NCBI RefSeq assembly: GCF_910592395.1
Contig: NC_088315.1
Location: 16,475,808 to 16,539,807, forward strand
DNA from: Lineus longissimus
Taxonomy: Eukaryota > Nemertea > Pilidiophora > Heteronemertea > Lineidae
Length of the DNA stretch: 64,000 bases
Direction: 5' to 3'
Both the position numbers and the translations under genes were made by a program. How positions within the stretch are numbered: the first letter of the stretch is position 1; each line of letters begins with the position of its first letter. The notes beneath the pieces were generated by a model, which did no database searches, was not told the origin of the DNA, and worked only from the letters and a program-made list of their open reading frames with translations. Shown here one piece after another: positions 1 through 64,000 of the stretch.

Positions 1-1269
1 TTTTTGGAAATGTTCCAGCCAACATTTTCTTTAATTCTTTGTAAAAACGCTTGTTATTCACAGAGGAGATGCAATTTAAGAAAGGGTTTTATGATGAACC
101 CGCAGAGTTGATCAGGACATTAAAATCAAGGTCGCAACTCGGGTGTGTATCAGAACATAAAAGTGTATGTCTTACAAGTCATACTTCGGAAGCAAAACGT
201 ACGTATGTTGCTTTTGATGCGAAATTGATGCGATGTTGGTATTACCATCAACCCCGAGGAAGGATGTCGTATTAAATACAAGGAAATCTTGGATTAAATA
301 TATATCGCCATTGGACAAAGTATATCTCTCAGCTTTATGCTAAAATTTAATGTTTAGTCTTATGCATTATCACTAGTATAATGCAGGAAAAGTAGGCGAG
401 ATTATGTAGATTGGGTTGTAATCTCGATTTGACTCCACGGATAGACCATGCAAAATCTGCGACAAAAAGTGCAAAGTGGGATTGACTGAAATTTCGCATC
501 TGTTCGGAGATAGCGGCACTTGACCTAGAGCAGTGGCGCCACCAGTTCAAAAAGAATGACACTAAAATCACAACCTAAAAAAGACAGAAAAAACAATACG
601 AATTGACTTGAGGCAAGACGAATATGTCACATCCCCCCCCCCCCACCAAAAGCATCTTGACCTGGGAAAAGACAGTAAAAGAAAATGATCTCTACTATTA
701 ATAAACTGAACAGTAGAACCCCCAAGTAAAAGGGATAGAGGCTAATTATACGTGCACCAGAATTAACACCGATATATGCACTAAAATTTTACCAGCAAGT
801 TTACCCTAAAAAATTATTAACTTAACGTAGTAACATCTCCGAAAACTGGCTTGATCATGATAAATACACATTATTTGTGTTCACCAAATCTTTCACTACT
901 CAAGTTACACGAATATATCAAAGGACTTGACATTGAAGCAAATTCACCCTCATTTGCGAGTAATTGCAAATGCCATTACAAAAACGACTAGAGAAAAATT
1001 ATCATCATCATCTGCACTGTGTGGCAGCGCCATGGAATCCTCAATGGAAACAACATGGCGGCAATTCAAAAATCGTGTAGAAAAAAACTGAACAAAAACA
1101 GTTTTTCACCTGAACAACAGCGATCCTACCTTCATTGGAGTATCAGATGGAAAGATGATTGTCAGCAAACTTTGGAGATGGCAGTGACTAAATACCCAAC
1201 CATTTGGCCTCAGAATCGAAAACAAATCCGAAAACGCCGGGTCGCCAACGATTAAATCTATCGGGTCTA

Positions 1270-2480
1270 ACTAAGAGCTAAGAACTAACGTGGCCGAGAT
1301 AGATCACCTGACCACGGAAGATCACGCTCTTGACCAAATTAAAATTGGGGCCAGCATATCACTGATTCGTTCAAAGAATGACCGCATAGCAATGTGCTTT
1401 AAATGAATCGTCATCTAGAATAGCGTCGTCCTGGAAACATTCTGCATTGCTCATTCCCGCCATCGCCCGATTCATGATCATCAAACGCTGGTAGCTAGCT
1501 GATTGAAGCATTTTAAAAACCCATCGGTATCACTTTGTAAACATATAAATGGTAGGGCTATCGAAAGCTGATACATCCTTCGTCTATCAGAGAGAGGTAC
1601 GCCCCAGTACCCCATCAGCATATCATAGGTGCTGATCATGATATATTTGGACTTTCCAACTGTTTCAATGCACTCATCTATAGTCTTTTGTTCGAAAAAC
1701 AATCCGTCTTCGTAAGCAGGTTAACACAACGGTAATCATGAACCACCCTGCGGCAACCATTCTTCTTGGGGATTAAAAGACAAGGACTGGACCACTCACT
1801 CTGGCAAGGCTCAACTATATCATGTTTTAACATGTACGCAACCTCTTTTTAAGAGCTTTGTTCTTTACATGACTATTTTGATTGGAAGAGGATAAGTACA
1901 CAGCATGCTATGTATGCAACTGACAGTAGTTTTATGTTCACAGAGTTTTATATTAATATTCATTAGGCTCATTATAAAGCCCCACATCCGATGTGGAATT
2001 TTCCCATCTTTTTTAAAGACTCTTTCTTATTTGACGATGGTACTAGAGTGTCGTATTACAAAGGTAACGTTGTATTGCTCCTGATACCAAAGGAGAGCTG
2101 TTTGGAAGGCGGGAAAGGATGATAATTCGACCCAAACTTGATGGGAAGCGTGGAGTTCTTCCACCGCCACTGCCACCGCCATTTTTTCTCCAGTTGACGC
2201 CATTGATGACGTGGTTATGTTAATTCGCCTCTGCTGTGCATGCAACCAACTTGTTCCTGCATACACAGCAGTATGCTGTGTACATAGTCACTTCGATTAT
2301 GATAAGGACCAATATGTACAGGTTGAGAATCACCAACATCGATGTCATGCTCACGAATATTAGTCTTAGTTTGAGCAGCAGAGAATATATGAAAATATTC
2401 AAGTAAGAGACTCTTAACAGAAAATAATGACATTAAAGTCACTACCTGGTAAAGACAGGAAGACAAGACCAATTGAGACA
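1270..2480 (-). pseudogene. Ty3/gypsy-type reverse transcriptase remnant (R copy 1)
   Basis: On the minus strand the segment near 2450-2300 encodes the linker typical of gypsy pol just before the RT, with the pattern HDIDVGDxxPVxxGPYH. After an interruption, 1850-1480 encodes the RT start (EPCQSEWSSPCLLIPKKNG, then RVVHDYR, then a degenerate GYWGVPL). Further downstream (1480-1270) a degraded DD and an LGHV-like motif can be traced. Frameshifts and stops are frequent and no full ORF survives. The same remnant is at 11540-12600 and, uninterrupted, at 63050-63720. Family known from RT motifs; the element is dead. Confidence 0.75.
1866..2300 (-). mobile_element. Short TIR element inside the gypsy remnant (R copy 1)
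   Basis: R copy 3 reads straight through the gypsy linker into the RT, whereas copies 1 and 2 contain about 300-430 extra bases here. The ends form imperfect inverted repeats built on GTACACAGCAT near 1900 and 2280. On the minus strand the insert holds an open segment (2215-2027) starting MASTGEKMA and including the pattern VWVELSSFPAFQTALLWYQ, which looks like a captured or transposase-derived exon; it ends at a TAA. Copy 2 has lost about 120 bases of this open segment. I cannot assign a superfamily. Confidence 0.5.
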
Positions 2481-3628
2481 AGACGAATGCGTCACAATTA
2501 CTAAGATTATCTGACTAAGAAATCATTAAGAAGCTATTTACTAAGATTTTTCTTGCCAATTTTTTCCAATAAATAGCTAATTTAATAAGTAATCAAATTC
2601 TAACTTAATTGGTAAGATGTTGGTCCTGGGTGATGAAAAAGATGCCTTTTTCTCTCAAATAACCATCGTTTTCTCTGATTAAGTGTTTTACAAAACCTTT
2701 AATTGTTGTTATACAGAAACATGTGAAATTATTCATTATTCTGATCAAATAGGCCAAAATACTGAAAATACTCATTTTCGACGAAAATCAAAAAATGATA
2801 CGGGCCTTATAGGGTTTCAAAACCCTTTTCGACACAGTCACTTTAAAATCGTATACTTAGCCATCTGGTACTGTATATCTGATCACAGCTGGTCATACAT
2901 AAACGTAGCCTGATTGAATCGTAAGAATGTCCATGGTGCAATAACATTACCCCCTGGTTCAACTATCCGTGCAGCGACCTGTTTGCTGCATGCCATGATG
3001 AATCCCACATGAAAAAAATTAAAAAGGCCTGTCACTATCAGTCCCAGGCTATCAGCATACATGTTTGATCAACGAGTGAAGGTTTTCAATCATAAACTTT
3101 TCCACAAATTCACATCGAACAAGTGCTGCCCCGTATACTGCAATGAATTCCATGCATTGGACATGCTGGAAGGGCCACGTCTTTGAAAAACGCGCCAAAA
3201 CCCTGTTCACGTGACCTGTATGTATCATGACTATAAGCATTCGTCTGCTGCGGCACGGTCCTTAAAAAATCGCAAGATATCGTGTTAGATTTGTGCCATC
3301 GTTTGGTATAATTACATCTACGATATTCATCAAAACATTATTCTAGTCTTCATTCGCGTATTTATGACTTTTCATCGTTTCAATGCTTGATATGATGAAA
3401 ATACTTACAACATGCAACACGAAATCCCGCATGAATTCGGCAAATAAGTAGCAACATCCGGGTCTCCAACTTCCAGTTGCCAAGTGCCATGAAAGAGGAC
3501 GACGGTGATTGGCTGACACATGCCTGTATGAATAAAAGTCGTAAGATGTCTACCTGAATAACGTCATGACTTTATTTGGATTTGGAAAATATTGACATTT
3601 TTGAAATAATGAATTTTTTCATGCGGTG

Positions 3629-5791
3629 GCAGTTTGAGATCAAAGCGCGGTCTTACCATACCCGTCGAATGCTAATTTCCATTTGAAATATAGCTCTTCT
3701 CGAAGTGTAAATTAGGTGTGTTTAAAATAAAGAAGGTGATAAAGTTTCAATCTAATCGGCTTGCTTATATGTAGTTTTGAGGCTCCATTCAACCCGTCGT
3801 GGTGAAAAAGCTGATTCGCGAATTAAAAGCCGTCAAAAACCACCCCCTAACTTCAGACCCCCCCCCCCCCAACTTTGAAATGATCATGCATAATTTCATG
3901 GTTTGACAGACTAGGATAGGTCTATTTGGCTGTGAAAGCGTTTCTTCATGGGCACAAGTTATGAGCATGTAGAAAGTACAATTTTTAAGGGAAAACGGCT
4001 GAAAACTGACCAGCAGGACATACACGGTCGTTAATATAATAAAAAAAACTGCACGAGTGGCTGTTACAAGTCACCAGATCGCACGAGATGATTGTTTCCA
4101 CTCTGAAAACTTGAGACCGCAGGTCAGGGTGTAAAGCAGCGGGATCGACACCCGTATGTACATGTAGGCAGACATCGTCTGACGGATATACATGTAGGTC
4201 TATTCCTTTCCTTCCTGATATTGTATTGGCGAACTCTTCGATGGTTAGATTCTTTCCTTCTTTATACCGCTTCTATCGAATCCGTACATTATTGTTGGTT
4301 ATTATAGTAGCATGTGAATGACTTAAAAAATTGGTCCTGATAATCGACCTGACCCATTCTGTCCTTTATTGGCTCGTGGCAGGGAATCTGCCATGCTGTT
4401 TCTGGTTAATATTTTTTACCAGCTGGCTATGGTTGCTTCATTATCAAGTTTGTCATCATTTTTTCTTTGAGAGGAGAAAAGCATCGAGATATAGGTTGCA
4501 GTTAAAAACACTCTATTTGATCGAAGCAAAGTGACGAATGATGGTCGATTGCCAGGGTACAGGCTCTTTAGTTCCCTCGATCAGTGCTGACAATTGTAAG
4601 TTTAACGTAAAAAATGTACACCTAATCGTAACAATCGTATGATGGGACTGAATCCGGGCTAACCCTTTTCCTATTATCCAATATATTTGAAGGACAGGGA
4701 TGCGCTCTTATTCCATCCCATTTCAATATATTTAGACTGATTCAACGCCATATTTGGGTAATGATGAAGCTGTTAAATTGTTTTCTTGGTCGGTTTCTGA
4801 CTATTTTACAAACTGACAATTTAAATGATTACAAAGCCTTTAGTGTTTCGTTTGCGATTATGCACATATTGCGCTTTGTGTACTTGTACATATTGTGTAA
4901 AATTTCACAGCATTAGCTCATCTTTACCATTGTAAGCATAATAAACCTATCGATTGATTTTTTTTAAATATAGTATTCAAAGTGCCTACATAGTCAATCG
5001 ATACGACGGTATTGGGTGGTGAAGAGCAGACGATCGATCCGATGTGGAGTTGGCTTCGAAAAAGTTAAACTCAGGCGTTTTGGCAATGTGCCGTGGAGTT
5101 ATTGACCTGTTAGATAAGAACTCGGGGATCTCAAAGAAATTCGAATTCATTCAGAACACCTTATTGGTACATTTTGACCAAATCCAATAATTGTTGAAAT
5201 GTTTATATGCTGATGAGTATTTGGAGTTTAAAAAGGCTTCTCCTGTTGTTGTGACGAACCAAAGTGCTGTGCGAGAAATATTTCACAAAATACACGTAGC
5301 CTTATTCGTGTCTATGAATTTTACTTAGATAATTCCCATTAGGAGCCAACAGGCAGCCCATCTCCAAGATTTGAACTTGGGGCAAATTAGAAGATGACAA
5401 GGGGCAACCCTGAGCTATTAGGTAGCTTTCACAACAGTGTGAATAACGATATGCGCTGTACAAATGTCTGCGATGTCATCGATTTCTCTGATACATGTAA
5501 TTGATTTATGCGACACTCCTTAATCATCTTTGATACTCAGTTAAAAAAGAATCAGTCATTCACGTCGTCCAAGATAGAAGATTATCGTTGTCACGGCAAC
5601 GGTTACCCTCTATAGTCCCTTGCTTTCAGGTGTCAATGCCTCGATCATCGTTCAAGGTCTAACTAAATTTGATATCAGGCGGACAAGTCAATATATGAGT
5701 TTATAATTAGATCATCTGTTATGAACTGAATCCATGGTTCTGGTGACTACCATCCATCAACATAATAACTGCATCCAAACACACCCTATCC
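3629..5791. other. No recognisable gene; intergenic DNA
   Basis: AT-rich DNA with only short ORFs and no domain I recognise. A C homopolymer lies near 3860. The part from about 5400 to 5640 has a diverged second copy at about 31950-32160 in the spacer of the large inverted repeat, in the same orientation, showing that this stretch and the LamG gene upstream region were duplicated together. Confidence 0.6.
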
Positions 5792-7644
5792 ATGATGCCT
5801 AAATATCTGATGTTGGCTGCAGTAATTGGTCTCGGATTTCGAGCATTTCTAGCGAATCAAAGAACTTTCCACTCGTTAGGCTTGCAACGTAAGTATATAC
5901 ATGTACACGAGGTAACTGTCGATAATATTACCAGTTCGCCTCGCAAATACGGCGTATCAGACCTTCAAACTGCAGAGTCCCTTTTGAGAATTCAGGAACA
6001 AATTTGGGTGACGGAGTTTCCTGAGTATCTTTTTTTTTATTTTGCCATCAAATGCAGCCGTTATGACATGGAATTTTGATGGCAGCTCACGAGACATAAG
6101 GTAGTAAGGGCTCTCCAATATGCCGGATGAGATTTATGATATAGCCAAGTGGTGAATCAGACTTGACTTGGTTCCCAAAATTATCATTTACCTAGACATA
6201 TTATGTCCACTCAATTTTGGATTTATAGTTATCGCCGTTGAATGGCGTGTGTTACCAATAGCCAAACTGCTAGTTCACATCAAATGACCCCTGTTACCTG
6301 GAAGTACGCATGATTAGAATGGTCCTCTTGTATGCCGAATTTGACTTATGTGACCTGGAAATACGCAATAAATCGGAGGGTCGTCTCGACAATATCGTGA
6401 AATCTTGGAATTTATTGAATATTCAAAGCCTTACTGTAAACAGCACATAACATAAGCATTGGTCGTCTTCGGAATTTATTGATAAAGAGAAAGTAAGTTT
6501 TGGTAAGGTTTTGCCAAACTGAAGAATATTCACCCCAAAGATAAAACTTTTTATTTGTCCCTCAAATCCTGGCTTGGTCATTCTCCTTCACCGGGTCGTC
6601 TTTTGAAGTCGAAGAGCTTCGTCCTTTCTACCTTTGTCATGTTATATGCATGCATTGATTGACTTCCTTTCATTCAACGGTTACAGAATGCTTCATGGAA
6701 AGAGTGCATCTTATGTCAACGCATCTATTTTTGGGCGGGTAATGTCTTTCAATAATGGCAGAGAACACGATCAGTGCGTAAGGGCCCCAGCGGCCAATCT
6801 CGGAGGCGGTTGGTTGACTGTTACGTTCTACTTCAGACCGAAATATAGAGAAGTCACACAGTCACTGATCACATTCATGAATCGAAAGGAATATGTTCAT
6901 GTAAGCTGTAACAGTCAGTATTTTAAAGTTTTTTTGGGCACGAGGAGTGGTCCAAATAGAAACAATGTTTTTACCTATAAATCAGGTTGTTTGTTCTTCG
7001 ATCAATGGCATCAGTTTATTTTCATGGTGAACGTTTTGAAGGAAGTATGTAACCTTACTATTGATGGGAGACAGCTTGGGCAAGATAGTTCTTGGAAAAG
7101 GGTGTTCAAGGATATCAGTTGGAGAGGAATTACGACAATTGGGTGCCATTTTAGAAGTCATCAAAGTCTATGCAGGCAGTGTTATTTTCGAGGAGATATC
7201 GCCCAAATAGTTATCTATCGAACCAAACTAAGTGATGAAGAATTGAGGAGTATTCATGACGACTGTAAGTCCTTTCATTTTAATTTATTATCATTTTGTC
7301 GAATATGTAAGTTGAAAAGTGGAACTGATTTGGCAGCTTATGACGAGGCTTTTTTGGCCTAATTAGAGACCTATGGCTCGCCAAATTGGCCATTACCATT
7401 TAATTTGGCCTCTTTAATCAGGACATCTCTCAATTGCGGAGAGCTTCTGTCAGTCCCAAGGGTGTCTTTGACAGAAAGGTATCACTGTATGTTATTTTCT
7501 GATTATATCAATCTCAGTTAGTGCATAATTTTAATTTGATAACATATCCAAAAATGGGGTACATATTAATCTAAAAGGATGAGTTCGGTTATGATTTCTG
7601 CCCAGGTGGATTTGGTGGAAATGCAGAAGACGGTCGTACTGCAG
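5792..7644 (+). CDS. Candidate secreted LamG/concanavalin-like gene (at least three exons, partial)
   Basis: Exon 1 (5792-5888) starts with a hydrophobic stretch after ATG (MMPKYLMLAAVIGLGF), which reads as a signal peptide, and ends at a consensus donor GTAAGT. The main exon (about 6687-7264, acceptor TTACAG, donor GTAAGT) encodes about 192 residues with the layout of a laminin-G-like jelly roll: a WLTVTFYF strand, paired cysteines, NLTIDGRQLG, and the terminal pattern FRGDIAQIVIYRTKLSDEEL. A short exon (7606-7644) continues in matching phase and restores a Cys (CGFGGNAEDG). Exon 1 to exon 2 does not join in phase as drawn, so an exon between them may be missing or the start may differ. LamG domains usually mediate extracellular adhesion or ligand binding; ligand unknown. 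Downstream exons not found. Confidence 0.5.
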
Positions 7645-10272
7645 GTGATATACATTTACATCTGCAATTTATGGCTTGTACTAGTACACATGTACAATGC
7701 ATCTTTGGAAACATGTCCAAGTTTAGACGTCCATGCAATGTTCAGGAAAGGCCGGTAGTCATGGTTGTTGCTTTATTTTGAGATTTGCTCAAACGATGGA
7801 AGTGAGGTCCGTGATTCTGTTGAGAGTGCTCCGTCTTCAGTCAGTCAACAAAACTGAAAGTCCTTGTCCTGGCATTGGCTAAATTATTGTACGTAGCAAC
7901 AGTGATAGTTGCTCCTACCAACTACCAAAATTATAAGTATAAGCAAATATCAATATATTTTTTTTATTGGGGGGGGGGGGGGGGGGAGCAGTATCAAGTC
8001 ATCAGTTATACTAGTCAAGGGGGAGCGGGGACTGGGGATGTCTAAAGTGAGAGTGGCTAGTTCATTTATTGGAGGGAAAGAAAAACGCGATGCCTCAGAA
8101 CGTTCTTCAAAACAAACTTTGATTAGTGAGCTTCAAATCATATCAAGTCATAACCACTCAACTAAAAAACTGTAAAAAACGAAATTGTGGCCACGTTTTA
8201 TGTACACATTATAAAGGCATGGATACATGTGGACTAAGAGAATCAAACCATAATTCACTTGAACAATACCGGAAGAATATGTATGGTTAAATACAGGGAT
8301 AAAGCACAATATAATCCACTGGATGTTGGTCGGTTTGGTATGTAAGACAAGTGTTTCGTAAAATTCAAAGATGACAGTCTGATGGATAATGGGTCGACCT
8401 TCTCCAAAATGTAAACGATATAGACCTGCATGCAGACAGAAATTTCCTCAAAATATGGTGTAATAAACAAAGTAAAGACGACGCATTAATAAACATGGTA
8501 AAGTAGTAAAATGCATGTAGTAAATTGTCTATAACATGTGTATGGAGCAAACACAGATTGATGAGAAAACTACAGACTGGTAGAAAAGTGTGTAATTGTA
8601 CACCAATAACTATGAGGCCGGGAGATCAGTAGGCCCTTCTTATGAAATAGTTAAAATGTTTAAAGAATAATTAACGGAAAATAAACAAAAGAACTGAAAT
8701 TAGCGACACGAATTGCCCTAGGCGAGAAATGTAAGCACCTTGGTTTTCATTTTATTTCTGACTCTTGTTGTAGTTTTGGATTGATTCATTTTGCAGTTTT
8801 TAGGTTAAAACCTCTATAACGTGTCCGTGCGAGTGATTGGACTGTTGTCTGCCTGTAAAATCTTTTTCTCTCCTTAGTTCGTACGCTTCGAGAAGGTATC
8901 GGTAGGTTTTATATGGTGTGGTAGAGAAGGTATCGGTAGGTTTTATATGGTGTGGTAGAGAACGGGAGTGTTTTACGTTGGAAGCTGTCGCAAAACACCT
9001 CATCAAAAACTGCAGTTGTTTGAAGGGGGTAGCCAATGGTAGCGAAGCATTTAGTCAGTTGGATCAAAATGACGACCATCCTTAATTCCTGGCCTGTCCC
9101 ACGCCCACCCGCAAAACAAACCTACTACGTTGACCCTATCAGGCCCGTAAGCGCCGTGTACGAAGACTACGCTACTTGTCAGTCACACCATCTCCTAGAT
9201 CTCACTTTTCTATAATTCTTTAAGATACTTGATGCCATACCCCACCCCCTTCAAGACATTAGAAACCGTTTCGTTCAATAGAAACGGGATGCAAAATTGC
9301 GATAAAGTGCCGATAGATTTCTGTAAAAAAACCCAGAAAAATCGAGCCAGCCTATAGGAAATGGCGATATCTCAGGAACGGGAGGACCGGAAAATGAAGG
9401 CAAACGCCTTCCGGCAATGTTCGAAAGTAGTGGAAAAAACTGATGAATTAGACCCACTTAAGGATGTAGGAAGCTCGGTTGACCCACTTAAGCATGAAGG
9501 AGGCTCTGTTATTGAGATATAAAGGTGTCAAGTTTACTCAAGGCGATAGGCAATCCCGAAAACATGGACTTCGCAACAGATTTACATCGACTAGTTTAGA
9601 TTTAAAAAATGCATCACCAGTTCAATTTTCGTGGTGAAAACGTGCAGTGTGGAAGAACTAGTTTCTAAATGTCGTCGTGGTTACAGGAGAGCATCCCGGC
9701 TCCCCTACATACAGTGGAATTGAATTTAAGCTGCTGCAAGTGTCCCCCCCCCCCCCACCACCCCCGTTGGAATATCACTACGTTTGCAGTCGCACATAAT
9801 ATTCACATACGCTTTGCCCCTAAATCTTTCCACTGAGAGATTTGATTGCTTTTCTCAGGGTTTTTTGTACACTGCATGAACCCTCGAACAGTTCGTTGAT
9901 TTCTCATCACCAGACGAGCAAAATACCGTCACTCAACAGTTGTTTTGTCGTTTTGAACAGCCCGATCGAAACCTTAGGCGGACTACGCTTTCTTGATCAA
10001 TATTTTTAACCTCTGCTTGCTTTGAAACTCCTCTGGTCAGCTGACATTGTGAGCTGGCAATGAGTTACAAAAACCACAAAAATACCCGTTGAAATTTTGA
10101 GTTATTGGCCCCATGTAAACTTCAGATGTAAAAAAACCAGTATTGTATTTGCCCGCTAGCAAGTACGGCTTCATTAGCATCATTAGGCCAGATTGCATCG
10201 ACGTATCCATTTCGGCCAATGAATATATCAATTTCTATCACGCCGTCCAAATACTATAAGGAGTTTTCTTAT
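7645..10272. other. No recognisable gene; simple repeats
   Basis: Only short ORFs without family resemblance. It contains a G homopolymer of about 17 bases (about 7971-7987), a C homopolymer near 9741-9757, and a direct tandem duplication of about 37 bases at roughly 8890-8962 (unit beginning GAGAAGGTATCGGTAGG). Further exons of the LamG gene could be hidden here but none has convincing splice sites and similarity together. Confidence 0.5.
8890..8962. repeat. Two-copy tandem duplication, about 37-bp unit
   Basis: Two adjacent perfect copies of a unit containing GAGAAGGTATCGGTAGG followed by TTTTATATGGTGTGGTA. No function visible. Confidence 0.85.
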
Positions 10273-11539
10273 GCTTTTTGGAAATGTTCCAACCAACATT
10301 TTCTTTAATTCTTTGTAAAAACGCTTGTTATTCACAGAGGAGATGCAATTCAAGAAAGGGTTTTATGATGAACCCGCAGAGTTGATCAGGACATTAAAAT
10401 CAAGGTCGCAACTCGGATGTGTATCAGAACATAAAAGTGTATGTCTTACAAGTCATTCTTTGGAAGCAAAACGTACGTATGTTGCTTTTGATGCGAAATT
10501 GATGCGATGTTTGTATTACCATCAGCCCCGAGGAAGGATGTCGTATTAAATACAAGGAAATCTTGGATTAGATATATATCGCCATTGGACAAAGTATATC
10601 TCTCAGCTTGATGCTAAAATTTAATGTTTAGTCTTATTTGCATTATCACTAGTATAATGCAGGAAAAGTAGGCGAGATTATGTAGATTGGGTTGTAATCT
10701 CGATTTGACTCCACGGATAGACCATGCAAAATCTGCGACAAAAAGTGCAAAGTGGGATTGACTGAAATTTCGCATCTGTTCGGAGATGGCGGCGCTTGAC
10801 CTAGAGCAGTGGCGCCACCAGTTCAAAAAGAATGACACTAAAATCACAACCTAGTAAAAAAAAAGAAAACAATACGAATTGACTTGAGGCAAGACGAATA
10901 TTTCACATCCCCCCCCCCCCCCCACCAAAAGCATCTTGACCTGGGAAAAGATAGTAAAAGAAAATGATCTCTACTATTAATAAACTGAACAGTAGAACCC
11001 CCAAGTAAAAGGGATAGAGGCTAATTATACGTGCACCAGAATTAACACCGATACATGCACTAACATTTTACCAGCAAGTTTACCCTAAAAAATTATTAAC
11101 TTAACGTAGTAACATCTCCGAAAACTGGCTGATCATGATAAATACACATCATTTGTGTTCGCCAAATCTTTCACTACTCAAGTTACACGAATATATCAAA
11201 GGACTTGGCATTGAAGCAAATTCACACTCATTTTGCGAGTAATAGCAAATGCCATTACAAAAACGACTAGAGAAAAATTATCATCATCATCTGCACTGTG
11301 TGGCTGCGCCATGGAATCCTCAATGGAAACAACATGGCGGCAATTCAAAAATCGTGTAGAAAAAACCCTGAACAACAGCGATCCTACCTTCATGGGAGTA
11401 TCAGATGGAAAGATGATTGTCAGCAAACTTTGGAGATGGCAGTGACTAAATACCCAACCATTTGGCCTCAGAATCGAAAACAAATCCGAAAACGCCGGGT
11501 CGCCAACGATCAAGTCTATCGGGTCTAACTAAGAGCCAA

Positions 11540-12600
11540 GAACTAACGTGGCCGAGATAGATCACCTGACCACGGAAGATCACGCTCTTGACCTAATTAA
11601 AATTGGGGCCAGCATATCACTGATTCGTTCAAAGAATGACCGCATAGCAATGTGCTTTAAATGAATCGTCACCTAGAATAGCGTCGTCCTGGAAACATTC
11701 TGCATTGCTCATTCCCGCCATCGCCCGATTCATGATCATCAAACGCTGGTAGCTAGCTGATTGAAGCATTTTAAAAACCCATCGGTATCACTCTGTAAAG
11801 ATAAAAACCGGTAGGGGTATCGAAAGCTGATACATCCTTGGTCTATCAGAGAGAGGTACGCCCTAGTACCCCATCAGCATATCATAGGTGCTGATCATGA
11901 TATATTTGGACTTTCCAACTGTTTCAATGCACTCATCTAGTCTTTTGTTCGAAAAACAATCCGTCTTCGTAAGTAGGTTAACACAACGGTAATCATGAAC
12001 CACCCTGCAGCAACCATTCTTCTTGGGGATTAAAAGACAAGGACTGGACCACTCACTCTGACAAGGCTCAACTATATAATGTTTTAACATGTACGCAACC
12101 TCTTTTTAAGAGCTTTGTTCTTTACATGACTATTTTGATGGGAAGAGGATAAGTACACAGCATGCTATGTATGCAACTGACAGTAGTTTTATGTTCACAG
12201 AGTTTTATATTAATATTCATTAGGCTCATTATAAAGCCCCGAATCCGATATGGAATTTTCCCATCTTTTTTAAAGACTCTTTCTTGTTTTACGAGTTCTT
12301 CCACCGCCATCGCCACAGCCACCGCCATTTTTTCTCCAGTTGACGTCATTGATGACGTGGTTATGTTAATTTGCCTCTGCTGTGCATGCAACCAACTTGT
12401 TCCTGCATACACAGCAGTATGCTATGTACATAGTCACTTCGATTATGATAATGACCAATATTTACAGGTTTAGCATCACCAACATCGATATCATGCTCAC
12501 GAATATTAGTCTTAGTTGGAACAGCAGAGAATATATAAGAATATTCAAGTATGAGACTCTTAACAGAAAAAGATGACATTAAAGTCACTACCTGGTAAAG
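11540..12600 (-). pseudogene. Ty3/gypsy-type reverse transcriptase remnant (R copy 2)
   Basis: Second copy of the gypsy pol remnant. The minus-strand ORF at 12090-11863 (75 codons) is the clearest piece: ML(K)HYIVEPCQSEWSSP, LLIPKKNG, RVVHDYRCVNLLT, then a linker to STYDMLMGY, matching the fingers and palm start of Ty3/gypsy RT. Upstream, 12600-12450 carries the HDIDVGDAKPVNIGHYH linker. The TIR element at about 12124-12440 separates the two parts. No catalytic DD box is intact. Confidence 0.75.
12124..12440 (-). mobile_element. Short TIR element inside the gypsy remnant (R copy 2), internally deleted
   Basis: Same insertion as in R copy 1, with matching inverted ends near 12155 and 12420, but lacking about 120 internal bases that encode the SSFPAFQTALLWYQ segment in copy 1. 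It is absent from R copy 3. This marks R copies 1 and 2 as sharing an insertion that the right-arm copy never received, or lost cleanly. Confidence 0.5.
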
Positions 12601-13130
12601 ACAGGAAGACAAGACCAATTGAGACAAGACGAATGCGTCACAATTACTAAGATTATCTGACTAAGAAATCATTATTAAGTTATTTACTAAGATTTTTCTT
12701 GCCAATTTTTTCCAATAAATAGCTAATTTAATAAGTAATCAAATTCTAACTTAATTGGTAAGATGTTGGTCCTGGGTGATGAAGAAGATGCCTTTTTCTC
12801 TCAAATAACCATCGTTTTCTCTTATTAAGTGTTTTACAAAACCTTTAATTGTTGTTATAAAGAAACATGTACATTATGCATTCATTATTCTGATGAAATA
12901 GGCCAAAATACTGAAAATACTCATTTTCGACGAAAATGAAAAAATGATGCGGGCCTTAAAGGGTTTCAAAACCCTTTCCGGCACAGTCACTTTAAAATCG
13001 TATGCTAAACCATCTAGTACTGCATATCTGACCACAGCTGGTCATACATAAACGTAGCCCGATTGAATTGTAAGAATGTCCATGGTGCAATAATATTACC
13101 CCCTGGTTCAACTATCCGTACAGCGACCCG

Positions 13131-13461
13131 TGTGAAGGCCATTTTTAAATGTTTACATGTTTCAAATTTGCATTTTAAGTTATGTTAGGTATGTGTGGTC
13201 TTCCCTACTTATAAAAAGGGTGTTTTTCCAAGATGGTGGATAGGGCCAAAGTTGTTTTCCCTATCTCTTTGTAATCTACTGATATCACAAAGATCTTTGG
13301 CCAAAGTGGCCCAGTTCGTTAGTTTTGTGTTCTGTGGAGTCATGGTCAGGCTCTAGGTCGTTAAACATTCTGTAAGTAATATTGTTTTCTATGTATTTTA
13401 GGCCCTTTAGTTTACCCTGTATTTTCTCATGTGCTTTACATGCATTCATGTACTGTGTCAT

Positions 13462-13492
<31 letters not shown>

Positions 13493-13953
13493 GGGGGGGG
13501 TGTATTGAAGTAGTTCTTCCTATTCATGTTACAAGACCTTTGTTTTACACCTGTTCTAGTCCGTTTAACTCATGTTTGGGTTGTATGTGGATCACGTGAT
13601 TATGCAATCTTTGGGGAGCCTGTTGTGTTAGTTTGAGTACAGTTGTTGGCATTGGGCCAATTGTTACGTAATTTAGGTAACTCTGTGTCTCTATGAGCAT
13701 TGGGCTCCAGTATTGGTTCTTTCAATTATAATGGTAATTACGTGGTGTGTATTCAACTTTGGCACTGGGCCAGGGGACAGTTCTTGAGGTCATCGTTGTT
13801 GTTGTCATTGCTTGAATGTGTTTCTTCCTTTGTTTACTTTCTGTATCGTCACTTATTTGTTTTTCTACTTTTTTCAGTAAACCGTATCAATATAACCTGG
13901 ACTTGTTGTTCATTCTTTGGTGCGCGTTTGAGGCAGACCCCATGGCTCCCACA
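13131..13953. mobile_element. Solo LTR, 823 bp, with target-site duplication
   Basis: R copies 1 and 3 are uninterrupted here, so the empty site is known. The insert begins TGTGAAGGCC and ends GGCTCCCACA, which is the TG...CA structure of an LTR with imperfect inverted ends. The flanks are the direct repeat GACCCG (13125-13130 and 13954-13959). A TATAAAAAGGG box-like sequence lies near 13210 and a TG/G-rich simple repeat at about 13464-13500. No coding capacity, so this is an LTR left after recombination. Orientation and family (gypsy, BEL or other) are not decided. Confidence 0.85.
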
Positions 13954-14608
13954 GACCCGTTTGCTGCATGCCATGATGAATCCCACCTGAAAAAAAATAA
14001 AAAGGCCTGTCACTATCAGTCCCAGGCTATCAGCATACATGTTTGATCAATGAGTGAAGGTTTTCAATCATAAACTTTTCCACAAGTTCACATCGAACAA
14101 GTGCTGCCCCGTATACTGCAATGAATTCCATGCATTGGACATGCTGGAAGGGCCACGTCTTTGAAAAACGCGCCAAAACCCTGTTCACGTGACCTGTATG
14201 TATAATGACTATAAGCATTCGTCTGCTGCGGCACGGTCCTTAAATAAATCGCGAGATATCGTGTTAGATTTGTGCCATCGTTTGGTATAATTACATCTAC
14301 GAGACTCATCAAACATTATTCTAGTCTTCATTCGCGTATTTATGACTTTTGATCGTTTCAATGCTCGATATGATGAAAATACTTACAACATGCAACACGA
14401 AATCCGCATGAATTCGGCAAATTGGTAGCAACATCCGGGTCTTCAACTTCCAGTTGCCAAGTGCCATGAAAGAGGACGACGGTGATTGGCTGACACATGC
14501 CTGTATAATATATAAGACGTTAGATGTCTCCCTGAATAACGCCATGACTTTATTTGGATTTGGAAAATATTGACATTTTTGAAATAATGAAATTTTTCAT
14601 GCGGTGGC

Positions 14609-15052
14609 ACCACGACCATGCAAGCGGTGAACGGTGACATGTTTGGCAACATTTATCTCGGCCTTAGACATGCTTGAGGAACTCAAAGCTTTGGGAGCAT
14701 ATACCATTGCTGGCCGGGGAGACTGAATGCAAAACTTATCTGTTTAGACGTCTGCATCCAGATTTCTATAGGCAAAACTTGACAGTTTAGTTACTGTCTT
14801 AAGTGTTTTTTCCCACTGGGTGTCTTTGACTGCACAATGTTAGTGAGAAAAGATGCAGTCGTTTACAGTGAAACCAATTAATTGTCATGCCCATACCCGA
14901 CTAGTGACGTCGTTTATCCGTACACATGATGCGCAAATATCCCAGAATGAGGAACTTTATTTCCTGTAGGCGGCAGTAATTAGCGTTCCAATGCAAAATA
15001 AATTTCCACCTCATGTCAATCCCATGTCAAATAACGGGTGAAGCAATATTTG
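14609..15052. other. Arm DNA without a gene (downstream of gene A, left)
   Basis: Non-coding DNA matching 47494-48362 of the right arm. The part at 14884-15052 is nearly identical to the right arm, apart from a few single-base differences. About 100 bases at 14783-14884 are left-specific, and the right arm has about 570 specific bases at the corresponding place. Confidence 0.7.
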
Positions 15053-16015
15053 TTAATAAGCTGGAGAAAAAACAGCCACATATTTGATATCTTCATATTT
15101 CTTTCGAAACAGAAAGAACAGAAAGTTCCCATTTGGTGCTATAAAGCGCACATGCTCTGTACCTAACCTTTTACTATCACACATGAATTCAATCGGGGAA
15201 AATGGAGGTATTGAAGGTACTAGAGGTGTCCTTAGTTGGCAGTTTACCCTGCAGCCAACCATTATCTCATTACCTCTATGGACATATGATTCAAGGTAGG
15301 CTTGGTGTTTCCTACTCCAGTGGGTCTCAGTACCAGGCATTTTTGTCGTTTTCTTAACTGTCTTGTGTTTGCCCTTGTATTGCCTGGTTCTTCGATAAAC
15401 CATAAACCCTTTCTTTCTGGTCTGTATGACCACATCGTTGTCCGAGGTAAATTCTAAAACCATTTGTCTGGGAGGGATTTTCTTATTTAACATGTTTAAA
15501 GTCACACCATTTGTTAAAACCGCTTCTTTAGTACTTTTTACCAACATGATAGTGTAAATAGTTAAAAGTATTCTAGTACGATGTCCTTTTGAACAACTAA
15601 TCAAAACTTTCTGGCCACTGTAGTGTGGCGTAAGCCGTGTATTTATCCGAGAGCATGGATCAGTTCGAGGAGGGTTCATTCGATATGCATGCCCTTTGCC
15701 AACAATATCACGAAGCTCATAAAACAGCCTCCCTGGCTTTTTTCCAATTAAAGTAATAAATGAATTTCTGAACAAGCACTGGTCCCTGAAAAGGTGCAAG
15801 TGAGAGCCGTGTCTAAATGTGCTGAAAAGTCGGAAGCTTAACAGTTGACGACTATGATAAAATCGAGAGATAGCCTGATAAACTCCACTTTTGCTCGAAA
15901 TTCTCAGGTATCCTGAAATTGCGTCGTAATACCAATAATCCCTAGGAGGATGTAGTTTAAAGGTAGGAGGTGAAATCTTCCAATGATATTTGTACCGTAT
16001 TGTACCAATCAACTC
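15053..16015 (-). CDS. Gene A, terminal exon (left arm); unrecognised, possibly beta-trefoil-like
   Basis: An open exon of 321 codons ending in TAA, preceded on its strand by the acceptor-like CAAATAG and without an initiator ATG near its start, so an upstream exon is expected. It is the same length as its right-arm partner with no indels, while surrounding DNA has many indels. Sequence pattern: an N-terminal conserved third (DYWYYDAISGYLRISSKSG), then repeated strand-turn-strand motifs of the type hydrophobic-G-x-hydrophobic (for example TRKKGFMVYRR; APNGNFLFFLF near the end). The order matches gene C (DYHYIGFGYRKGYLLAMS; DSFGNLNYFQ), so A and C are distant paralogues. The spacing suggests a beta-trefoil such as the FGF fold, but I do not recognise the family. 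59 of 319 residues differ from the right copy against about 9 silent changes. Rich in basic and aromatic residues. Confidence 0.65.
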   Translation of the reverse strand, partial: ELIGTIRYKYHWKISPPTFKLHPPRDYWYYDAISGYLRISSKSGVYQAISRFYHSRQLLSFRLFSTFRHGSHLHLFRDQCLFRNSFITLIGKKPGRLFYELRDIVGKGHAYRMNPPRTDPCSRINTRLTPHYSGQKVLISCSKGHRTRILLTIYTIMLVKSTKEAVLTNGVTLNMLNKKIPPRQMVLEFTSDNDVVIQTRKKGFMVYRRTRQYKGKHKTVKKTTKMPGTETHWSRKHQAYLESYVHRGNEIMVGCRVNCQLRTPLVPSIPPFSPIEFMCDSKRLGTEHVRFIAPNGNFLFFLFRKKYEDIKYVAVFSPAY

Positions 16016-17160
16016 CTATTTGATCACAATTGGAGAAATACTATTAGATGAGGGATTCATTAGTAACAAAATTAGACTCAGACCTTCACGGCTAACATGC
16101 ATACAAAAACCTCAGCAGCTAAGTTAGAAATGAAATGGCCAGGGCCATTGTGCTCACCTCATGTGGAGGAAAGATGGATAAAGAGCATGGTATTGTGTCA
16201 TGTAGTGTTAGGTTTGATGTAGGTCCAAGCAATTAAAATTTCCCCAAAATGGCCAATTTACAGTACATTCGACCTCTGTGACCTTGAAAAGTAGGTCAAA
16301 TCAAAGAAGACCCGGGTGACACATTGAATGGTTGTTAGAATTAGATGTACCTATGATATAAAATTGGTGCCAATCGGGCAAGTCATTACTAGGAATAATG
16401 GCATTTTGAAGAATTTAGGATTTGGCCCCCTCCCTGGAGGCCAAACGGCAAATCAGATTGCACCAAACTTCGGTACCTGAGATCACCTGACCAAGGGGTA
16501 CATGTGTACTTAATTTGTGATCAATAGTCATTGCAGTTAAGAAACGTGCCATAGTTACGGCCTGACGGCGAATTTACGCCATTTGACCTCTGTGACCTTG
16601 ACAAGAAGGTCAAATTAAAAACCTGTGTGACATATACTGTATGGTGGTTAGATGTACCCATGATATCAAATTGGTGGCAATCGGGCAAGAAGTTAAGGAA
16701 TAATCACATTTTTAAGGTTTTTGGATTTTGCCCCCTGGTGGTCAAGTGGTGAATCATATTGGACCAAACTTCGGTCCCTGAGATCACCTGACTAAGGGGT
16801 AAATGTGTACCAAATTTGGTATCAATAGTCATTGCAGTTTAGAAACGTGCCATCGTTACATCCTAACGCCAATTTACACCATTTGACCTCTGTGACCTTG
16901 AAAAGGAGGTCAAATCAAAAACCTGGAGGATATATGATGCACCTTTGCTAGAAGTACCTACCATATTTTTTTCAAAATTTCCCGACTACTATTAAGGGAG
17001 ATATTGCATATTTTCACTTTTAACGTTTGGCCCCCTGGGGGCAAAACCATGAAACGAATCGGACCGAAACTTGGTCTCCAAGGTGTCATTACATAAGGGT
17101 ACATGTGTACCAAGTTTCAACTCAATAGCTCTAACAGTTACGAAATGTGCCCTGCTAACG

Positions 17161-17177
17161 GACGACGGACGACGACG

Positions 17178-17230
<53 letters not shown>

Positions 17231-17235
17231 ACGAC
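17161..17235. repeat. GAC/GACG microsatellite
   Basis: Run of GAC triplets with interspersed GGAC units. It belongs to the inserted repeat family and recurs inverted (GTC) at about 63922-63980. Confidence 0.95.
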
Positions 17236-17255
17236 GAACGCCACGGTATGGGATA

Positions 17256-17281
17256 AGCTCACCTCTGCTAAGAGGTGAGCT
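17256..17281. repeat. Perfect 11-bp-stem hairpin at the end of the inserted repeat
   Basis: Inverted repeat AGCTCACCTCT / AGAGGTGAGCT with a GCTA loop. The same hairpin lies at 63880-63905. It is probably a structural terminus of the repeat family. Confidence 0.9.
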
Positions 17282-17458
17282 AAAAACAAAGGCTGCCAGC
17301 CATCTTTTGAGCGACCTTCAACCTTGTTTCAAATGCGATCAGCAGTCCGCAGAACACTTTGTATTCGCTTAATACTGTGCTACTGATATGGAGCATCAAA
17401 ATTAGCATCACCGATCACTATTCGGTATCTTGATTTCTCTACTTTGAGGCCATGCAGT

Positions 17459-17760
17459 TCATTCCAAGAGGGCTGACATAGTTATTAACCTCCAATGGTT
17501 TTCTTCATCCCGTGATATGGATTTGTGAACCGCAGGTTGAAATCGTCCGTGGAATATTTCAAAACATTTTGTATCATCTCCGATGAAGAAAACATAGGTG
17601 GCGCTATTTCGTATTCGTCCTCCGTAAAAACCAGGAAGCGTTTGATGCCGCAATGCCTCCAGTGTAATGGAATAGTGACCATGGGGCATCACCTCACGAC
17701 AGGAAAATTTTAGTTCTTTTCGTACGTTGTGGCAAGGCGGTGCAGATGATCACACAATAC
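17459..17760 (-). pseudogene. ORF B counterpart (left arm), frame-shifted
   Basis: Matches the plus-strand ORF at 45993-46385 of the right arm. The pattern ALRHQTLPGF, then TEDEYEIAPPMFSSSEMIQN, then STDDFNLRFTN and MKKTIGG is preserved, but in the left copy the T homopolymer after LPGF is two bases shorter, putting the two halves in different frames. A 6-base in-frame difference lies before MKKTIGG. It could be an upstream exon of gene A, but the phase at the obvious donor (GAGGTAATA on the right, GAGGTTAATA on the left) does not fit gene A's acceptor. Function unknown. Confidence 0.4.
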
Positions 17761-18347
17761 ATTATCGTGTGTAAAGTTTGTATGCAATTTACTTGGCAAT
17801 TTCAATGGTGCTATTTTCCAGAAGTCAGTTGGAAATTGACTAAATGAAAGGATCTTGACATGAAGATTTTTTAGAGGAGCGTATTGTCAAAATCGATTGG
17901 AACCTTTTGAAATGAGAGCGATATGCAACTTTTCTCACCATCTTGGAGCAAACTGTAGTAGCAAAACCAAGCAAATAGTAAGGAACAGTCCGATTTTTGC
18001 TGAATGTGTGTGAAGTGATGCTCCTTTCGATGCTCCACATCCCATGCACAGTTAATTATACGGTAGCGCCACGGCGGTTTGCTAGTAGTATATCATATTT
18101 GGGCGGTCACATTGAATGGGTGCTGCGAGAGATTTTTCGGAAGAAAAACTGACAAACTGTTTTTGTTTGCCAATCGATTGCTTTGTATAAACCTTTAAAA
18201 AAGTTTTTGACACTTTTTTGTTTACTAATTAGATGAAATAACTATTGTGCTTTATGAATTGGCCACCTGTGACGGAGATTCCTCTGGTTGCATTAATAAT
18301 GATTGGGACAAAATGCCTTAAACCAGTTTTCCTGGCGTAAAATGAGC
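17761..18347. other. Arm DNA between ORF B and gene C (left)
   Basis: Non-coding DNA matching 44712-44954 and 45689-45992 on the right. The right arm has an extra insertion of about 730 bp in the middle, absent here. No gene seen. Confidence 0.6.
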
Positions 18348-19319
18348 CTAATTTATCACTGAATATACATTAATGTTTGTCAACAAGTCTTGTCTCTTAT
18401 GATGAGTCATTTGGAAGTAATTCAAGTTGCCAAACGAGTCTACTGCCAAATCATTATCCGAATACCTAGGTAATTTTATACGAAGCGTTCTCATGAAATG
18501 TTCAATGAATCCATTGTAAAGCCTGCCCGTTAAGCAGCAGACAAGTGGTTTAAAATCCAGTCCAATATAATACCTTTGGAAGTTCGAATATATGAAACGC
18601 ACCCAGCTTCGAGAATAACCTTTTATATTCATCCTGACTTTGTATGGAAATCTGACAGATCTGATCAGGTTAACAGTTGTTGCTGTCTTGTTGTAAAAGG
18701 ATACTGTATAATGATCTTGCCTAAACCCAATTAAAAAGTTGAAAATCACATCCACATAAACAATATAATAGCCACGTAATCCATTTATTCCTAGTACTCC
18801 ATTCTTAAAAATGATTTTTCTGTTATCAAATATGACATCGTATATTATATACACCCTAGGCCCTCTTTGATTTACACTTATAGTACATGTAGCAATTTTT
18901 TCCTCCACAACAAGAGACAAACAGTTTCTTCTCCACTTAAGGTAACTGAATGATCTTTTCAAAGTAGTTTTTATAAATATCTTGTCCTTATGAACAAGGG
19001 AAATGTGACCAAAACTCTCCCTGATAAAATCAAAATATTGAATGTCTGCTTTCTTTAATGACGAAGTAAAAAAAACTATACTGTCATAACTACAATAAGG
19101 CCTGATTTTACCAAATTCTTCTCTGGGCCGGGAAAGCCACACATTATGTACTACGCTGTAAGTAACACTGGTTTTATTGAATTGGAAAGTCAGTACATTG
19201 TCTCTTGACATTGCCAGTAGATAGCCTTTGCGATAACCAAAACCAATATAGTGATAGTCATTCGACGGAATGGAAGGTACGATTCTTATCTTATGCATCA
19301 ATTTCATGGCAACATGCCC
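18348..19319 (-). CDS. Gene C, exon 2 (left arm); unrecognised, possibly beta-trefoil-like
   Basis: Open exon of 323 codons ending in TAA. Its acceptor (TCTCGTAGCAG) is followed in phase 0 by GGG CAT GTT GCC ATG, continuing the frame of exon 1 at 19551-19808. Together they encode about 409 residues. Motifs: DYHYIGFGYRKGYLLAMSRD near the exon start, four later strand-turn-strand segments (around exon residues 155, 193, 246 and 288), HFMRTL, and a terminal DSFGNLNYFQ. The region around residues 190-275 resembles the last part of FGF-type trefoils (YYIGLD... HFMRTL compared with the WYxxF...HFMxR pattern), which I regard only as a hypothesis. It differs from the right copy at about 26 residues with about 7 silent changes and no indels. 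Confidence 0.7.
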   Translation of the reverse strand, partial: GHVAMKLMHKIRIVPSIPSNDYHYIGFGYRKGYLLAMSRDNVLTFQFNKTSVTYSVVHNVWLSRPREEFGKIRPYCSYDSIVFFTSSLKKADIQYFDFIRESFGHISLVHKDKIFIKTTLKRSFSYLKWRRNCLSLVVEEKIATCTISVNQRGPRVYIIYDVIFDNRKIIFKNGVLGINGLRGYYIVYVDVIFNFLIGFRQDHYTVSFYNKTATTVNLIRSVRFPYKVRMNIKGYSRSWVRFIYSNFQRYYIGLDFKPLVCCLTGRLYNGFIEHFMRTLRIKLPRYSDNDLAVDSFGNLNYFQMTHHKRQDLLTNINVYSVIN

Positions 19320-19550
19320 CTGCTACGAGAGATGTTTAGCATTGCATTAGATGTTGGGTTCCTTAGGTTCACTATTTTTAGGAATTGGGCTGTGTTTTCA
19401 ATGAGCACATTTGTTGAGCACATTAGCATAAAATGTTATGTTATAACCAAGAATTTGAGGATTAATTATTAATTATTTCTGCGAAACATAAGTCAACATG
19501 ACTTTCTATGCGCATGATTGTAGGAGGAAATTTAAAAATACATGTATTAC

Positions 19551-19808
19551 CTTTACTTGGAACATGAAGCTTCCCAATTTCCCAACCGCATGTTCTTTTC
19601 CCAAGCATGTTCCAGTCTTGTGACTTAGCTGACAGCAAAACCCCTTGCCACTTGGCACAATATTAAATGTTGAACAAACCTTCATCATGACGCAGATGAT
19701 GCTGCAGTGTAAAAATGACGCCGCAGCGAAAGATCCGAGATCAGGATTTAGAAGCTCTTTGTTGATAATCAACTGTTGGAATAGTTTATTTACTAAAAGC
19801 TGGGTCAT
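19551..19808 (-). CDS. Gene C, exon 1 (left arm)
   Basis: 86 codons from an ATG to a donor AAG|GTAATA, ending in phase 0 exactly as required by the exon 2 acceptor; the intron is 231 bases. After about 26 residues there is a hydrophobic stretch (FAAASFLHCSIICVMM) that could be a signal anchor, followed by a Cys-rich segment (CSTFNIVPSGKGFCC, then TGTCLG). Only two residues differ from the right arm (N/S early, V/E near the donor), so this exon is much more conserved than the C-terminal parts. A pyrimidine-rich CTTTCAG just upstream of the ATG could be another acceptor, so the true start may lie further upstream. Confidence 0.6.
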
Positions 19809-20994
19809 TTTAGCTGAAACGATTTATTACATTTATCAATTGGTTTGTGCAAATAAGTGTGACTGTTGAAAAAATACCATCATAGGTATCACCCTGAACA
19901 ATGAAAATCCTAAACTCAGAGCATTACGCGCTTCTGAGCACCTCAATAATTGAAGTTTCGCCTGAAAACTTCCTTCCGGTATGTTGACTTAAGTAAACAT
20001 GCTTTTTTTCTCAGAATATGGCTCCTAAAGGAATATGCCATTCATAATTACTGGTGCTCCAGGAAAATAGATTTACAGTTATACACAATGCCGTACGCAG
20101 TGCAGTTATTTTGCATACAAAATTTGCTGAAACTTGGTATTTATATTACTTGTATATCTGTCTACACAACGGCCATGCTGAAATTTATATCAAGTGGATA
20201 TTTACGCAATTGAAAATTTTCAAATTCAATTTAATTACAAATTCCAATTTTTTTACGAACGGCATAGGCCTTTAATGCAAACAACTTTTTACAAGCAGAA
20301 CTTCTTCAACGTGCATTCATAATATGCAAGTGTCCACTTTAACGTAGTCTTGAGCCGAGAGGTATCGGGTGCATCTAAGCTCTCACGGTATTTTTGTCCT
20401 GACGTCTCTTGTTGGTTCTTGAACTACCGCGGCTTGGAAGTTGTTTACCACCATGCTTTTAGGCAATATTACACCATACACCCCTTTGCAGCTGCAGCGC
20501 TGAGTTATTCTTTAGAACGGGCAACTCCTCTTAGGAAAATCCGCTTTAATGAAAAGGGAATCTCACTCTTGACCAGCAATAATATATTATACATGTAGTC
20601 TCAGACGAGTGATCAGACTTTAAAAGAAAGATCTCGGCCATCAGAACAGCTAGTGACCTATTGTTTGACTTTGTGGTCTCATTAAAGACTGAGATATTCG
20701 AAATGAAATCATGCTTATTATAGGTGAAAGAAAATCTACCCAATACTCTATGATAGTTTTGACAGGTCCACAATATGTAGGTTGTTAAGTGTCTCATCAA
20801 TGCAGGTTGTAAGACGATGACCTAGGAGCTCGGTTCCAGTCCTGTTTGGGAATTTAGAAAAAAATCTTTCCAAAAATAGAACATGATGAAACTCGTAATC
20901 TCTTCGTAAGTTACGCTACCCCTGTTTTCTTTCTCCTGTTTGGAGGATCCGCTATATCTAAAATCCTTTTTTCGTACCCTACCGATACCACCTT
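19809..20994. other. Arm DNA; left-specific segment and a conserved open segment
   Basis: 19870-19951 matches the right arm at 43060-43140. About 560 bases (19952-20515) are absent on the right. 20546-20800 on the minus strand holds an open segment matching 42656-43003 on the right (pattern YHRVLGRFSFT...KSNN...LAVLMAE.F.LKSDH). I do not recognise that segment; the right copy carries a short internal duplication, so it is probably a remnant. Confidence 0.45.
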
Positions 20995-21540
20995 TTTATA
21001 CGCCCGTCACAAAACGGACATATTATGGCATGTGTCTGTCGTGCGTTGTGCGTCCGGGCTATAACTTTAGAACCGTAAGAGATTTAACTCTCATTTTTTT
21101 GGTAGTAAGAACAAGGGGCTGGTAATGTTGAGTTCGATATCTGGCGTGTTCTCACTCACGGTTCGGCCACTCTGGAGCAGTATGTGAAAACACAAACAAT
21201 GCAATAATTCTGCCAATTTTAGTCACAGCTTGCTGAAAAATTATGGCAGATACCTCATGGAAAGGGACATAATACGTTGTACTTGTTTTGACCTTGACCT
21301 TCTTTTCAAGGCCACGGACGTCAGAGTTTGTGTCAAATTGCGAAATGTTCACATTTCGTAAACCACTGAAGCTATTGATCCCAATCTCTGTACATGTGTA
21401 CCCCTAGGTGACAGTAACTCACAGACTAACTTTGGACGTTATCTCATTCCTGGCTTGGCCACCAGGGGCATTATGCAAAAACACAAAAAGGGTGAGAACT
21501 CACTCAGTATTGGTGACAGCATGCAGCTTGCAGCAACCGG
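20995..21540. repeat. Dispersed repeat related to the GACCTT family (shared by both arms)
   Basis: Begins with TATACGCCCGTC and carries a GACCTTGACCTT box and ACGTTGTACTTGTTTTGACC. It matches 42030-42540 of the right arm inverted, so it predates the duplication. A further related but diverged set lies at 41380-42030 on the right only. Non-coding. Confidence 0.6.
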
Positions 21541-21837
21541 AGATTGAAGATTATATCTAATTTCATTCATCTCAGCCATCTATTTACCGCAACTTGACAA
21601 TTAAGTATGCCCTCTTCGAAATTTTCGGTGAGGACAAATGCAATACTCTATCGTTAGGTAAAGTTTGAAATCTGGAGGCCTTTTTTACCCGAGGTCTCAA
21701 GTACACCCATACTTGGAAACGCAGGGAATTTCCAATTTAGACAAGAAAAAAAAATTTGAGCAAAAAAAAGTACACAAGAGCATATCTGCAGTTAGTTGCA
21801 GTTTAACAATTACAGCTGGAGTAGCTAGCGGGGAGTG

Positions 21838-21868
21838 TGGGGGGGGGGGGGGGGGGGGGGGAGGGGGG
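21838..21868. repeat. Long G homopolymer tract (left arm)
   Basis: About 20 consecutive G, then A, then more G. The matching place in the right arm (40037-40076) has a G run followed by a C run, so the tract has changed length and structure between arms. Confidence 0.95.
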
Positions 21869-22231
21869 TAGGGGGAAATGCCACCCTCAGAAGTCGCCAG
21901 AAAATGAGAGCCTCGGGCAGAGCCTTTTGCCGCCCCCAACACCAAAAAGCTAGCTACGCCCCTGGATAACAATGTACCAGTAATGATGAAGTGATGACAT
22001 GATTTTTGCCCAGTCCTTGGATCAGTTGAATCATTTTGAATCTGTTGTTTTGATGGGGCCGGAAAAAAGTGTCTTAGTAATAGATATTTCTTGTCCTATT
22101 TTTGTAATTTGTGCAGACGCCATAATACTGCGCTTTCTCTTCTCCCCTTCGAGAAAAACAGATAAGATCAGTGTTAAAACGTCGACACCAACTCCTGTGA
22201 TGTTTTCACCATCGTTGTATACTTCTATGAA

Positions 22232-23888
22232 CTAAATGTGGCTCACATAAAATGCAAACAACCACAAATAGAGAGAATAATGGCCATTTTTTAAAGCACT
22301 ATAATGAGTGTTAAGACTTGGCACCATGACCTGTTTACTTATATCTGATCTATTTAAAGACTTATAGCCAATATTTGGAATAAATGTTACTAAGTATAAG
22401 ACATTCGGATTTGCTTGAAACTTGGCACATATGTTTACTTATATTTGAATCGTCAACTCATGCTTGATATGAGTTTGGAAAAAAAAACATTTCAATTTAC
22501 CTAAAAAAAAATATTGTGTGAAATATTTAAAAAGATTTCTTGTTATAATCTGTACTCAGACATAGCTTGGATATTTTTGACGTGGCAATGCGATGAGATG
22601 CGACCAGCTTAATTGGCTTGTGTGACCGTTGTGAAGGCTCAAAAGTCTTCGCTTGATCTCTTAAACCGTGTGAGGTGTTGGAACTAACGTCAAGACGCAG
22701 TGGTTGACGTGATGCTGGGCCCCTTTATGACGTCATGGCTTTGAGACGGACATAACGTCATGCTCCTAGGGAGCATGGCGGCAAAGTTGCGCGGAATGGC
22801 GGGGAGGCGCGCCATGTGGGTTATGCCAGGGGTGGTGTGAACGGTTTCGCAGGAGTTGCTCATCAGACACTTATAAAGGCGATATTGATCAAGATGGGTT
22901 GGCCCTGCAGAGGTGGGCCGTGGACTGTTGATAGAAAAATGTTCCTATCCTAGATGTGCGGCTGTGGGGAGTAAAAGGCCGCATATCCAGTTGACCTGTA
23001 AGTATTTTACACGTCGGGCAGTCTGGGACCGGAATGGTCCCGATGTTAGTTCCAGGGGTCAATAGCTTGACGGATAGCCTGTCCTGAGTAGATAGGATGT
23101 GACATGGAGTGTGTCGGGATACGGTTTAAGTAATGCTGCCCCTGTCTTTGGAGTAAGACTGGGGGAACCCTGTAGAGTACACATAGGGAAAAGTTGTTAA
23201 AAGACGTGGCAATGTATGTGTACAGTACATACTAGTCTAGGACATTGAGTCCCAGCGGAGCTGCAGTGCGCAATCTATGGATCCATCTGATTTCGATGGT
23301 GTCCCTGAGTACAGCACTTTGGGGCGAGAATTTGGTGGACGACGACGTGACGGTCGGCGTATGTGATTGATCCTGGGAATTGTAGTTTTCCAAGGATGAT
23401 GTCAGAGTCAGGAACATCCGTGAAGTTTGGAGAGATCCTGACGTGAGTGCCAGATCCGAAAAGGACCTAAAGGGTCCTTCAGATAAATGGTGGGCGCAAA
23501 GTGCTGTGGAGGGTGGAAGAGCGGTTAACGACGAAAAGTCATTGACCTGAATGACGGGGATGGAATCAAGTGAGGAAAGACTTATCTGATGCACTGCAGG
23601 TGGATTTCCTGTGCTGTTCCCTCGTTCTGAACCTGAAGAAATCGGGTTGTTTATGTCCATGCCCTCCACTCCCGTGAGTAGCTCACTGTGTGAAAACCTA
23701 GGCGGGTTGCGAGACATCTCAGGCGGAAAGAATTGATATTTTTGACGTGGCAATGCGATGAGATGCGACATAGCTTGGACAGAATCTTTCACCACCGCCA
23801 AATAAAACAATATTCATGAGACCTATGTAGCGCTGAATCCAACTGGTTTCAGTCGCTCAAAGCGCTTCATATTATTACTCCTAGCGAT
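22232..23888. mobile_element. Left-arm-specific insertion with internal direct repeats
   Basis: In the right arm ATAGAAGTATAC directly abuts the foldback element (39690/39691). Here about 1.65 kb intervenes. Within it the stretch GATATTTTTGACGTGGCAAT is repeated at about 22570 and 23735 in direct orientation, bracketing the ORF at 23232-23810. The outer 22232-22560 is AT-rich without features. Ends are not clear enough to name a family. Confidence 0.6.
23232..23810 (-). CDS. ORF of 192 codons, probable C-terminus of a retroelement protein
   Basis: Ser/Thr/Pro-rich body ending with IRWIHRLRTAAPLGLN. The WI..L.T..P.GLN ending is a pattern I associate with C-termini of certain animal retroelement proteins (Penelope/GIY-YIG-type), but no catalytic domain is present. 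It sits between two direct repeats inside the left-arm-specific insertion. It is probably the 3' end of a truncated element. Moderate to low certainty. Confidence 0.35.
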   Translation of the reverse strand: MFYLAVVKDSVQAMSHLIALPRQKYQFFPPEMSRNPPRFSHSELLTGVEGMDINNPISSGSERGNSTGNPPAVHQISLSSLDSIPVIQVNDFSSLTALPPSTALCAHHLSEGPFRSFSDLALTSGSLQTSRMFLTLTSSLENYNSQDQSHTPTVTSSSTKFSPQSAVLRDTIEIRWIHRLRTAAPLGLNVLD

Positions 23889-24529
23889 CACTAGTGCGAA
23901 GCATTTTCTGGCTTATTAACGGTTTCTCTAACTTTTTGCTGATTTCTCCGACATTTCTCCGATATTGTCCGACTTTTCTCCGACTCTGTCCAAAAGGTCA
24001 GATTTCCATAAAACCTGAGAAAAAAAGGTCTTCCCAAAGTAGGCCATTAAAGATCAAAGGCCTCGATTGAATGGGGTTAATGAGGGGTGATGCAAACACC
24101 CAGAGTAACCCTAAAAATAGGCCTATTTTGATAGCATAAGGAAACAAATCCTCACATGAATTAAATATATTTTTGATGTAATGAACTGTGTAATTTACAA
24201 AACATTTACAGTATCTATTTGCATAATACAGACTTAAATTGAATTGTACACCATGCTCAAATCTAATTGCAAAATATATTTTTTTCAATAACTTCACTTC
24301 CAGTTCAGGAATAATGTCATTTCCTACATGATTTGATGAAATAAACTGCATAACATTCAATTGCAAAACATTAGCATTTCCAGCCATTAATTTGAAATTT
24401 TGAAACCAATTTGCAAAAATCAGCCATTTCTGTAAGACATCTAGTATTTGAAAGTCTCCCCCGCTTAAACATGGAGCAGCCCAACCCAGGTGCACTCATG
24501 TGTGACATGCAAAGGGTCCATGGGCTAAT

Positions 24530-24904
24530 AATTTGAGCCCTACCTTAATGTTCTAAAAAACAGGGGGTTGTTTTCAAAAATAGCTAAGTTTCGCCTTAAC
24601 AATCACAACCTACTTATCGAAAAAGGTAGACACTTTGGTACTCAGTTAGAAAAGCGTCTCTGTCCTTTTGGGTGCAACGTTGTCGAGGACGAGTTTCACT
24701 TTTTTGCACAATGTCCCTCTAACAATAAATTAAGAGACGAGTATCTAACAAGTATAAATTCTTATAAATGTAGTCAATTATTTTCAAATCTGGATTTTAT
24801 TTCTATTATGAGTAGTACTGACAGTAAGATTATTTTAGATACCGCTATTTTTATCTCTAAAGCCTTTGAAGAAAGACTAGCAGCTCTTCAGGTGCACTAA
24901 TTAA
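24530..24904 (+). pseudogene. LINE 3'-end fragment (C-terminal zinc-knuckle region)
   Basis: ORF 24568-24900 encodes 110 residues with the pattern CPFGCNVVEDEFHFFAQCP, the Cys-Cys-His-Cys region found after the RT in many non-LTR retrotransposon proteins, then a short tail ending in a stop. No RT is present, so the copy is 5'-truncated. A candidate 3' UTR ending in CAATAAATTGAATTTG lies at about 26590-26705, which would mean the LINE was itself split by 24905-26400. Confidence 0.6.
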
Positions 24905-26722
24905 TAAGTCACTAGCATATACCCGTGGCGCGGGCTGTTCGAGGTATAAAAATCGGATTGTGTGGGTGCTGGTATGTTGTGGGTTTGGTGTAAATGGGGT
25001 GATGGTTTGTGAGTAAAATCTCCGGGCGTTATCTATATTTACGTCAATGGCGACAGTGGTATATTGATATTGATAGATGATATGTTACTCAGAGTCATAA
25101 AATGTCCACTGTTTTTCTGTGTAAAATGTCTCCAGTGTTGTTGTTGTTGCTAACAGTAAACTATGATGCAGCCTTACTGGAGTCCCCTACTTACTTATAC
25201 TTCTAACAACAACAACAAACAACTACTGCAACTACCAACTGGAAGACATTTTTTCCTGCACCTTAGAGGCATAGTCGATTAATATTCATACTAATTTATA
25301 TTCATGACATCATTCTCAATTGGTTCTTCCAAATAAGGCTCGACGAATGAGCATTGATGATAAGTCTTCCGGCAACAAAAACACGTGCTTAGCGCAATGA
25401 CAGTTCAGAAACATTTAGTACAGGGTAAACCATAATGAATGTAACAAAATGAATGTTTTGGATTGTATATTATGGTCCGTATATCATGGTCCATTGGTAC
25501 AGGGCCATGATGGGGGGGGGGGGGCACACCCCTCTTCTCCCAAATCTGCATGGAAAACATGAGGTCTCAGGGAGGAGGGGGGGGGCAGTTCTCAGCCCAC
25601 ACTATTATTACAGGGCTTTGTACAGCCCTTCGAGTATAATACGCGGGGGGGGGGGGGGGGGGTGATGCGAGTGGCGATGTGATGATCAATTCTGTTCTGG
25701 ATGGACAAATAATTGCAAAACTTGCCCTTTCAATTAGTTGAACAGGAGGTCATCATAGGCTACATGTTGCCAGTAGGCATAATGTGGAAGAGAAGTGATA
25801 TAAAAAAAGTATGTAGCCTAGGCCTGCCCTAGGCCTAGCCTAGCTATATAGCCTAAACATGAGATTTTCTCCGCTAGGCCTACATGTAGCCTACCTATCT
25901 GGCTGTAACATGCACATCATCATGACAATTGTCATAGCCAGCCTCCCTACACTGTAGTAAGTAGTCATCATACATACAGATGTCACAAAGGACCACAGGC
26001 ATGTACATCATGTACACGGTCTATACTACATACCTTTCTGACTTGTATGTTGGCCGAAATGATGGTCTTGTGCTTCGTGCCACACACTGAACTTGCATGC
26101 ATTGGCAATTTTTATACGACCGTATGACCTCCTTCATTCGATATTTATCTTTAGAATACTCACGAACTTGAATAAGACCATGATGATATAAAGAAATATC
26201 ATGATCCCAATAGGCCTGCCACTGAGGCTGAATGACAGGCTCTTCCGCCATTTTGAACTCCCACGAAAAATGTGACAGATAAACAGTGCCACGTGTGTAT
26301 CTATTTTAATAACTATGTCACGTGACTATGCTTCTAAGGTGCAGGAAAAAATGCCTACCCTACCAACTACTGAACATGATGTGATCATGAAAACTGGACT
26401 ACAAAATGCATGATATTGTCGCAATGACTTTATTCAAAGTACTCAAACATACCTATTTACCTCACTTGTGTAAAACTACATCATGTCAGTTGATAATGGA
26501 TGACAGTGGAGGTAAAACCAGGCTTATTAAGGTGTTCAACGCTAAGTGCAACTCGTCAATTATAATAGTGATTGTTGTCTTATTTTAATTACCATATACA
26601 TGTAACTTTCTTTCAAAAATATGTTTGTATGTGTTGTATTTGTATATATGTACTGCCATACTGTCTTATCCTTTGATAGTTGTGCAATAAATTGAATTTG
26701 ATACAGTGTAATTTGAATATGA
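24905..26722. other. Left-specific DNA with three G tracts; no gene recognised
   Basis: Contains G homopolymers at about 25512-25524, 25576-25586 and 25646-25662, palindromic CCTAGGCCTAG-type words around 25820-25860, and short ORFs without family resemblance. The end (26590-26705) looks like a LINE 3' tail. Absent from the right arm. Confidence 0.5.
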
Positions 26723-26989
26723 TTTGGTATTCACACTTAGGGTCACTCTGGGTGTTTGCATCCCACCTCATTAACCCCATTTAACAACAGCATTTGATCC
26801 TTAATGGCCTACATTTGGGAAAGCCTAGTTTTTTTCACAAGTTTTATGGAATTCTGACATTTAGACAAAGTCGGAAAAAAGTACAATCCGGATAATGTCG
26901 GAGAAATCAGGAAAAAGTTAGAGAAACCACTAATGAGTCGGAAAAAGTCTCCCACTAGTGTATTCGCCTGTACATTCGTGATTCAAGCT

Positions 26990-27205
26990 CTACTCTCTAG
27001 GAGTGTCACAGGTCCAAGCTGCAGCTAACATTCATAGTTTGCCATCTCTGCCAGCTAGGTGCCCATTTATTTCTTGGTGGAGAGAAGCAAGTAGAGTAAA
27101 GTGCCTTGCTCAAGCACAGAAAGACGAAACACGACCAATCGAACCCACGACCTCCTGATTATGAGCCCGGTGCTCTAACCACTACGCCACTGATCTTCCC
27201 AAATA
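26990..27205 (-). mobile_element. tRNA-derived SINE (left arm)
   Basis: On the minus strand the head reads GTGCCGTAGTGGTTAGAGCA (A-box-like), an anticodon-loop-like CTCATAATC, and GTGGGTTCGATTGG (B box), resembling an elongator tRNA-Met. It is followed by a body with GGTGCCTTGCTCAAG-type and AATAAATGGGCACC-type conserved pieces typical of tRNA-derived SINEs of marine animals. It matches 38478-38690. Not a functional tRNA: the acceptor stem does not pair. Confidence 0.75.
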
Positions 27206-27404
27206 GCCGAGAGAAAGATGTACCGATATACTCACCGTTCTCAAACATAGGTTGGACAGAATCTTTCACCACTGCCAAATAGCCGAAAGAAAGATGAACC
27301 GATATACTCATATCGCACGTAAGTCCTTGGTTATTGTGTAATGTTCTTCGATAAGGTGCAGAGTCGAATCAGAAGAAAATTCAAACAGGCGAAAGATATG
27401 GTAG

Positions 27405-27520
27405 ACTGGGGTAATTGTAGCCCCGGTTTAATTGTAGCCCCTGCTAATGACATTGATTGATATCCCCATACATCAAACACTGCAGGGGCTACATATAAAC
27501 CGGGGCTACAATTACCCTAT
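27405..27520. mobile_element. Palindromic MITE-like element (left arm)
   Basis: About 115 bases whose halves are inverted copies containing GGGGTAATTGTAGCCCCGG, with a short centre. Same element at 38150-38272, so it predates the arm duplication. Confidence 0.75.
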
Positions 27521-27930
27521 TCAACCCTATATCATATCCTACCGATGTCTTTCAACTTATACTCTGTCCCTGGATGGACTTCCTCGACAACTACATGTAC
27601 TCTTAAACAGGTTGTGAACCAATTACTCTAACGAGTTCCGTTATTGAAAAGTCATTCTACAAGGGGCCACATGGGCCTACAATTTATACGATAAGTTGAG
27701 CACAAAGTCAGATATACCCGAGGATGTTGAAACAGTTGGGCATATACAACATGTCGGACTGCAAATTGGTAGATAAATATGATCACACGCAGAATACAGA
27801 GTTCTAGGCCTATGAACTCAACAACGGAATGGGAATGACGTAAGGATCGATAATTTGTGAAATCCAGAAGTATTAGGGTAGCAGGAAGGGTTGGGCGTTT
27901 GTGGTTTCTGAGTCTGAGGGGGTTGGTGTC

Positions 27931-27992
27931 TGTTGACTGTGCTTTAAGAGAGACTAGGCATGGCGCCAGTCTCTCTTAAAGCACAGTCAACA
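27931..27992. repeat. Perfect hairpin, 25-bp stem, 12-base loop
   Basis: Stem begins TGTTGACTGTGCTTTAAG and is matched base for base on the other side (27968-27992). The loop is AGGCATGGCGCC. A one-sided copy of the loop plus right stem lies at 28313-28350. Likely a MITE or terminal structure. Confidence 0.9.
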
Positions 27993-30218
27993 GGCATTTG
28001 GTCTCAGTATTTGGGTTTTGATTGCCATGACTGTACCCCTGTAAAAGTCAGAGGAGGAGAAGTTTGGAATGATGAAAGCATTGAAGAAGAAGAAATGTTA
28101 TTATATATTGAGGAAAGCAAAATTTATTATGAGACTAGAAGGCAGTGTCCTGACTTGATTATTTTGAAAATGGCAGTCTGAACACATTAAAAGGTGGAAC
28201 ATGGCATTTTATCGACTTTGAAGTGTTCCGCAGTTAAAGGGAGACTATAGGCAGCAGCTAGGTAGGCAAGATAAAGTCATACAAATTTGCCAATAGGGGT
28301 CAGTCATATCTCTAGGCATGGCGCCTGTCTTTTAAAGCACAGTCAACAGGCATTTGGTCTTAGTATTTGGGTACAGAATCAAGGCAGCTCAGAGAGCAAT
28401 GATTGAACGATGCTGTCGACAAGTCCAAGGATACTGCATCAGTCACGACCAACTTCTCATCAGAAAGCGTCACCACCAGCATATTCAATGTTCAGTTCCA
28501 ACCTGTACCAGTCCAATGCACGCCTGTCATGGTCAGCAGTGGTCAGCTTAGCGCGATATGGAACATTCTTCCGAAACTCAAGCGAGGGAAGTCTGCTCAT
28601 TAGCCTATCTCGCGCACTGCTCCTTCTTGTCAAACATCGTAGTGAAATCGTGGTACAGAGGGGCGTCCTCGAGGATTGCAGCTGGTCGGACAGACGTGAG
28701 GTGGAATGTGGGCGGCTGCACTTCTTCGTTGATGTGCGATGGCAGATAGCACAGTTGTTGCGTTGCATGACAGCTGAAAGTGAATGTGATATCATAGAAC
28801 TGAGGCGTTTGCAATGAGACTATAGGTGAAGTAGAAGCAAGGAGTGAAATGGGCCATCTTCCAGTGACTAATATACAGAGTAAGGGCACTGGGTGTTGTT
28901 AGATTCAGCATTGAATGTATTCCTCGTACAAGCGTGAATAATGTGGACATACAGTGAGAGGTGAGAGACTCCTATTGACTACTTCTTGTAACTTTATCTT
29001 GGATATTATATTAGTATTGAACTTCTAGCCATGGATTATGAAGAAATTGAAGTTGTAGGCATGGAATATGAAAAATTATTCAACGTTGAAAGACATTATT
29101 CCATGAGGCTTTGCCGTGATCGCAAAGGACGCGACGCGATTGGTTCACATGCTAATGAGGTATGATAATGATAATTACCTCTATAATGCTACTTGGATAG
29201 CGACTGTGTCGTTGATTGCAACAGTGGTCTATGTCAATGTGTGCCTGTAATGTCAATGAAGTATGATGAGGTGATGACGATAGTGCAATTGACGAGGTGG
29301 CGCATTTTAGAATCAGCAGTGAGCACTGTGTGTAACATGGTGGAGGCAGCGGAGATAATAACTGTGTCGAAAGTATTGTTATAGGGCCTTCCCTAGGCCC
29401 ATGGGGTTAAATTTACAATCCACGATTGAAAAGATGTAGTTTGATCGCATTCAACTATAAATCCATTGAACAGTTGTGTTCCTTGGCTTTAGTCAACCGA
29501 TGACCTTTTGTTGGGCCATGATCGGGGATTGTAAACTGTAAAAGTATTATGGACTGGGAGACGGGGGAAACACAAGTGAAATAGACCAAAACAAGTGATT
29601 TTGGGGCTTTGGTTTAGACGCATGCCCCACATGCGCCATGCGGGATTATGCGGGATTATACGGTTCATGTGAACTTGTTGACATCTACATGATCTAGTGC
29701 TGTTATTGGTCATGGTACATGGTAGGCCTAATCATCATGGCAATATGATTCAGGAAAAGCTCGGAGTAAAATGAACTGCTGATGAATAATGATGTTGTTC
29801 ATGTTTACCATGTTTACTATACATAGCCATAGGGTATGCACTGGCCAGTGCACTTTCTGCACGTCGTCATGGTCATGTTACATGTACGTGATACCTTGCA
29901 TATTTTGTTTTTTGAATGCGCATGCTTTTTGGGCAAAATCACTTGTACCAACACTAATGAATAATGTCTTCTTATCCCTATGACTCCATACACAGTGAGG
30001 GCATTGTCCCATTCGCATCAAATGGTAACTTATTGTACCGTATTAGGGTGGAAGTTGGGGAGCAGATACCTACCGCTGCACGCCTGTCATAATCAGCAGT
30101 GATGAGCTTAGCGCGATATGGAACATTCTTCAGAAACTCAAGCGAGGGAAGTCTGCTCATTAGCATATCTCGCGCACTGCTCCTTATTGTCAAACATCGT
30201 AGTGAAATCGTAATGGAA

Positions 30219-30251
30219 AACGTCTGGCTTTGCGCCAGACGTTGAGACTAA
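30219..30251 (+). repeat. 10-bp hairpin followed by CTAA: Helitron-like 3' terminus
   Basis: AACGTCTGGC / GCCAGACGTT with a 5-base loop, then GAGA, then CTAA followed by T. This is the order seen at Helitron 3' ends (hairpin, a few bases, CTRR, host T). A matching 5' TC end was not identified. Confidence 0.35.
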
Positions 30252-31006
30252 TAAGTGAAGAACTAGTAGGTAAAGAACTTCTACTTGCGCGAGACTGCTC
30301 TGATAAAATTATCATTGCAGAGACTACGGTGACGTACACATATATTTTTTACAATCAAAAATGCCCTCAAAAGACGACATGGAATGATTATTTTATTGAT
30401 ATTTCCTACTATATACCTTCCAATTATCACTTTATACAAATAGATCGGCGTTAGGTCGCATGCTTTTCTTTCCTGGTGACACTATAAAGCAAAATAGTTG
30501 CAACCCCGTAAATGCGCTATAAGTCCAATAATAAGTGACGGTGACCCGTTATAAATGTTTCGCCAGCTTCGCTTTTTTGCCGCTACGCGGCGCGTTGGGC
30601 CCTTGCGTCTAGCTGTCCTTGAAGCTTTTGTTCGTACCACAATTGTGCTTTTGTGGCTAAATTTCTTTTTTGTGAAGAATTGCATCGATTGGTAACATGC
30701 TTTATTCACTCGATTTTTCAGACATGAAAAGAACATTTTGTATTGTAGTTGAATTGGTTATGCATCAGATTAGTATGTACGCAAAATTATCAATGAAAAC
30801 AGACCTTTGAAAGGTTTTTAAATGTATGATTTAAAACTTTTTGTCTGTATGTAGAACCCGATATTACAATCTTTGAAAAATTTCTACAGAATTTCTCTAT
30901 GTATTAGGACTAGTGACTGTTTTAAAAATCGACTATTAAAGAGAAAATTCCTATTTTCATAGTCAATACATATAATAGTATCAGTGAATTTGTCTGTATG
31001 TTAATG

Positions 31007-31288
31007 CTATTTCAGTATTAAACTTGAAACAGGGTTGTCGAATTCAATATCGATAACCGGGACAATGATCAGCCAACTGATATGAGCAATTGTATTCAAA
31101 CGGAGCCTTTGGCAATCTATATATGCCTGGATCTCTAGTCGAAACACAACTTCCTGTAACAGACATGATGCCTCTCTTCGATACCAGCTCTTCATTTTGT
31201 GCACATCAGCTCTCTTGTCTATGCCATTGCATGACTTTACACTATAAAGTTTTAACTCTGAGGTACAAAAGTAACAATTCAATTTCAA
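31007..31288 (-). CDS. Conserved ORF E (left arm), 93 codons, unrecognised
   Basis: Starts without ATG, so it is at best an exon or remnant. Pattern: LKLNCYFCT, then SCNGIDKRADVHKMKSWY, then ASCLLQEVVFRLEIQ, ending ILK before a stop. The right copy (37377-37655) is open over the same length except for a single three-base, in-frame difference. It lies next to an AATTG simple repeat and TE-like DNA, which argues for a remnant. Function unknown. Confidence 0.35.
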   Translation of the reverse strand: MKLNCYFCTSELKLYSVKSCNGIDKRADVHKMKSWYRREASCLLQEVVFRLEIQAYIDCQRLRLNTIAHISWLIIVPVIDIEFDNPVSSLILK

Positions 31289-31939
31289 TTCAATTCAGTT
31301 CAATTTATTTAAATTGTATAGAACCCAGTAAGGGCTATCACATGAGTAGGGAATGTTTCTTTAGAGCTAAGAACTCGAATGAGAAACGACAACGGTAACG
31401 ACAATGACGTCGTTACGTTTACCGCGAAGAAATAACGTTAGTTGGGTTAAAAAGCATACATTGAATTGCGGTAAACGTAACATGTTCATTTGGGTGACAC
31501 TGATCCAGGAAAGACCAGTACTAGGCTTTTTAACTGACTCATATAATGTTTTGATTTGACTTGTAATGACAATCGAATCATGCATTATTCAATAACAGTA
31601 ACAACATTAAAGAATTTACCACATCCTGCACAATTGAAGGTTGATAACAATAACCAAAATATTCATACCACATTAAGAAACTTTTAAAACAGCTCTATAG
31701 CTTGGAATGTGACGCCCTACCGTTGGCCAGACAGCGATTGCATCGTACCCTACAAAACATGTTGAAAATTAAATGACAAAATCCATCGCATAATGACCTG
31801 AGGGATAGTCCTTCATTTTTAGCAAGAGCACAGGCCCCTGCATGGCGAAAATATATTCTTATCTTCCATATTTTATTTCATATACTGATTTTCAACACAC
31901 GTCGTCTGTCCGAGTGCATAGGCGGAAATTCTTTTTGTC

Positions 31940-32536
31940 GCTAAACTGATACTTGGGCGCTTTAGGTAGCTTTCGCAACAGTGCAAACGACGAAATACGC
32001 TGTCCGAATTTCGGCGATTTCGTCGATTTCTGTGATACATGTAATTCATTCATGCGAAACTCGTAAATCATCTTTGACACATCGTTGAAAAAGAATCGGT
32101 CATTCACGACGTCCAAGATCGAAGATTCTCGTTGGTCGGTCTCGTCAACGGTTACCCTCTGCAGTTCCCTGCGTGAGTTATATATTGGAGGTAACTGTCG
32201 ATGATACTACCGGTTTATCTCACAAATACGGCGTACCGGACTTTCAAACTACAAAGCCCCTTTTTGAGAATCTAGGAACAAATTTGGGTTACGAAGTTAC
32301 CCGTATATTTATTTTTTTTCATTTATTTTTGCCAACGAGTTGACCCCATGATGAAGCCAAGTGGTGAATCCGACTTTGATTTGGTTCCCAAAATTATCCT
32401 TTACGTAGATGTATACGTCAACTCAATTTTAGATTTATAGTTATCGCCGTTGAATGGTGTGTGTTACCAATAGCCAAACTACTACTTTACAAAGTACATC
32501 AAATGACCCAGGTGACCTGGAAGTACGCAATGATTT
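31940..32536 (+). repeat. Diverged duplicate of the LamG gene upstream region
   Basis: 31950-32160 matches 5410-5620 and 32180-32536 matches 5910-6310, same orientation, roughly 85% identical by eye. The segment with exon 1 of the LamG gene (about 5630-5905) is missing here, and the homology is cut at 32536 by the BEL/Pao element. It is therefore a gene fragment without coding exons. Confidence 0.8.
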
Positions 32537-33441
32537 ATGTACGCAGCGAACTTGTCCTTATTTGGCAGGAGATAGGGGCATTTTGCGTCTGCAGCTATCG
32601 GTGCGTTGGTCAGTCTCCCGTTGATGCGGATTAGCTTATCATCGTCCAAAAAGAGCCTGAGCTGCTTGATGCGGGTTTTGCTTCTAACTGGATGGGGGCC
32701 TGCTGCCGGATTTCCTTGCAGGAGGTCGATCTCATTGCGGTAGTTTGCTTCCTGTACTGAGCGTATCCATGTTTTTTCGGCGGTGTTTATGGCTTGTGCG
32801 TCAATGTCAGTGAGCTGCTCCCGTGTTATCTTCTCTTTTCTTCTCCAAAGTCTGACGCTTCTTTGGGTGAGGGCGGTCACTCTCAGCAATTTACCAAAGG
32901 AATTGAAGGAGTTGATGTTAATCATGTTTGCAATATTGGGTACTGGTAGGTCAGCAGTTGCGGGTTCGACTTTATCATTGGCGTCATGGATGGCGTCATC
33001 GTCGGCAGCAGCATGGGCCTGTTGAAGTAGAACTGTTTCATCGATGACATCAGGGGGAGGAGTCGAAGGCGGATTACCTCCGTTCAGCCAATTTGGCCCG
33101 GACCACCATAAGTCCGAGTGATGTAGCTCATCAGGCGTAATGCCACGTGTTAAGAGGTCTGCCGGGTTTTCTTTTGATGGAACATATCTGATATCTCCCG
33201 CGAAGTGTCGGATCCTTTCAACTCGATTCTGGACATATGTAGGCAATTTCCTGTTGCCCTGTGTCCAGTGGATAACGATCTGTGAATCTATCCATAAGGT
33301 GCGGTTGTTTAAGGTGAGAGTTCCGTTTAGGGCTTGTTCAATGTAATTAGCCATCTGAACAGCACTAACTGCACCGAGTAATTCCATACGTGGAATGGTT
33401 GTATTTCCCATCGGTTTGACCCTTGTCTTGGCCATGAGCAA
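32537..33441 (-). pseudogene. BEL/Pao RNase H to integrase N-terminus
   Basis: About 300 codons open: start of the RNase H fold (TTIPRMELLGAVSAVQMANY), LWIDSQIVIHW, NRVERIR, VPSKENPADLLTRG, DLWWSGPNWL, then the acidic linker and the IKQLRLFLDDDKLIRINGRL segment that precedes the integrase HHCC finger. The reading frame runs on into flanking host DNA after 32537, so the finger and DDE core are missing. All these motifs are characteristic of BEL/Pao pol. Confidence 0.85.
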
Positions 33442-33772
33442 AGATGCGTGATTTTCACTGACCTAGTATGCTGCACTTCCGTAACAAGCAGGCGATGCGT
33501 CACTAAATATGTGTAATTCACATGCATTGACATTGATATTCGGGATGAGCTGTCGCGGTACTTCAATGATTTGCGCGTCTTCCAACTCTGTCACAAGGTG
33601 TTGGAATTCGTCAACAAGATCGTCTGGTATGTTTTCATCCTACTGATACCTGCTTTCCAGACCTTCTGAATGAACTGTTTAGCTTTGGCATGGGTGGGGG
33701 CTAGGTATAACCAAGTGGGTCAAATTTCCCTGAGATGTAGCTGACCGCTTCTCGTTTAGTTGGTTGGAGCGT

Positions 33773-34195
33773 CTAGGGCTTGTTCCTATTGTTGAAGGTC
33801 AATGTGTCGGCTTCAGTGTCCCAAATCATTCCGTGTGCGGGAACCTTGGGTTTGGGGTCATCAATGTTGTCAGCTTGTGCCCTCTGGCGGATGGTTGTAT
33901 CGTTCGAGGTCCAAGCGCGTAATTTGAGGTCTGCGTCATCCATCATTTCGTTGGCTTTCTCATAGTACGTCATGGCATCCGTTGGTTGAATACTGGCGAA
34001 TATGTTGTCCATGTACGTGTTTTCTTGTATGTCTGCTGCTAGCGGTGTGTCATAGGAGTCGAGGTGTGTCTTTATTGTCGCCAACAGCATAAATGGTGAT
34101 GATACTGTCCCGAATGGTACCACTTGAAATTGGACCGTGCGGAATCTACTCTCGGGGTCATCAGGGTCTCCCAACCATAGGAATTTGGTGAACAT
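33773..34195 (-). pseudogene. BEL/Pao reverse transcriptase, C-terminal palm/thumb
   Basis: 140 codons: MFTKFLWLGDPDDPESRFRT, then VPFGTVSSPFMLLATIKTHL, then the YMDN box (TYMDNIFASI) as catalytic motif (YxDD in active enzymes; here the second D reads N), then KLRAWTSND and GMIWDTEADTL. The N-terminal part of the RT lies out of frame at 34584-34200. Typical BEL/Pao order and spacing; inactive because of frameshifts and the D to N change. Confidence 0.85.
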
Positions 34196-34616
34196 CTGAT
34201 CAGCTTCAGCTAGTTTGACATGGAGAAATGCTTTCTGTATGTCGCTACTTAATCCTACAGGGTGTATCCGAAATCTAAGCAGGATTCTGCCCAGGTCATT
34301 CAGCAGATTGGGGCCTGGTTCTAGGCAGTCATTCAGACTTGATCTTCCAGCTGCTCGGCACGATGCATCATATACAATCCGAATGGGCGTGGTTGGTGAA
34401 TCCTTTTTACGGGATGATGGGGTAGATAGTGACCGCAGGTGGCGTCGTCGTCAGGCACCTCGCGTATGAACTGGCGGTGGAGTTGGTCAACTATGATGTC
34501 ATTGTACGTACGTCGCATGTTACTGTCGAGTTTTCTGACCATGGCTCTTTTCCTTGCGTATGTGACGTCATAATTCGATGGCAATTCCGGATGGCTTTCT
34601 TTCCATGGGAGGCTGG

Positions 34617-35054
34617 CTATGTATTGTCCGTTTTCATCCGCGGGCGGATGATTTCGTCACCAACTACAGACCAATAATAGTCGGCTCCAATGAGAATGTT
34701 TATGTCCATGTAAGTTGAGTGCGGGTTTTTGACCAATTCGTTACGGACGGGCGCAATTTGCGGCGTGTTAAGAATCTCGGGGTTAGGCGTTTTCACAGGC
34801 GTCGAGATTGTATCAACAATGAGCAATGTTAGATTTAGGCCAGGGCCTTTCGTCGCTGTGTTCAGATTGATTACTGTTTTCGAGATCTGGCGAACAGTGT
34901 CTGTTTTCCCACCGAAAGCTGTCAGGTTGATGATCTCTTTTCCATTGTCGTTGGCGCCTAATTTCGTCGCTGACTGTGTGGTTATGAACGAACGCATGGC
35001 ACCTTCGATGTAGGGGGTGCGGTGATTGCATCTTGATGGCGTAGAGTGTTTCAT
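34617..35054 (-). pseudogene. BEL/Pao aspartic protease region (DUF1758-like)
   Basis: 145 codons open. It shows TQSATKLG after a degraded start and ends with the typical DUF1758 close (NILIGADYYWSVVGDEI). Upstream, a different frame (35157-35050) carries the gag-protease linker. Adjacent to the RT pieces in the usual BEL/Pao order. Confidence 0.7.
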
Positions 35055-35457
35055 CTTTGGTCAGGGCTTGTATCTCGGCGTCAATGCGTTGGACTTCTTT
35101 TAGCTTATTAGGCAATAGGCTGGCATTTGCGAAAGCCGTATCAATCTTTTCGGCCACATTTGCGGGTTCGCGGGTAACGTCAACTTTGATTTCTTCTCAG
35201 AGATCGTCCATCACTTTCATAATCTTTGTTATGGCAGCTCGTTTGCCGCCTCTCTCTTGGGTAAGCCGTTTGATTCTCTCTTCGTCGCTCATCTTGGAAT
35301 CAGCTTAGCGGGTTGATCTTGGTCACGGCATCAAATGTCGTGTGTGAAGATTCCAGGTGAGTGTTGCATGCGGGGACGTGTACTTGAATAATGGCCGACT
35401 GGACACCTTGAGTTTCTAACTATAACTAAACTTTAATACTAACAACAAAACGATTCT

Positions 35458-36706
35458 GGGGCATTTGCCCCCCCGGACATCTGCCCCCCGGATCTTTCCC
35501 CCCGGATTTTTGCCTCCCGGACATTAGCCCCCCTAGGACCTCTGCCCCCCTAGGACGTCTGCCCCCCCCCCCCGACATTTACCGCCGGGGACAGTCAAAG
35601 AGAACTTGGATGAGTCGGTCAGTCCAAGAGTAGCAGGATGATCAGCTTTGGCCTGTATTAATAGATTTAAGAGCATACTTATGTGCATTGCTCCAGGGCA
35701 ATCCATAGGTCAAATGTAAGAATGGTAAGGATTGCTGTATTTCTTTTAAATGAAAATTACTGAAGGTAGCAGAATTACTGAAGGTAGCAGGTAGGCCACC
35801 CTTCTACTGAAGGTAGCAGAATTACTGAAGGTAGCAGGTAGGCCACCCTTCAGTAATTTTCAGCACAAAATAATTTAAATAATGATTACCTTCTTTGACC
35901 TGTACTATAACTTCATTTCTTGATTGGTTGTGATGGTGGAAGGAGACGGAGGTGTCATGTGAAGTTTTCTATTTTAATCAAACAACAAACAAGTTTCAAA
36001 ACATCAGATATACATGTACATGTACTAAAAATAGATTTACAGAAACATTGTATGACAGAGGCATTTCTCAGAAAAGGAGTATCATTAGGCCACTTTAAAA
36101 AAAAGCTGGTTAGCGTCCTTGCTTCTGGGAGGAGGTGGGTAGGGGGAGGTGTTTTTGTTTTTTTAAATTCATTTTAAGGCTGAAATAATAGCTGCTGAGC
36201 AAATAAAAAAAATCTGAAATATGATAAAATCCGGGTAGGTGTACATTCAAGTGTAAAATGCACTATAAATTTTTTTGGCTCTCGAGCACTTTGTCGGGTA
36301 GGAAGGGGCCGCTAACTAACTTTTTTTTTTATTCGGGCTTAGGTACGCAAGCCTATTCCGTCACAAGCATCGGAATAGCATTCCGCGACGTTACTATACT
36401 GTATATAGAATTATCGTGACTATAAATAGAAAAGAAACAATGTATTCAGAAATCCTATGGGGCTAATGTCCGGGGGGGCAAATGTCCGGTGGCAGATGTC
36501 CTAGGGGGGCAGAAGTCCTAGGGGGGCTAATGTCCGGGGGGCAAAAATCCGGGGGGCAGATGTCCTAGGGGGCAGAAGTCCTAGGGGGGCTAATGTCCGG
36601 GGGCAAAAATCCGGGGGGCAGGTGTCCTTGGGGGCAGAAGTCCGGGGGCAGAAGTCCGGGGGCAGAAGTCCGGGGGGCAAATGCCCAGGGGGAAGTGTCC
36701 TGATAC
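35458..36706. mobile_element. Element with inverted minisatellite ends
   Basis: 35458-35590 is an array of C-rich units (CCCCCCGGACAT, CCCCCCTAGGAC) and 36462-36706 is an array of the same units in inverse orientation (GGGGGGCAGATGTCC, GGGGGGCTAATGTCC). They enclose 35591-36461, which has a duplicated ACTGAAGGTAGCAG motif (35760-35850) and no gene. This matches foldback-type elements whose inverted ends are themselves tandem repeats. Confidence 0.7.
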
Positions 36707-37376
36707 TCAACAAAACACATGCATGTGACAAGATACAGAAAAAGGTAATCTATACTATGATTGGTCAATAGGATATTCAGGTAGGCGGGGCCTACATTCC
36801 AGGATGCGGCTTGCATCTCTTATCATCAGTTCCGACACACTCAAATGGAACATGTCGCCGAAGTTTCGTTTCTCTCAAGAGCAGGATCTGCTCTCGCTGT
36901 AAAACCTTTACAATAAGAACCGAAGAATCACCGGAATCAGTGAGAAGTAATCGCGAAAAATCTAAATGATGCAAAAAAGGATTAAGAGTGAATCACCTAT
37001 ACTGACTACAAAAAAATGTATCTTAAACTGTCATGCACATAGCCGTTTACACCAGGCCCTGGAAGGCCAAGAAATGTTCGCGCAGAATTCGATTGTCATT
37101 ACAAGTCACATTAAAACATATATGAGTCAGTTAAAAAGCCTAGTACTGGTCTTTCCTGGATCAGTGTCACTTAAATGACCATGTTACGTTTACCGCAATT
37201 CAATGTATGCTTTTTAACCCAACTAACGTTATTTCTTCGCGGTAAACGTAACGACGTCATTGTCGTTACCGTTGTCGTTTCTCGTTCGAGTTCTTAGCTC
37301 TAAAGAAACCTTCCCTACTCATGTGATAGCCCTTACTGAGTTCTATATGGATTTCAATAAATTGAACTGAATTGAA

Positions 37377-37655
37377 TTGAAATTGAATTGTTACTTTTGT
37401 ACCCCAGAGTTAAAACTTAGTGTAAAGTCATGCAATGGCATAGACAAGAGAGCTGATGTGCACAAAATGAAGAGCTGGTACCGAAGTGAGGCATCCTGTC
37501 TGTTACAGGAAGTTGTGTTTCGACTAGAGATCCAGACATGTATAGATTGCCAAAGGCTCCGTTTGAATACAATTGCTCATATCAGTTGGCTGATCAATGT
37601 CCCGGTTATCGATATTGAATTCGACAACTCTGTTTCAAGTTTAATTCTGAAATAG
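37377..37655 (+). CDS. Conserved ORF E (right arm), 92 codons, unrecognised
   Basis: Right-arm partner of 31007-31288. Same open length except one missing codon (KLSVK against KLYSVK on the left). Six other residues differ. No ATG at the start and no clear splice sites, so it may be an exon or an accidental open stretch. Preceded by an AATTG-rich simple repeat. Confidence 0.35.
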   Translation: MKLNCYFCTPELKLSVKSCNGIDKRADVHKMKSWYRSEASCLLQEVVFRLEIQTCIDCQRLRLNTIAHISWLINVPVIDIEFDNSVSSLILK

Positions 37656-38149
37656 CCTTAACATACAAACATACAAAAAAATGTTCTTTTCATGTCTGAA
37701 AAATCGAGTGAATAAAGCATGTTACCAATCGATGCAATTCTTCACAAAAAAGAAATTTAGCCACAAAAGCACAATTGTGGTACGAACAAAAGCTTCAAGG
37801 ACAGTTAGATTTCACAAATTATCGATCCTTCCGTCATTCCCATTCCGCTGTTGAGGTCATAGGTCTAGAACTCTGTATTCTGCGTGTGATCATCTTTATC
37901 TACCAATTTGCAGTCCGACATGTTGTATATGCCCAACTGTTTCAACATCCTCGGGTTTGTCTGAATTTGTGCTCAACTTATCGTATAAATTGTAGGCCCA
38001 TATGGCCCCTTGTCGAATGACTTTTCAATAACGGAACTCGTTTGAAAAATTGGTTCACAACCTGTTTTAGAATACATGTGGTTGTCGAGGAAGTCCATCC
38101 AGGGACAGAGTATGAGTTGAAAGACATCGGTAGGATATGATATAGGGTA

Positions 38150-38272
38150 GAATGGGGTAATTATAGCCCCGGTTTATATGTAGCCCCTGCAGTGTTTGAT
38201 GTATGGGGATATCAATCAATGTCATTAGCAGGGGCTACAATTAAACCGGGGCTACAATTACCCCAGTCTACC
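38150..38272. mobile_element. Palindromic MITE-like element (right arm)
   Basis: Counterpart of 27405-27520; inverted halves with TAGCCCCGGTTTA. Confidence 0.75.
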
Positions 38273-38477
38273 ATATCTTTCGCCTGTTTGAATTTTCTTC
38301 TGATTCGACTCTGCACCTTATCGAAGAACATTACACAATAACCAAGGACTTACGTGCGATATGAGTACATCGGTTCATCTTTCTATTTGGCTATTTGGCA
38401 GTGGTGAAAGATTCTGTCCAACCTATGTTTGAGAACGGTGAGTATATCGGTACATCTTTCTCTCGGCTATTTGGGAA

Positions 38478-38690
38478 GATCAGTGCCGTAGTGGTTAGAG
38501 CACCGGGCTCATAATCAGGAGGTCGTGGGTTCGCTTGGTCGTGTTTCGTCTTTGTGTACTTGAGCAAGGCACTTTACCCTACTTGCTTCTCTCCACCCAG
38601 AAATAAATGGGTACCTAGCTGGTACCCAGAGATGGCAAACTATGAATGTTAGCTGCAGCTCGGACCTGTGACACTCCCAGAGAGTAGAGC
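38478..38690 (+). mobile_element. tRNA-derived SINE (right arm)
   Basis: GTGCCGTAGTGGTTAGAGCA head, CTCATAATC anticodon-like loop, GGTCGTGGGTTCGC B box (the left copy keeps GGTTCGATT), then GAGCAAGGCACTTTACC and CCAGAAATAAATGGGTACC in the body. It is flanked on the left by two diverged copies of an ATCGGTACATCTTTCT segment. Confidence 0.75.
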
Positions 38691-38716
38691 TTGAATCGCG
38701 AATGTACAGGCCAATA

Positions 38717-39690
38717 CACTAGTGGGAGACTTTTTCCGAATTATCAGCGGTTTCTCTAACTTTTTCTTGATTTCTCCGACATTGTCCGGATTGTACTTTG
38801 TCTAAATGTCAGAATTCCATAAAACTTGTGAAAAAACTAGGCCTTCCCAAATGTAGGCCATTAAAGATCAAAGGCCGTTGTTAGATGGGGTTAATGAGGT
38901 GGGATGCAAACACCCAGAGTAACCCTAAGTGTGAATACCAATTAGCTCCTCTCCTTGGACCCTTTGCATTTCACACATGAGTGCACCTGGGTTGGCCCTC
39001 TCCGTGTTTGAGAAGGGGAGACCTTGTAATACTAGATGCAATACAGAAATGGCTGATTTTTGCAATTTAATTTCAAAATTTCAAATTAATGGCTAGAAAT
39101 TTGATGTTTTGCAATTGAATGTCATGCAGTTTATTTCATCAAATAATGTAGGAAATGACATTATTCCTGAACTGGAAGTGAAATTATTGAAAAAAAATTA
39201 TTTTGCAATTAGATTTGAGCATGGTGTACAATTCAATTCAAGTCTGTATCATGCAAATAGATACTGTCAATATTTTGTAAATTACACAGTTCAGTACATC
39301 AAAAATATCTTTAATTCACATGAGGCTTTGTTTCTTTATGCTATCAAAATAGGCATATTTTTGTAAAGTCTCCTCTGCTTAAACATGGAGAGGCCCAACC
39401 CAGGTGCACTAATGTGTGACATGCAAAGGGTCCAAGGAGACGAGCTAATTGGTATTCACACTTAAGGTTACTCTGGGTGTTTGCATCACCCCTCATTAAT
39501 CCCATTCAATTGAGGCCTTTGTTCTTGAATGGCCTACTTTTGGAAGACCTAGTTCTTTTCACAGGTTTCATGGAAATCTGACCTTTTGGACAAAGCCGGA
39601 GAAATGTCGGATAATGTCGGGGAAATGTCGGAGAAATCAGCAAAAAGTTAGAGAAACCGTTAATATGTCGGAAAATGCTTCCCACTCGTG
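38717..39690 (+). mobile_element. Foldback element, intact right copy (974 bp)
   Basis: Starts CACTAGTGGGAGACTTTTTC and ends with its imperfect inverse before CTCGTG. The two inverted ends (38717-39010 and about 39380-39690) are about 300 bases each. Flanking ATA on both sides (38714-38716 and 39691-39693) may be a 3-base target duplication. The centre carries a plus-strand open segment (39109-39366, 85 codons; LNVMQFISSN, IIPELEVKLLKK, FAIRFEHGVQFN), also open in the left copy. No transposase. Confidence 0.75.
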
Positions 39691-40036
39691 ATAGAAGTAT
39701 ACAACGATGGTGAAAACATCACAGGAGTTGGTGTCGACGTTTTAACACTGATCTTATCTGTTTTTCTCGAAGGGGAGAAGAGATAGCGCAGTATTATGGC
39801 GTCTGCACAAATTACAAAAATAGGACAAGAAATATATATTTCTAAGACACTTTTTTCGGGCCCCATCAAAACAACAGATTCAAAATGATTCAACTGATCC
39901 AAGGACTGGGCAAAAATCATGTCATCACTTCATCATTACTGGTACATTGTAATCCAGGGGCGTAGCTAGCTTTTTGGTGTTGGGGGCGGCAAAAGGCTCT
40001 GCGGGGAGGTTCTCATTTTCTGGCGACTTCTGAAGG

Positions 40037-40077
40037 GGGGGGGGGGCATTTCCCCTTGCCCCCCCCCCCCCCCCGCC
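40037..40077. repeat. G tract followed by C tract (right arm)
   Basis: About 10 G, a short GGCATTTCCCC link, then about 15 C. The left arm has only one long tract at the same place (21838-21868). It interrupts a segment that is otherwise well conserved between arms. Confidence 0.95.
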
Positions 40078-40384
40078 CCACTCCCCGCTCGCTACTCCCC
40101 TGTAATTGTAAAACTGCAACTACCTGCAGATATGCTCTTGTGTACTATAATTTTTTTGCTCAAATTTATTTTTCTTGTCTAAATTGGAAGTTCCCTACGT
40201 TTCCAGGTATGGGTGTACTTGAGACCTCGGGTAAAAAAGGCATCCAGATTTCAAACTTTACCTAACGATAGAGTCTTGCATTCGTCCTCACCGGAAATTT
40301 CGAAGAGGGGATACTTAATTGTCAAGTTGTGGTAAATAGATGGCTTAGATTAATGAAATTAGATATAATCCTCAATCTCCGGTT

Positions 40385-42015
40385 GATTCTCAATCTACAG
40401 AGTCTGGCCATCACAGGAATATACTTTTTCATGATATATTTACAAAAATATGGTCTCACTGGCCAGTTAAGGACTTGTATTTTAGTAGGCCCAGATCAAT
40501 GGGCAAAAGATATTTGAATCTTCAAAAATTTCATGATTTTATTGTTATATGGATGCCACATATAAATTGTTGATAATGATTGGGCACTTTTTTTACCAAA
40601 ATCTATGTACACAGAATGTATATATGGATTGTGTTTGGCGTGGAACTGATCTCCTGATCTTTAATAGCCGATGAGCTTTAGTTTTGTTCGCAGATTTTGC
40701 AGCACAGACGTCATCATGTTGGCTCCCTCCCGACACGACAGGGCCAGTGACACTCGGTATTGTCAAACATATTTACCAAACAAGCCATGACAACATTATC
40801 CCCATATGAGACGTAATCAGACCTGGTGGGATATTTTCTTTGGAGAATGACAATACAGTCACATTAGCGTTGTTGTCGTTATCCTTATATAACATCATCT
40901 TTGCCGTCATCTCGGAACGATTCAAGCATTTCCTGAAGGTCGTCGGAAGTGTTCGGGCTTCGGACTGTTTTTAGGGATGCCAGTAGGGAATCCCTCACGT
41001 AGCTTTTTCAAATTCGGCAATTTACGTAATACAGTTCATTGTGGGTATAGTGTGCACAATGTGATAAAATGAAAAGTTTAAGGAACATTTCTCTAGTTTT
41101 AGGATTGAAATGAAGTACCAATTGTATGAACTGGTAAATGCAAATAATTTTGGTATCAAATGCTAGGTCCAAAAGCCTTTAGATAATGTTTTGATTCCAA
41201 TGACCATTTCAACTTTTATAGTCAAAAACGTCAAAATACTAACATGTTAACAAGTGTACCACAAAGCGGCAGCATAATACGCCCGTCGCACCGCACTCCG
41301 AAACTAACCACGAGCATGGCAAATGTACCGGTAATTTACGGTTGCTGCATGGTCTAATTGTATAGCATTTCCAACTCTGTCACTTGAGATGTCGGCTTGT
41401 ACTTATATACACCCAACTCCACAATGATACAGAAAGATGACGCCCATCGGGCTACTTGTTCTTGCAGTTACAGTCCAGAATGTGAAGTCCGAGATTACCG
41501 CCTGGCTGCCATATTTGATATTGGATCAGGCTCAAAATCAATAAGTGACCTCTCTCACCTCACCCCATCATTTCACAGAAAATTCAAGGCCATCTGATGA
41601 CTCGTTCAGCAGTTACGATTAGAATCTGAAATTTAAGATTGCCGCCTGGCGGCCATACCGGATATCGAATTGGGCGAAAATCACTTGGCATCCCAGCCCC
41701 ACATCCCAGTCGCATAGTAAGATGAAACCAATCCGACGAACCATCGGCGAGTAATAACACTTTTTATTTGTTTGTATAACGCCCCCTAGTGGCCAAACGA
41801 GGATGGATATAAGGTCGAATGTTACTGTCGCCTAGGGGTACATAGGAGCAGAGATTTGGATGAATAGCTTCCAGTGATCATGAAGTTTTCATATTGCGTA
41901 ATTTGACACAAACTTTGACCCCTGTTAAATTGAAAAGAGGTCAAGGTCAAAACCCATAGGACATGTTATGTTCCTTATAAGAAGTACCTGTCATAATAAA
42001 TTCAGCAAGCTGCCA
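40385..42015. other. Right-arm-specific DNA without a recognised gene
   Basis: About 1.6 kb missing from the left arm (which jumps from about 21540 to 21550 here). The second half (41380-42015) is made of diverged units of the GACCTT repeat family (GCCGCCTGGCGGCC, ATGCCCCTGGTGGCCAAG). The first half is AT-rich with no ORF of note. Confidence 0.55.
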
Positions 42016-42655
42016 CCAATACTGAGTGAGTTCTCACACTTTTTGTGTTTTTGCATAATGCCCCTGGTGGCCAAGCCATGAATGATATAACGTCCAAAGT
42101 TAGTCTGTAAGTTACTGTCACCTAGGGATACACATGTACATAGATTGGGATCAATAGCTTCAGTGGTTTACGAAATGTGAACATTTCGTAATTTGACACA
42201 AACTCTTACCTCTGTGGCCTTGAAATGAAGGTCAGTGTCAAAACCAGTACAACGTATTATGTCCCTTTCCATGAGGTATCTGCCATAAAATTTTCAGCAA
42301 GCGGTGACCAAAATTGGCAGAGTTATTGTCTTGTTTGTGCTTTCACATACCACCCCAGAGTGGCCGAACCGTGAGTGAGAACAGGCCAGATATCGAACTC
42401 AACCTTACCCGCCCCCTGTTCTTACCACCAAAAAATGAGAGTAAAATATCTAACGGTTCTAAAGTTATAGCCCGGACGCACAACGCACGACAAGCCCATG
42501 CCATAATACGTCCGTCTTGCGACGGGCGTATAAAAAGGTGGTATCGGTAGGGTAGGAAAAGAAGATTTTAGGTATTGCGGATCCTCCAAACAGGAGATAG
42601 AAAGCTGGGGTAGCAGAACTTACGAAAGGATTACGAGTTTCATCATGTTCTATTT

Positions 42656-43003
42656 TTGCAAAGATATTTTTTATTCCCAAACAGGACTGGAACCGAGCTC
42701 CTAGGTCATCATCTTACAATCTGCACTAATGAGACACTTAACAACCAACATTTGGCCTGTCAAAACTATCATAGAGTATTGGAACAGTCTATTAAATGGA
42801 TTGGGATTTATCATAGAGTATTGGGTAGATTTTCTTTCACCTTTAATAAGCATTGTTTAATTTCGAATATCCCAGCCTTTAATGAGACCAGAAAGTCAAA
42901 CAATAGGCCACTAGCTGTTCTGATGGCCGAGATGTTTGTTTTAAAGTCTGATCATCCGTTTGAGACTTCATGTATAACGCTAATTATTGCTGGTCAAGAG
43001 TGA
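42656..43003 (+). pseudogene. Conserved open segment (right arm), unrecognised
   Basis: 115 codons without an initiating ATG. The second half (NYHRVLGRFSFTFNKH, then FNETRKSNN, LAVLMAEMFVLKSDH) matches the left arm at 20800-20546. The right copy contains an internal duplication of about 45 bases (repeating CATAGAGTATTGG). It may be an exon remnant; no family recognised. Confidence 0.35.
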
Positions 43004-43190
43004 GATTCCCTTTTCATTAAAGCGGATTTTCCTAAGAGGGGTTGCCCGTTGCCCGGAGGTGCTCAGAAGCGCCTTATGATCTGAGTTTAGGATTTTGATT
43101 GTCCAGGGTGATACCTATGATTGTATTTTTTCAACAGTCACACTTATTTGCGAAACCAATTGATAAATGTAATAAATCCTTTCAGCTAAA

Positions 43191-43448
43191 ATGACCCAGC
43201 TTTTAGTAAGTAAACTATTCCAACAGTTGATTATCAACAAAGAGCTTCTAAATCCTGATCTCGGATCTTTCGCTGCGGCGTCATTTTTACACTGCAGCAT
43301 CATCTGCGTCATGATGAAGGTTTGTTCAACGTTTAATATTGTGCCAAGTGGCAAGGGGTTTTGCTGTCAGCTTAGTCACAAGACTGGAACATGCTTGGGA
43401 AAAGAACATGCGGTTGGGAAATTGGGAAGCTTCATGTTCCAAGAAAAG
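43191..43448 (+). CDS. Gene C, exon 1 (right arm)
   Basis: 86 codons from ATG (MTQLLVSKLFQQLIINKE) to donor AAG|GTAATA in phase 0. It has an internal hydrophobic segment (about residues 28-44) that could anchor the protein or act as an uncleaved signal, then two close Cys pairs. Nearly unchanged compared with the left arm (two amino-acid and two silent differences). Intron 43449-43739 (291 bases) ends in TCGTAGCAG. A CTTTCAG just before the ATG leaves room for another upstream exon. Confidence 0.6.
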
Positions 43449-43739
43449 GTAATATTTTTAAATTTCCTCCTACAATCATGCGCATAGTTTGGGGAATCTG
43501 GGTTGAAACCAGGGTACAATATCAATGTCGCTTCATTTGCTCAGAATTTTTAGAAAATCACATTGACTTACGTTTCGCAGAAATAATTAATAATTAATCC
43601 TCAAATTCTTGGTAATAACATAACATTTTATGCTAATGTGCTCTACAAATGTGCTCATTGAAAACACAGTCCAATTCCTAAAACCAGTGAACCTAAGGAA
43701 CCCAACAGCTAATGCAATGCTAAACATCTCTCGTAGCAG

Positions 43740-44711
43740 GGGCATGTTGCCATGAAATTGATGCATAAGATAAGAATCATACCCTCCATTCCGTCGAATG
43801 ACTATCACTATATTGGTTTTGGTTATCGCAAAGGCTATCTACTGGCAATGTCAAGAGAAAATTTACTGACTTTCCGATTCAATAAAACCAGTGTTACTTA
43901 CAACATAGTACATAATGTGTGGCTTTCCCGGCCCAGAGAAGAATTTGGTAAAATCAGGCCTTATTGTAGTTATGACAGTATAGTTTTTTTTACTTCGTCA
44001 TTAAAGAAAGCAGACATTCAATATTTTGATTTTATCAGGGAGAGTTTTGGTCACATTTCCCTTGTTCATAAGGACAAGATGTTTATAAAAACTACTTTGA
44101 AAAGATCATTTAGTTACCTTAAGTGGAGAAGAAACTGTTTGTCTCTTGTTGTTGAGCAAAAAATTGCTACATGTACTATAAGTGTAAATCAAAGACGGCC
44201 TTGGGTGTATATAATATACGATGTCATATTTGATAACAGAAAAATTATTTTTAAGAATGGAGTAATAGGAATAAATGGATTACGTGGCTATCATATTTTT
44301 TATGTGGATGTGATTTTCAACTTTTTAATTGGGTTTAGGCAAGATCATTATACAGTATCCTTTTACAACAAGACAGCAACAACTGTTAACCTGATCAGAT
44401 CTGTCAGATTTCCATACAAAGTCAATGTGAATATAAAAGGTTATTCTCGAAGCTATGTTCGTTTCATATATTCGAACTTCCAAGGGTATTATATTGGACT
44501 GGATTTTAAACCACTTGTCTGCTGCTTAACGGACAGGCTTTACAATGGATTCATTAAACACTTCATGAGAACGCTTCGTATAAAATCACCCAGGTATTTG
44601 GATCATGATCTAGCAGTAGACTCGTTTGGCAACTTGAATTACTTCCAGAGGACTCATCATAAGAAACAAGACTTGTTTGCAAACATTAATGTGTATTCAG
44701 TGATTAATTAA
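43740..44711 (+). CDS. Gene C, exon 2 (right arm); unrecognised, possibly beta-trefoil-like
   Basis: Continues exon 1 in phase 0 (GGG CAT GTT GCC ATG) for 323 codons to TAA, giving about 409 residues in all. Motifs as in the left copy: DYHYIGFGYRKGYLLAMS, YIIYDVIFDNRKIIFKNG, YYIGLDFKP, HFMRTL, DSFGNLNYFQ. It aligns with gene A along its length: GYLLAMS with GYLRISS, IIFKNGVIGINGL with AVLTNGVTLNMLK, GNLNYF with GNFLFF. No indels relative to the left copy although the flanking DNA has them, which supports selection for an intact frame. The FGF-type trefoil assignment is a hypothesis from motif spacing only; cellular role unknown. Confidence 0.7.
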   Translation, partial: GHVAMKLMHKIRIIPSIPSNDYHYIGFGYRKGYLLAMSRENLLTFRFNKTSVTYNIVHNVWLSRPREEFGKIRPYCSYDSIVFFTSSLKKADIQYFDFIRESFGHISLVHKDKMFIKTTLKRSFSYLKWRRNCLSLVVEQKIATCTISVNQRRPWVYIIYDVIFDNRKIIFKNGVIGINGLRGYHIFYVDVIFNFLIGFRQDHYTVSFYNKTATTVNLIRSVRFPYKVNVNIKGYSRSYVRFIYSNFQGYYIGLDFKPLVCCLTDRLYNGFIKHFMRTLRIKSPRYLDHDLAVDSFGNLNYFQRTHHKKQDLFANINVYSVIN

Positions 44712-45992
44712 GCTCATTTTACGCCAGGAAAACTGGTTTAAGGCATTTTGTCCCAATCATTATTAATGCAACCAGAGGAATCTCCGTCACAGGTGGCCAA
44801 TCTATAAAGTACAATAGTTATTTCATCTAATTAGTGAACAAAAAATTGTCAAAAACTGTTTTAAAGGTTTATACAAAGTCATCGATTGGCAAACAAAAAC
44901 AATTTGTCAGTTTTTCTTACAAAAAGATCTCTCGCAGCACCCATTCAATGTGTGAATCCAGCAACAGGCCAAAGGTTAATCGAATCCACTAGGGTGTGTA
45001 ATCACTTGTTTCAAAGTTACCTTTTCAGGGCTCCTGAGGAGGTCATTTTTTATTCCAGAAAAACAACAATCAATGTAAAACGACAATGTCGAAACCCATC
45101 ATGTATTTTTCTGCAATGAAACCTTACAGAGGCGATAGGATTTATTATGCGTGTCTCTAGTCCTGCTTGCTTAAACTGATTACCACTGAAACAAGCTGCT
45201 GAAAAATAAGTAAATTCTGACCGAGGAGACGTTCATTACCTATCATAAATAGAGTAACACATGTAGCTACTTCGTAGTAAATTAGGTGATGGGCATCTTC
45301 ATGCGATAAAAAGAAATCGAACTACTGTCAACATGCTGCATTGAATTTATCAGGTCAGGGAAAATGTCCAACATTTATCCGTTTACTCGAATTGCTTATT
45401 GCTGGTCACATGACTGGCATATTTTGGCTGAACGGCTCACATGAGTTCTGTTCAGTGGACATTACATTAGACAGAATTCTATCACTAGTAGGTTTCATTG
45501 TAAGAAACTGTTTTAGGAAAAGTTCATTAATGGAATAAGTTATGGGTTTAAAATAACAATGATGTTGATTAACACGCTTTATCTCCAATCATAGTATTTT
45601 AAAAGTAGGGCAGAACTTTGCCGCTGGAATTTTTATGCATGCATGTCAGCTTTAAGACGTTTAAGCCAGGTCGAAAACACAAATGCGTGACCGCCCAAAT
45701 ATGATATACTACCAGCAAACCGCCGTGGCGCTACCGTATAGTTAACTGTGCTTGGGATGTAGAGCATCGTAAGGAGCATCACTTCACACACATTCAGCAA
45801 AAATCGGACAGTTCCTTACTATTTACATGGCTTTGCTACTACAGTTTGCTCCAAGATGTTTAGAAAAGTTGCGTATCGCTCTCATTTCAAAAGTATCCAA
45901 TCGATTTTGACAAAACGCACCTCTAAAAAAATCTTCATGTCAAGATCCTTTCATTTAGTCAATATCCAACTGACTTCTGGAAAATAACGCCA
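44712..45992. other. Right arm between gene C and ORF B, with a 730-bp insertion
   Basis: 44712-44954 and 45689-45992 match 18347-17761 on the left. About 44955-45688 is present only on the right and is bracketed by TGA, a possible 3-base target duplication. The insert has no recognisable ORF. Confidence 0.55.
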
Positions 45993-46385
45993 TTGACATT
46001 GCCAAGTAAATCGCATACAAACATTACGCACGATAATGTATTGTGTGATCATCTGCACCGTATTTGCCACGACGTACGAAAAGAACTAAAATGTTCCTGC
46101 CGTGAGGTGATGCCCCATGGTCTGTTATGGCGCATGGCATTCTACCAGGACTACGATTCCATTACACTGGATGCATTGCGGCATCAAACGCTTCCTGGTT
46201 TTTTTACGGAGGACGAATACGAAATTGCGCCACCTATGTTTTCTTCATCGGAGATGATACAAAATGCTTTGAAATATTCCACGGACGATTTCAACCTGCG
46301 GTTCACGAATCACGGGATGAAGAAAACCATTGGAGGTAATAACTCTGTCAGCCCTCTTGGAATGAACTGCATGGCCTCAAAGTAG
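45993..46385 (+). CDS. ORF B (right arm), 130 codons, unrecognised; possible upstream exon of gene A
   Basis: Open from a stop-free stretch without a clear ATG at its start. Pattern: CDHLHRICHDVRKELKCSC, then ALRHQTLPGFFTEDEYEI, then MFSSSEMIQNALKYSTDDF, then MKKTIGG. It lies 145 bases upstream of the gene A exon on the same strand. A donor-like GAG|GTAATA ends at 46335, but joining there to the gene A acceptor (46530) gives the wrong phase. The left copy is frame-shifted in a T homopolymer. It could be an exon of A with a different donor, or an unrelated decaying ORF. Confidence 0.4.
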   Translation: MTLPSKSHTNITHDNVLCDHLHRICHDVRKELKCSCREVMPHGLLWRMAFYQDYDSITLDALRHQTLPGFFTEDEYEIAPPMFSSSEMIQNALKYSTDDFNLRFTNHGMKKTIGGNNSVSPLGMNCMASK

Positions 46386-46530
46386 AGAAATCAAGATACC
46401 AAAGAGTGATCGGTGACGCTAATTTTGATGCTCCATATCAGAAGCACAGGAAGCGAATACAAAGTGTTCTGCGGACTGTTGACTAATGAATCCCTCATCT
46501 AATAGTATTTCTCCAATTGTGATCAAATAG

Positions 46531-47493
46531 GAGTTGATTGGTACAATACGGTACAAATATCATTGGAAGATTTCACCTCCTACCTTTGAACTACATCCTC
46601 CTAGGGATTATTGGTATTACGATGCAATTTCTGGATACCTGAGAATTTCGAGCAAAAGTGGAGTTCATAAGGCTATCTCTCGATTTTATCACAATCGTCA
46701 ACTGTTCAGCTTCCGACTTTTCAGCACATTTAGACACGGCTCTCACTTGCACCTTTTCAGGGACCAGTGCTTGTTCAGAAATTCATTTATTACTTTACTG
46801 GGAAAAAGGCCAGGGAGACTGTTTTATGAGCTTCATGATATTTTTGGCAAAGGGCATGCATATCGAATGATCCCTCCTCGAACTGATCCATGCTCTCGGG
46901 TAAGTCCACGGCTTACGCCTCACTACAGTAGCCACAAAGTTGTAATTAATTGTCCTAAAGAACATTGTACTCGAATACTTTTAACTATTTACACTGTCAT
47001 GTTGATAAAAAGTACAAAAGAAGCGGTTTTAACAAATGGTGTGACTTTAAACATGTTAAAGCATAAAATCTCACCCACACAAAGGGTTTTAGCATTCACC
47101 TCGGACAACGATGTGGTCATGCAGACCAGAAAGAAAGGGTTTATGGTTTATCGAAGAACCAGGCAATACAAGGGCAAACACAAGCCAGTTAAGAAAACGA
47201 CAAAATGGCCTGTTCTTCCGACCTACTGGAGTAGGAAACATCAAGCCTACCTTGAGTTTTATTTCCGAGGAAGTGATGGTGTACTGATTGGCTGCAGGGT
47301 AAACTGCCAACTAAGGACACCTCTAGTACCTTCAATGCCTCCATTTTCCCCGATTGAATTCATATATGCTCGTAAAAGGTTAGGTAGAGAGTATATGCTC
47401 ATGATAGCACCAAATGGGAACTTTCTGTTCTTTCTGTTTCAAAAGAGAATCGAAAATATCAAATATGTGGCTGTTTTTTCTCCAGCTTATTAA
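46531..47493 (+). CDS. Gene A, terminal exon (right arm); hypervariable relative to left arm
   Basis: 321 codons from the acceptor CAAATAG to TAA. A stop lies immediately upstream in frame and there is no early ATG, so the protein must start in another exon. The phase-0 acceptor position equals that of gene C exon 2, consistent with common ancestry. The first 80 residues are nearly fixed between arms (5 differences). Residues 119-146, 176-187, 225-231, 242-252, 277-290 and 303-308 are densely changed, almost all by amino-acid-altering substitutions. Intervening blocks such as TRKKGFMVYRRTRQYKG and GCRVNCQLRTPLVPS are untouched. Probably extracellular by analogy with cysteine content and its relation to gene C, but no signal peptide is visible in this exon. 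Confidence 0.65.
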   Translation, partial: ELIGTIRYKYHWKISPPTFELHPPRDYWYYDAISGYLRISSKSGVHKAISRFYHNRQLFSFRLFSTFRHGSHLHLFRDQCLFRNSFITLLGKRPGRLFYELHDIFGKGHAYRMIPPRTDPCSRVSPRLTPHYSSHKVVINCPKEHCTRILLTIYTVMLIKSTKEAVLTNGVTLNMLKHKISPTQRVLAFTSDNDVVMQTRKKGFMVYRRTRQYKGKHKPVKKTTKWPVLPTYWSRKHQAYLEFYFRGSDGVLIGCRVNCQLRTPLVPSMPPFSPIEFIYARKRLGREYMLMIAPNGNFLFFLFQKRIENIKYVAVFSPAY

Positions 47494-48362
47494 CAAATAT
47501 TGCTTCACCCGTTATTTGACATGGGCTTGACATGGGGCGGAAATTTATTGTGCATTGGTACGCTAATTACTGCCGCCTACAGGAAATAAAGTTCCTCATT
47601 CTGGGATATTTGCGCATCATGTGTACGGATAAACGACGTCACTAGTCGGGTATGTCTGTCAAGTTTTGTGTATAGAATTCTGGAATGCAGACGTCTACTA
47701 TATCAATGGCAACACCTCAAAGCGTGAACTTCGATAGCAGATGAGATGGCATTTCAATCAAGAGAGGAAAATACTCAATGTATCAATGATTCATGCAGTT
47801 ATTATGCCTTTTAACTTTGTCCCTTTTCACCGTGCTATCGCACTAAGAAGTAGAAACACTTTAAGGACATCTCATATGCAGCAGAAGTGAAGTGACAGAC
47901 ATTTCCTACTGATTTTCATATTTACAGATACATGTCCTTCTTGTGGCAGTTCATAGCATTAACAGTACTGACGCTGTAATATGAATGTTTTTGGGTCATT
48001 GTGTAAACAGGCACAGGACCCCACGACCTATTTTGGGTGAACCCCGTAGAAGGAGAACGCCTTGGATTAGGAGAAAGCTGGTTCATAACTTGTCCTTTTG
48101 AGAGCAAATATATGATGAATTGGGAATGAATCTTCTTTATGTTTGGAACCAAGACCCAACATAACACTGATAATTTGTTAGGTGGCTGCATTTACCTAAA
48201 TTGTATGTCCCTAGGGAAAGTCATTAAGAGAAAGTTTGTTAGACATTTTGGCTATCCCACCAAAAACACGAAGAGATACATTTTGCATTCAGTCTCCCCG
48301 GCCAGCAATGGTATATGCTCCCAAAGCTTAAAGTTCCTCAAGCGTGCCTGAGGCCAAGATAA
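47494..48362. other. Right arm downstream of gene A
   Basis: 47494-47715 and 48280-48362 match the left arm 15052-14609. 47715-48280 is right-specific and contains a 70-codon open segment (48139-48351) that runs into shared DNA; no family recognised. Confidence 0.5.
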
Positions 48363-48455
48363 ATGTTGCCAAACATGTTACCGTCCACCGCTCGCATGGC
48401 CGTGGTGCCACCGCATGAAAAATTTCATTATTTCAATATTTTCCAAATCCAAATA
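48363..48455 (-). repeat. R copy 3, inner fragment
   Basis: Inverse of about 14550-14640. It ends at CCAAATCCAAATAA where the tyrosine-recombinase element begins. Confidence 0.8.
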
Positions 48456-48780
48456 ACTCGCCTAAAGATTCTGAAGCGAAAGCAACTCTACAACTTGGAC
48501 TTTTTACGAGACCCTCTCGCTTACTCTACAACTCGATTGGACCGTTTACTTTCGCCCTTCCATGCAGCTGCTGTCCGTTTAGGTTTCTACTAATACGTGG
48601 AGTGAGGATCTCAAGACTTCCAAGGATCTACAACTTGGATCGTTCCTTTCGTCCGTCAATTGCGGCTGCTGTCGTGGATCGGAGTACGAGGATACAAACG
48701 CTTTCCAAGTTAAGTAGTTGTGCTTTTAACTTTTGATCCATTCAACTTGGAAAACTTTGCTTAACTTTGTTTAAGTTACA

Positions 48781-49430
48781 ATGGCATTCGCCCAGGATAA
48801 TCGTTTTCGTGTCCTAATTTTCGGCCACAGCTATATCAAAAGGCTTCAGAAATTTGCCGTCTCCGGTACTCGGTTCGGCCAATTTCGGCCTGGCCTGACG
48901 GGTCTTAATCTTCAACTGGCTGAGTGCAACGTTGTCTTTCGGGGCGTGCCAGGTTTGAATTTGGCGCGTATCTATAATTTACAGGTTTTGTTCAACAAAA
49001 TCCGTGCTTATTACCCTGATTTGATCATCCTGCAGGTCGGTGGAAACAACATGTGTAAGTCGTCCAACTCTGCTGAGCAGTTAGCGAGTGACCTCTCTAG
49101 GTTTGCTTTTGAGTTGCATCAACTCTGTGATTGTAGAGTTCTGATTTCCCAATTGATCCCTAGAGTTCGGTGCCCTCCGGGATATAATGTTAAGGTACAA
49201 CTTTGCAACAAACGCCTTGCCGAACTCAATTCAGTTTCTGCAGCCGTGTCGCTTTGGAAACATAAGGCATCTGGACTGCAGAGCGTTGGATCTACGACAC
49301 TGACGGAGTCCACTTTAATGACCTGGGCAACTTCAAATTGTTCAAGAGCTATAGGGCTGCGGTCGGTTTATCGTCCGCAGAGTTTAATTCGGTATTACAA
49401 TGCTTCTTTGCTTTCAGGAAAACTAGGTAA
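48781..49430 (+). pseudogene. SGNH/GDSL-type hydrolase-like ORF (one frameshift)
   Basis: The first reading frame (from ATG 48781) shows the block I nucleophile motif as GHSYIKR, a conserved Gly region (FRGVPGLNL), and the block III Asn as QVGGNNM. Near 49260-49285 the frame shifts; the continuation in another frame has WIYDTDGVHFNDLGN, containing the DxxH catalytic pair of block V, and stops at 49430. All four SGNH blocks can thus be seen, at a length (about 215 codons) usual for the family. Such esterase-like ORFs occur in CR1-type LINEs and, as I recall, in some Ngaro elements. Here it precedes gag. Its role in the element is unknown; it may act on lipids or carbohydrate esters. Confidence 0.75.
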
Positions 49431-50164
49431 AACCATTGCTTCCCTTAATATGGGACGCTCTCCGTAATTCATTTCCCCTTTATATCGGCTTTCGCCCTTA
49501 GATTGGGTTATTTGTTTAAATCCGTTTATGCCTATGTCACGTCACGGTGACTTCAACCAATTTCTCATTTTCAATTCCTGATTCCCTTGAAATGAGACGT
49601 ACATTACCTTTTTATCCCCTCCAACAAGCTGTTGGTATTCGGCTCCCTACAGGAGTCTTTTATTTGGCTACATGGTAGTCTTTGGCTCCAAAGAGGGTCT
49701 TTTTGGCCCCACATCCAAAGGGCATTCGATCAGAAGCTTTCCTAACAACAACAACGCAAATGAATAATGAGGGTACTGAAGTTTACTAAACGTAAGCCTA
49801 GGGTCATAAATTATGGTGTAGTAGTGATTACATAATTCAATTTTCGGCCTTATTATATTGCCCTCCCGGGGATTTGCAGCGCCCTGCAGGGTCTGCTTTT
49901 ACTTGGGCACATGGGGAGCGTTTGCTCCCATGAGGTCTGCTTTGGCCACATGATGGTCTTTGACCCCCTATAGGGGTCCGTTTGGCCACGATGATGGTCT
50001 CGGCTCAACGTGAGTCTGTTCCGGGGTGACTATAATTATAACAGCCCGGACGGGTAACATTCACCACGGTTTCGGCCTATTGTCGATTCCCTGGCAGAAC
50101 GTCTTCCGCTGGGAGATGTCGAGTTAAGAACACGGCTTACTGTGCTTCCTTCTCTTCCAGCAGA
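49431..50164. other. Internal untranslated region of the tyrosine-recombinase element
   Basis: No ORF of note. It contains repeated short units with the pattern GGTCT(T/C)TTTGGC or TGGTCTTTGGC at about 49640-50010. Confidence 0.6.
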
Positions 50165-51480
50165 ATGGTAAACACTAAACACAAACGTACCCAGAAGACT
50201 TCCGGCCGGTCGGACAAGAGTCGTACCGGAAGAGTCAAGCCAGGGAAACGCCCTAAAACTGGTGACGGACCCGCGACGAAACGGAGGAAACAGGATGCGG
50301 ACAACCTCGGATCACCCGCTGACCTCCAATCACCCGATTCTGGCACATCACGTGATCCCGGACCAGATCTGACTACGGATGCTAACAATCGGGACAACGG
50401 TGCAACCCAGGTCGACAAACAGGATATGGCCCACACGTTCAAACTGGCTAATGACATGATGTCTAACATGAATGCCATGATGGCGAACATGAACATGTTT
50501 TTTGCCGGAAAGGCAGTAAACACTCCGTTATCTGGGGCACCAGGTGTTCCCGGGGCACCTCTTCCTCCCGAGGTCTTTGCCGTCGAGGACCTCGACTCGG
50601 CACGTGGCGACAAGGTTACTGACACGATTGTCCCGGATCAACTCTCTAGTAAGAATCAGGTCATTGCTGATGGTTCGAAGGTCCCGGTGGGTGCCTCGTT
50701 TTCTTCGGTTGCTTGGCCTTGGATGCCCATGTCAAGTTGGAACACAAGGAAAAGATTTGGGCCAACGAGTACTTCGACATCGCCAAGCTTTTGAACCCAG
50801 CTTCACACAAGAAGCAATCTTTTAAGATAAATGGAGCAGGCACCGATGGGAGCGAGTCCCTTACCTTCTCATTTGGGACCCCTAAGGTTAAGATCACTTC
50901 TTTTACGCAATGGCAGTCGGCTTTCGCTATATTCCAGTCAATATATTTGGACAAATTTCCAACCTCATCCAAGCAGCTCCTCCGATATGAGGCCACCTTT
51001 AAAGATTTAATGGTCAGAGGGGGTGACTGGATGTTCTATGACGAGGGATTCCGCCGCAATATGGCGGTTAACCCTCACGGCTGGGATGAACTCCTATGGG
51101 AACTTTGGGTGAGAGCAATACACCAGAAACGTAATAATTCCCAACCTACCCAGCCCTTTCGTCAGGGCAAAAAAGGGTCCTCAACAAATCCTGGTGCCTC
51201 TTACCGAAAGTTTCCAGCGGGAACCTGCTGGCGATACAATGGTGGGAGACCGTGTTCTGGCTGCAAGTTTCCCCATAAATGCTCCGAATGTGGAGGCCCG
51301 CACGGGGCAGTTCAGTGCGTCAGCCAGAATCGCGGCAACGGTAAACCAGCCCTTAGTTCTTCCCAATCATCCTCCCCATCAGCCTCTAACCCTCGTCCAA
51401 AATCCATTGTCACCATACCTAACCCCGCTAGACGCTACAACAACCTATCCAATGCAAAGCCGGCTGCCGACGCCAATTAA
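50165..51480 (+). pseudogene. Gag-like ORF of the tyrosine-recombinase element (frameshift near 50700)
   Basis: ATG at 50165 begins a very basic N-terminus (MVNTKHKRTQKTSGRSDKS) followed by a Met/Asn-rich helix and a Pro/Gly linker. At about 50700 the frame shifts and continues (50713-51480) through KIWANEYFDIAKLL, FTQWQSAFAIFQSIYL, and a C-terminal Cys/His cluster (CWRYNGGRPCSGCKFPHKC followed by CSECGGPHGAVQC). The WxxAFxxFxxIY segment and this Cys/His cluster are typical of Gag proteins of DIRS/Ngaro elements. About 435 codons in total. Confidence 0.8.
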
Positions 51481-53046
51481 GCCTCAAGTCCTAGCGAAAT
51501 ATTTAGAAGGTTACGACCATGAATTAACCACATTTCTGCTGGATGGTTTCACGGACGGCTTCCGTTTAGAATATCAGGGAGTTCGCGCTAGCAGTTTCTG
51601 CCCGAACTCGCCGTCGGCTAGTAAGCATCCAGAGGTCATCGATAAGAAAATTGCATCTGAGCTACAAGAAGGTAGAATTCTCGGCCCGTTTGATTCTCCA
51701 CCTACGCCCGATTTTAGGGCATCCCCCATTGGTGTTGTCCCTAAGAAGGAACCTGGGGACTTTCGTATGATCCACAACCTGTCGTACCCTCGCCAAGGCG
51801 ATTCCATTAATAAGGGCATCCCCAAAGATCTTACTAGTGTTAAATATTCTTCTATCTATGATGCAATTTCCTTCATCAAAAAGCAGGACAAACAGGTTTA
51901 CCTAGCGAAATGTGACGTTAAGTCGGCTTTCCGTATCATTCCCGTTGCTCCCGAAGATTACCCCTTGCTTGGCTTTGAGTGGCGGGGAAAATACTATATG
52001 GATCGGGTGTTACTGATGGGGGCCAGCATTTCCTGCTCCCATTTCGAAAGGTTTAGTACTGCCATAGAATGGATTTGCCTAAATAAGCTGGGTTTTTCTT
52101 CCGTGGTCCATGTGCTGGACGATTTTCTTTTTATTTCGCTCTCCAAGGACGCCTCTAAGAGGGACTTGGAAAAATTTGAGGCCTTTTGTAAAGAGGAAGG
52201 CATTCCGTTGGCCCCGGAAAAAACCTTCTGACCAGCCATTGCTCTTCCATTCCTTGGCATTACTCTTGATGCAGAAAAAATGGAGGCCCGATTGCCCGTG
52301 GACAAGATTTCAAAGTTTAAGCTAAAACTTGATTATTTTTATCCAAAAACAAAGCCATGCTGTTTGAGTTTCAGTCACTGCTTGGGTGCCTCAATTTTGC
52401 CTGTTCCGTTGTCCTGCCGGGCCGTGCATTTTCCAGGCGGCTCATTGATCTTACAATAGGTTACGCTAAGCCATATCATCATATTCGTATTACCAAGCAG
52501 ACTAAAGAGGACCTCCTCGTTTGGCGTGCTTTTCTTGACCAATTTAACGGTAGATCATTTTTTCATGGCGACAACTGGTTCTCAAATAATCAGCTACAGC
52601 TCTTCACGGATTCCTCGGGCAGCATCGGATTTGGCGCTCTATATAAAACGCATTGGTTTTACGGGATCTGGCCCGTGGCATGGAGACAGTTTAACATCGC
52701 CACCATGGAGCTGTTCCCTATCGTGTTAGCGGTTTTGATATGGGGCAAAAATTGGGCCAACCAGAACATAGTATTCTTCACTGATAACCAAGCCATAGTG
52801 TCCGTCATAAACAAACAAACATCTAAAGAACCGCAGATAATGTCCCTGGTACGGTCCCTGGTTAAAGCCTGCCTCGTGCATAATATCGTTGTGAGAGCAA
52901 AGCATATTCCTGGGAAAAAGAATGTATTCGCTGACATGCTTTCTCGTTTACAGATACATGCGTTCTGCAAACGGGCGCCTTGGGCGGACCCAACGCCCAC
53001 ACCGATTCCTCCAGAGCTTTACCCGGATGGATGGAATCTGCGTTGA
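51194..53046 (+). pseudogene. Reverse transcriptase-RNase H of the tyrosine-recombinase element
   Basis: The frame overlaps the gag 3' end; the true start is unclear (candidate ATGs at 51239 and about 51449). RT motifs in order: RASPIGVVPKKEPGDFRMIHNL, KCDVKSAFRIIPV, LMGASISCSHFERF, VLDDFLFI (catalytic LDD). An in-frame TGA lies at 52229-52231, after which the frame stays readable to about 52345, where a one-base shift moves it to the 52357-53046 frame. RNase H motifs follow: LFTDSSGSIGFGA, TMELFPIVLAV, FFTDNQAIVSVIN, HIPGKKNVFADMLSRL. Order and spacing are those of DIRS/Ngaro pol. Confidence 0.88.
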
Positions 53047-53852
53047 GTGAATTGCGCAGTAACATGGTTGCATCGTCCACTATGGTGGCTTATCGTAGGA
53101 CCTGGGACATTTTCGCTCAATTTTTCAACGACTACATCAAAACGAAACTATGTCTTCCTATTTCGGTGCCCATTTTAACTCTTTTCATTGCCTTTTTGCA
53201 CGGCCGTGGGTATTCCCCTTCGTCTACTGCGTCCAGCATGTCGGCTATATCCTATTTACATAAGCTTAATGACATGGCTGACCCGACCAAATCATTCGTT
53301 GTGGCTAAATTACTTTGCGCCGCCAAACATTTGCGTGCGCACCCGGATGTCCGCTTGCCCGTTACCAGTGAAATCCTTTCCAAATTATTGGTTGCGGCCC
53401 CACTTGTTACGTCTTCACACTATAACTCGGTCATGTTTCAGACTGCCCTAGTACTTGGTTTCAGTGCCTTGACGGTCGAATCCGATGGGCTCCTGGTATC
53501 TTTTCGAAGATTTAAGTCTAGCAACACACAAGGCTCTCAAACCTTGCGCCTTTCTGCTAGGTCGCAATTTTGCCCGTTAGAACACGTGAGGGGCTTTTTG
53601 GCTGTACGGGGTTTATCACCCGGGCTGCTTTTCTGCCATCCCGGTGGCTCTCCTTTCCTGCGCAAGGACTTCGACGGTACACTCAAGCGTGCACTCTCTC
53701 TCTGCGGTCTAGACTCTTCCCGCTTTAAGGGGCACAGCTTGCGAATTGGGGCTGCAACACAATCCGCAATCGAGGGCAAATCCGATGCCTACATCCGGGC
53801 AGCAGGCAGGTGGTCATCCGATGCCTTCAGAAAATATATCCGTGTTTTATAA
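52980..53852 (+). CDS. Tyrosine recombinase (integrase) of the Ngaro/DIRS-like element
   Basis: Overlaps the RNase H end in another frame; the first ATG in frame is 53031. N-terminal SAM-like part (TMVAYRRTWDIFAQFFNDY, GYSPSSTASSMSAISYLHK) and a catalytic part ending with HSLRIGAATQSAIEG (the HxxR box), then AGRWSSDAFRKYIRVL (W in place of the second His, and the Tyr nucleophile). The first catalytic Arg is expected in the LGFSALTVESDGLL segment, where related proteins read LRVSE-like; here TVES lacks the Arg, which may mean lost activity. Intact frame otherwise. It would cut and rejoin circular element DNA at the target. Confidence 0.85.
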   Translation: MGGPNAHTDSSRALPGWMESALSELRSNMVASSTMVAYRRTWDIFAQFFNDYIKTKLCLPISVPILTLFIAFLHGRGYSPSSTASSMSAISYLHKLNDMADPTKSFVVAKLLCAAKHLRAHPDVRLPVTSEILSKLLVAAPLVTSSHYNSVMFQTALVLGFSALTVESDGLLVSFRRFKSSNTQGSQTLRLSARSQFCPLEHVRGFLAVRGLSPGLLFCHPGGSPFLRKDFDGTLKRALSLCGLDSSRFKGHSLRIGAATQSAIEGKSDAYIRAAGRWSSDAFRKYIRVL

Positions 53853-54710
53853 CTAATTCTCGTGTCAACAATCATCTCAATACATTTACCCGAGGCGATT
53901 TTGACTCGTGCCTGCTAACGTTCGACAGGATGTGCCAAGCGCACGGCGGGCTTTGGTTCGCGACCTTGTAGGTCATTTGTTAGTGTCCTGGTCAGACTTA
54001 GGCTGTCAGGTGTGTTTTGTATCTGTGTAGTAGTTTCATATATACACTCCTCCTAGTCAGACTTAGGCTGCTGGGTTGATTTCGACATAGTCTTTGTACT
54101 CGGTTTAGACATTTCGTCTTAGATTATTAGTCTCATATATACCAAATTTGTCATAACACGGCGTTATAATTGGTGGACATGACAGTTGTAACTCTAATAT
54201 ATACATTATTTCACCTCGTCATTGCTACTTACACGTAGACTTAAGTGATGTGCTACGGTTTTAAATATCTAGCGTCATTATATGCGTCATTATTTTCACT
54301 CGGCGGTTCGCCGGGATTTATTTTGAGAGAGCATTTTCTGCCGGTTGTGGGGTGGCCTCAGTGACATTCGGCTTGTGGCGGTACCCTCTCAACCGTTTCA
54401 GCAAATTGTCTGTTTTATTTGATTTATGGTCACGTGACCCTAAATTCAATCTCTTGGGTCACGTGACGCATTTACCTTTTACCCTTTCTAGGGTTTCCTT
54501 TGTAATGTTTTGCAGAGAATGCTCTCTCTATGTAGCCCGTTTGGCAAATAAATATGTATCTCAAATCTTGGCCTAATCGGTCCATAATCAATCTATACAC
54601 TGTGTTGTGTTAGTCATTCTAAGTGTGTCTAGGGGATAAATAAAGTTACAAAGCTATCCCAAAAGTCGGTTTCACTTAATTCCGCAAAAATTGCCGAACA
54701 TCGATGATCA
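53853..54710. repeat. 3' region of the tyrosine-recombinase element with inverted and direct repeats
   Basis: Contains the direct repeat GTCAGACTTAGGCTG (about 53993 and 54056), inverted GAGAGAGCATT(T/C)TCTGC at about 54326 and 54512, and inverted GGTCACGTGACCC / GGGTCACGTGAC at 54428-54440 and 54456-54467. These are candidates for the split direct or inverted termini used by tyrosine-recombinase elements. AATAAATATG and ATAAATAAAG near 54550-54640 may be polyadenylation signals. Confidence 0.55.
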
Positions 54711-54869
54711 TGACCAAATTCAGGGAGACATCTAACGACTTTCATTCACACAGGCCGCCAAAATGTGTCAGCCAACCACCGTCGTCCTCTTTCATGGCGC
54801 TTGGCAACTGGAATGCTGAGGACCCGGATGTTGCTACCAATTTGCCGAATTCGTGCGGGATTGCGTGTT
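54711..54869 (-). repeat. R copy 3, middle fragment
   Basis: Inverse of about 14410-14535. It is bounded by the tyrosine-recombinase element on the left and by the poly(T) of the LINE at 54870 on the right. Confidence 0.85.
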
Positions 54870-55012
54870 TTTTTTTGTAATTTATATTTTTTATTGTAAA
54901 CTCTCAAAAAAAATTTACACAAAGTATTCAATCCAACAATTTTGTTTACAACAGTTTTCTACAGTGCGGTGCAGTGTGCAAAGTGCAGAGGTGCAAGAAA
55001 CTTAGTCTTTTC

Positions 55013-58000
55013 CTAGATAGCATTTAAGAAATTTCCCCATTTTCCCACAAAGTCTGTTCTTTTTTTGTGGCATTTTTCAATATTGATTTGGAGTTTTATT
55101 GTCTGTTTGAGATGTTGAAGGTTTGGTAGGCTATTGTTTAGTTTTGTTTTGTATATATATTCTTTTGTAATAATTTTGATATGTTCTATTGCAAGCGACT
55201 GCCCTGGACTTCCAAAAATGATGTCTTTGATGTTAAATAGTGGTATGTTTAGATGTTGACAAAGGTTTAGTAAGAGAGTTTTGGTTAAATTGCATTCCCA
55301 CAACAGGTGTTGTAAAGTTTCTTTATATATTAAACAAAAACTACATGTATTGGTGTTTGTTAGGCCACATTTGTATAACCAACTATTAACAGGTAATGTT
55401 CTATGTAATATTTTATATTGCAACATTCTTAGTTTGGTGTCAATTGTGGCCCGGTAAGGGAGGCAGTATATGTCGCTCCAGTCATCTTCAGTGAGGTTGC
55501 AGTTAGTTATGGTTGTCCATTTGGTTTCTGATTTTTCAGGTCTTTTACTTGTACTTTTAATTTTTTGCCAATAGAAATGTTTTCCCGGTTTTTTAAGATT
55601 TTTTATCTTTGTTATGCTAAGATCGACACTTCGGTCAGATTTGATCCCCCATCTTTTATTCTTTTCTTCCAGTTTTTTGGTACTGCATGTAACACAGCTA
55701 AGAGTTTGATCGGTTCTTTTTGAATTCCATATTTTGTCGAGAATTGTTCCCATGTATAAAAGTTCCCTGTTTCGTCAACTAAATCATTAAGATGTTTAAC
55801 ACCATGTAGTTGCCATTCATTGTAGAAGATTGTTTTGTTGTTTATTTTGATATTTTTATTATGAAAAATCATGTTTTTAAGGGGATGCTCTTCTTTTGAG
55901 TCAACCATTGTTATCAAAGATTTATAAACCTCTTGCCAGAAAGGGTTTAGGTGATTTTTAAAGGTTGCATGAGGGTCTCTTGAAACTGAAAGCCAAATTA
56001 AATTTCCGCCATGCTTAGTAGTGTCAGAAAGGATAAGTGTTTTCCAATTGGAAAAATTTAGATCATTGTGTAATTTCTTAACCCATATCAATTTTTGGGC
56101 CATACAGAAGTATTTTATATTTATCATTTTTAAACCACCATTGTCATAGTCATTGCATAGCGTTGTTCTTTTTATTTTTTCATTTTTATTGTCCCAGATG
56201 AAGTTAAAGCAGATCTTTTCTAGCATTCCGAAACATTCCTCTGATGGATTTGGCAGTGCTGTAAACAGGTGTATTAATTTAGAGAGTGCTAGTGACTTAA
56301 TGATACAGATTTTCCCATACATAGTTAGATTTCTCCCTGTCCAGATATTTAGTAGTTTTGAAACTTCTCTGATTTTGTCTACATAGTTTGTTTCAGTAAA
56401 ATTTTCCTCATCTAAATTGTATTTTATTCCCAATAAAGTGAACTTTCCCTCTAATTGCCATTTTATATCCTTGTCATTTCCCAGATTGTAGTTTAATTGT
56501 TCAGTGAGCCCAATCTTGATAGCTACTGTTTTGGTGTAATTTATTGTCAACTCTGACACTTCTGAAAATCTATCGAGGAGGTTCATACAAGATCTGTAGT
56601 TGTATTCTGTATTATCGAGGAAGAGAGTTGTATCATCTGCCAGTTGGCTAATTAAGTATTCCGAGTTGTCGATTTTTATGCTTTTTATGTCTTGGTTGTT
56701 GATGGAGTTGGCAAGGATCTCTGCTGCCAGAAGAAAAAGATATGGGGAGAGGGGGTCCACCTGCCTGACTCCTCTTCCTAATGTAAACCTATCGGAGCAG
56801 TGCCCATTGTTTATTATTATTATTTGGATGTTTTGGTAGAAGATTCTTATCCATTTTCTTATATTTTCCCCAAAATTGAAGTACTTCATTGTCCTATTTA
56901 CAAAATTCCAGTCAAGAGAGTCAAATGCCTTCTCAAAATCGATAAGCAGTATAATACCAGGCATATTGTGTTTTTTCATCTTAAAGATTAAATCCCATGT
57001 GATACGAGTGCATTCCCCTATAAACCTACCCTTTACAAAGCCCTTTTGATATTTTGAAATCAATTGATTTAAGTTTGTTTTGATCCTGCTAGATATAACC
57101 CCGGACAGTATTTTATAATCGACATTTAAAAGGGAAATTGGGCGCCAGTTTTTCATAAGTTTTTTATCTTTACCAGGTTTAGGGAGGCATGTTATTACTC
57201 CTAGTTTTTGATTGTCCGATAGTTCGCCCGTTAAAAAAGCCTTTCTGAAGGATCTTATCATTGCAAGTTTTAATTCACCCCAAAAGTCATTATAAAATTC
57301 CACGGTAAGACCATCTGAGCCAGGTGATTTATTTAGTTTCATTGTCTTCAAAACAGCTTTACACTCTGCCTCACTAATATCATTTTCCAATTCCATTGCT
57401 TGTTCATCTGTTAATTTTTGTATTGTATCATCTTCTGTGAAAAAGATATTTAAGTTTTCATCTGTGTTATTTGTTTGTTTCTGTTTATAAAGATTTTCAT
57501 AGAAGGCCTGCTGCTCCTTTAGAATATCATTTATTTCAATTAGCTCGTTTCCATCATTGTCCAACAGTTCTGTAATGGCTTTTTCTTGAAAGTGTCTGTT
57601 TTCTAAATTGCAGAAGTATTTTGAGTTTTTCTCGCCCTCTAGATGCCATTTTGCTTTTGCTCTTGTTATTATCCCATCTACTTTATTATCTCTTAGTGTC
57701 TTCAGTTCATTTTGCACTTCAATGTATTTAGTTAAGTTTTCTGCATTTGGATTAGCATTATATTTTATATGTAAAGCATCCATTTTTTTGTCTAATAGTT
57801 TCTCTTGTTTTTGATTTTCCCTCTTTTTGGCCGTTGAATACGCTATGGTTTTTCCCCTTATTTGGGTTTTTAGTAACTCAAAAGCAAGTTGATCACTTAG
57901 GTTATTGTTTTGATTTGTAACATCATTATGACTCTTTTAATTTCCACTACGTATTCTTCATCCTTTAGTAACGAGTTGTTAAACTTCCATAGCCCTGGGC

Positions 58001-58725
58001 CTTTTTGTTGATTTGATAGATTTAAAGTTAATTCCACCACTGAATGGTCCGATCTATAACCAGGTTTTATATAAACATTTCCTACTTTGTCTTTTATGCT
58101 GTCCGATATGAGAAAGTAGTCTAGACGACTAAGTTGATTCCTAGAATTATGCCATGTGTACATGCGAGTGTCAGGGTTTTATCCCGCCAAGGATCGTGAA
58201 GATCAAGATCTAGTTTCATTTCATTTACAGCTTCATTTGCCTTTGGGTTGTTTTTCTTCATTAAGTTGTAGTTGTCTAGTGTGTAGTCTTGAACTACATT
58301 GAAATCCCCTCCCACCACTGTATTGCTATGATCAAACTCCCCTATTTTGGTTTTTATATTTGTGAAGAAGGTTGGTGTGTCCTCATTTGGCCCATATAAG
58401 TTAACTATTTTCTATCTGTAATCACTGATTGTAATATCTAATATTATGTACCGCCCCTCTGGGTCAATTATGGTTTTGTTAATATTGTGACTGAACGAAT
58501 TTCTCAGAAGTATGGCTACTCCTCTACTATTTGTGGTATGGTTGGAGAATACACATTTATATCCCCATTCATTTTCCCATTTTACTTTAGTTTGATCGGA
58601 TGAGTAGGTTTCTTGCAATAGACATATGTCACCATTTTTCTTTTTGAGCCACAGAAAAAGGTCGTTTCTTTTTTTGTATCATGTATGCCCCTTACATTGA
58701 ACGAACAAGTGCGAATAATGGTCAT
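55013..58725 (-). pseudogene. LINE ORF2: endonuclease-reverse transcriptase
   Basis: Starts MTIIRTCSFNVRGIHDTKK (58725). The APE-type endonuclease is split over three frames: QETYSSDQ with W and NSRGVAILLRN (58618-58412), GGDFNVVQD (about 58318), then LSRLDYFLIS and YRSDHSVVEL (58163-57897). The RT (57783-55612) shows KAKWHLEGEKNSKYFCNLE, SPGSDGLTVEFYN, LMKNWRPISLLNVDYKI, IILLIDFEKAFDSLDW, VDPLSPYLFLLAAEILA, QLADDTTLFLD (catalytic ADD) and FTLLGIKYN. The C-terminus (55753-55013) has CSFCLIYKETLQHLLWEC, the terminal zinc knuckle. Frameshifts near 58400, 58150, 57890 and 55650. RT type is L1/Tx1. About 1237 codons, normal for the group. Confidence 0.88.
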
Positions 58726-61565
58726 GGTTTGACAAAAATGCAAATGGTTACACTATTGTATCCAAGAATAGACTAGGTCTGAAAGTGCTTGTGCTGGGTG
58801 CTGTTGTGTACAAAAATCAAGTTAGCTTTTACAATTACAAAATGTTGTTCTCTGGATGTGATTGATTGGGTCCAGAAAAAAAGGTGGTTATGTACCAAAA
58901 AATTAGATGTTGACCACATTTGGACAGAGGTTTATATAACTGTTAGCTGAAGTCCTAACATAGATTTTGTGTGAATCAACAGGAGTACCAAGACTCTACA
59001 TATTCAAGTTGAAGCACTATCTGGTTCCAACAGGATTGTTTCACATACATCTTTACATACACATAGCTGACCTATAACCCTGGTATAGCTTTTGTACGAA
59101 TTACTAAAAGCTCTTGGATTGGCTTCTACCCTTCTAATTTAATGAAAGAGTTATTCCAAGACAGTTCCAGACACATACATGTAGCCAACAGAGAGACTGG
59201 AATAATTTTGTATGGAGTAGTAGATCCTGATTGAATACATGTTTCGTATAAACCATTTCCCAAAGAATTACGTACATGTACCGAACCAAACTGAAAAAAA
59301 CCAAACAATGTGGTATAGCTTTGTATAAGTCCTGAGTGTCTGCACATTACATTTGAAAAGTGAAGCTTTTATACCAGAAGGTTATACACATATACATATT
59401 GATAGGAAAATGATGGCTTTTGTATGAATCATTAAATGCTGAGTGTCTACACATTTTCACTTGAAAAGTGAAGCTTTTATACCAGAAAGTTACAAACATA
59501 TACATATTGATAGCCAAATGATAGCTTTTGTATGAATCATTAAATGCTGAGTGTCTACACATTTCACTTGAAAAGTGAAGCTTTTATACCAGAAAGTTAC
59601 AAACATATACATATTGATAGCCAAATGATAGCTTTGTATGAATCATTAAATGTTGAGTGTCTGCACATTTTCACTTGAAAAGTGAAGCTTTTATACCAGA
59701 AAGTTACAAACATATACGTATTGATAACAAAATGATGGCTTTTGTATGAATCATTAAATGCTGAGTGTCTACACATTTTCACTTGAAAAGTGAAGCTTTT
59801 ATACCAGAAGGTTACAAACATGTACGTATTGATAACAAAATGATGGCTTTTGTATGAATCATTAACTGCTGAGTGTCTACACATTTTCACTTGAAAAGTG
59901 AAGCTTTTATACCAGAAAGTTACAAACATGTACGTATTGATAACAAAATGATGGCTTTTGTATGAATCATTAAATGCTGAGTGTCTACATATTCCACTTG
60001 AAAAGCGAAGCTTTTATACCAGAAAGTTACAAACATATACATATTGATAGCAAAATGATGGCTTTTGTATGAATCATTAAATGCTGAGTGTCTACACATG
60101 TTATACCAGAAAGTTACAAACATGTACGTATTGATAGCAAGATGATGGCTTTTGTATGAATCATTAAATGCTGAGTGTCTACACATTTTCACTTGAAAAG
60201 TGAAGCTTTAATACCAGAAGGTTACAAACATATACATATTATTGATAGCAAAATGATAGCTTTTGTATGAATCATTAAATGCTGAGTGTCTACACATGTT
60301 ATACCAGAAAGTTACAAACATGTACAAGATGATGGCTTTTGTATGAATCATTAAATGCTGAGTGTCAAGGTTGCTGAGTGGCTTTTGTATGAATCATTAA
60401 ATGCTGAGTGTCTACACATTTTCACTTGAAAAGTGAAGCTTTAATACCAGAAGGTTACAAACATATACATATTATTGATAGCAAAATGATAGCTTTTATA
60501 TATGAATCATTAAATGCTGAGTGTCAACACATGTTATACCAGAAAGTTACAAACATGTACAAGATGATGGCTTTTGTATGAATCATTAAATGCTGAGTGT
60601 CAAGGTTGCTGAGTGGCTTTTGTATGAATCATTAAATGCTGAGTGTCTACACATTTTCACTTGAAAAGTGAAGCTTTAATACCAGAAGGTTACAAACATA
60701 TACATATTATTGATAGCAAAATGATAGCTTTTATATATGAATCATTAAATGCTGAATGTCAACACATTTCTCTTGAAAGGTGAAGCTTTTATACCAGAAG
60801 GTTACAGACATATATACATATTGATAGCAAAATGATATAGCTTTGTATGATATTGCTTTTGTATAAATCATATAATACTGAGTGTCTACACATTTCACTT
60901 GAAAAGAATGGAACATTTATACCAAAAGGTTACAAAATATACACAGAAAAGTGATATATGGTTTTGTTTTTTGAAAGAGTTATTCAACCAAGTTTCAGGC
61001 ATGACGTACATACCTATAGTTCAATGCCAACTTTAAATAATTTTGATTGATTCACTGGAAGTCCTTAGTGACAGTTATTTCCAAAACAGAGGTATGCTAC
61101 TGATCATGTTTGTAACATAACTGTGCCTTTAGGCCATAGATCCATGAAGTCTTTAGCCGAAAAAGTGGAGTCTGTATCTTAACACAGCGGCTGTACTGAG
61201 TGTCTACAAATGTCAATTGAATTGTTCAAAAAGTAATTGACATAACACAGCTGACTGAAGTCCTTGAATAGTTTTGTACGCTTCAATAAAACGTCCTGAG
61301 AGTCAGTTATTTCCAATAAGCGAAACTACATGTAATCCCGAAAGTTTATACGATATACAGGGCCCTGAGGCCATATTCATCTAACTGCTTAACACAAGAG
61401 ATAGGTTTCAAGTGTCTCGACTGTGAAACAGAAAGGCTACCGTGGTTTTAGCCAAATCCTCTAACCCCGGAGCGCCGGGAAGAGGTCCCCAGTTAGTCAC
61501 GTTGTTGTTCTAAAGGGTTATTGAACTGATCTACAGCTTGCTGAAATCCTGAAAAAGTTCTAGTA
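58726..61565. other. LINE inter-ORF region
   Basis: 2.8 kb between ORF2 start and ORF1 end, far longer than the short spacers normal for L1-like elements. It is dominated by the minisatellite at 59340-60945; the remaining 58726-59339 and 60946-61565 contain diverged related words (GAGTGTCT, TTTTGTATGAAT-like) but no ORF. Confidence 0.7.
59340..60945. repeat. Minisatellite, about 110-bp unit, about 15 copies
   Basis: The unit contains TTTTGTATGAATCATTAAAT, GCTGAGTGTCTACACATTTT, CACTTGAAAAGTGAAGC and TTATACCAGAAAGTTAC. CACTTGAAAAGTGAAGC includes a small palindrome. Unit length varies (about 75-120) by internal deletion, and a higher-order unit of about 200 bases repeats at 60300-60750. Many units are near 111 bases, so one frame stays open on the minus strand; I regard that as accidental. 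Confidence 0.9.
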
Positions 61566-62407
61566 CTACTTTTTGGCATTCTTACTATTCACTGCACGCC
61601 CTTTTCCGTTGTAGAACCACACTGACTCAAAAAGCTCTGAACTCCTGGCCCGGTTCATCAACTTAATATTCTCCCTGGTCACATCATCTCCGACTGTGAT
61701 GCCGCTTCCCTTTAATTTCTTTCGTGCACGTAGGACCGTCTCTTTGATGAATCTATCTTTGAATCGTACGATTATCGGCCTAGGCTGAGCGTTGTTAGAG
61801 ACCGGCAGTCGGTGGCATGCTGTGATGTCCTCTGTTTTAATATTTACATCCAGTTTGGTCTTTATCAGCTGACACACTGCTTCGCGCGTGTCCTCTCGAG
61901 GAGTCTCTTTCAAACCGCCCACTCTTGCATTGTCTTATCTGGAATATTGTTCACCGTCATTGATTCTTTTTTTTATTTCTGTTTGCGACCTCTTTAAGTC
62001 GGCCACTTCATCTTTCAAACCACTATTCTCTCTCTCTCTAAGTCAGTTACCTTCCTGTTGAGATGAGCGATGTCTTCGGTTGCCCTCCCCAAAGTTTCCT
62101 TTAGGAGGCTCATAGTTTCGTTTTGAAAAGCGTTCATCCTTCTCTCTAAGTTCTGCTCGAACTGTTCAATAATCTCTTCAACCCCCTCGATGAGCTTGTT
62201 TTCGGTTGCCATTTCTGCTATATCCTCAGTGGATTCAGTCTCACACAAATTACTATCACTCTCCTCGTCTATTAAGCCTGTATTCAGTTCTGGTTCACCA
62301 GGTTTTATTTTTTTCTTAGAATGTTCCTTTTCAGGTGAAATTGAACTGCTACTTGAACTTCTGCTACTGCGCTTTCTTTTGAAGTAGTCTAGTATTCCTC
62401 CTTCCTT
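61566..62407 (-). pseudogene. LINE ORF1: coiled-coil/RRM RNA-binding protein
   Basis: N-terminal ILDYFKRKRSSRSSSSSS, an acidic segment, then a heptad-rich coiled coil (QFEQNLERRMNAFQNETMSL, LNRKVTDLERE). A frameshift near 62015 and a stop at about 61940, within the usual YSR-D-N-hRhxG box (here YSR*DNARVGGL), precede the RRM/C-terminal part (61922-61566): REAVCQLIKTKLDV, ITACHRLPV, RPIIVRFKDRFIKETVL, SGITVGDDVTREN, VWFYNGKGRAVN. This is the arrangement of L1 ORF1p, which coats the element RNA as trimers. The ATG is missing because the element is cut at 62407. Confidence 0.8.
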
Positions 62408-63874
62408 GCATGTTGTAAGTATTTTCATCATATCGAGCATTGAAACGATGAAAAGTCATAAATACGCGAATGAAGACTAGAATAATGTTTGATGAGTCTC
62501 GTAGATGTAATTATACCAAACGATGGCACAAATCTAACACGATATCTTGCGATTTTTTAAGGACCTTGCCGCAGCAGACGAATGCTCATAGTCATGATAC
62601 ATACAGGCCATGTGAACAGGGCTTTGGCGCGTTTTTCAAAGACGCGGCCCTTCCAGCATGTCCAATGCTTGGTATTCATAGCAGTATACGGGGCAACCCT
62701 TGTTCGATGTGAACTTGTGGAAACGTTTATGATTGAAAACCTTCACACATTGATCAAACATGTATGCTGATAGCCTGGGACTGATAGTAACATGCCTTTT
62801 TATTAATTTTTTCAGGTGGGATTCATCATAGCGTGCAGCACACAGGTCGCTGTACGGATAGTTGAACCAGGGGTAATATTATTGCACCATGGACATTCTT
62901 ACAATTCAATCAGGCTACGTTCATGTATGGCCAGCTGTGGTCAGATATACAGTACTAGATGGCTACGCATACGATGTTAAAGTGACTATGCCGGAAAGGG
63001 TTTTGAAACCCTTTAAAGCCCGTACCATCTTTTTATATATTATATATATTTTTTTTTATATCGATGTTGATGATGCTAATCCTGTAAATATTGGTCTTTA
63101 TCATAAAAGTCCTGTAAAGAACAAAGCTCTTAAAAAGAGGTTGCGTACATGATATAATTGAGCCTAGTCAAGAGTGAGTGGTCCAGTCCTTGTCTTTTAA
63201 TCCCCAAGAAGAATGGTAGCTGCAGGGTGGTTCATGATTACCGTTGTGTTAACCTACTTACGGAAACGGATTGTTTTCCGAACAAAAGACTGGATGACTG
63301 CATTGGAAAAGTCCAAATACATCAGCACCTATGACATGCTGTAGGGTATTGGGGCGTACCTCTCTCTGATAGACCAAGGATGTATCAGCTTTTGATACCC
63401 CTACCGGTTTATATCGTTACAAAGTCATGCCGATGGGTCTTTAAAATGCTTCAATCAGCTAGCTGTGGGCGTTTGATGATCATGAATCGGGTGATGGCGA
63501 GAATGAGCAATGCAGAATGTTTTCAGGACGACTCTATTCTAGGTGACGATTCATTTGAAGCACACTGCTATGCGGTCATTCTTTGAACGAATCAGTGATA
63601 TGCTGGCCTCAATTTTAATTTGGTCAAGAGCGAGATCTTCCGTGGTCAGGTGATCTATCTCGGCCACGTTAGTTCTTAGGCACGGCCTAGTTAGACCCGA
63701 TAGACTTGATCGTTGGCGACCCGGCGTTTTCGAATTTGTTTTCGATTCTGAAGCCAAATGTTTGAGTATTTAGTCACTGGCATCTGCAAAGTTTGCTGAC
63801 AATCATCTTTCCGTCTGATACTCCCATGAAGGTAGGATCGCTGTTGTTCAGGTGAAAAACTGTTTTTGTTCAGG
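62408..63874 (-). repeat. R copy 3, outer fragment
   Basis: Inverse of about 14390 to 11370 of copy 2, lacking the solo LTR and the TIR element, and keeping the ACAAAAACAGTTTTTCACC segment that copy 2 lost. It stops at about 63874 where another repeat is inserted. Confidence 0.9.
63050..63720 (+). pseudogene. Ty3/gypsy-type RT remnant (R copy 3), uninterrupted
   Basis: Plus strand: IDVDDANPVNIGLYHKSPV linker running directly into the RT start (KKNGSCRVVHDYRCVNLL in the frame near 63208), then a degraded DD and LGHV region near 63540-63670. Several frameshifts. It shows the state before the TIR element entered copies 1 and 2. Confidence 0.75.
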
Positions 63875-63930
63875 TTTTTAGCTCACCTCTTAGCAGAGGT
63901 GAGCTTATCCCATACCGTGGCGTCCGTCGT

Positions 63931-63962
<32 letters not shown>

Positions 63963-64000
63963 CGTCGTCGTCCGTCGTCCGTTAGCAGGGCACGTTTCGT
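63875..64000. mobile_element. End of a GACCTT/GTC-family repeat with terminal hairpin, running off the window
   Basis: Starts with the 11-bp hairpin (63880-63905), then ATCCCATACCGTGGCGTCC and a GTC microsatellite, ending in GGGCACGTTTCGT. It is the inverse of 17150-17281, so the same family is inserted at a different site in each arm. Confidence 0.8.

Follow-up and report, generated by a model that had tools for sequence, protein, structure and literature searches.

The window analysed here is a stretch of 64,000 nucleotides from Lineus longissimus (C8:16475808-16539807, within a searched genome of 391 Mb in 30 contigs). It contains a degenerate palindrome that is interrupted by insertions and has more homology beyond its arms; the aligned blocks of the arms are 89-96% identical. 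Each arm carries a unit of three exons, consisting of a PAN-like exon followed by exon B and then by exon A (PAN-B-A):

46531 to 47493, plus strand: exon A of the right arm (A_R), 320 codons and a stop, with near copies in the genome
15053 to 16015, minus strand: exon A of the left arm (A_L), a near copy of A_R
43737 to 44711, plus strand: exon B of the right arm, a 324-codon orphan exon that has its own stop and a phase-0 acceptor
18348 to 19322, minus strand: exon B of the left arm, the counterpart of the right-arm exon B
43186 to 43448, plus strand: PAN-like exon of the right arm, ending in the phase-0 donor AAG/GTAATA
19551 to 19813, minus strand: PAN-like exon of the left arm, the counterpart of the right-arm PAN-like exon
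about 14579 to 31578, plus strand: left palindrome arm, carrying its PAN-B-A unit on the minus strand
about 37087 to 48436, minus strand: right palindrome arm, carrying its PAN-B-A unit on the plus strand
47585 to 47590, plus strand: AATAAA, a possible polyadenylation signal 92 bases past the stop of exon A

Other features are also present in the window. A Laminin_G_3-type exon lies at 6607-7362 (plus strand, E=6.5e-7); exons of this type form an array of nine copies (one partial), all on the plus strand of the 264 kb examined and eight of them spaced 10.5-16.4 kb, and dN/dS exceeds 1 in 6 of 15 pairs among six copies. The spacer of the palindrome holds the remains of a Pao-type retroelement (32482-34450, minus strand, Peptidase_A17 and RVT_1 matches). 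An element with reverse transcriptase and weak phage-integrase-like matches (50165-53852, plus strand) is presumably of DIRS type, and the stretch 55013-57783 (minus strand) is LINE-like, with reverse transcriptase and zf-RVT matches. A GDSL-lipase-like ORF (48781-49467, plus strand) is located just beyond the right palindrome arm, a tandem repeat spaced at about 108 and 235 bases occupies 59326-60943, and a tRNA scan found none.

Exon A directly follows an AG acceptor in phase 0 and lacks an ATG at its start, and is therefore probably a last exon; the TTG given as its start in the list of open reading frames is no evidence for the real start. An AATAAA is found at +92 to +94 after the stop in four of six units. 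The 320-codon frame is open in five of the six near copies, the sixth (A_2p) being broken by one stop and a 2-bp deletion; when 83 random changes were simulated, the frame stayed open in 90 of 5000 runs. By all sequence tests made, exon A looks like a real coding exon. Protein database searches with exons A and B as queries gave no match at E<=1, and Pfam returned nothing beyond chance-level matches for the nine members of the A and B families (DUF4911 at 0.038, CBFB_NFYA at 0.046 and Stonustoxin_helical at 0.075, two members each). PDB profile searches for exons A and B gave a monooxygenase (E=0.042) and sucrose-6-phosphate hydrolase (E=0.16), both of which are taken as chance, while the A family alone gave no match; an AlphaFold model of exon A, built with the four window sequences, had a mean pLDDT of 30 and was unusable. 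A forced alignment of exon A with exon B yields 24% identity, and homology of the two is not claimed because the hhalign probability is 0.6%.

A search of the genome found at least six near copies of exon A, all on C8 within 373 kb, in six units that stand in both direct and inverted orientation with differing flanks; the PAN, B and A exons are present in every one of them. Over 7.6 kb, the identity of units 5 and 6 reaches 99.9%, and this near-identical pair (C8:16625211-16629380 and 16653509-16657678) could be a very recent duplicate, a product of conversion or an assembly duplication. Distant relatives of exon A with 29-35% identity occur as two copies each on C11 and C19 and as one copy, with two fragments besides, on C5; all five that are full-length are preceded on their own strand by a PAN-like exon. 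Both C11 units retain the order PAN-B-A, as does C5, although its exon B is broken up into two frames; on C19, exon A comes directly after PAN. As the PAN donor and the acceptors of A and B are all in phase 0, and the three exons recur in this order, a transcript could end in either B or A, and the two may be alternative last exons of one gene. No AATAAA or ATTAAA is found within 800 bases after exon B in the right (44712-45511) and left units; an AATAAA is present at +129 after exon B in three other units. A simple scan upstream of five units found no convincing signal-peptide exon, with one isolated candidate in unit 1 only.

The upstream exon belongs to a very large family with dense clusters, judging from the best 150 of 395 candidate matches scored genome-wide; examples of such clusters are seen at C10:14.49-14.75 Mb, C19:2.6-3.3 Mb and C12:15.01-15.04 Mb. 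A PAN-like exon of C19 matches Pfam PAN_1 (PF00024) with E=5e-4 and 20.2 bits, just under the curated cut-off of 21.4, and one of C11 has a weak match to PAN_4 (E=0.019). Pfam gives no match for the PAN-like exons of the window or C5, a PDB profile search with the PAN-like exon gave none, and an AlphaFold model of the window exon (pLDDT 63) had no PDB match at E<=0.001; cysteines are conserved in four relatives. The assignment to PAN stands on one relative, from C19, which scores slightly below the Pfam cut-off.

The preliminary description reported 59 amino-acid differences, about nine silent codon differences and no indels between the A exons of the two arms, and a recount agrees closely, with 59 of 320 codons replaced, 10 silent and no indels. 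Altogether there are 83 nucleotide differences between 46531-47493 and the reverse complement of 15053-16015, distributed over codon positions 1, 2 and 3 as 34, 24 and 25. The tight clusters reported earlier are likewise present, codons 241-253 containing ten replaced and one silent and codons 278-291 nine replaced and none silent; the clustering is beyond chance (index of dispersion 2.38 in 30-bp bins, permutation p=0.0002). Among 16 palindrome blocks tested for clustering two reach p=0.001, namely the exon A block and 21534-22228, in which the clustered mismatches fall in a poly-C stretch (alignment judged by eye). The downstream non-coding DNA, described as about 97% identical, has 5 differences in 160 bp. 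The proposed excess of about six replacements per silent change against three under neutrality fails, however, because codon counting inflates the ratio: a per-site count gives 67 replacing differences in 750 sites and 16 silent differences in 210 sites, a ratio of 1.17 (one-sided p=0.34), and four pairwise methods give a dN/dS of 1.18-1.43.

The two C11 units stem from a duplication of their own, with A exons that are about one third identical to the C8 exon A. Between these two exons 36 codons are replaced and 5 are silently changed (dN 0.059, dS 0.029); the nucleotide differences amount to 45/903 in the DNA alignment and 46/906 in the codon alignment. Replaced columns common to the C11 and window pairs number 15 of 33, with 5.5 expected, and none of 295 circular shifts reaches 15. 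When the four distinct intact C8 copies are compared with C11, 15 columns are again shared (6.4 expected, 0/295 shifts), and within the columns that are not conserved in the family 15 are shared against 8.2 expected (p=0.003); silent columns of C8 and C11 show no coincidence (0 against 1.5 and 0 against 1.0 expected). At columns pre-set by the other pair the ratio of replacing to silent changes is 18:1 in the window pair (p=0.10) and 18:0 in the C11 pair (p=0.02), which together give 36:1 where neutrality expects about 30:7 (p=0.004); columns outside the pre-set ones have ratios of 0.78 and 0.99. Widening the pre-set columns by one codon gives p=0.012 and by two codons p=0.27, and the same test on three other C8 pairs gives 12:2, 10:1 and 9:0, none of which is significant alone. 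Changes unique to A_R share 5 columns with C11 (2.6 expected, 31/295 shifts), those among the other C8 copies share 10 (4.0 expected, 2/295 shifts), and exon B shares 4 with its C11 pair (2.0 expected, 32/301 shifts), which is not significant. Variability at these positions characterises the exon A family and does not stem from one conversion patch.

Exon A has also been compared with its surroundings. On C11 the A exon (45/903, 5.0%) is more diverged than the two introns (13/1170, 1.1%; p=1e-7) and than all aligned non-coding DNA (26/1422; p=3e-5), and its replacing sites diverge about five times as much as the introns (p=2e-8). The outer flanks match the exon in divergence (13/252, 5.2%; p=0.87), so that the C11 contrast depends on the low introns; exon B of C11 (23/960) gives p=0.03 against the introns and 0.38 against all non-coding DNA. 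In the window pair, exon A (83/963, 8.6%) exceeds both the nearest non-coding DNA (27/671, 4.0%; p=3e-4) and all palindrome non-coding DNA (433/7479; p=0.001). Two palindrome blocks (8.8% and 9.0%) exceed exon A in turn, and these blocks together with the C11 outer flanks weaken the argument from a divergence peak. The silent sites of exon A are raised against the nearest non-coding DNA at p=0.04 in both pairs; those of the window pair are not raised against the whole palindrome (p=0.29). A_R is the outlier of the C8 copies, its exon being 7-9% from all others and its nearest alignable non-coding DNA about 3-6%. The three tested C8 pairs without A_R have no peak (L-1 is equal to non-coding DNA, L-5 and 1-5 are below it). 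Non-coding sums exclude the stretch upstream of the PAN exon, which cannot be aligned between several units, and, for units 5 and 6, the DNA downstream of exon A. Over 32 columns, the residues unique to A_R match distant relatives in 7 and the alternative residues do so in 8; because the two match about equally, A_R seems to represent one old exon type and the other copies a second, and an old exon split, kept while conversion levelled the nearby introns, explains part of the signal.

The copies of exon A exchange sequence and have a mosaic history: informative sites conflict among the copies, and codons 1-135, 136-222 and 223-320 (borders by eye) favour three different trees, for which the M0 lnL is -1922.1 against -1969.5 for one tree, with 14 more branch lengths. 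Codon models were our own GY94-type implementations; unit 6, which equals unit 5 in exon A, was entered once in the models and column counts, and the broken A_2p was either coded with its stop and the stretch past the deletion as missing or omitted. On a single tree, M2a is preferred to M1a for exon A (2dlnL 19.6, p=5e-5; 14% of sites with omega about 7), also when the broken copy is left out (p=9e-5), and the same comparison gives p=4e-4 for exon B, the intended control. A dN/dS above 1 that persists after removing recombination, as envisaged in the preliminary description, is weakly indicated with three segment trees (p=0.023 for exon A, 0.094 for exon B) and is lost when gamma rates along the gene are added (p=0.70 and 0.82). 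A single omega near 1.2 with gamma rates fits exon A as well as a selection class does. As the copies are mosaic and the support is lost under segment trees and gamma rates, the site models are no proof of selection. Constraint is stronger on exon B than on exon A (M0 omega 0.72 against 1.24; pairwise dN/dS of exon B 0.37-0.97), and a branch model for A_R gives an omega of 1.46, not different from 1.

The best explanation, which we hold with slightly more belief than doubt, is that selection diversifies fixed positions of exon A while conversion homogenises the units. In this reading exon A would close the coding sequence of a small multicopy gene in which an exon further upstream encodes a PAN-like domain; units repeated in direct and inverted orientation would exchange sequence, so that much of each unit is kept alike. 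Selection for difference would act on a family-wide set of exon A positions that is dense in the C-terminal third, and copies would thereby come to differ at those positions mostly by amino-acid changes. Of this reading the sequences show the exon architecture, the mosaicism, the positions shared with the C11 pair and the divergence of the exon above its nearest introns; the case against includes a whole-exon dN/dS near 1 and not significantly above it, an exon B control that behaves likewise in the site models, the inconsistent polyadenylation signals after B, and the simple scan that found no signal-peptide exon. The diversifying selection suggested by the preliminary description gains support from an independent pair, whose replaced positions coincide with those of the window pair, and is left unproved by the codon models. 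Positive selection may be the cause of the exon A pattern, in which case the variable positions could form a binding surface whose variable partner might be a microbe, prey, a mate or self.

A history without positive selection is considered less probable but is the main competitor: weakly constrained loops, uneven substitution or conversion, two old exon types kept by chance and homogenised introns would together produce what is seen, with both the clusters and a dN/dS near 1 resulting from a mixture of relaxed and constrained positions. This agrees with a whole-exon dN/dS that is not above 1, the equally good fit of an omega near 1.2 with gamma rates, the C11 outer flanks that equal exon A in divergence, the silent sites that are raised against the nearest non-coding DNA, and an A_R that looks like an old type and not a fast one (7 against 8 of 32 columns); relaxed loops would likewise yield shared variable positions. 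It is less easily reconciled with the 36:1 ratio at the pre-set columns where about 30:7 is expected (p=0.004), and it needs homogenised introns to account for C11 replacing sites that diverge some five times as much as introns (p=2e-8). Moreover, the silent changes show no visible tendency to fall in the clusters (p=0.39 in the window, 0.29 on C11, with only 10 and 5 silent codons).

The clusters might instead be conversion patches from diverged copies that are absent from the assembly, residing on the other haplotype or in lost paralogues; this is regarded as improbable. The patchwise conversion raised by the preliminary description is borne out as far as mosaic exchange is concerned: the trees change along exon A, codons 226-253 of A_L equal those of A_2p exactly, and units 5 and 6 hardly differ (99.9% identity) throughout 7.6 kb. 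However, among the six best-scored near copies the clusters of A_R occur as a whole in none of the other five, and imported patches would be expected to bring the usual silent rate and not to fall on the positions of the C11 pair. That the arms arose during assembly, through the head-to-head joining of two haplotypes, is hardly credible, for although arm blocks with 89-96% identity might be alleles if the animal is very diverse, and units 5 and 6 are nearly identical, the six units are spread over 373 kb of a single chromosome, some in one orientation and some in the other, and their flanks differ; besides, the C11 pair independently repeats the pattern of replaced positions.

An extension of the reading in which selection diversifies exon A, speculative and rather unlikely as a whole, is a recognition family specific to the ribbon-worm lineage. 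A constant PAN-like exon would be spliced to either the more conserved B or the hypervariable A, and conversion between palindromic and tandem copies would reshuffle A, creating variety at fixed surface positions and leaving the remainder uniform, thereby forming a germline diversity generator with an immune, self or gamete role. More generally, the apparent excess of protein change between palindrome arms shrinks when it is counted per site, and credible evidence returns once an independent duplicate pair is taken as the standard of comparison. Should selection be confirmed, these orphan exons would make a ribbon-worm candidate for a variable recognition system, with defined positions to examine.

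Judging by titles and the beginnings of abstracts, no description of the exon A family was found in the literature searched. The upstream exon resembles PAN/apple-domain proteins through its C19 relative near the PAN_1 cut-off and through its conserved cysteines; it departs from them in that the window exon has no Pfam match and exons A and B have no significant Pfam, PDB or protein-database match. Nemertean toxin genes are described in PMC10674772 as duplicated and positively selected, with gene duplication in Pilidiophora. The toxins named there are of other protein classes, and PAN does not occur as a whole word in the searched text of that article; the two cases are alike in their tandem copies, animal group and dN/dS evidence, with no toxin or secreted identity implied for exon A. 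Another comparison is exon 5 of the human red and green opsins (Teshima and Innan 2008, as presented in PMC3924837), which diverges between duplicates that exchange sequence, while the adjoining introns are alike; there the divergence peak is read as selection resisting homogenisation at target sites. The fit is incomplete, in that the opsins have few known functional residues whereas exon A has many positions in an orphan domain present in several copies, and the outer flanks of exon A on C11 are not low. As with the opsins, however, the duplicates of exon A exchange sequence and, in the window and C11 pairs, the exon diverges above its nearest introns.
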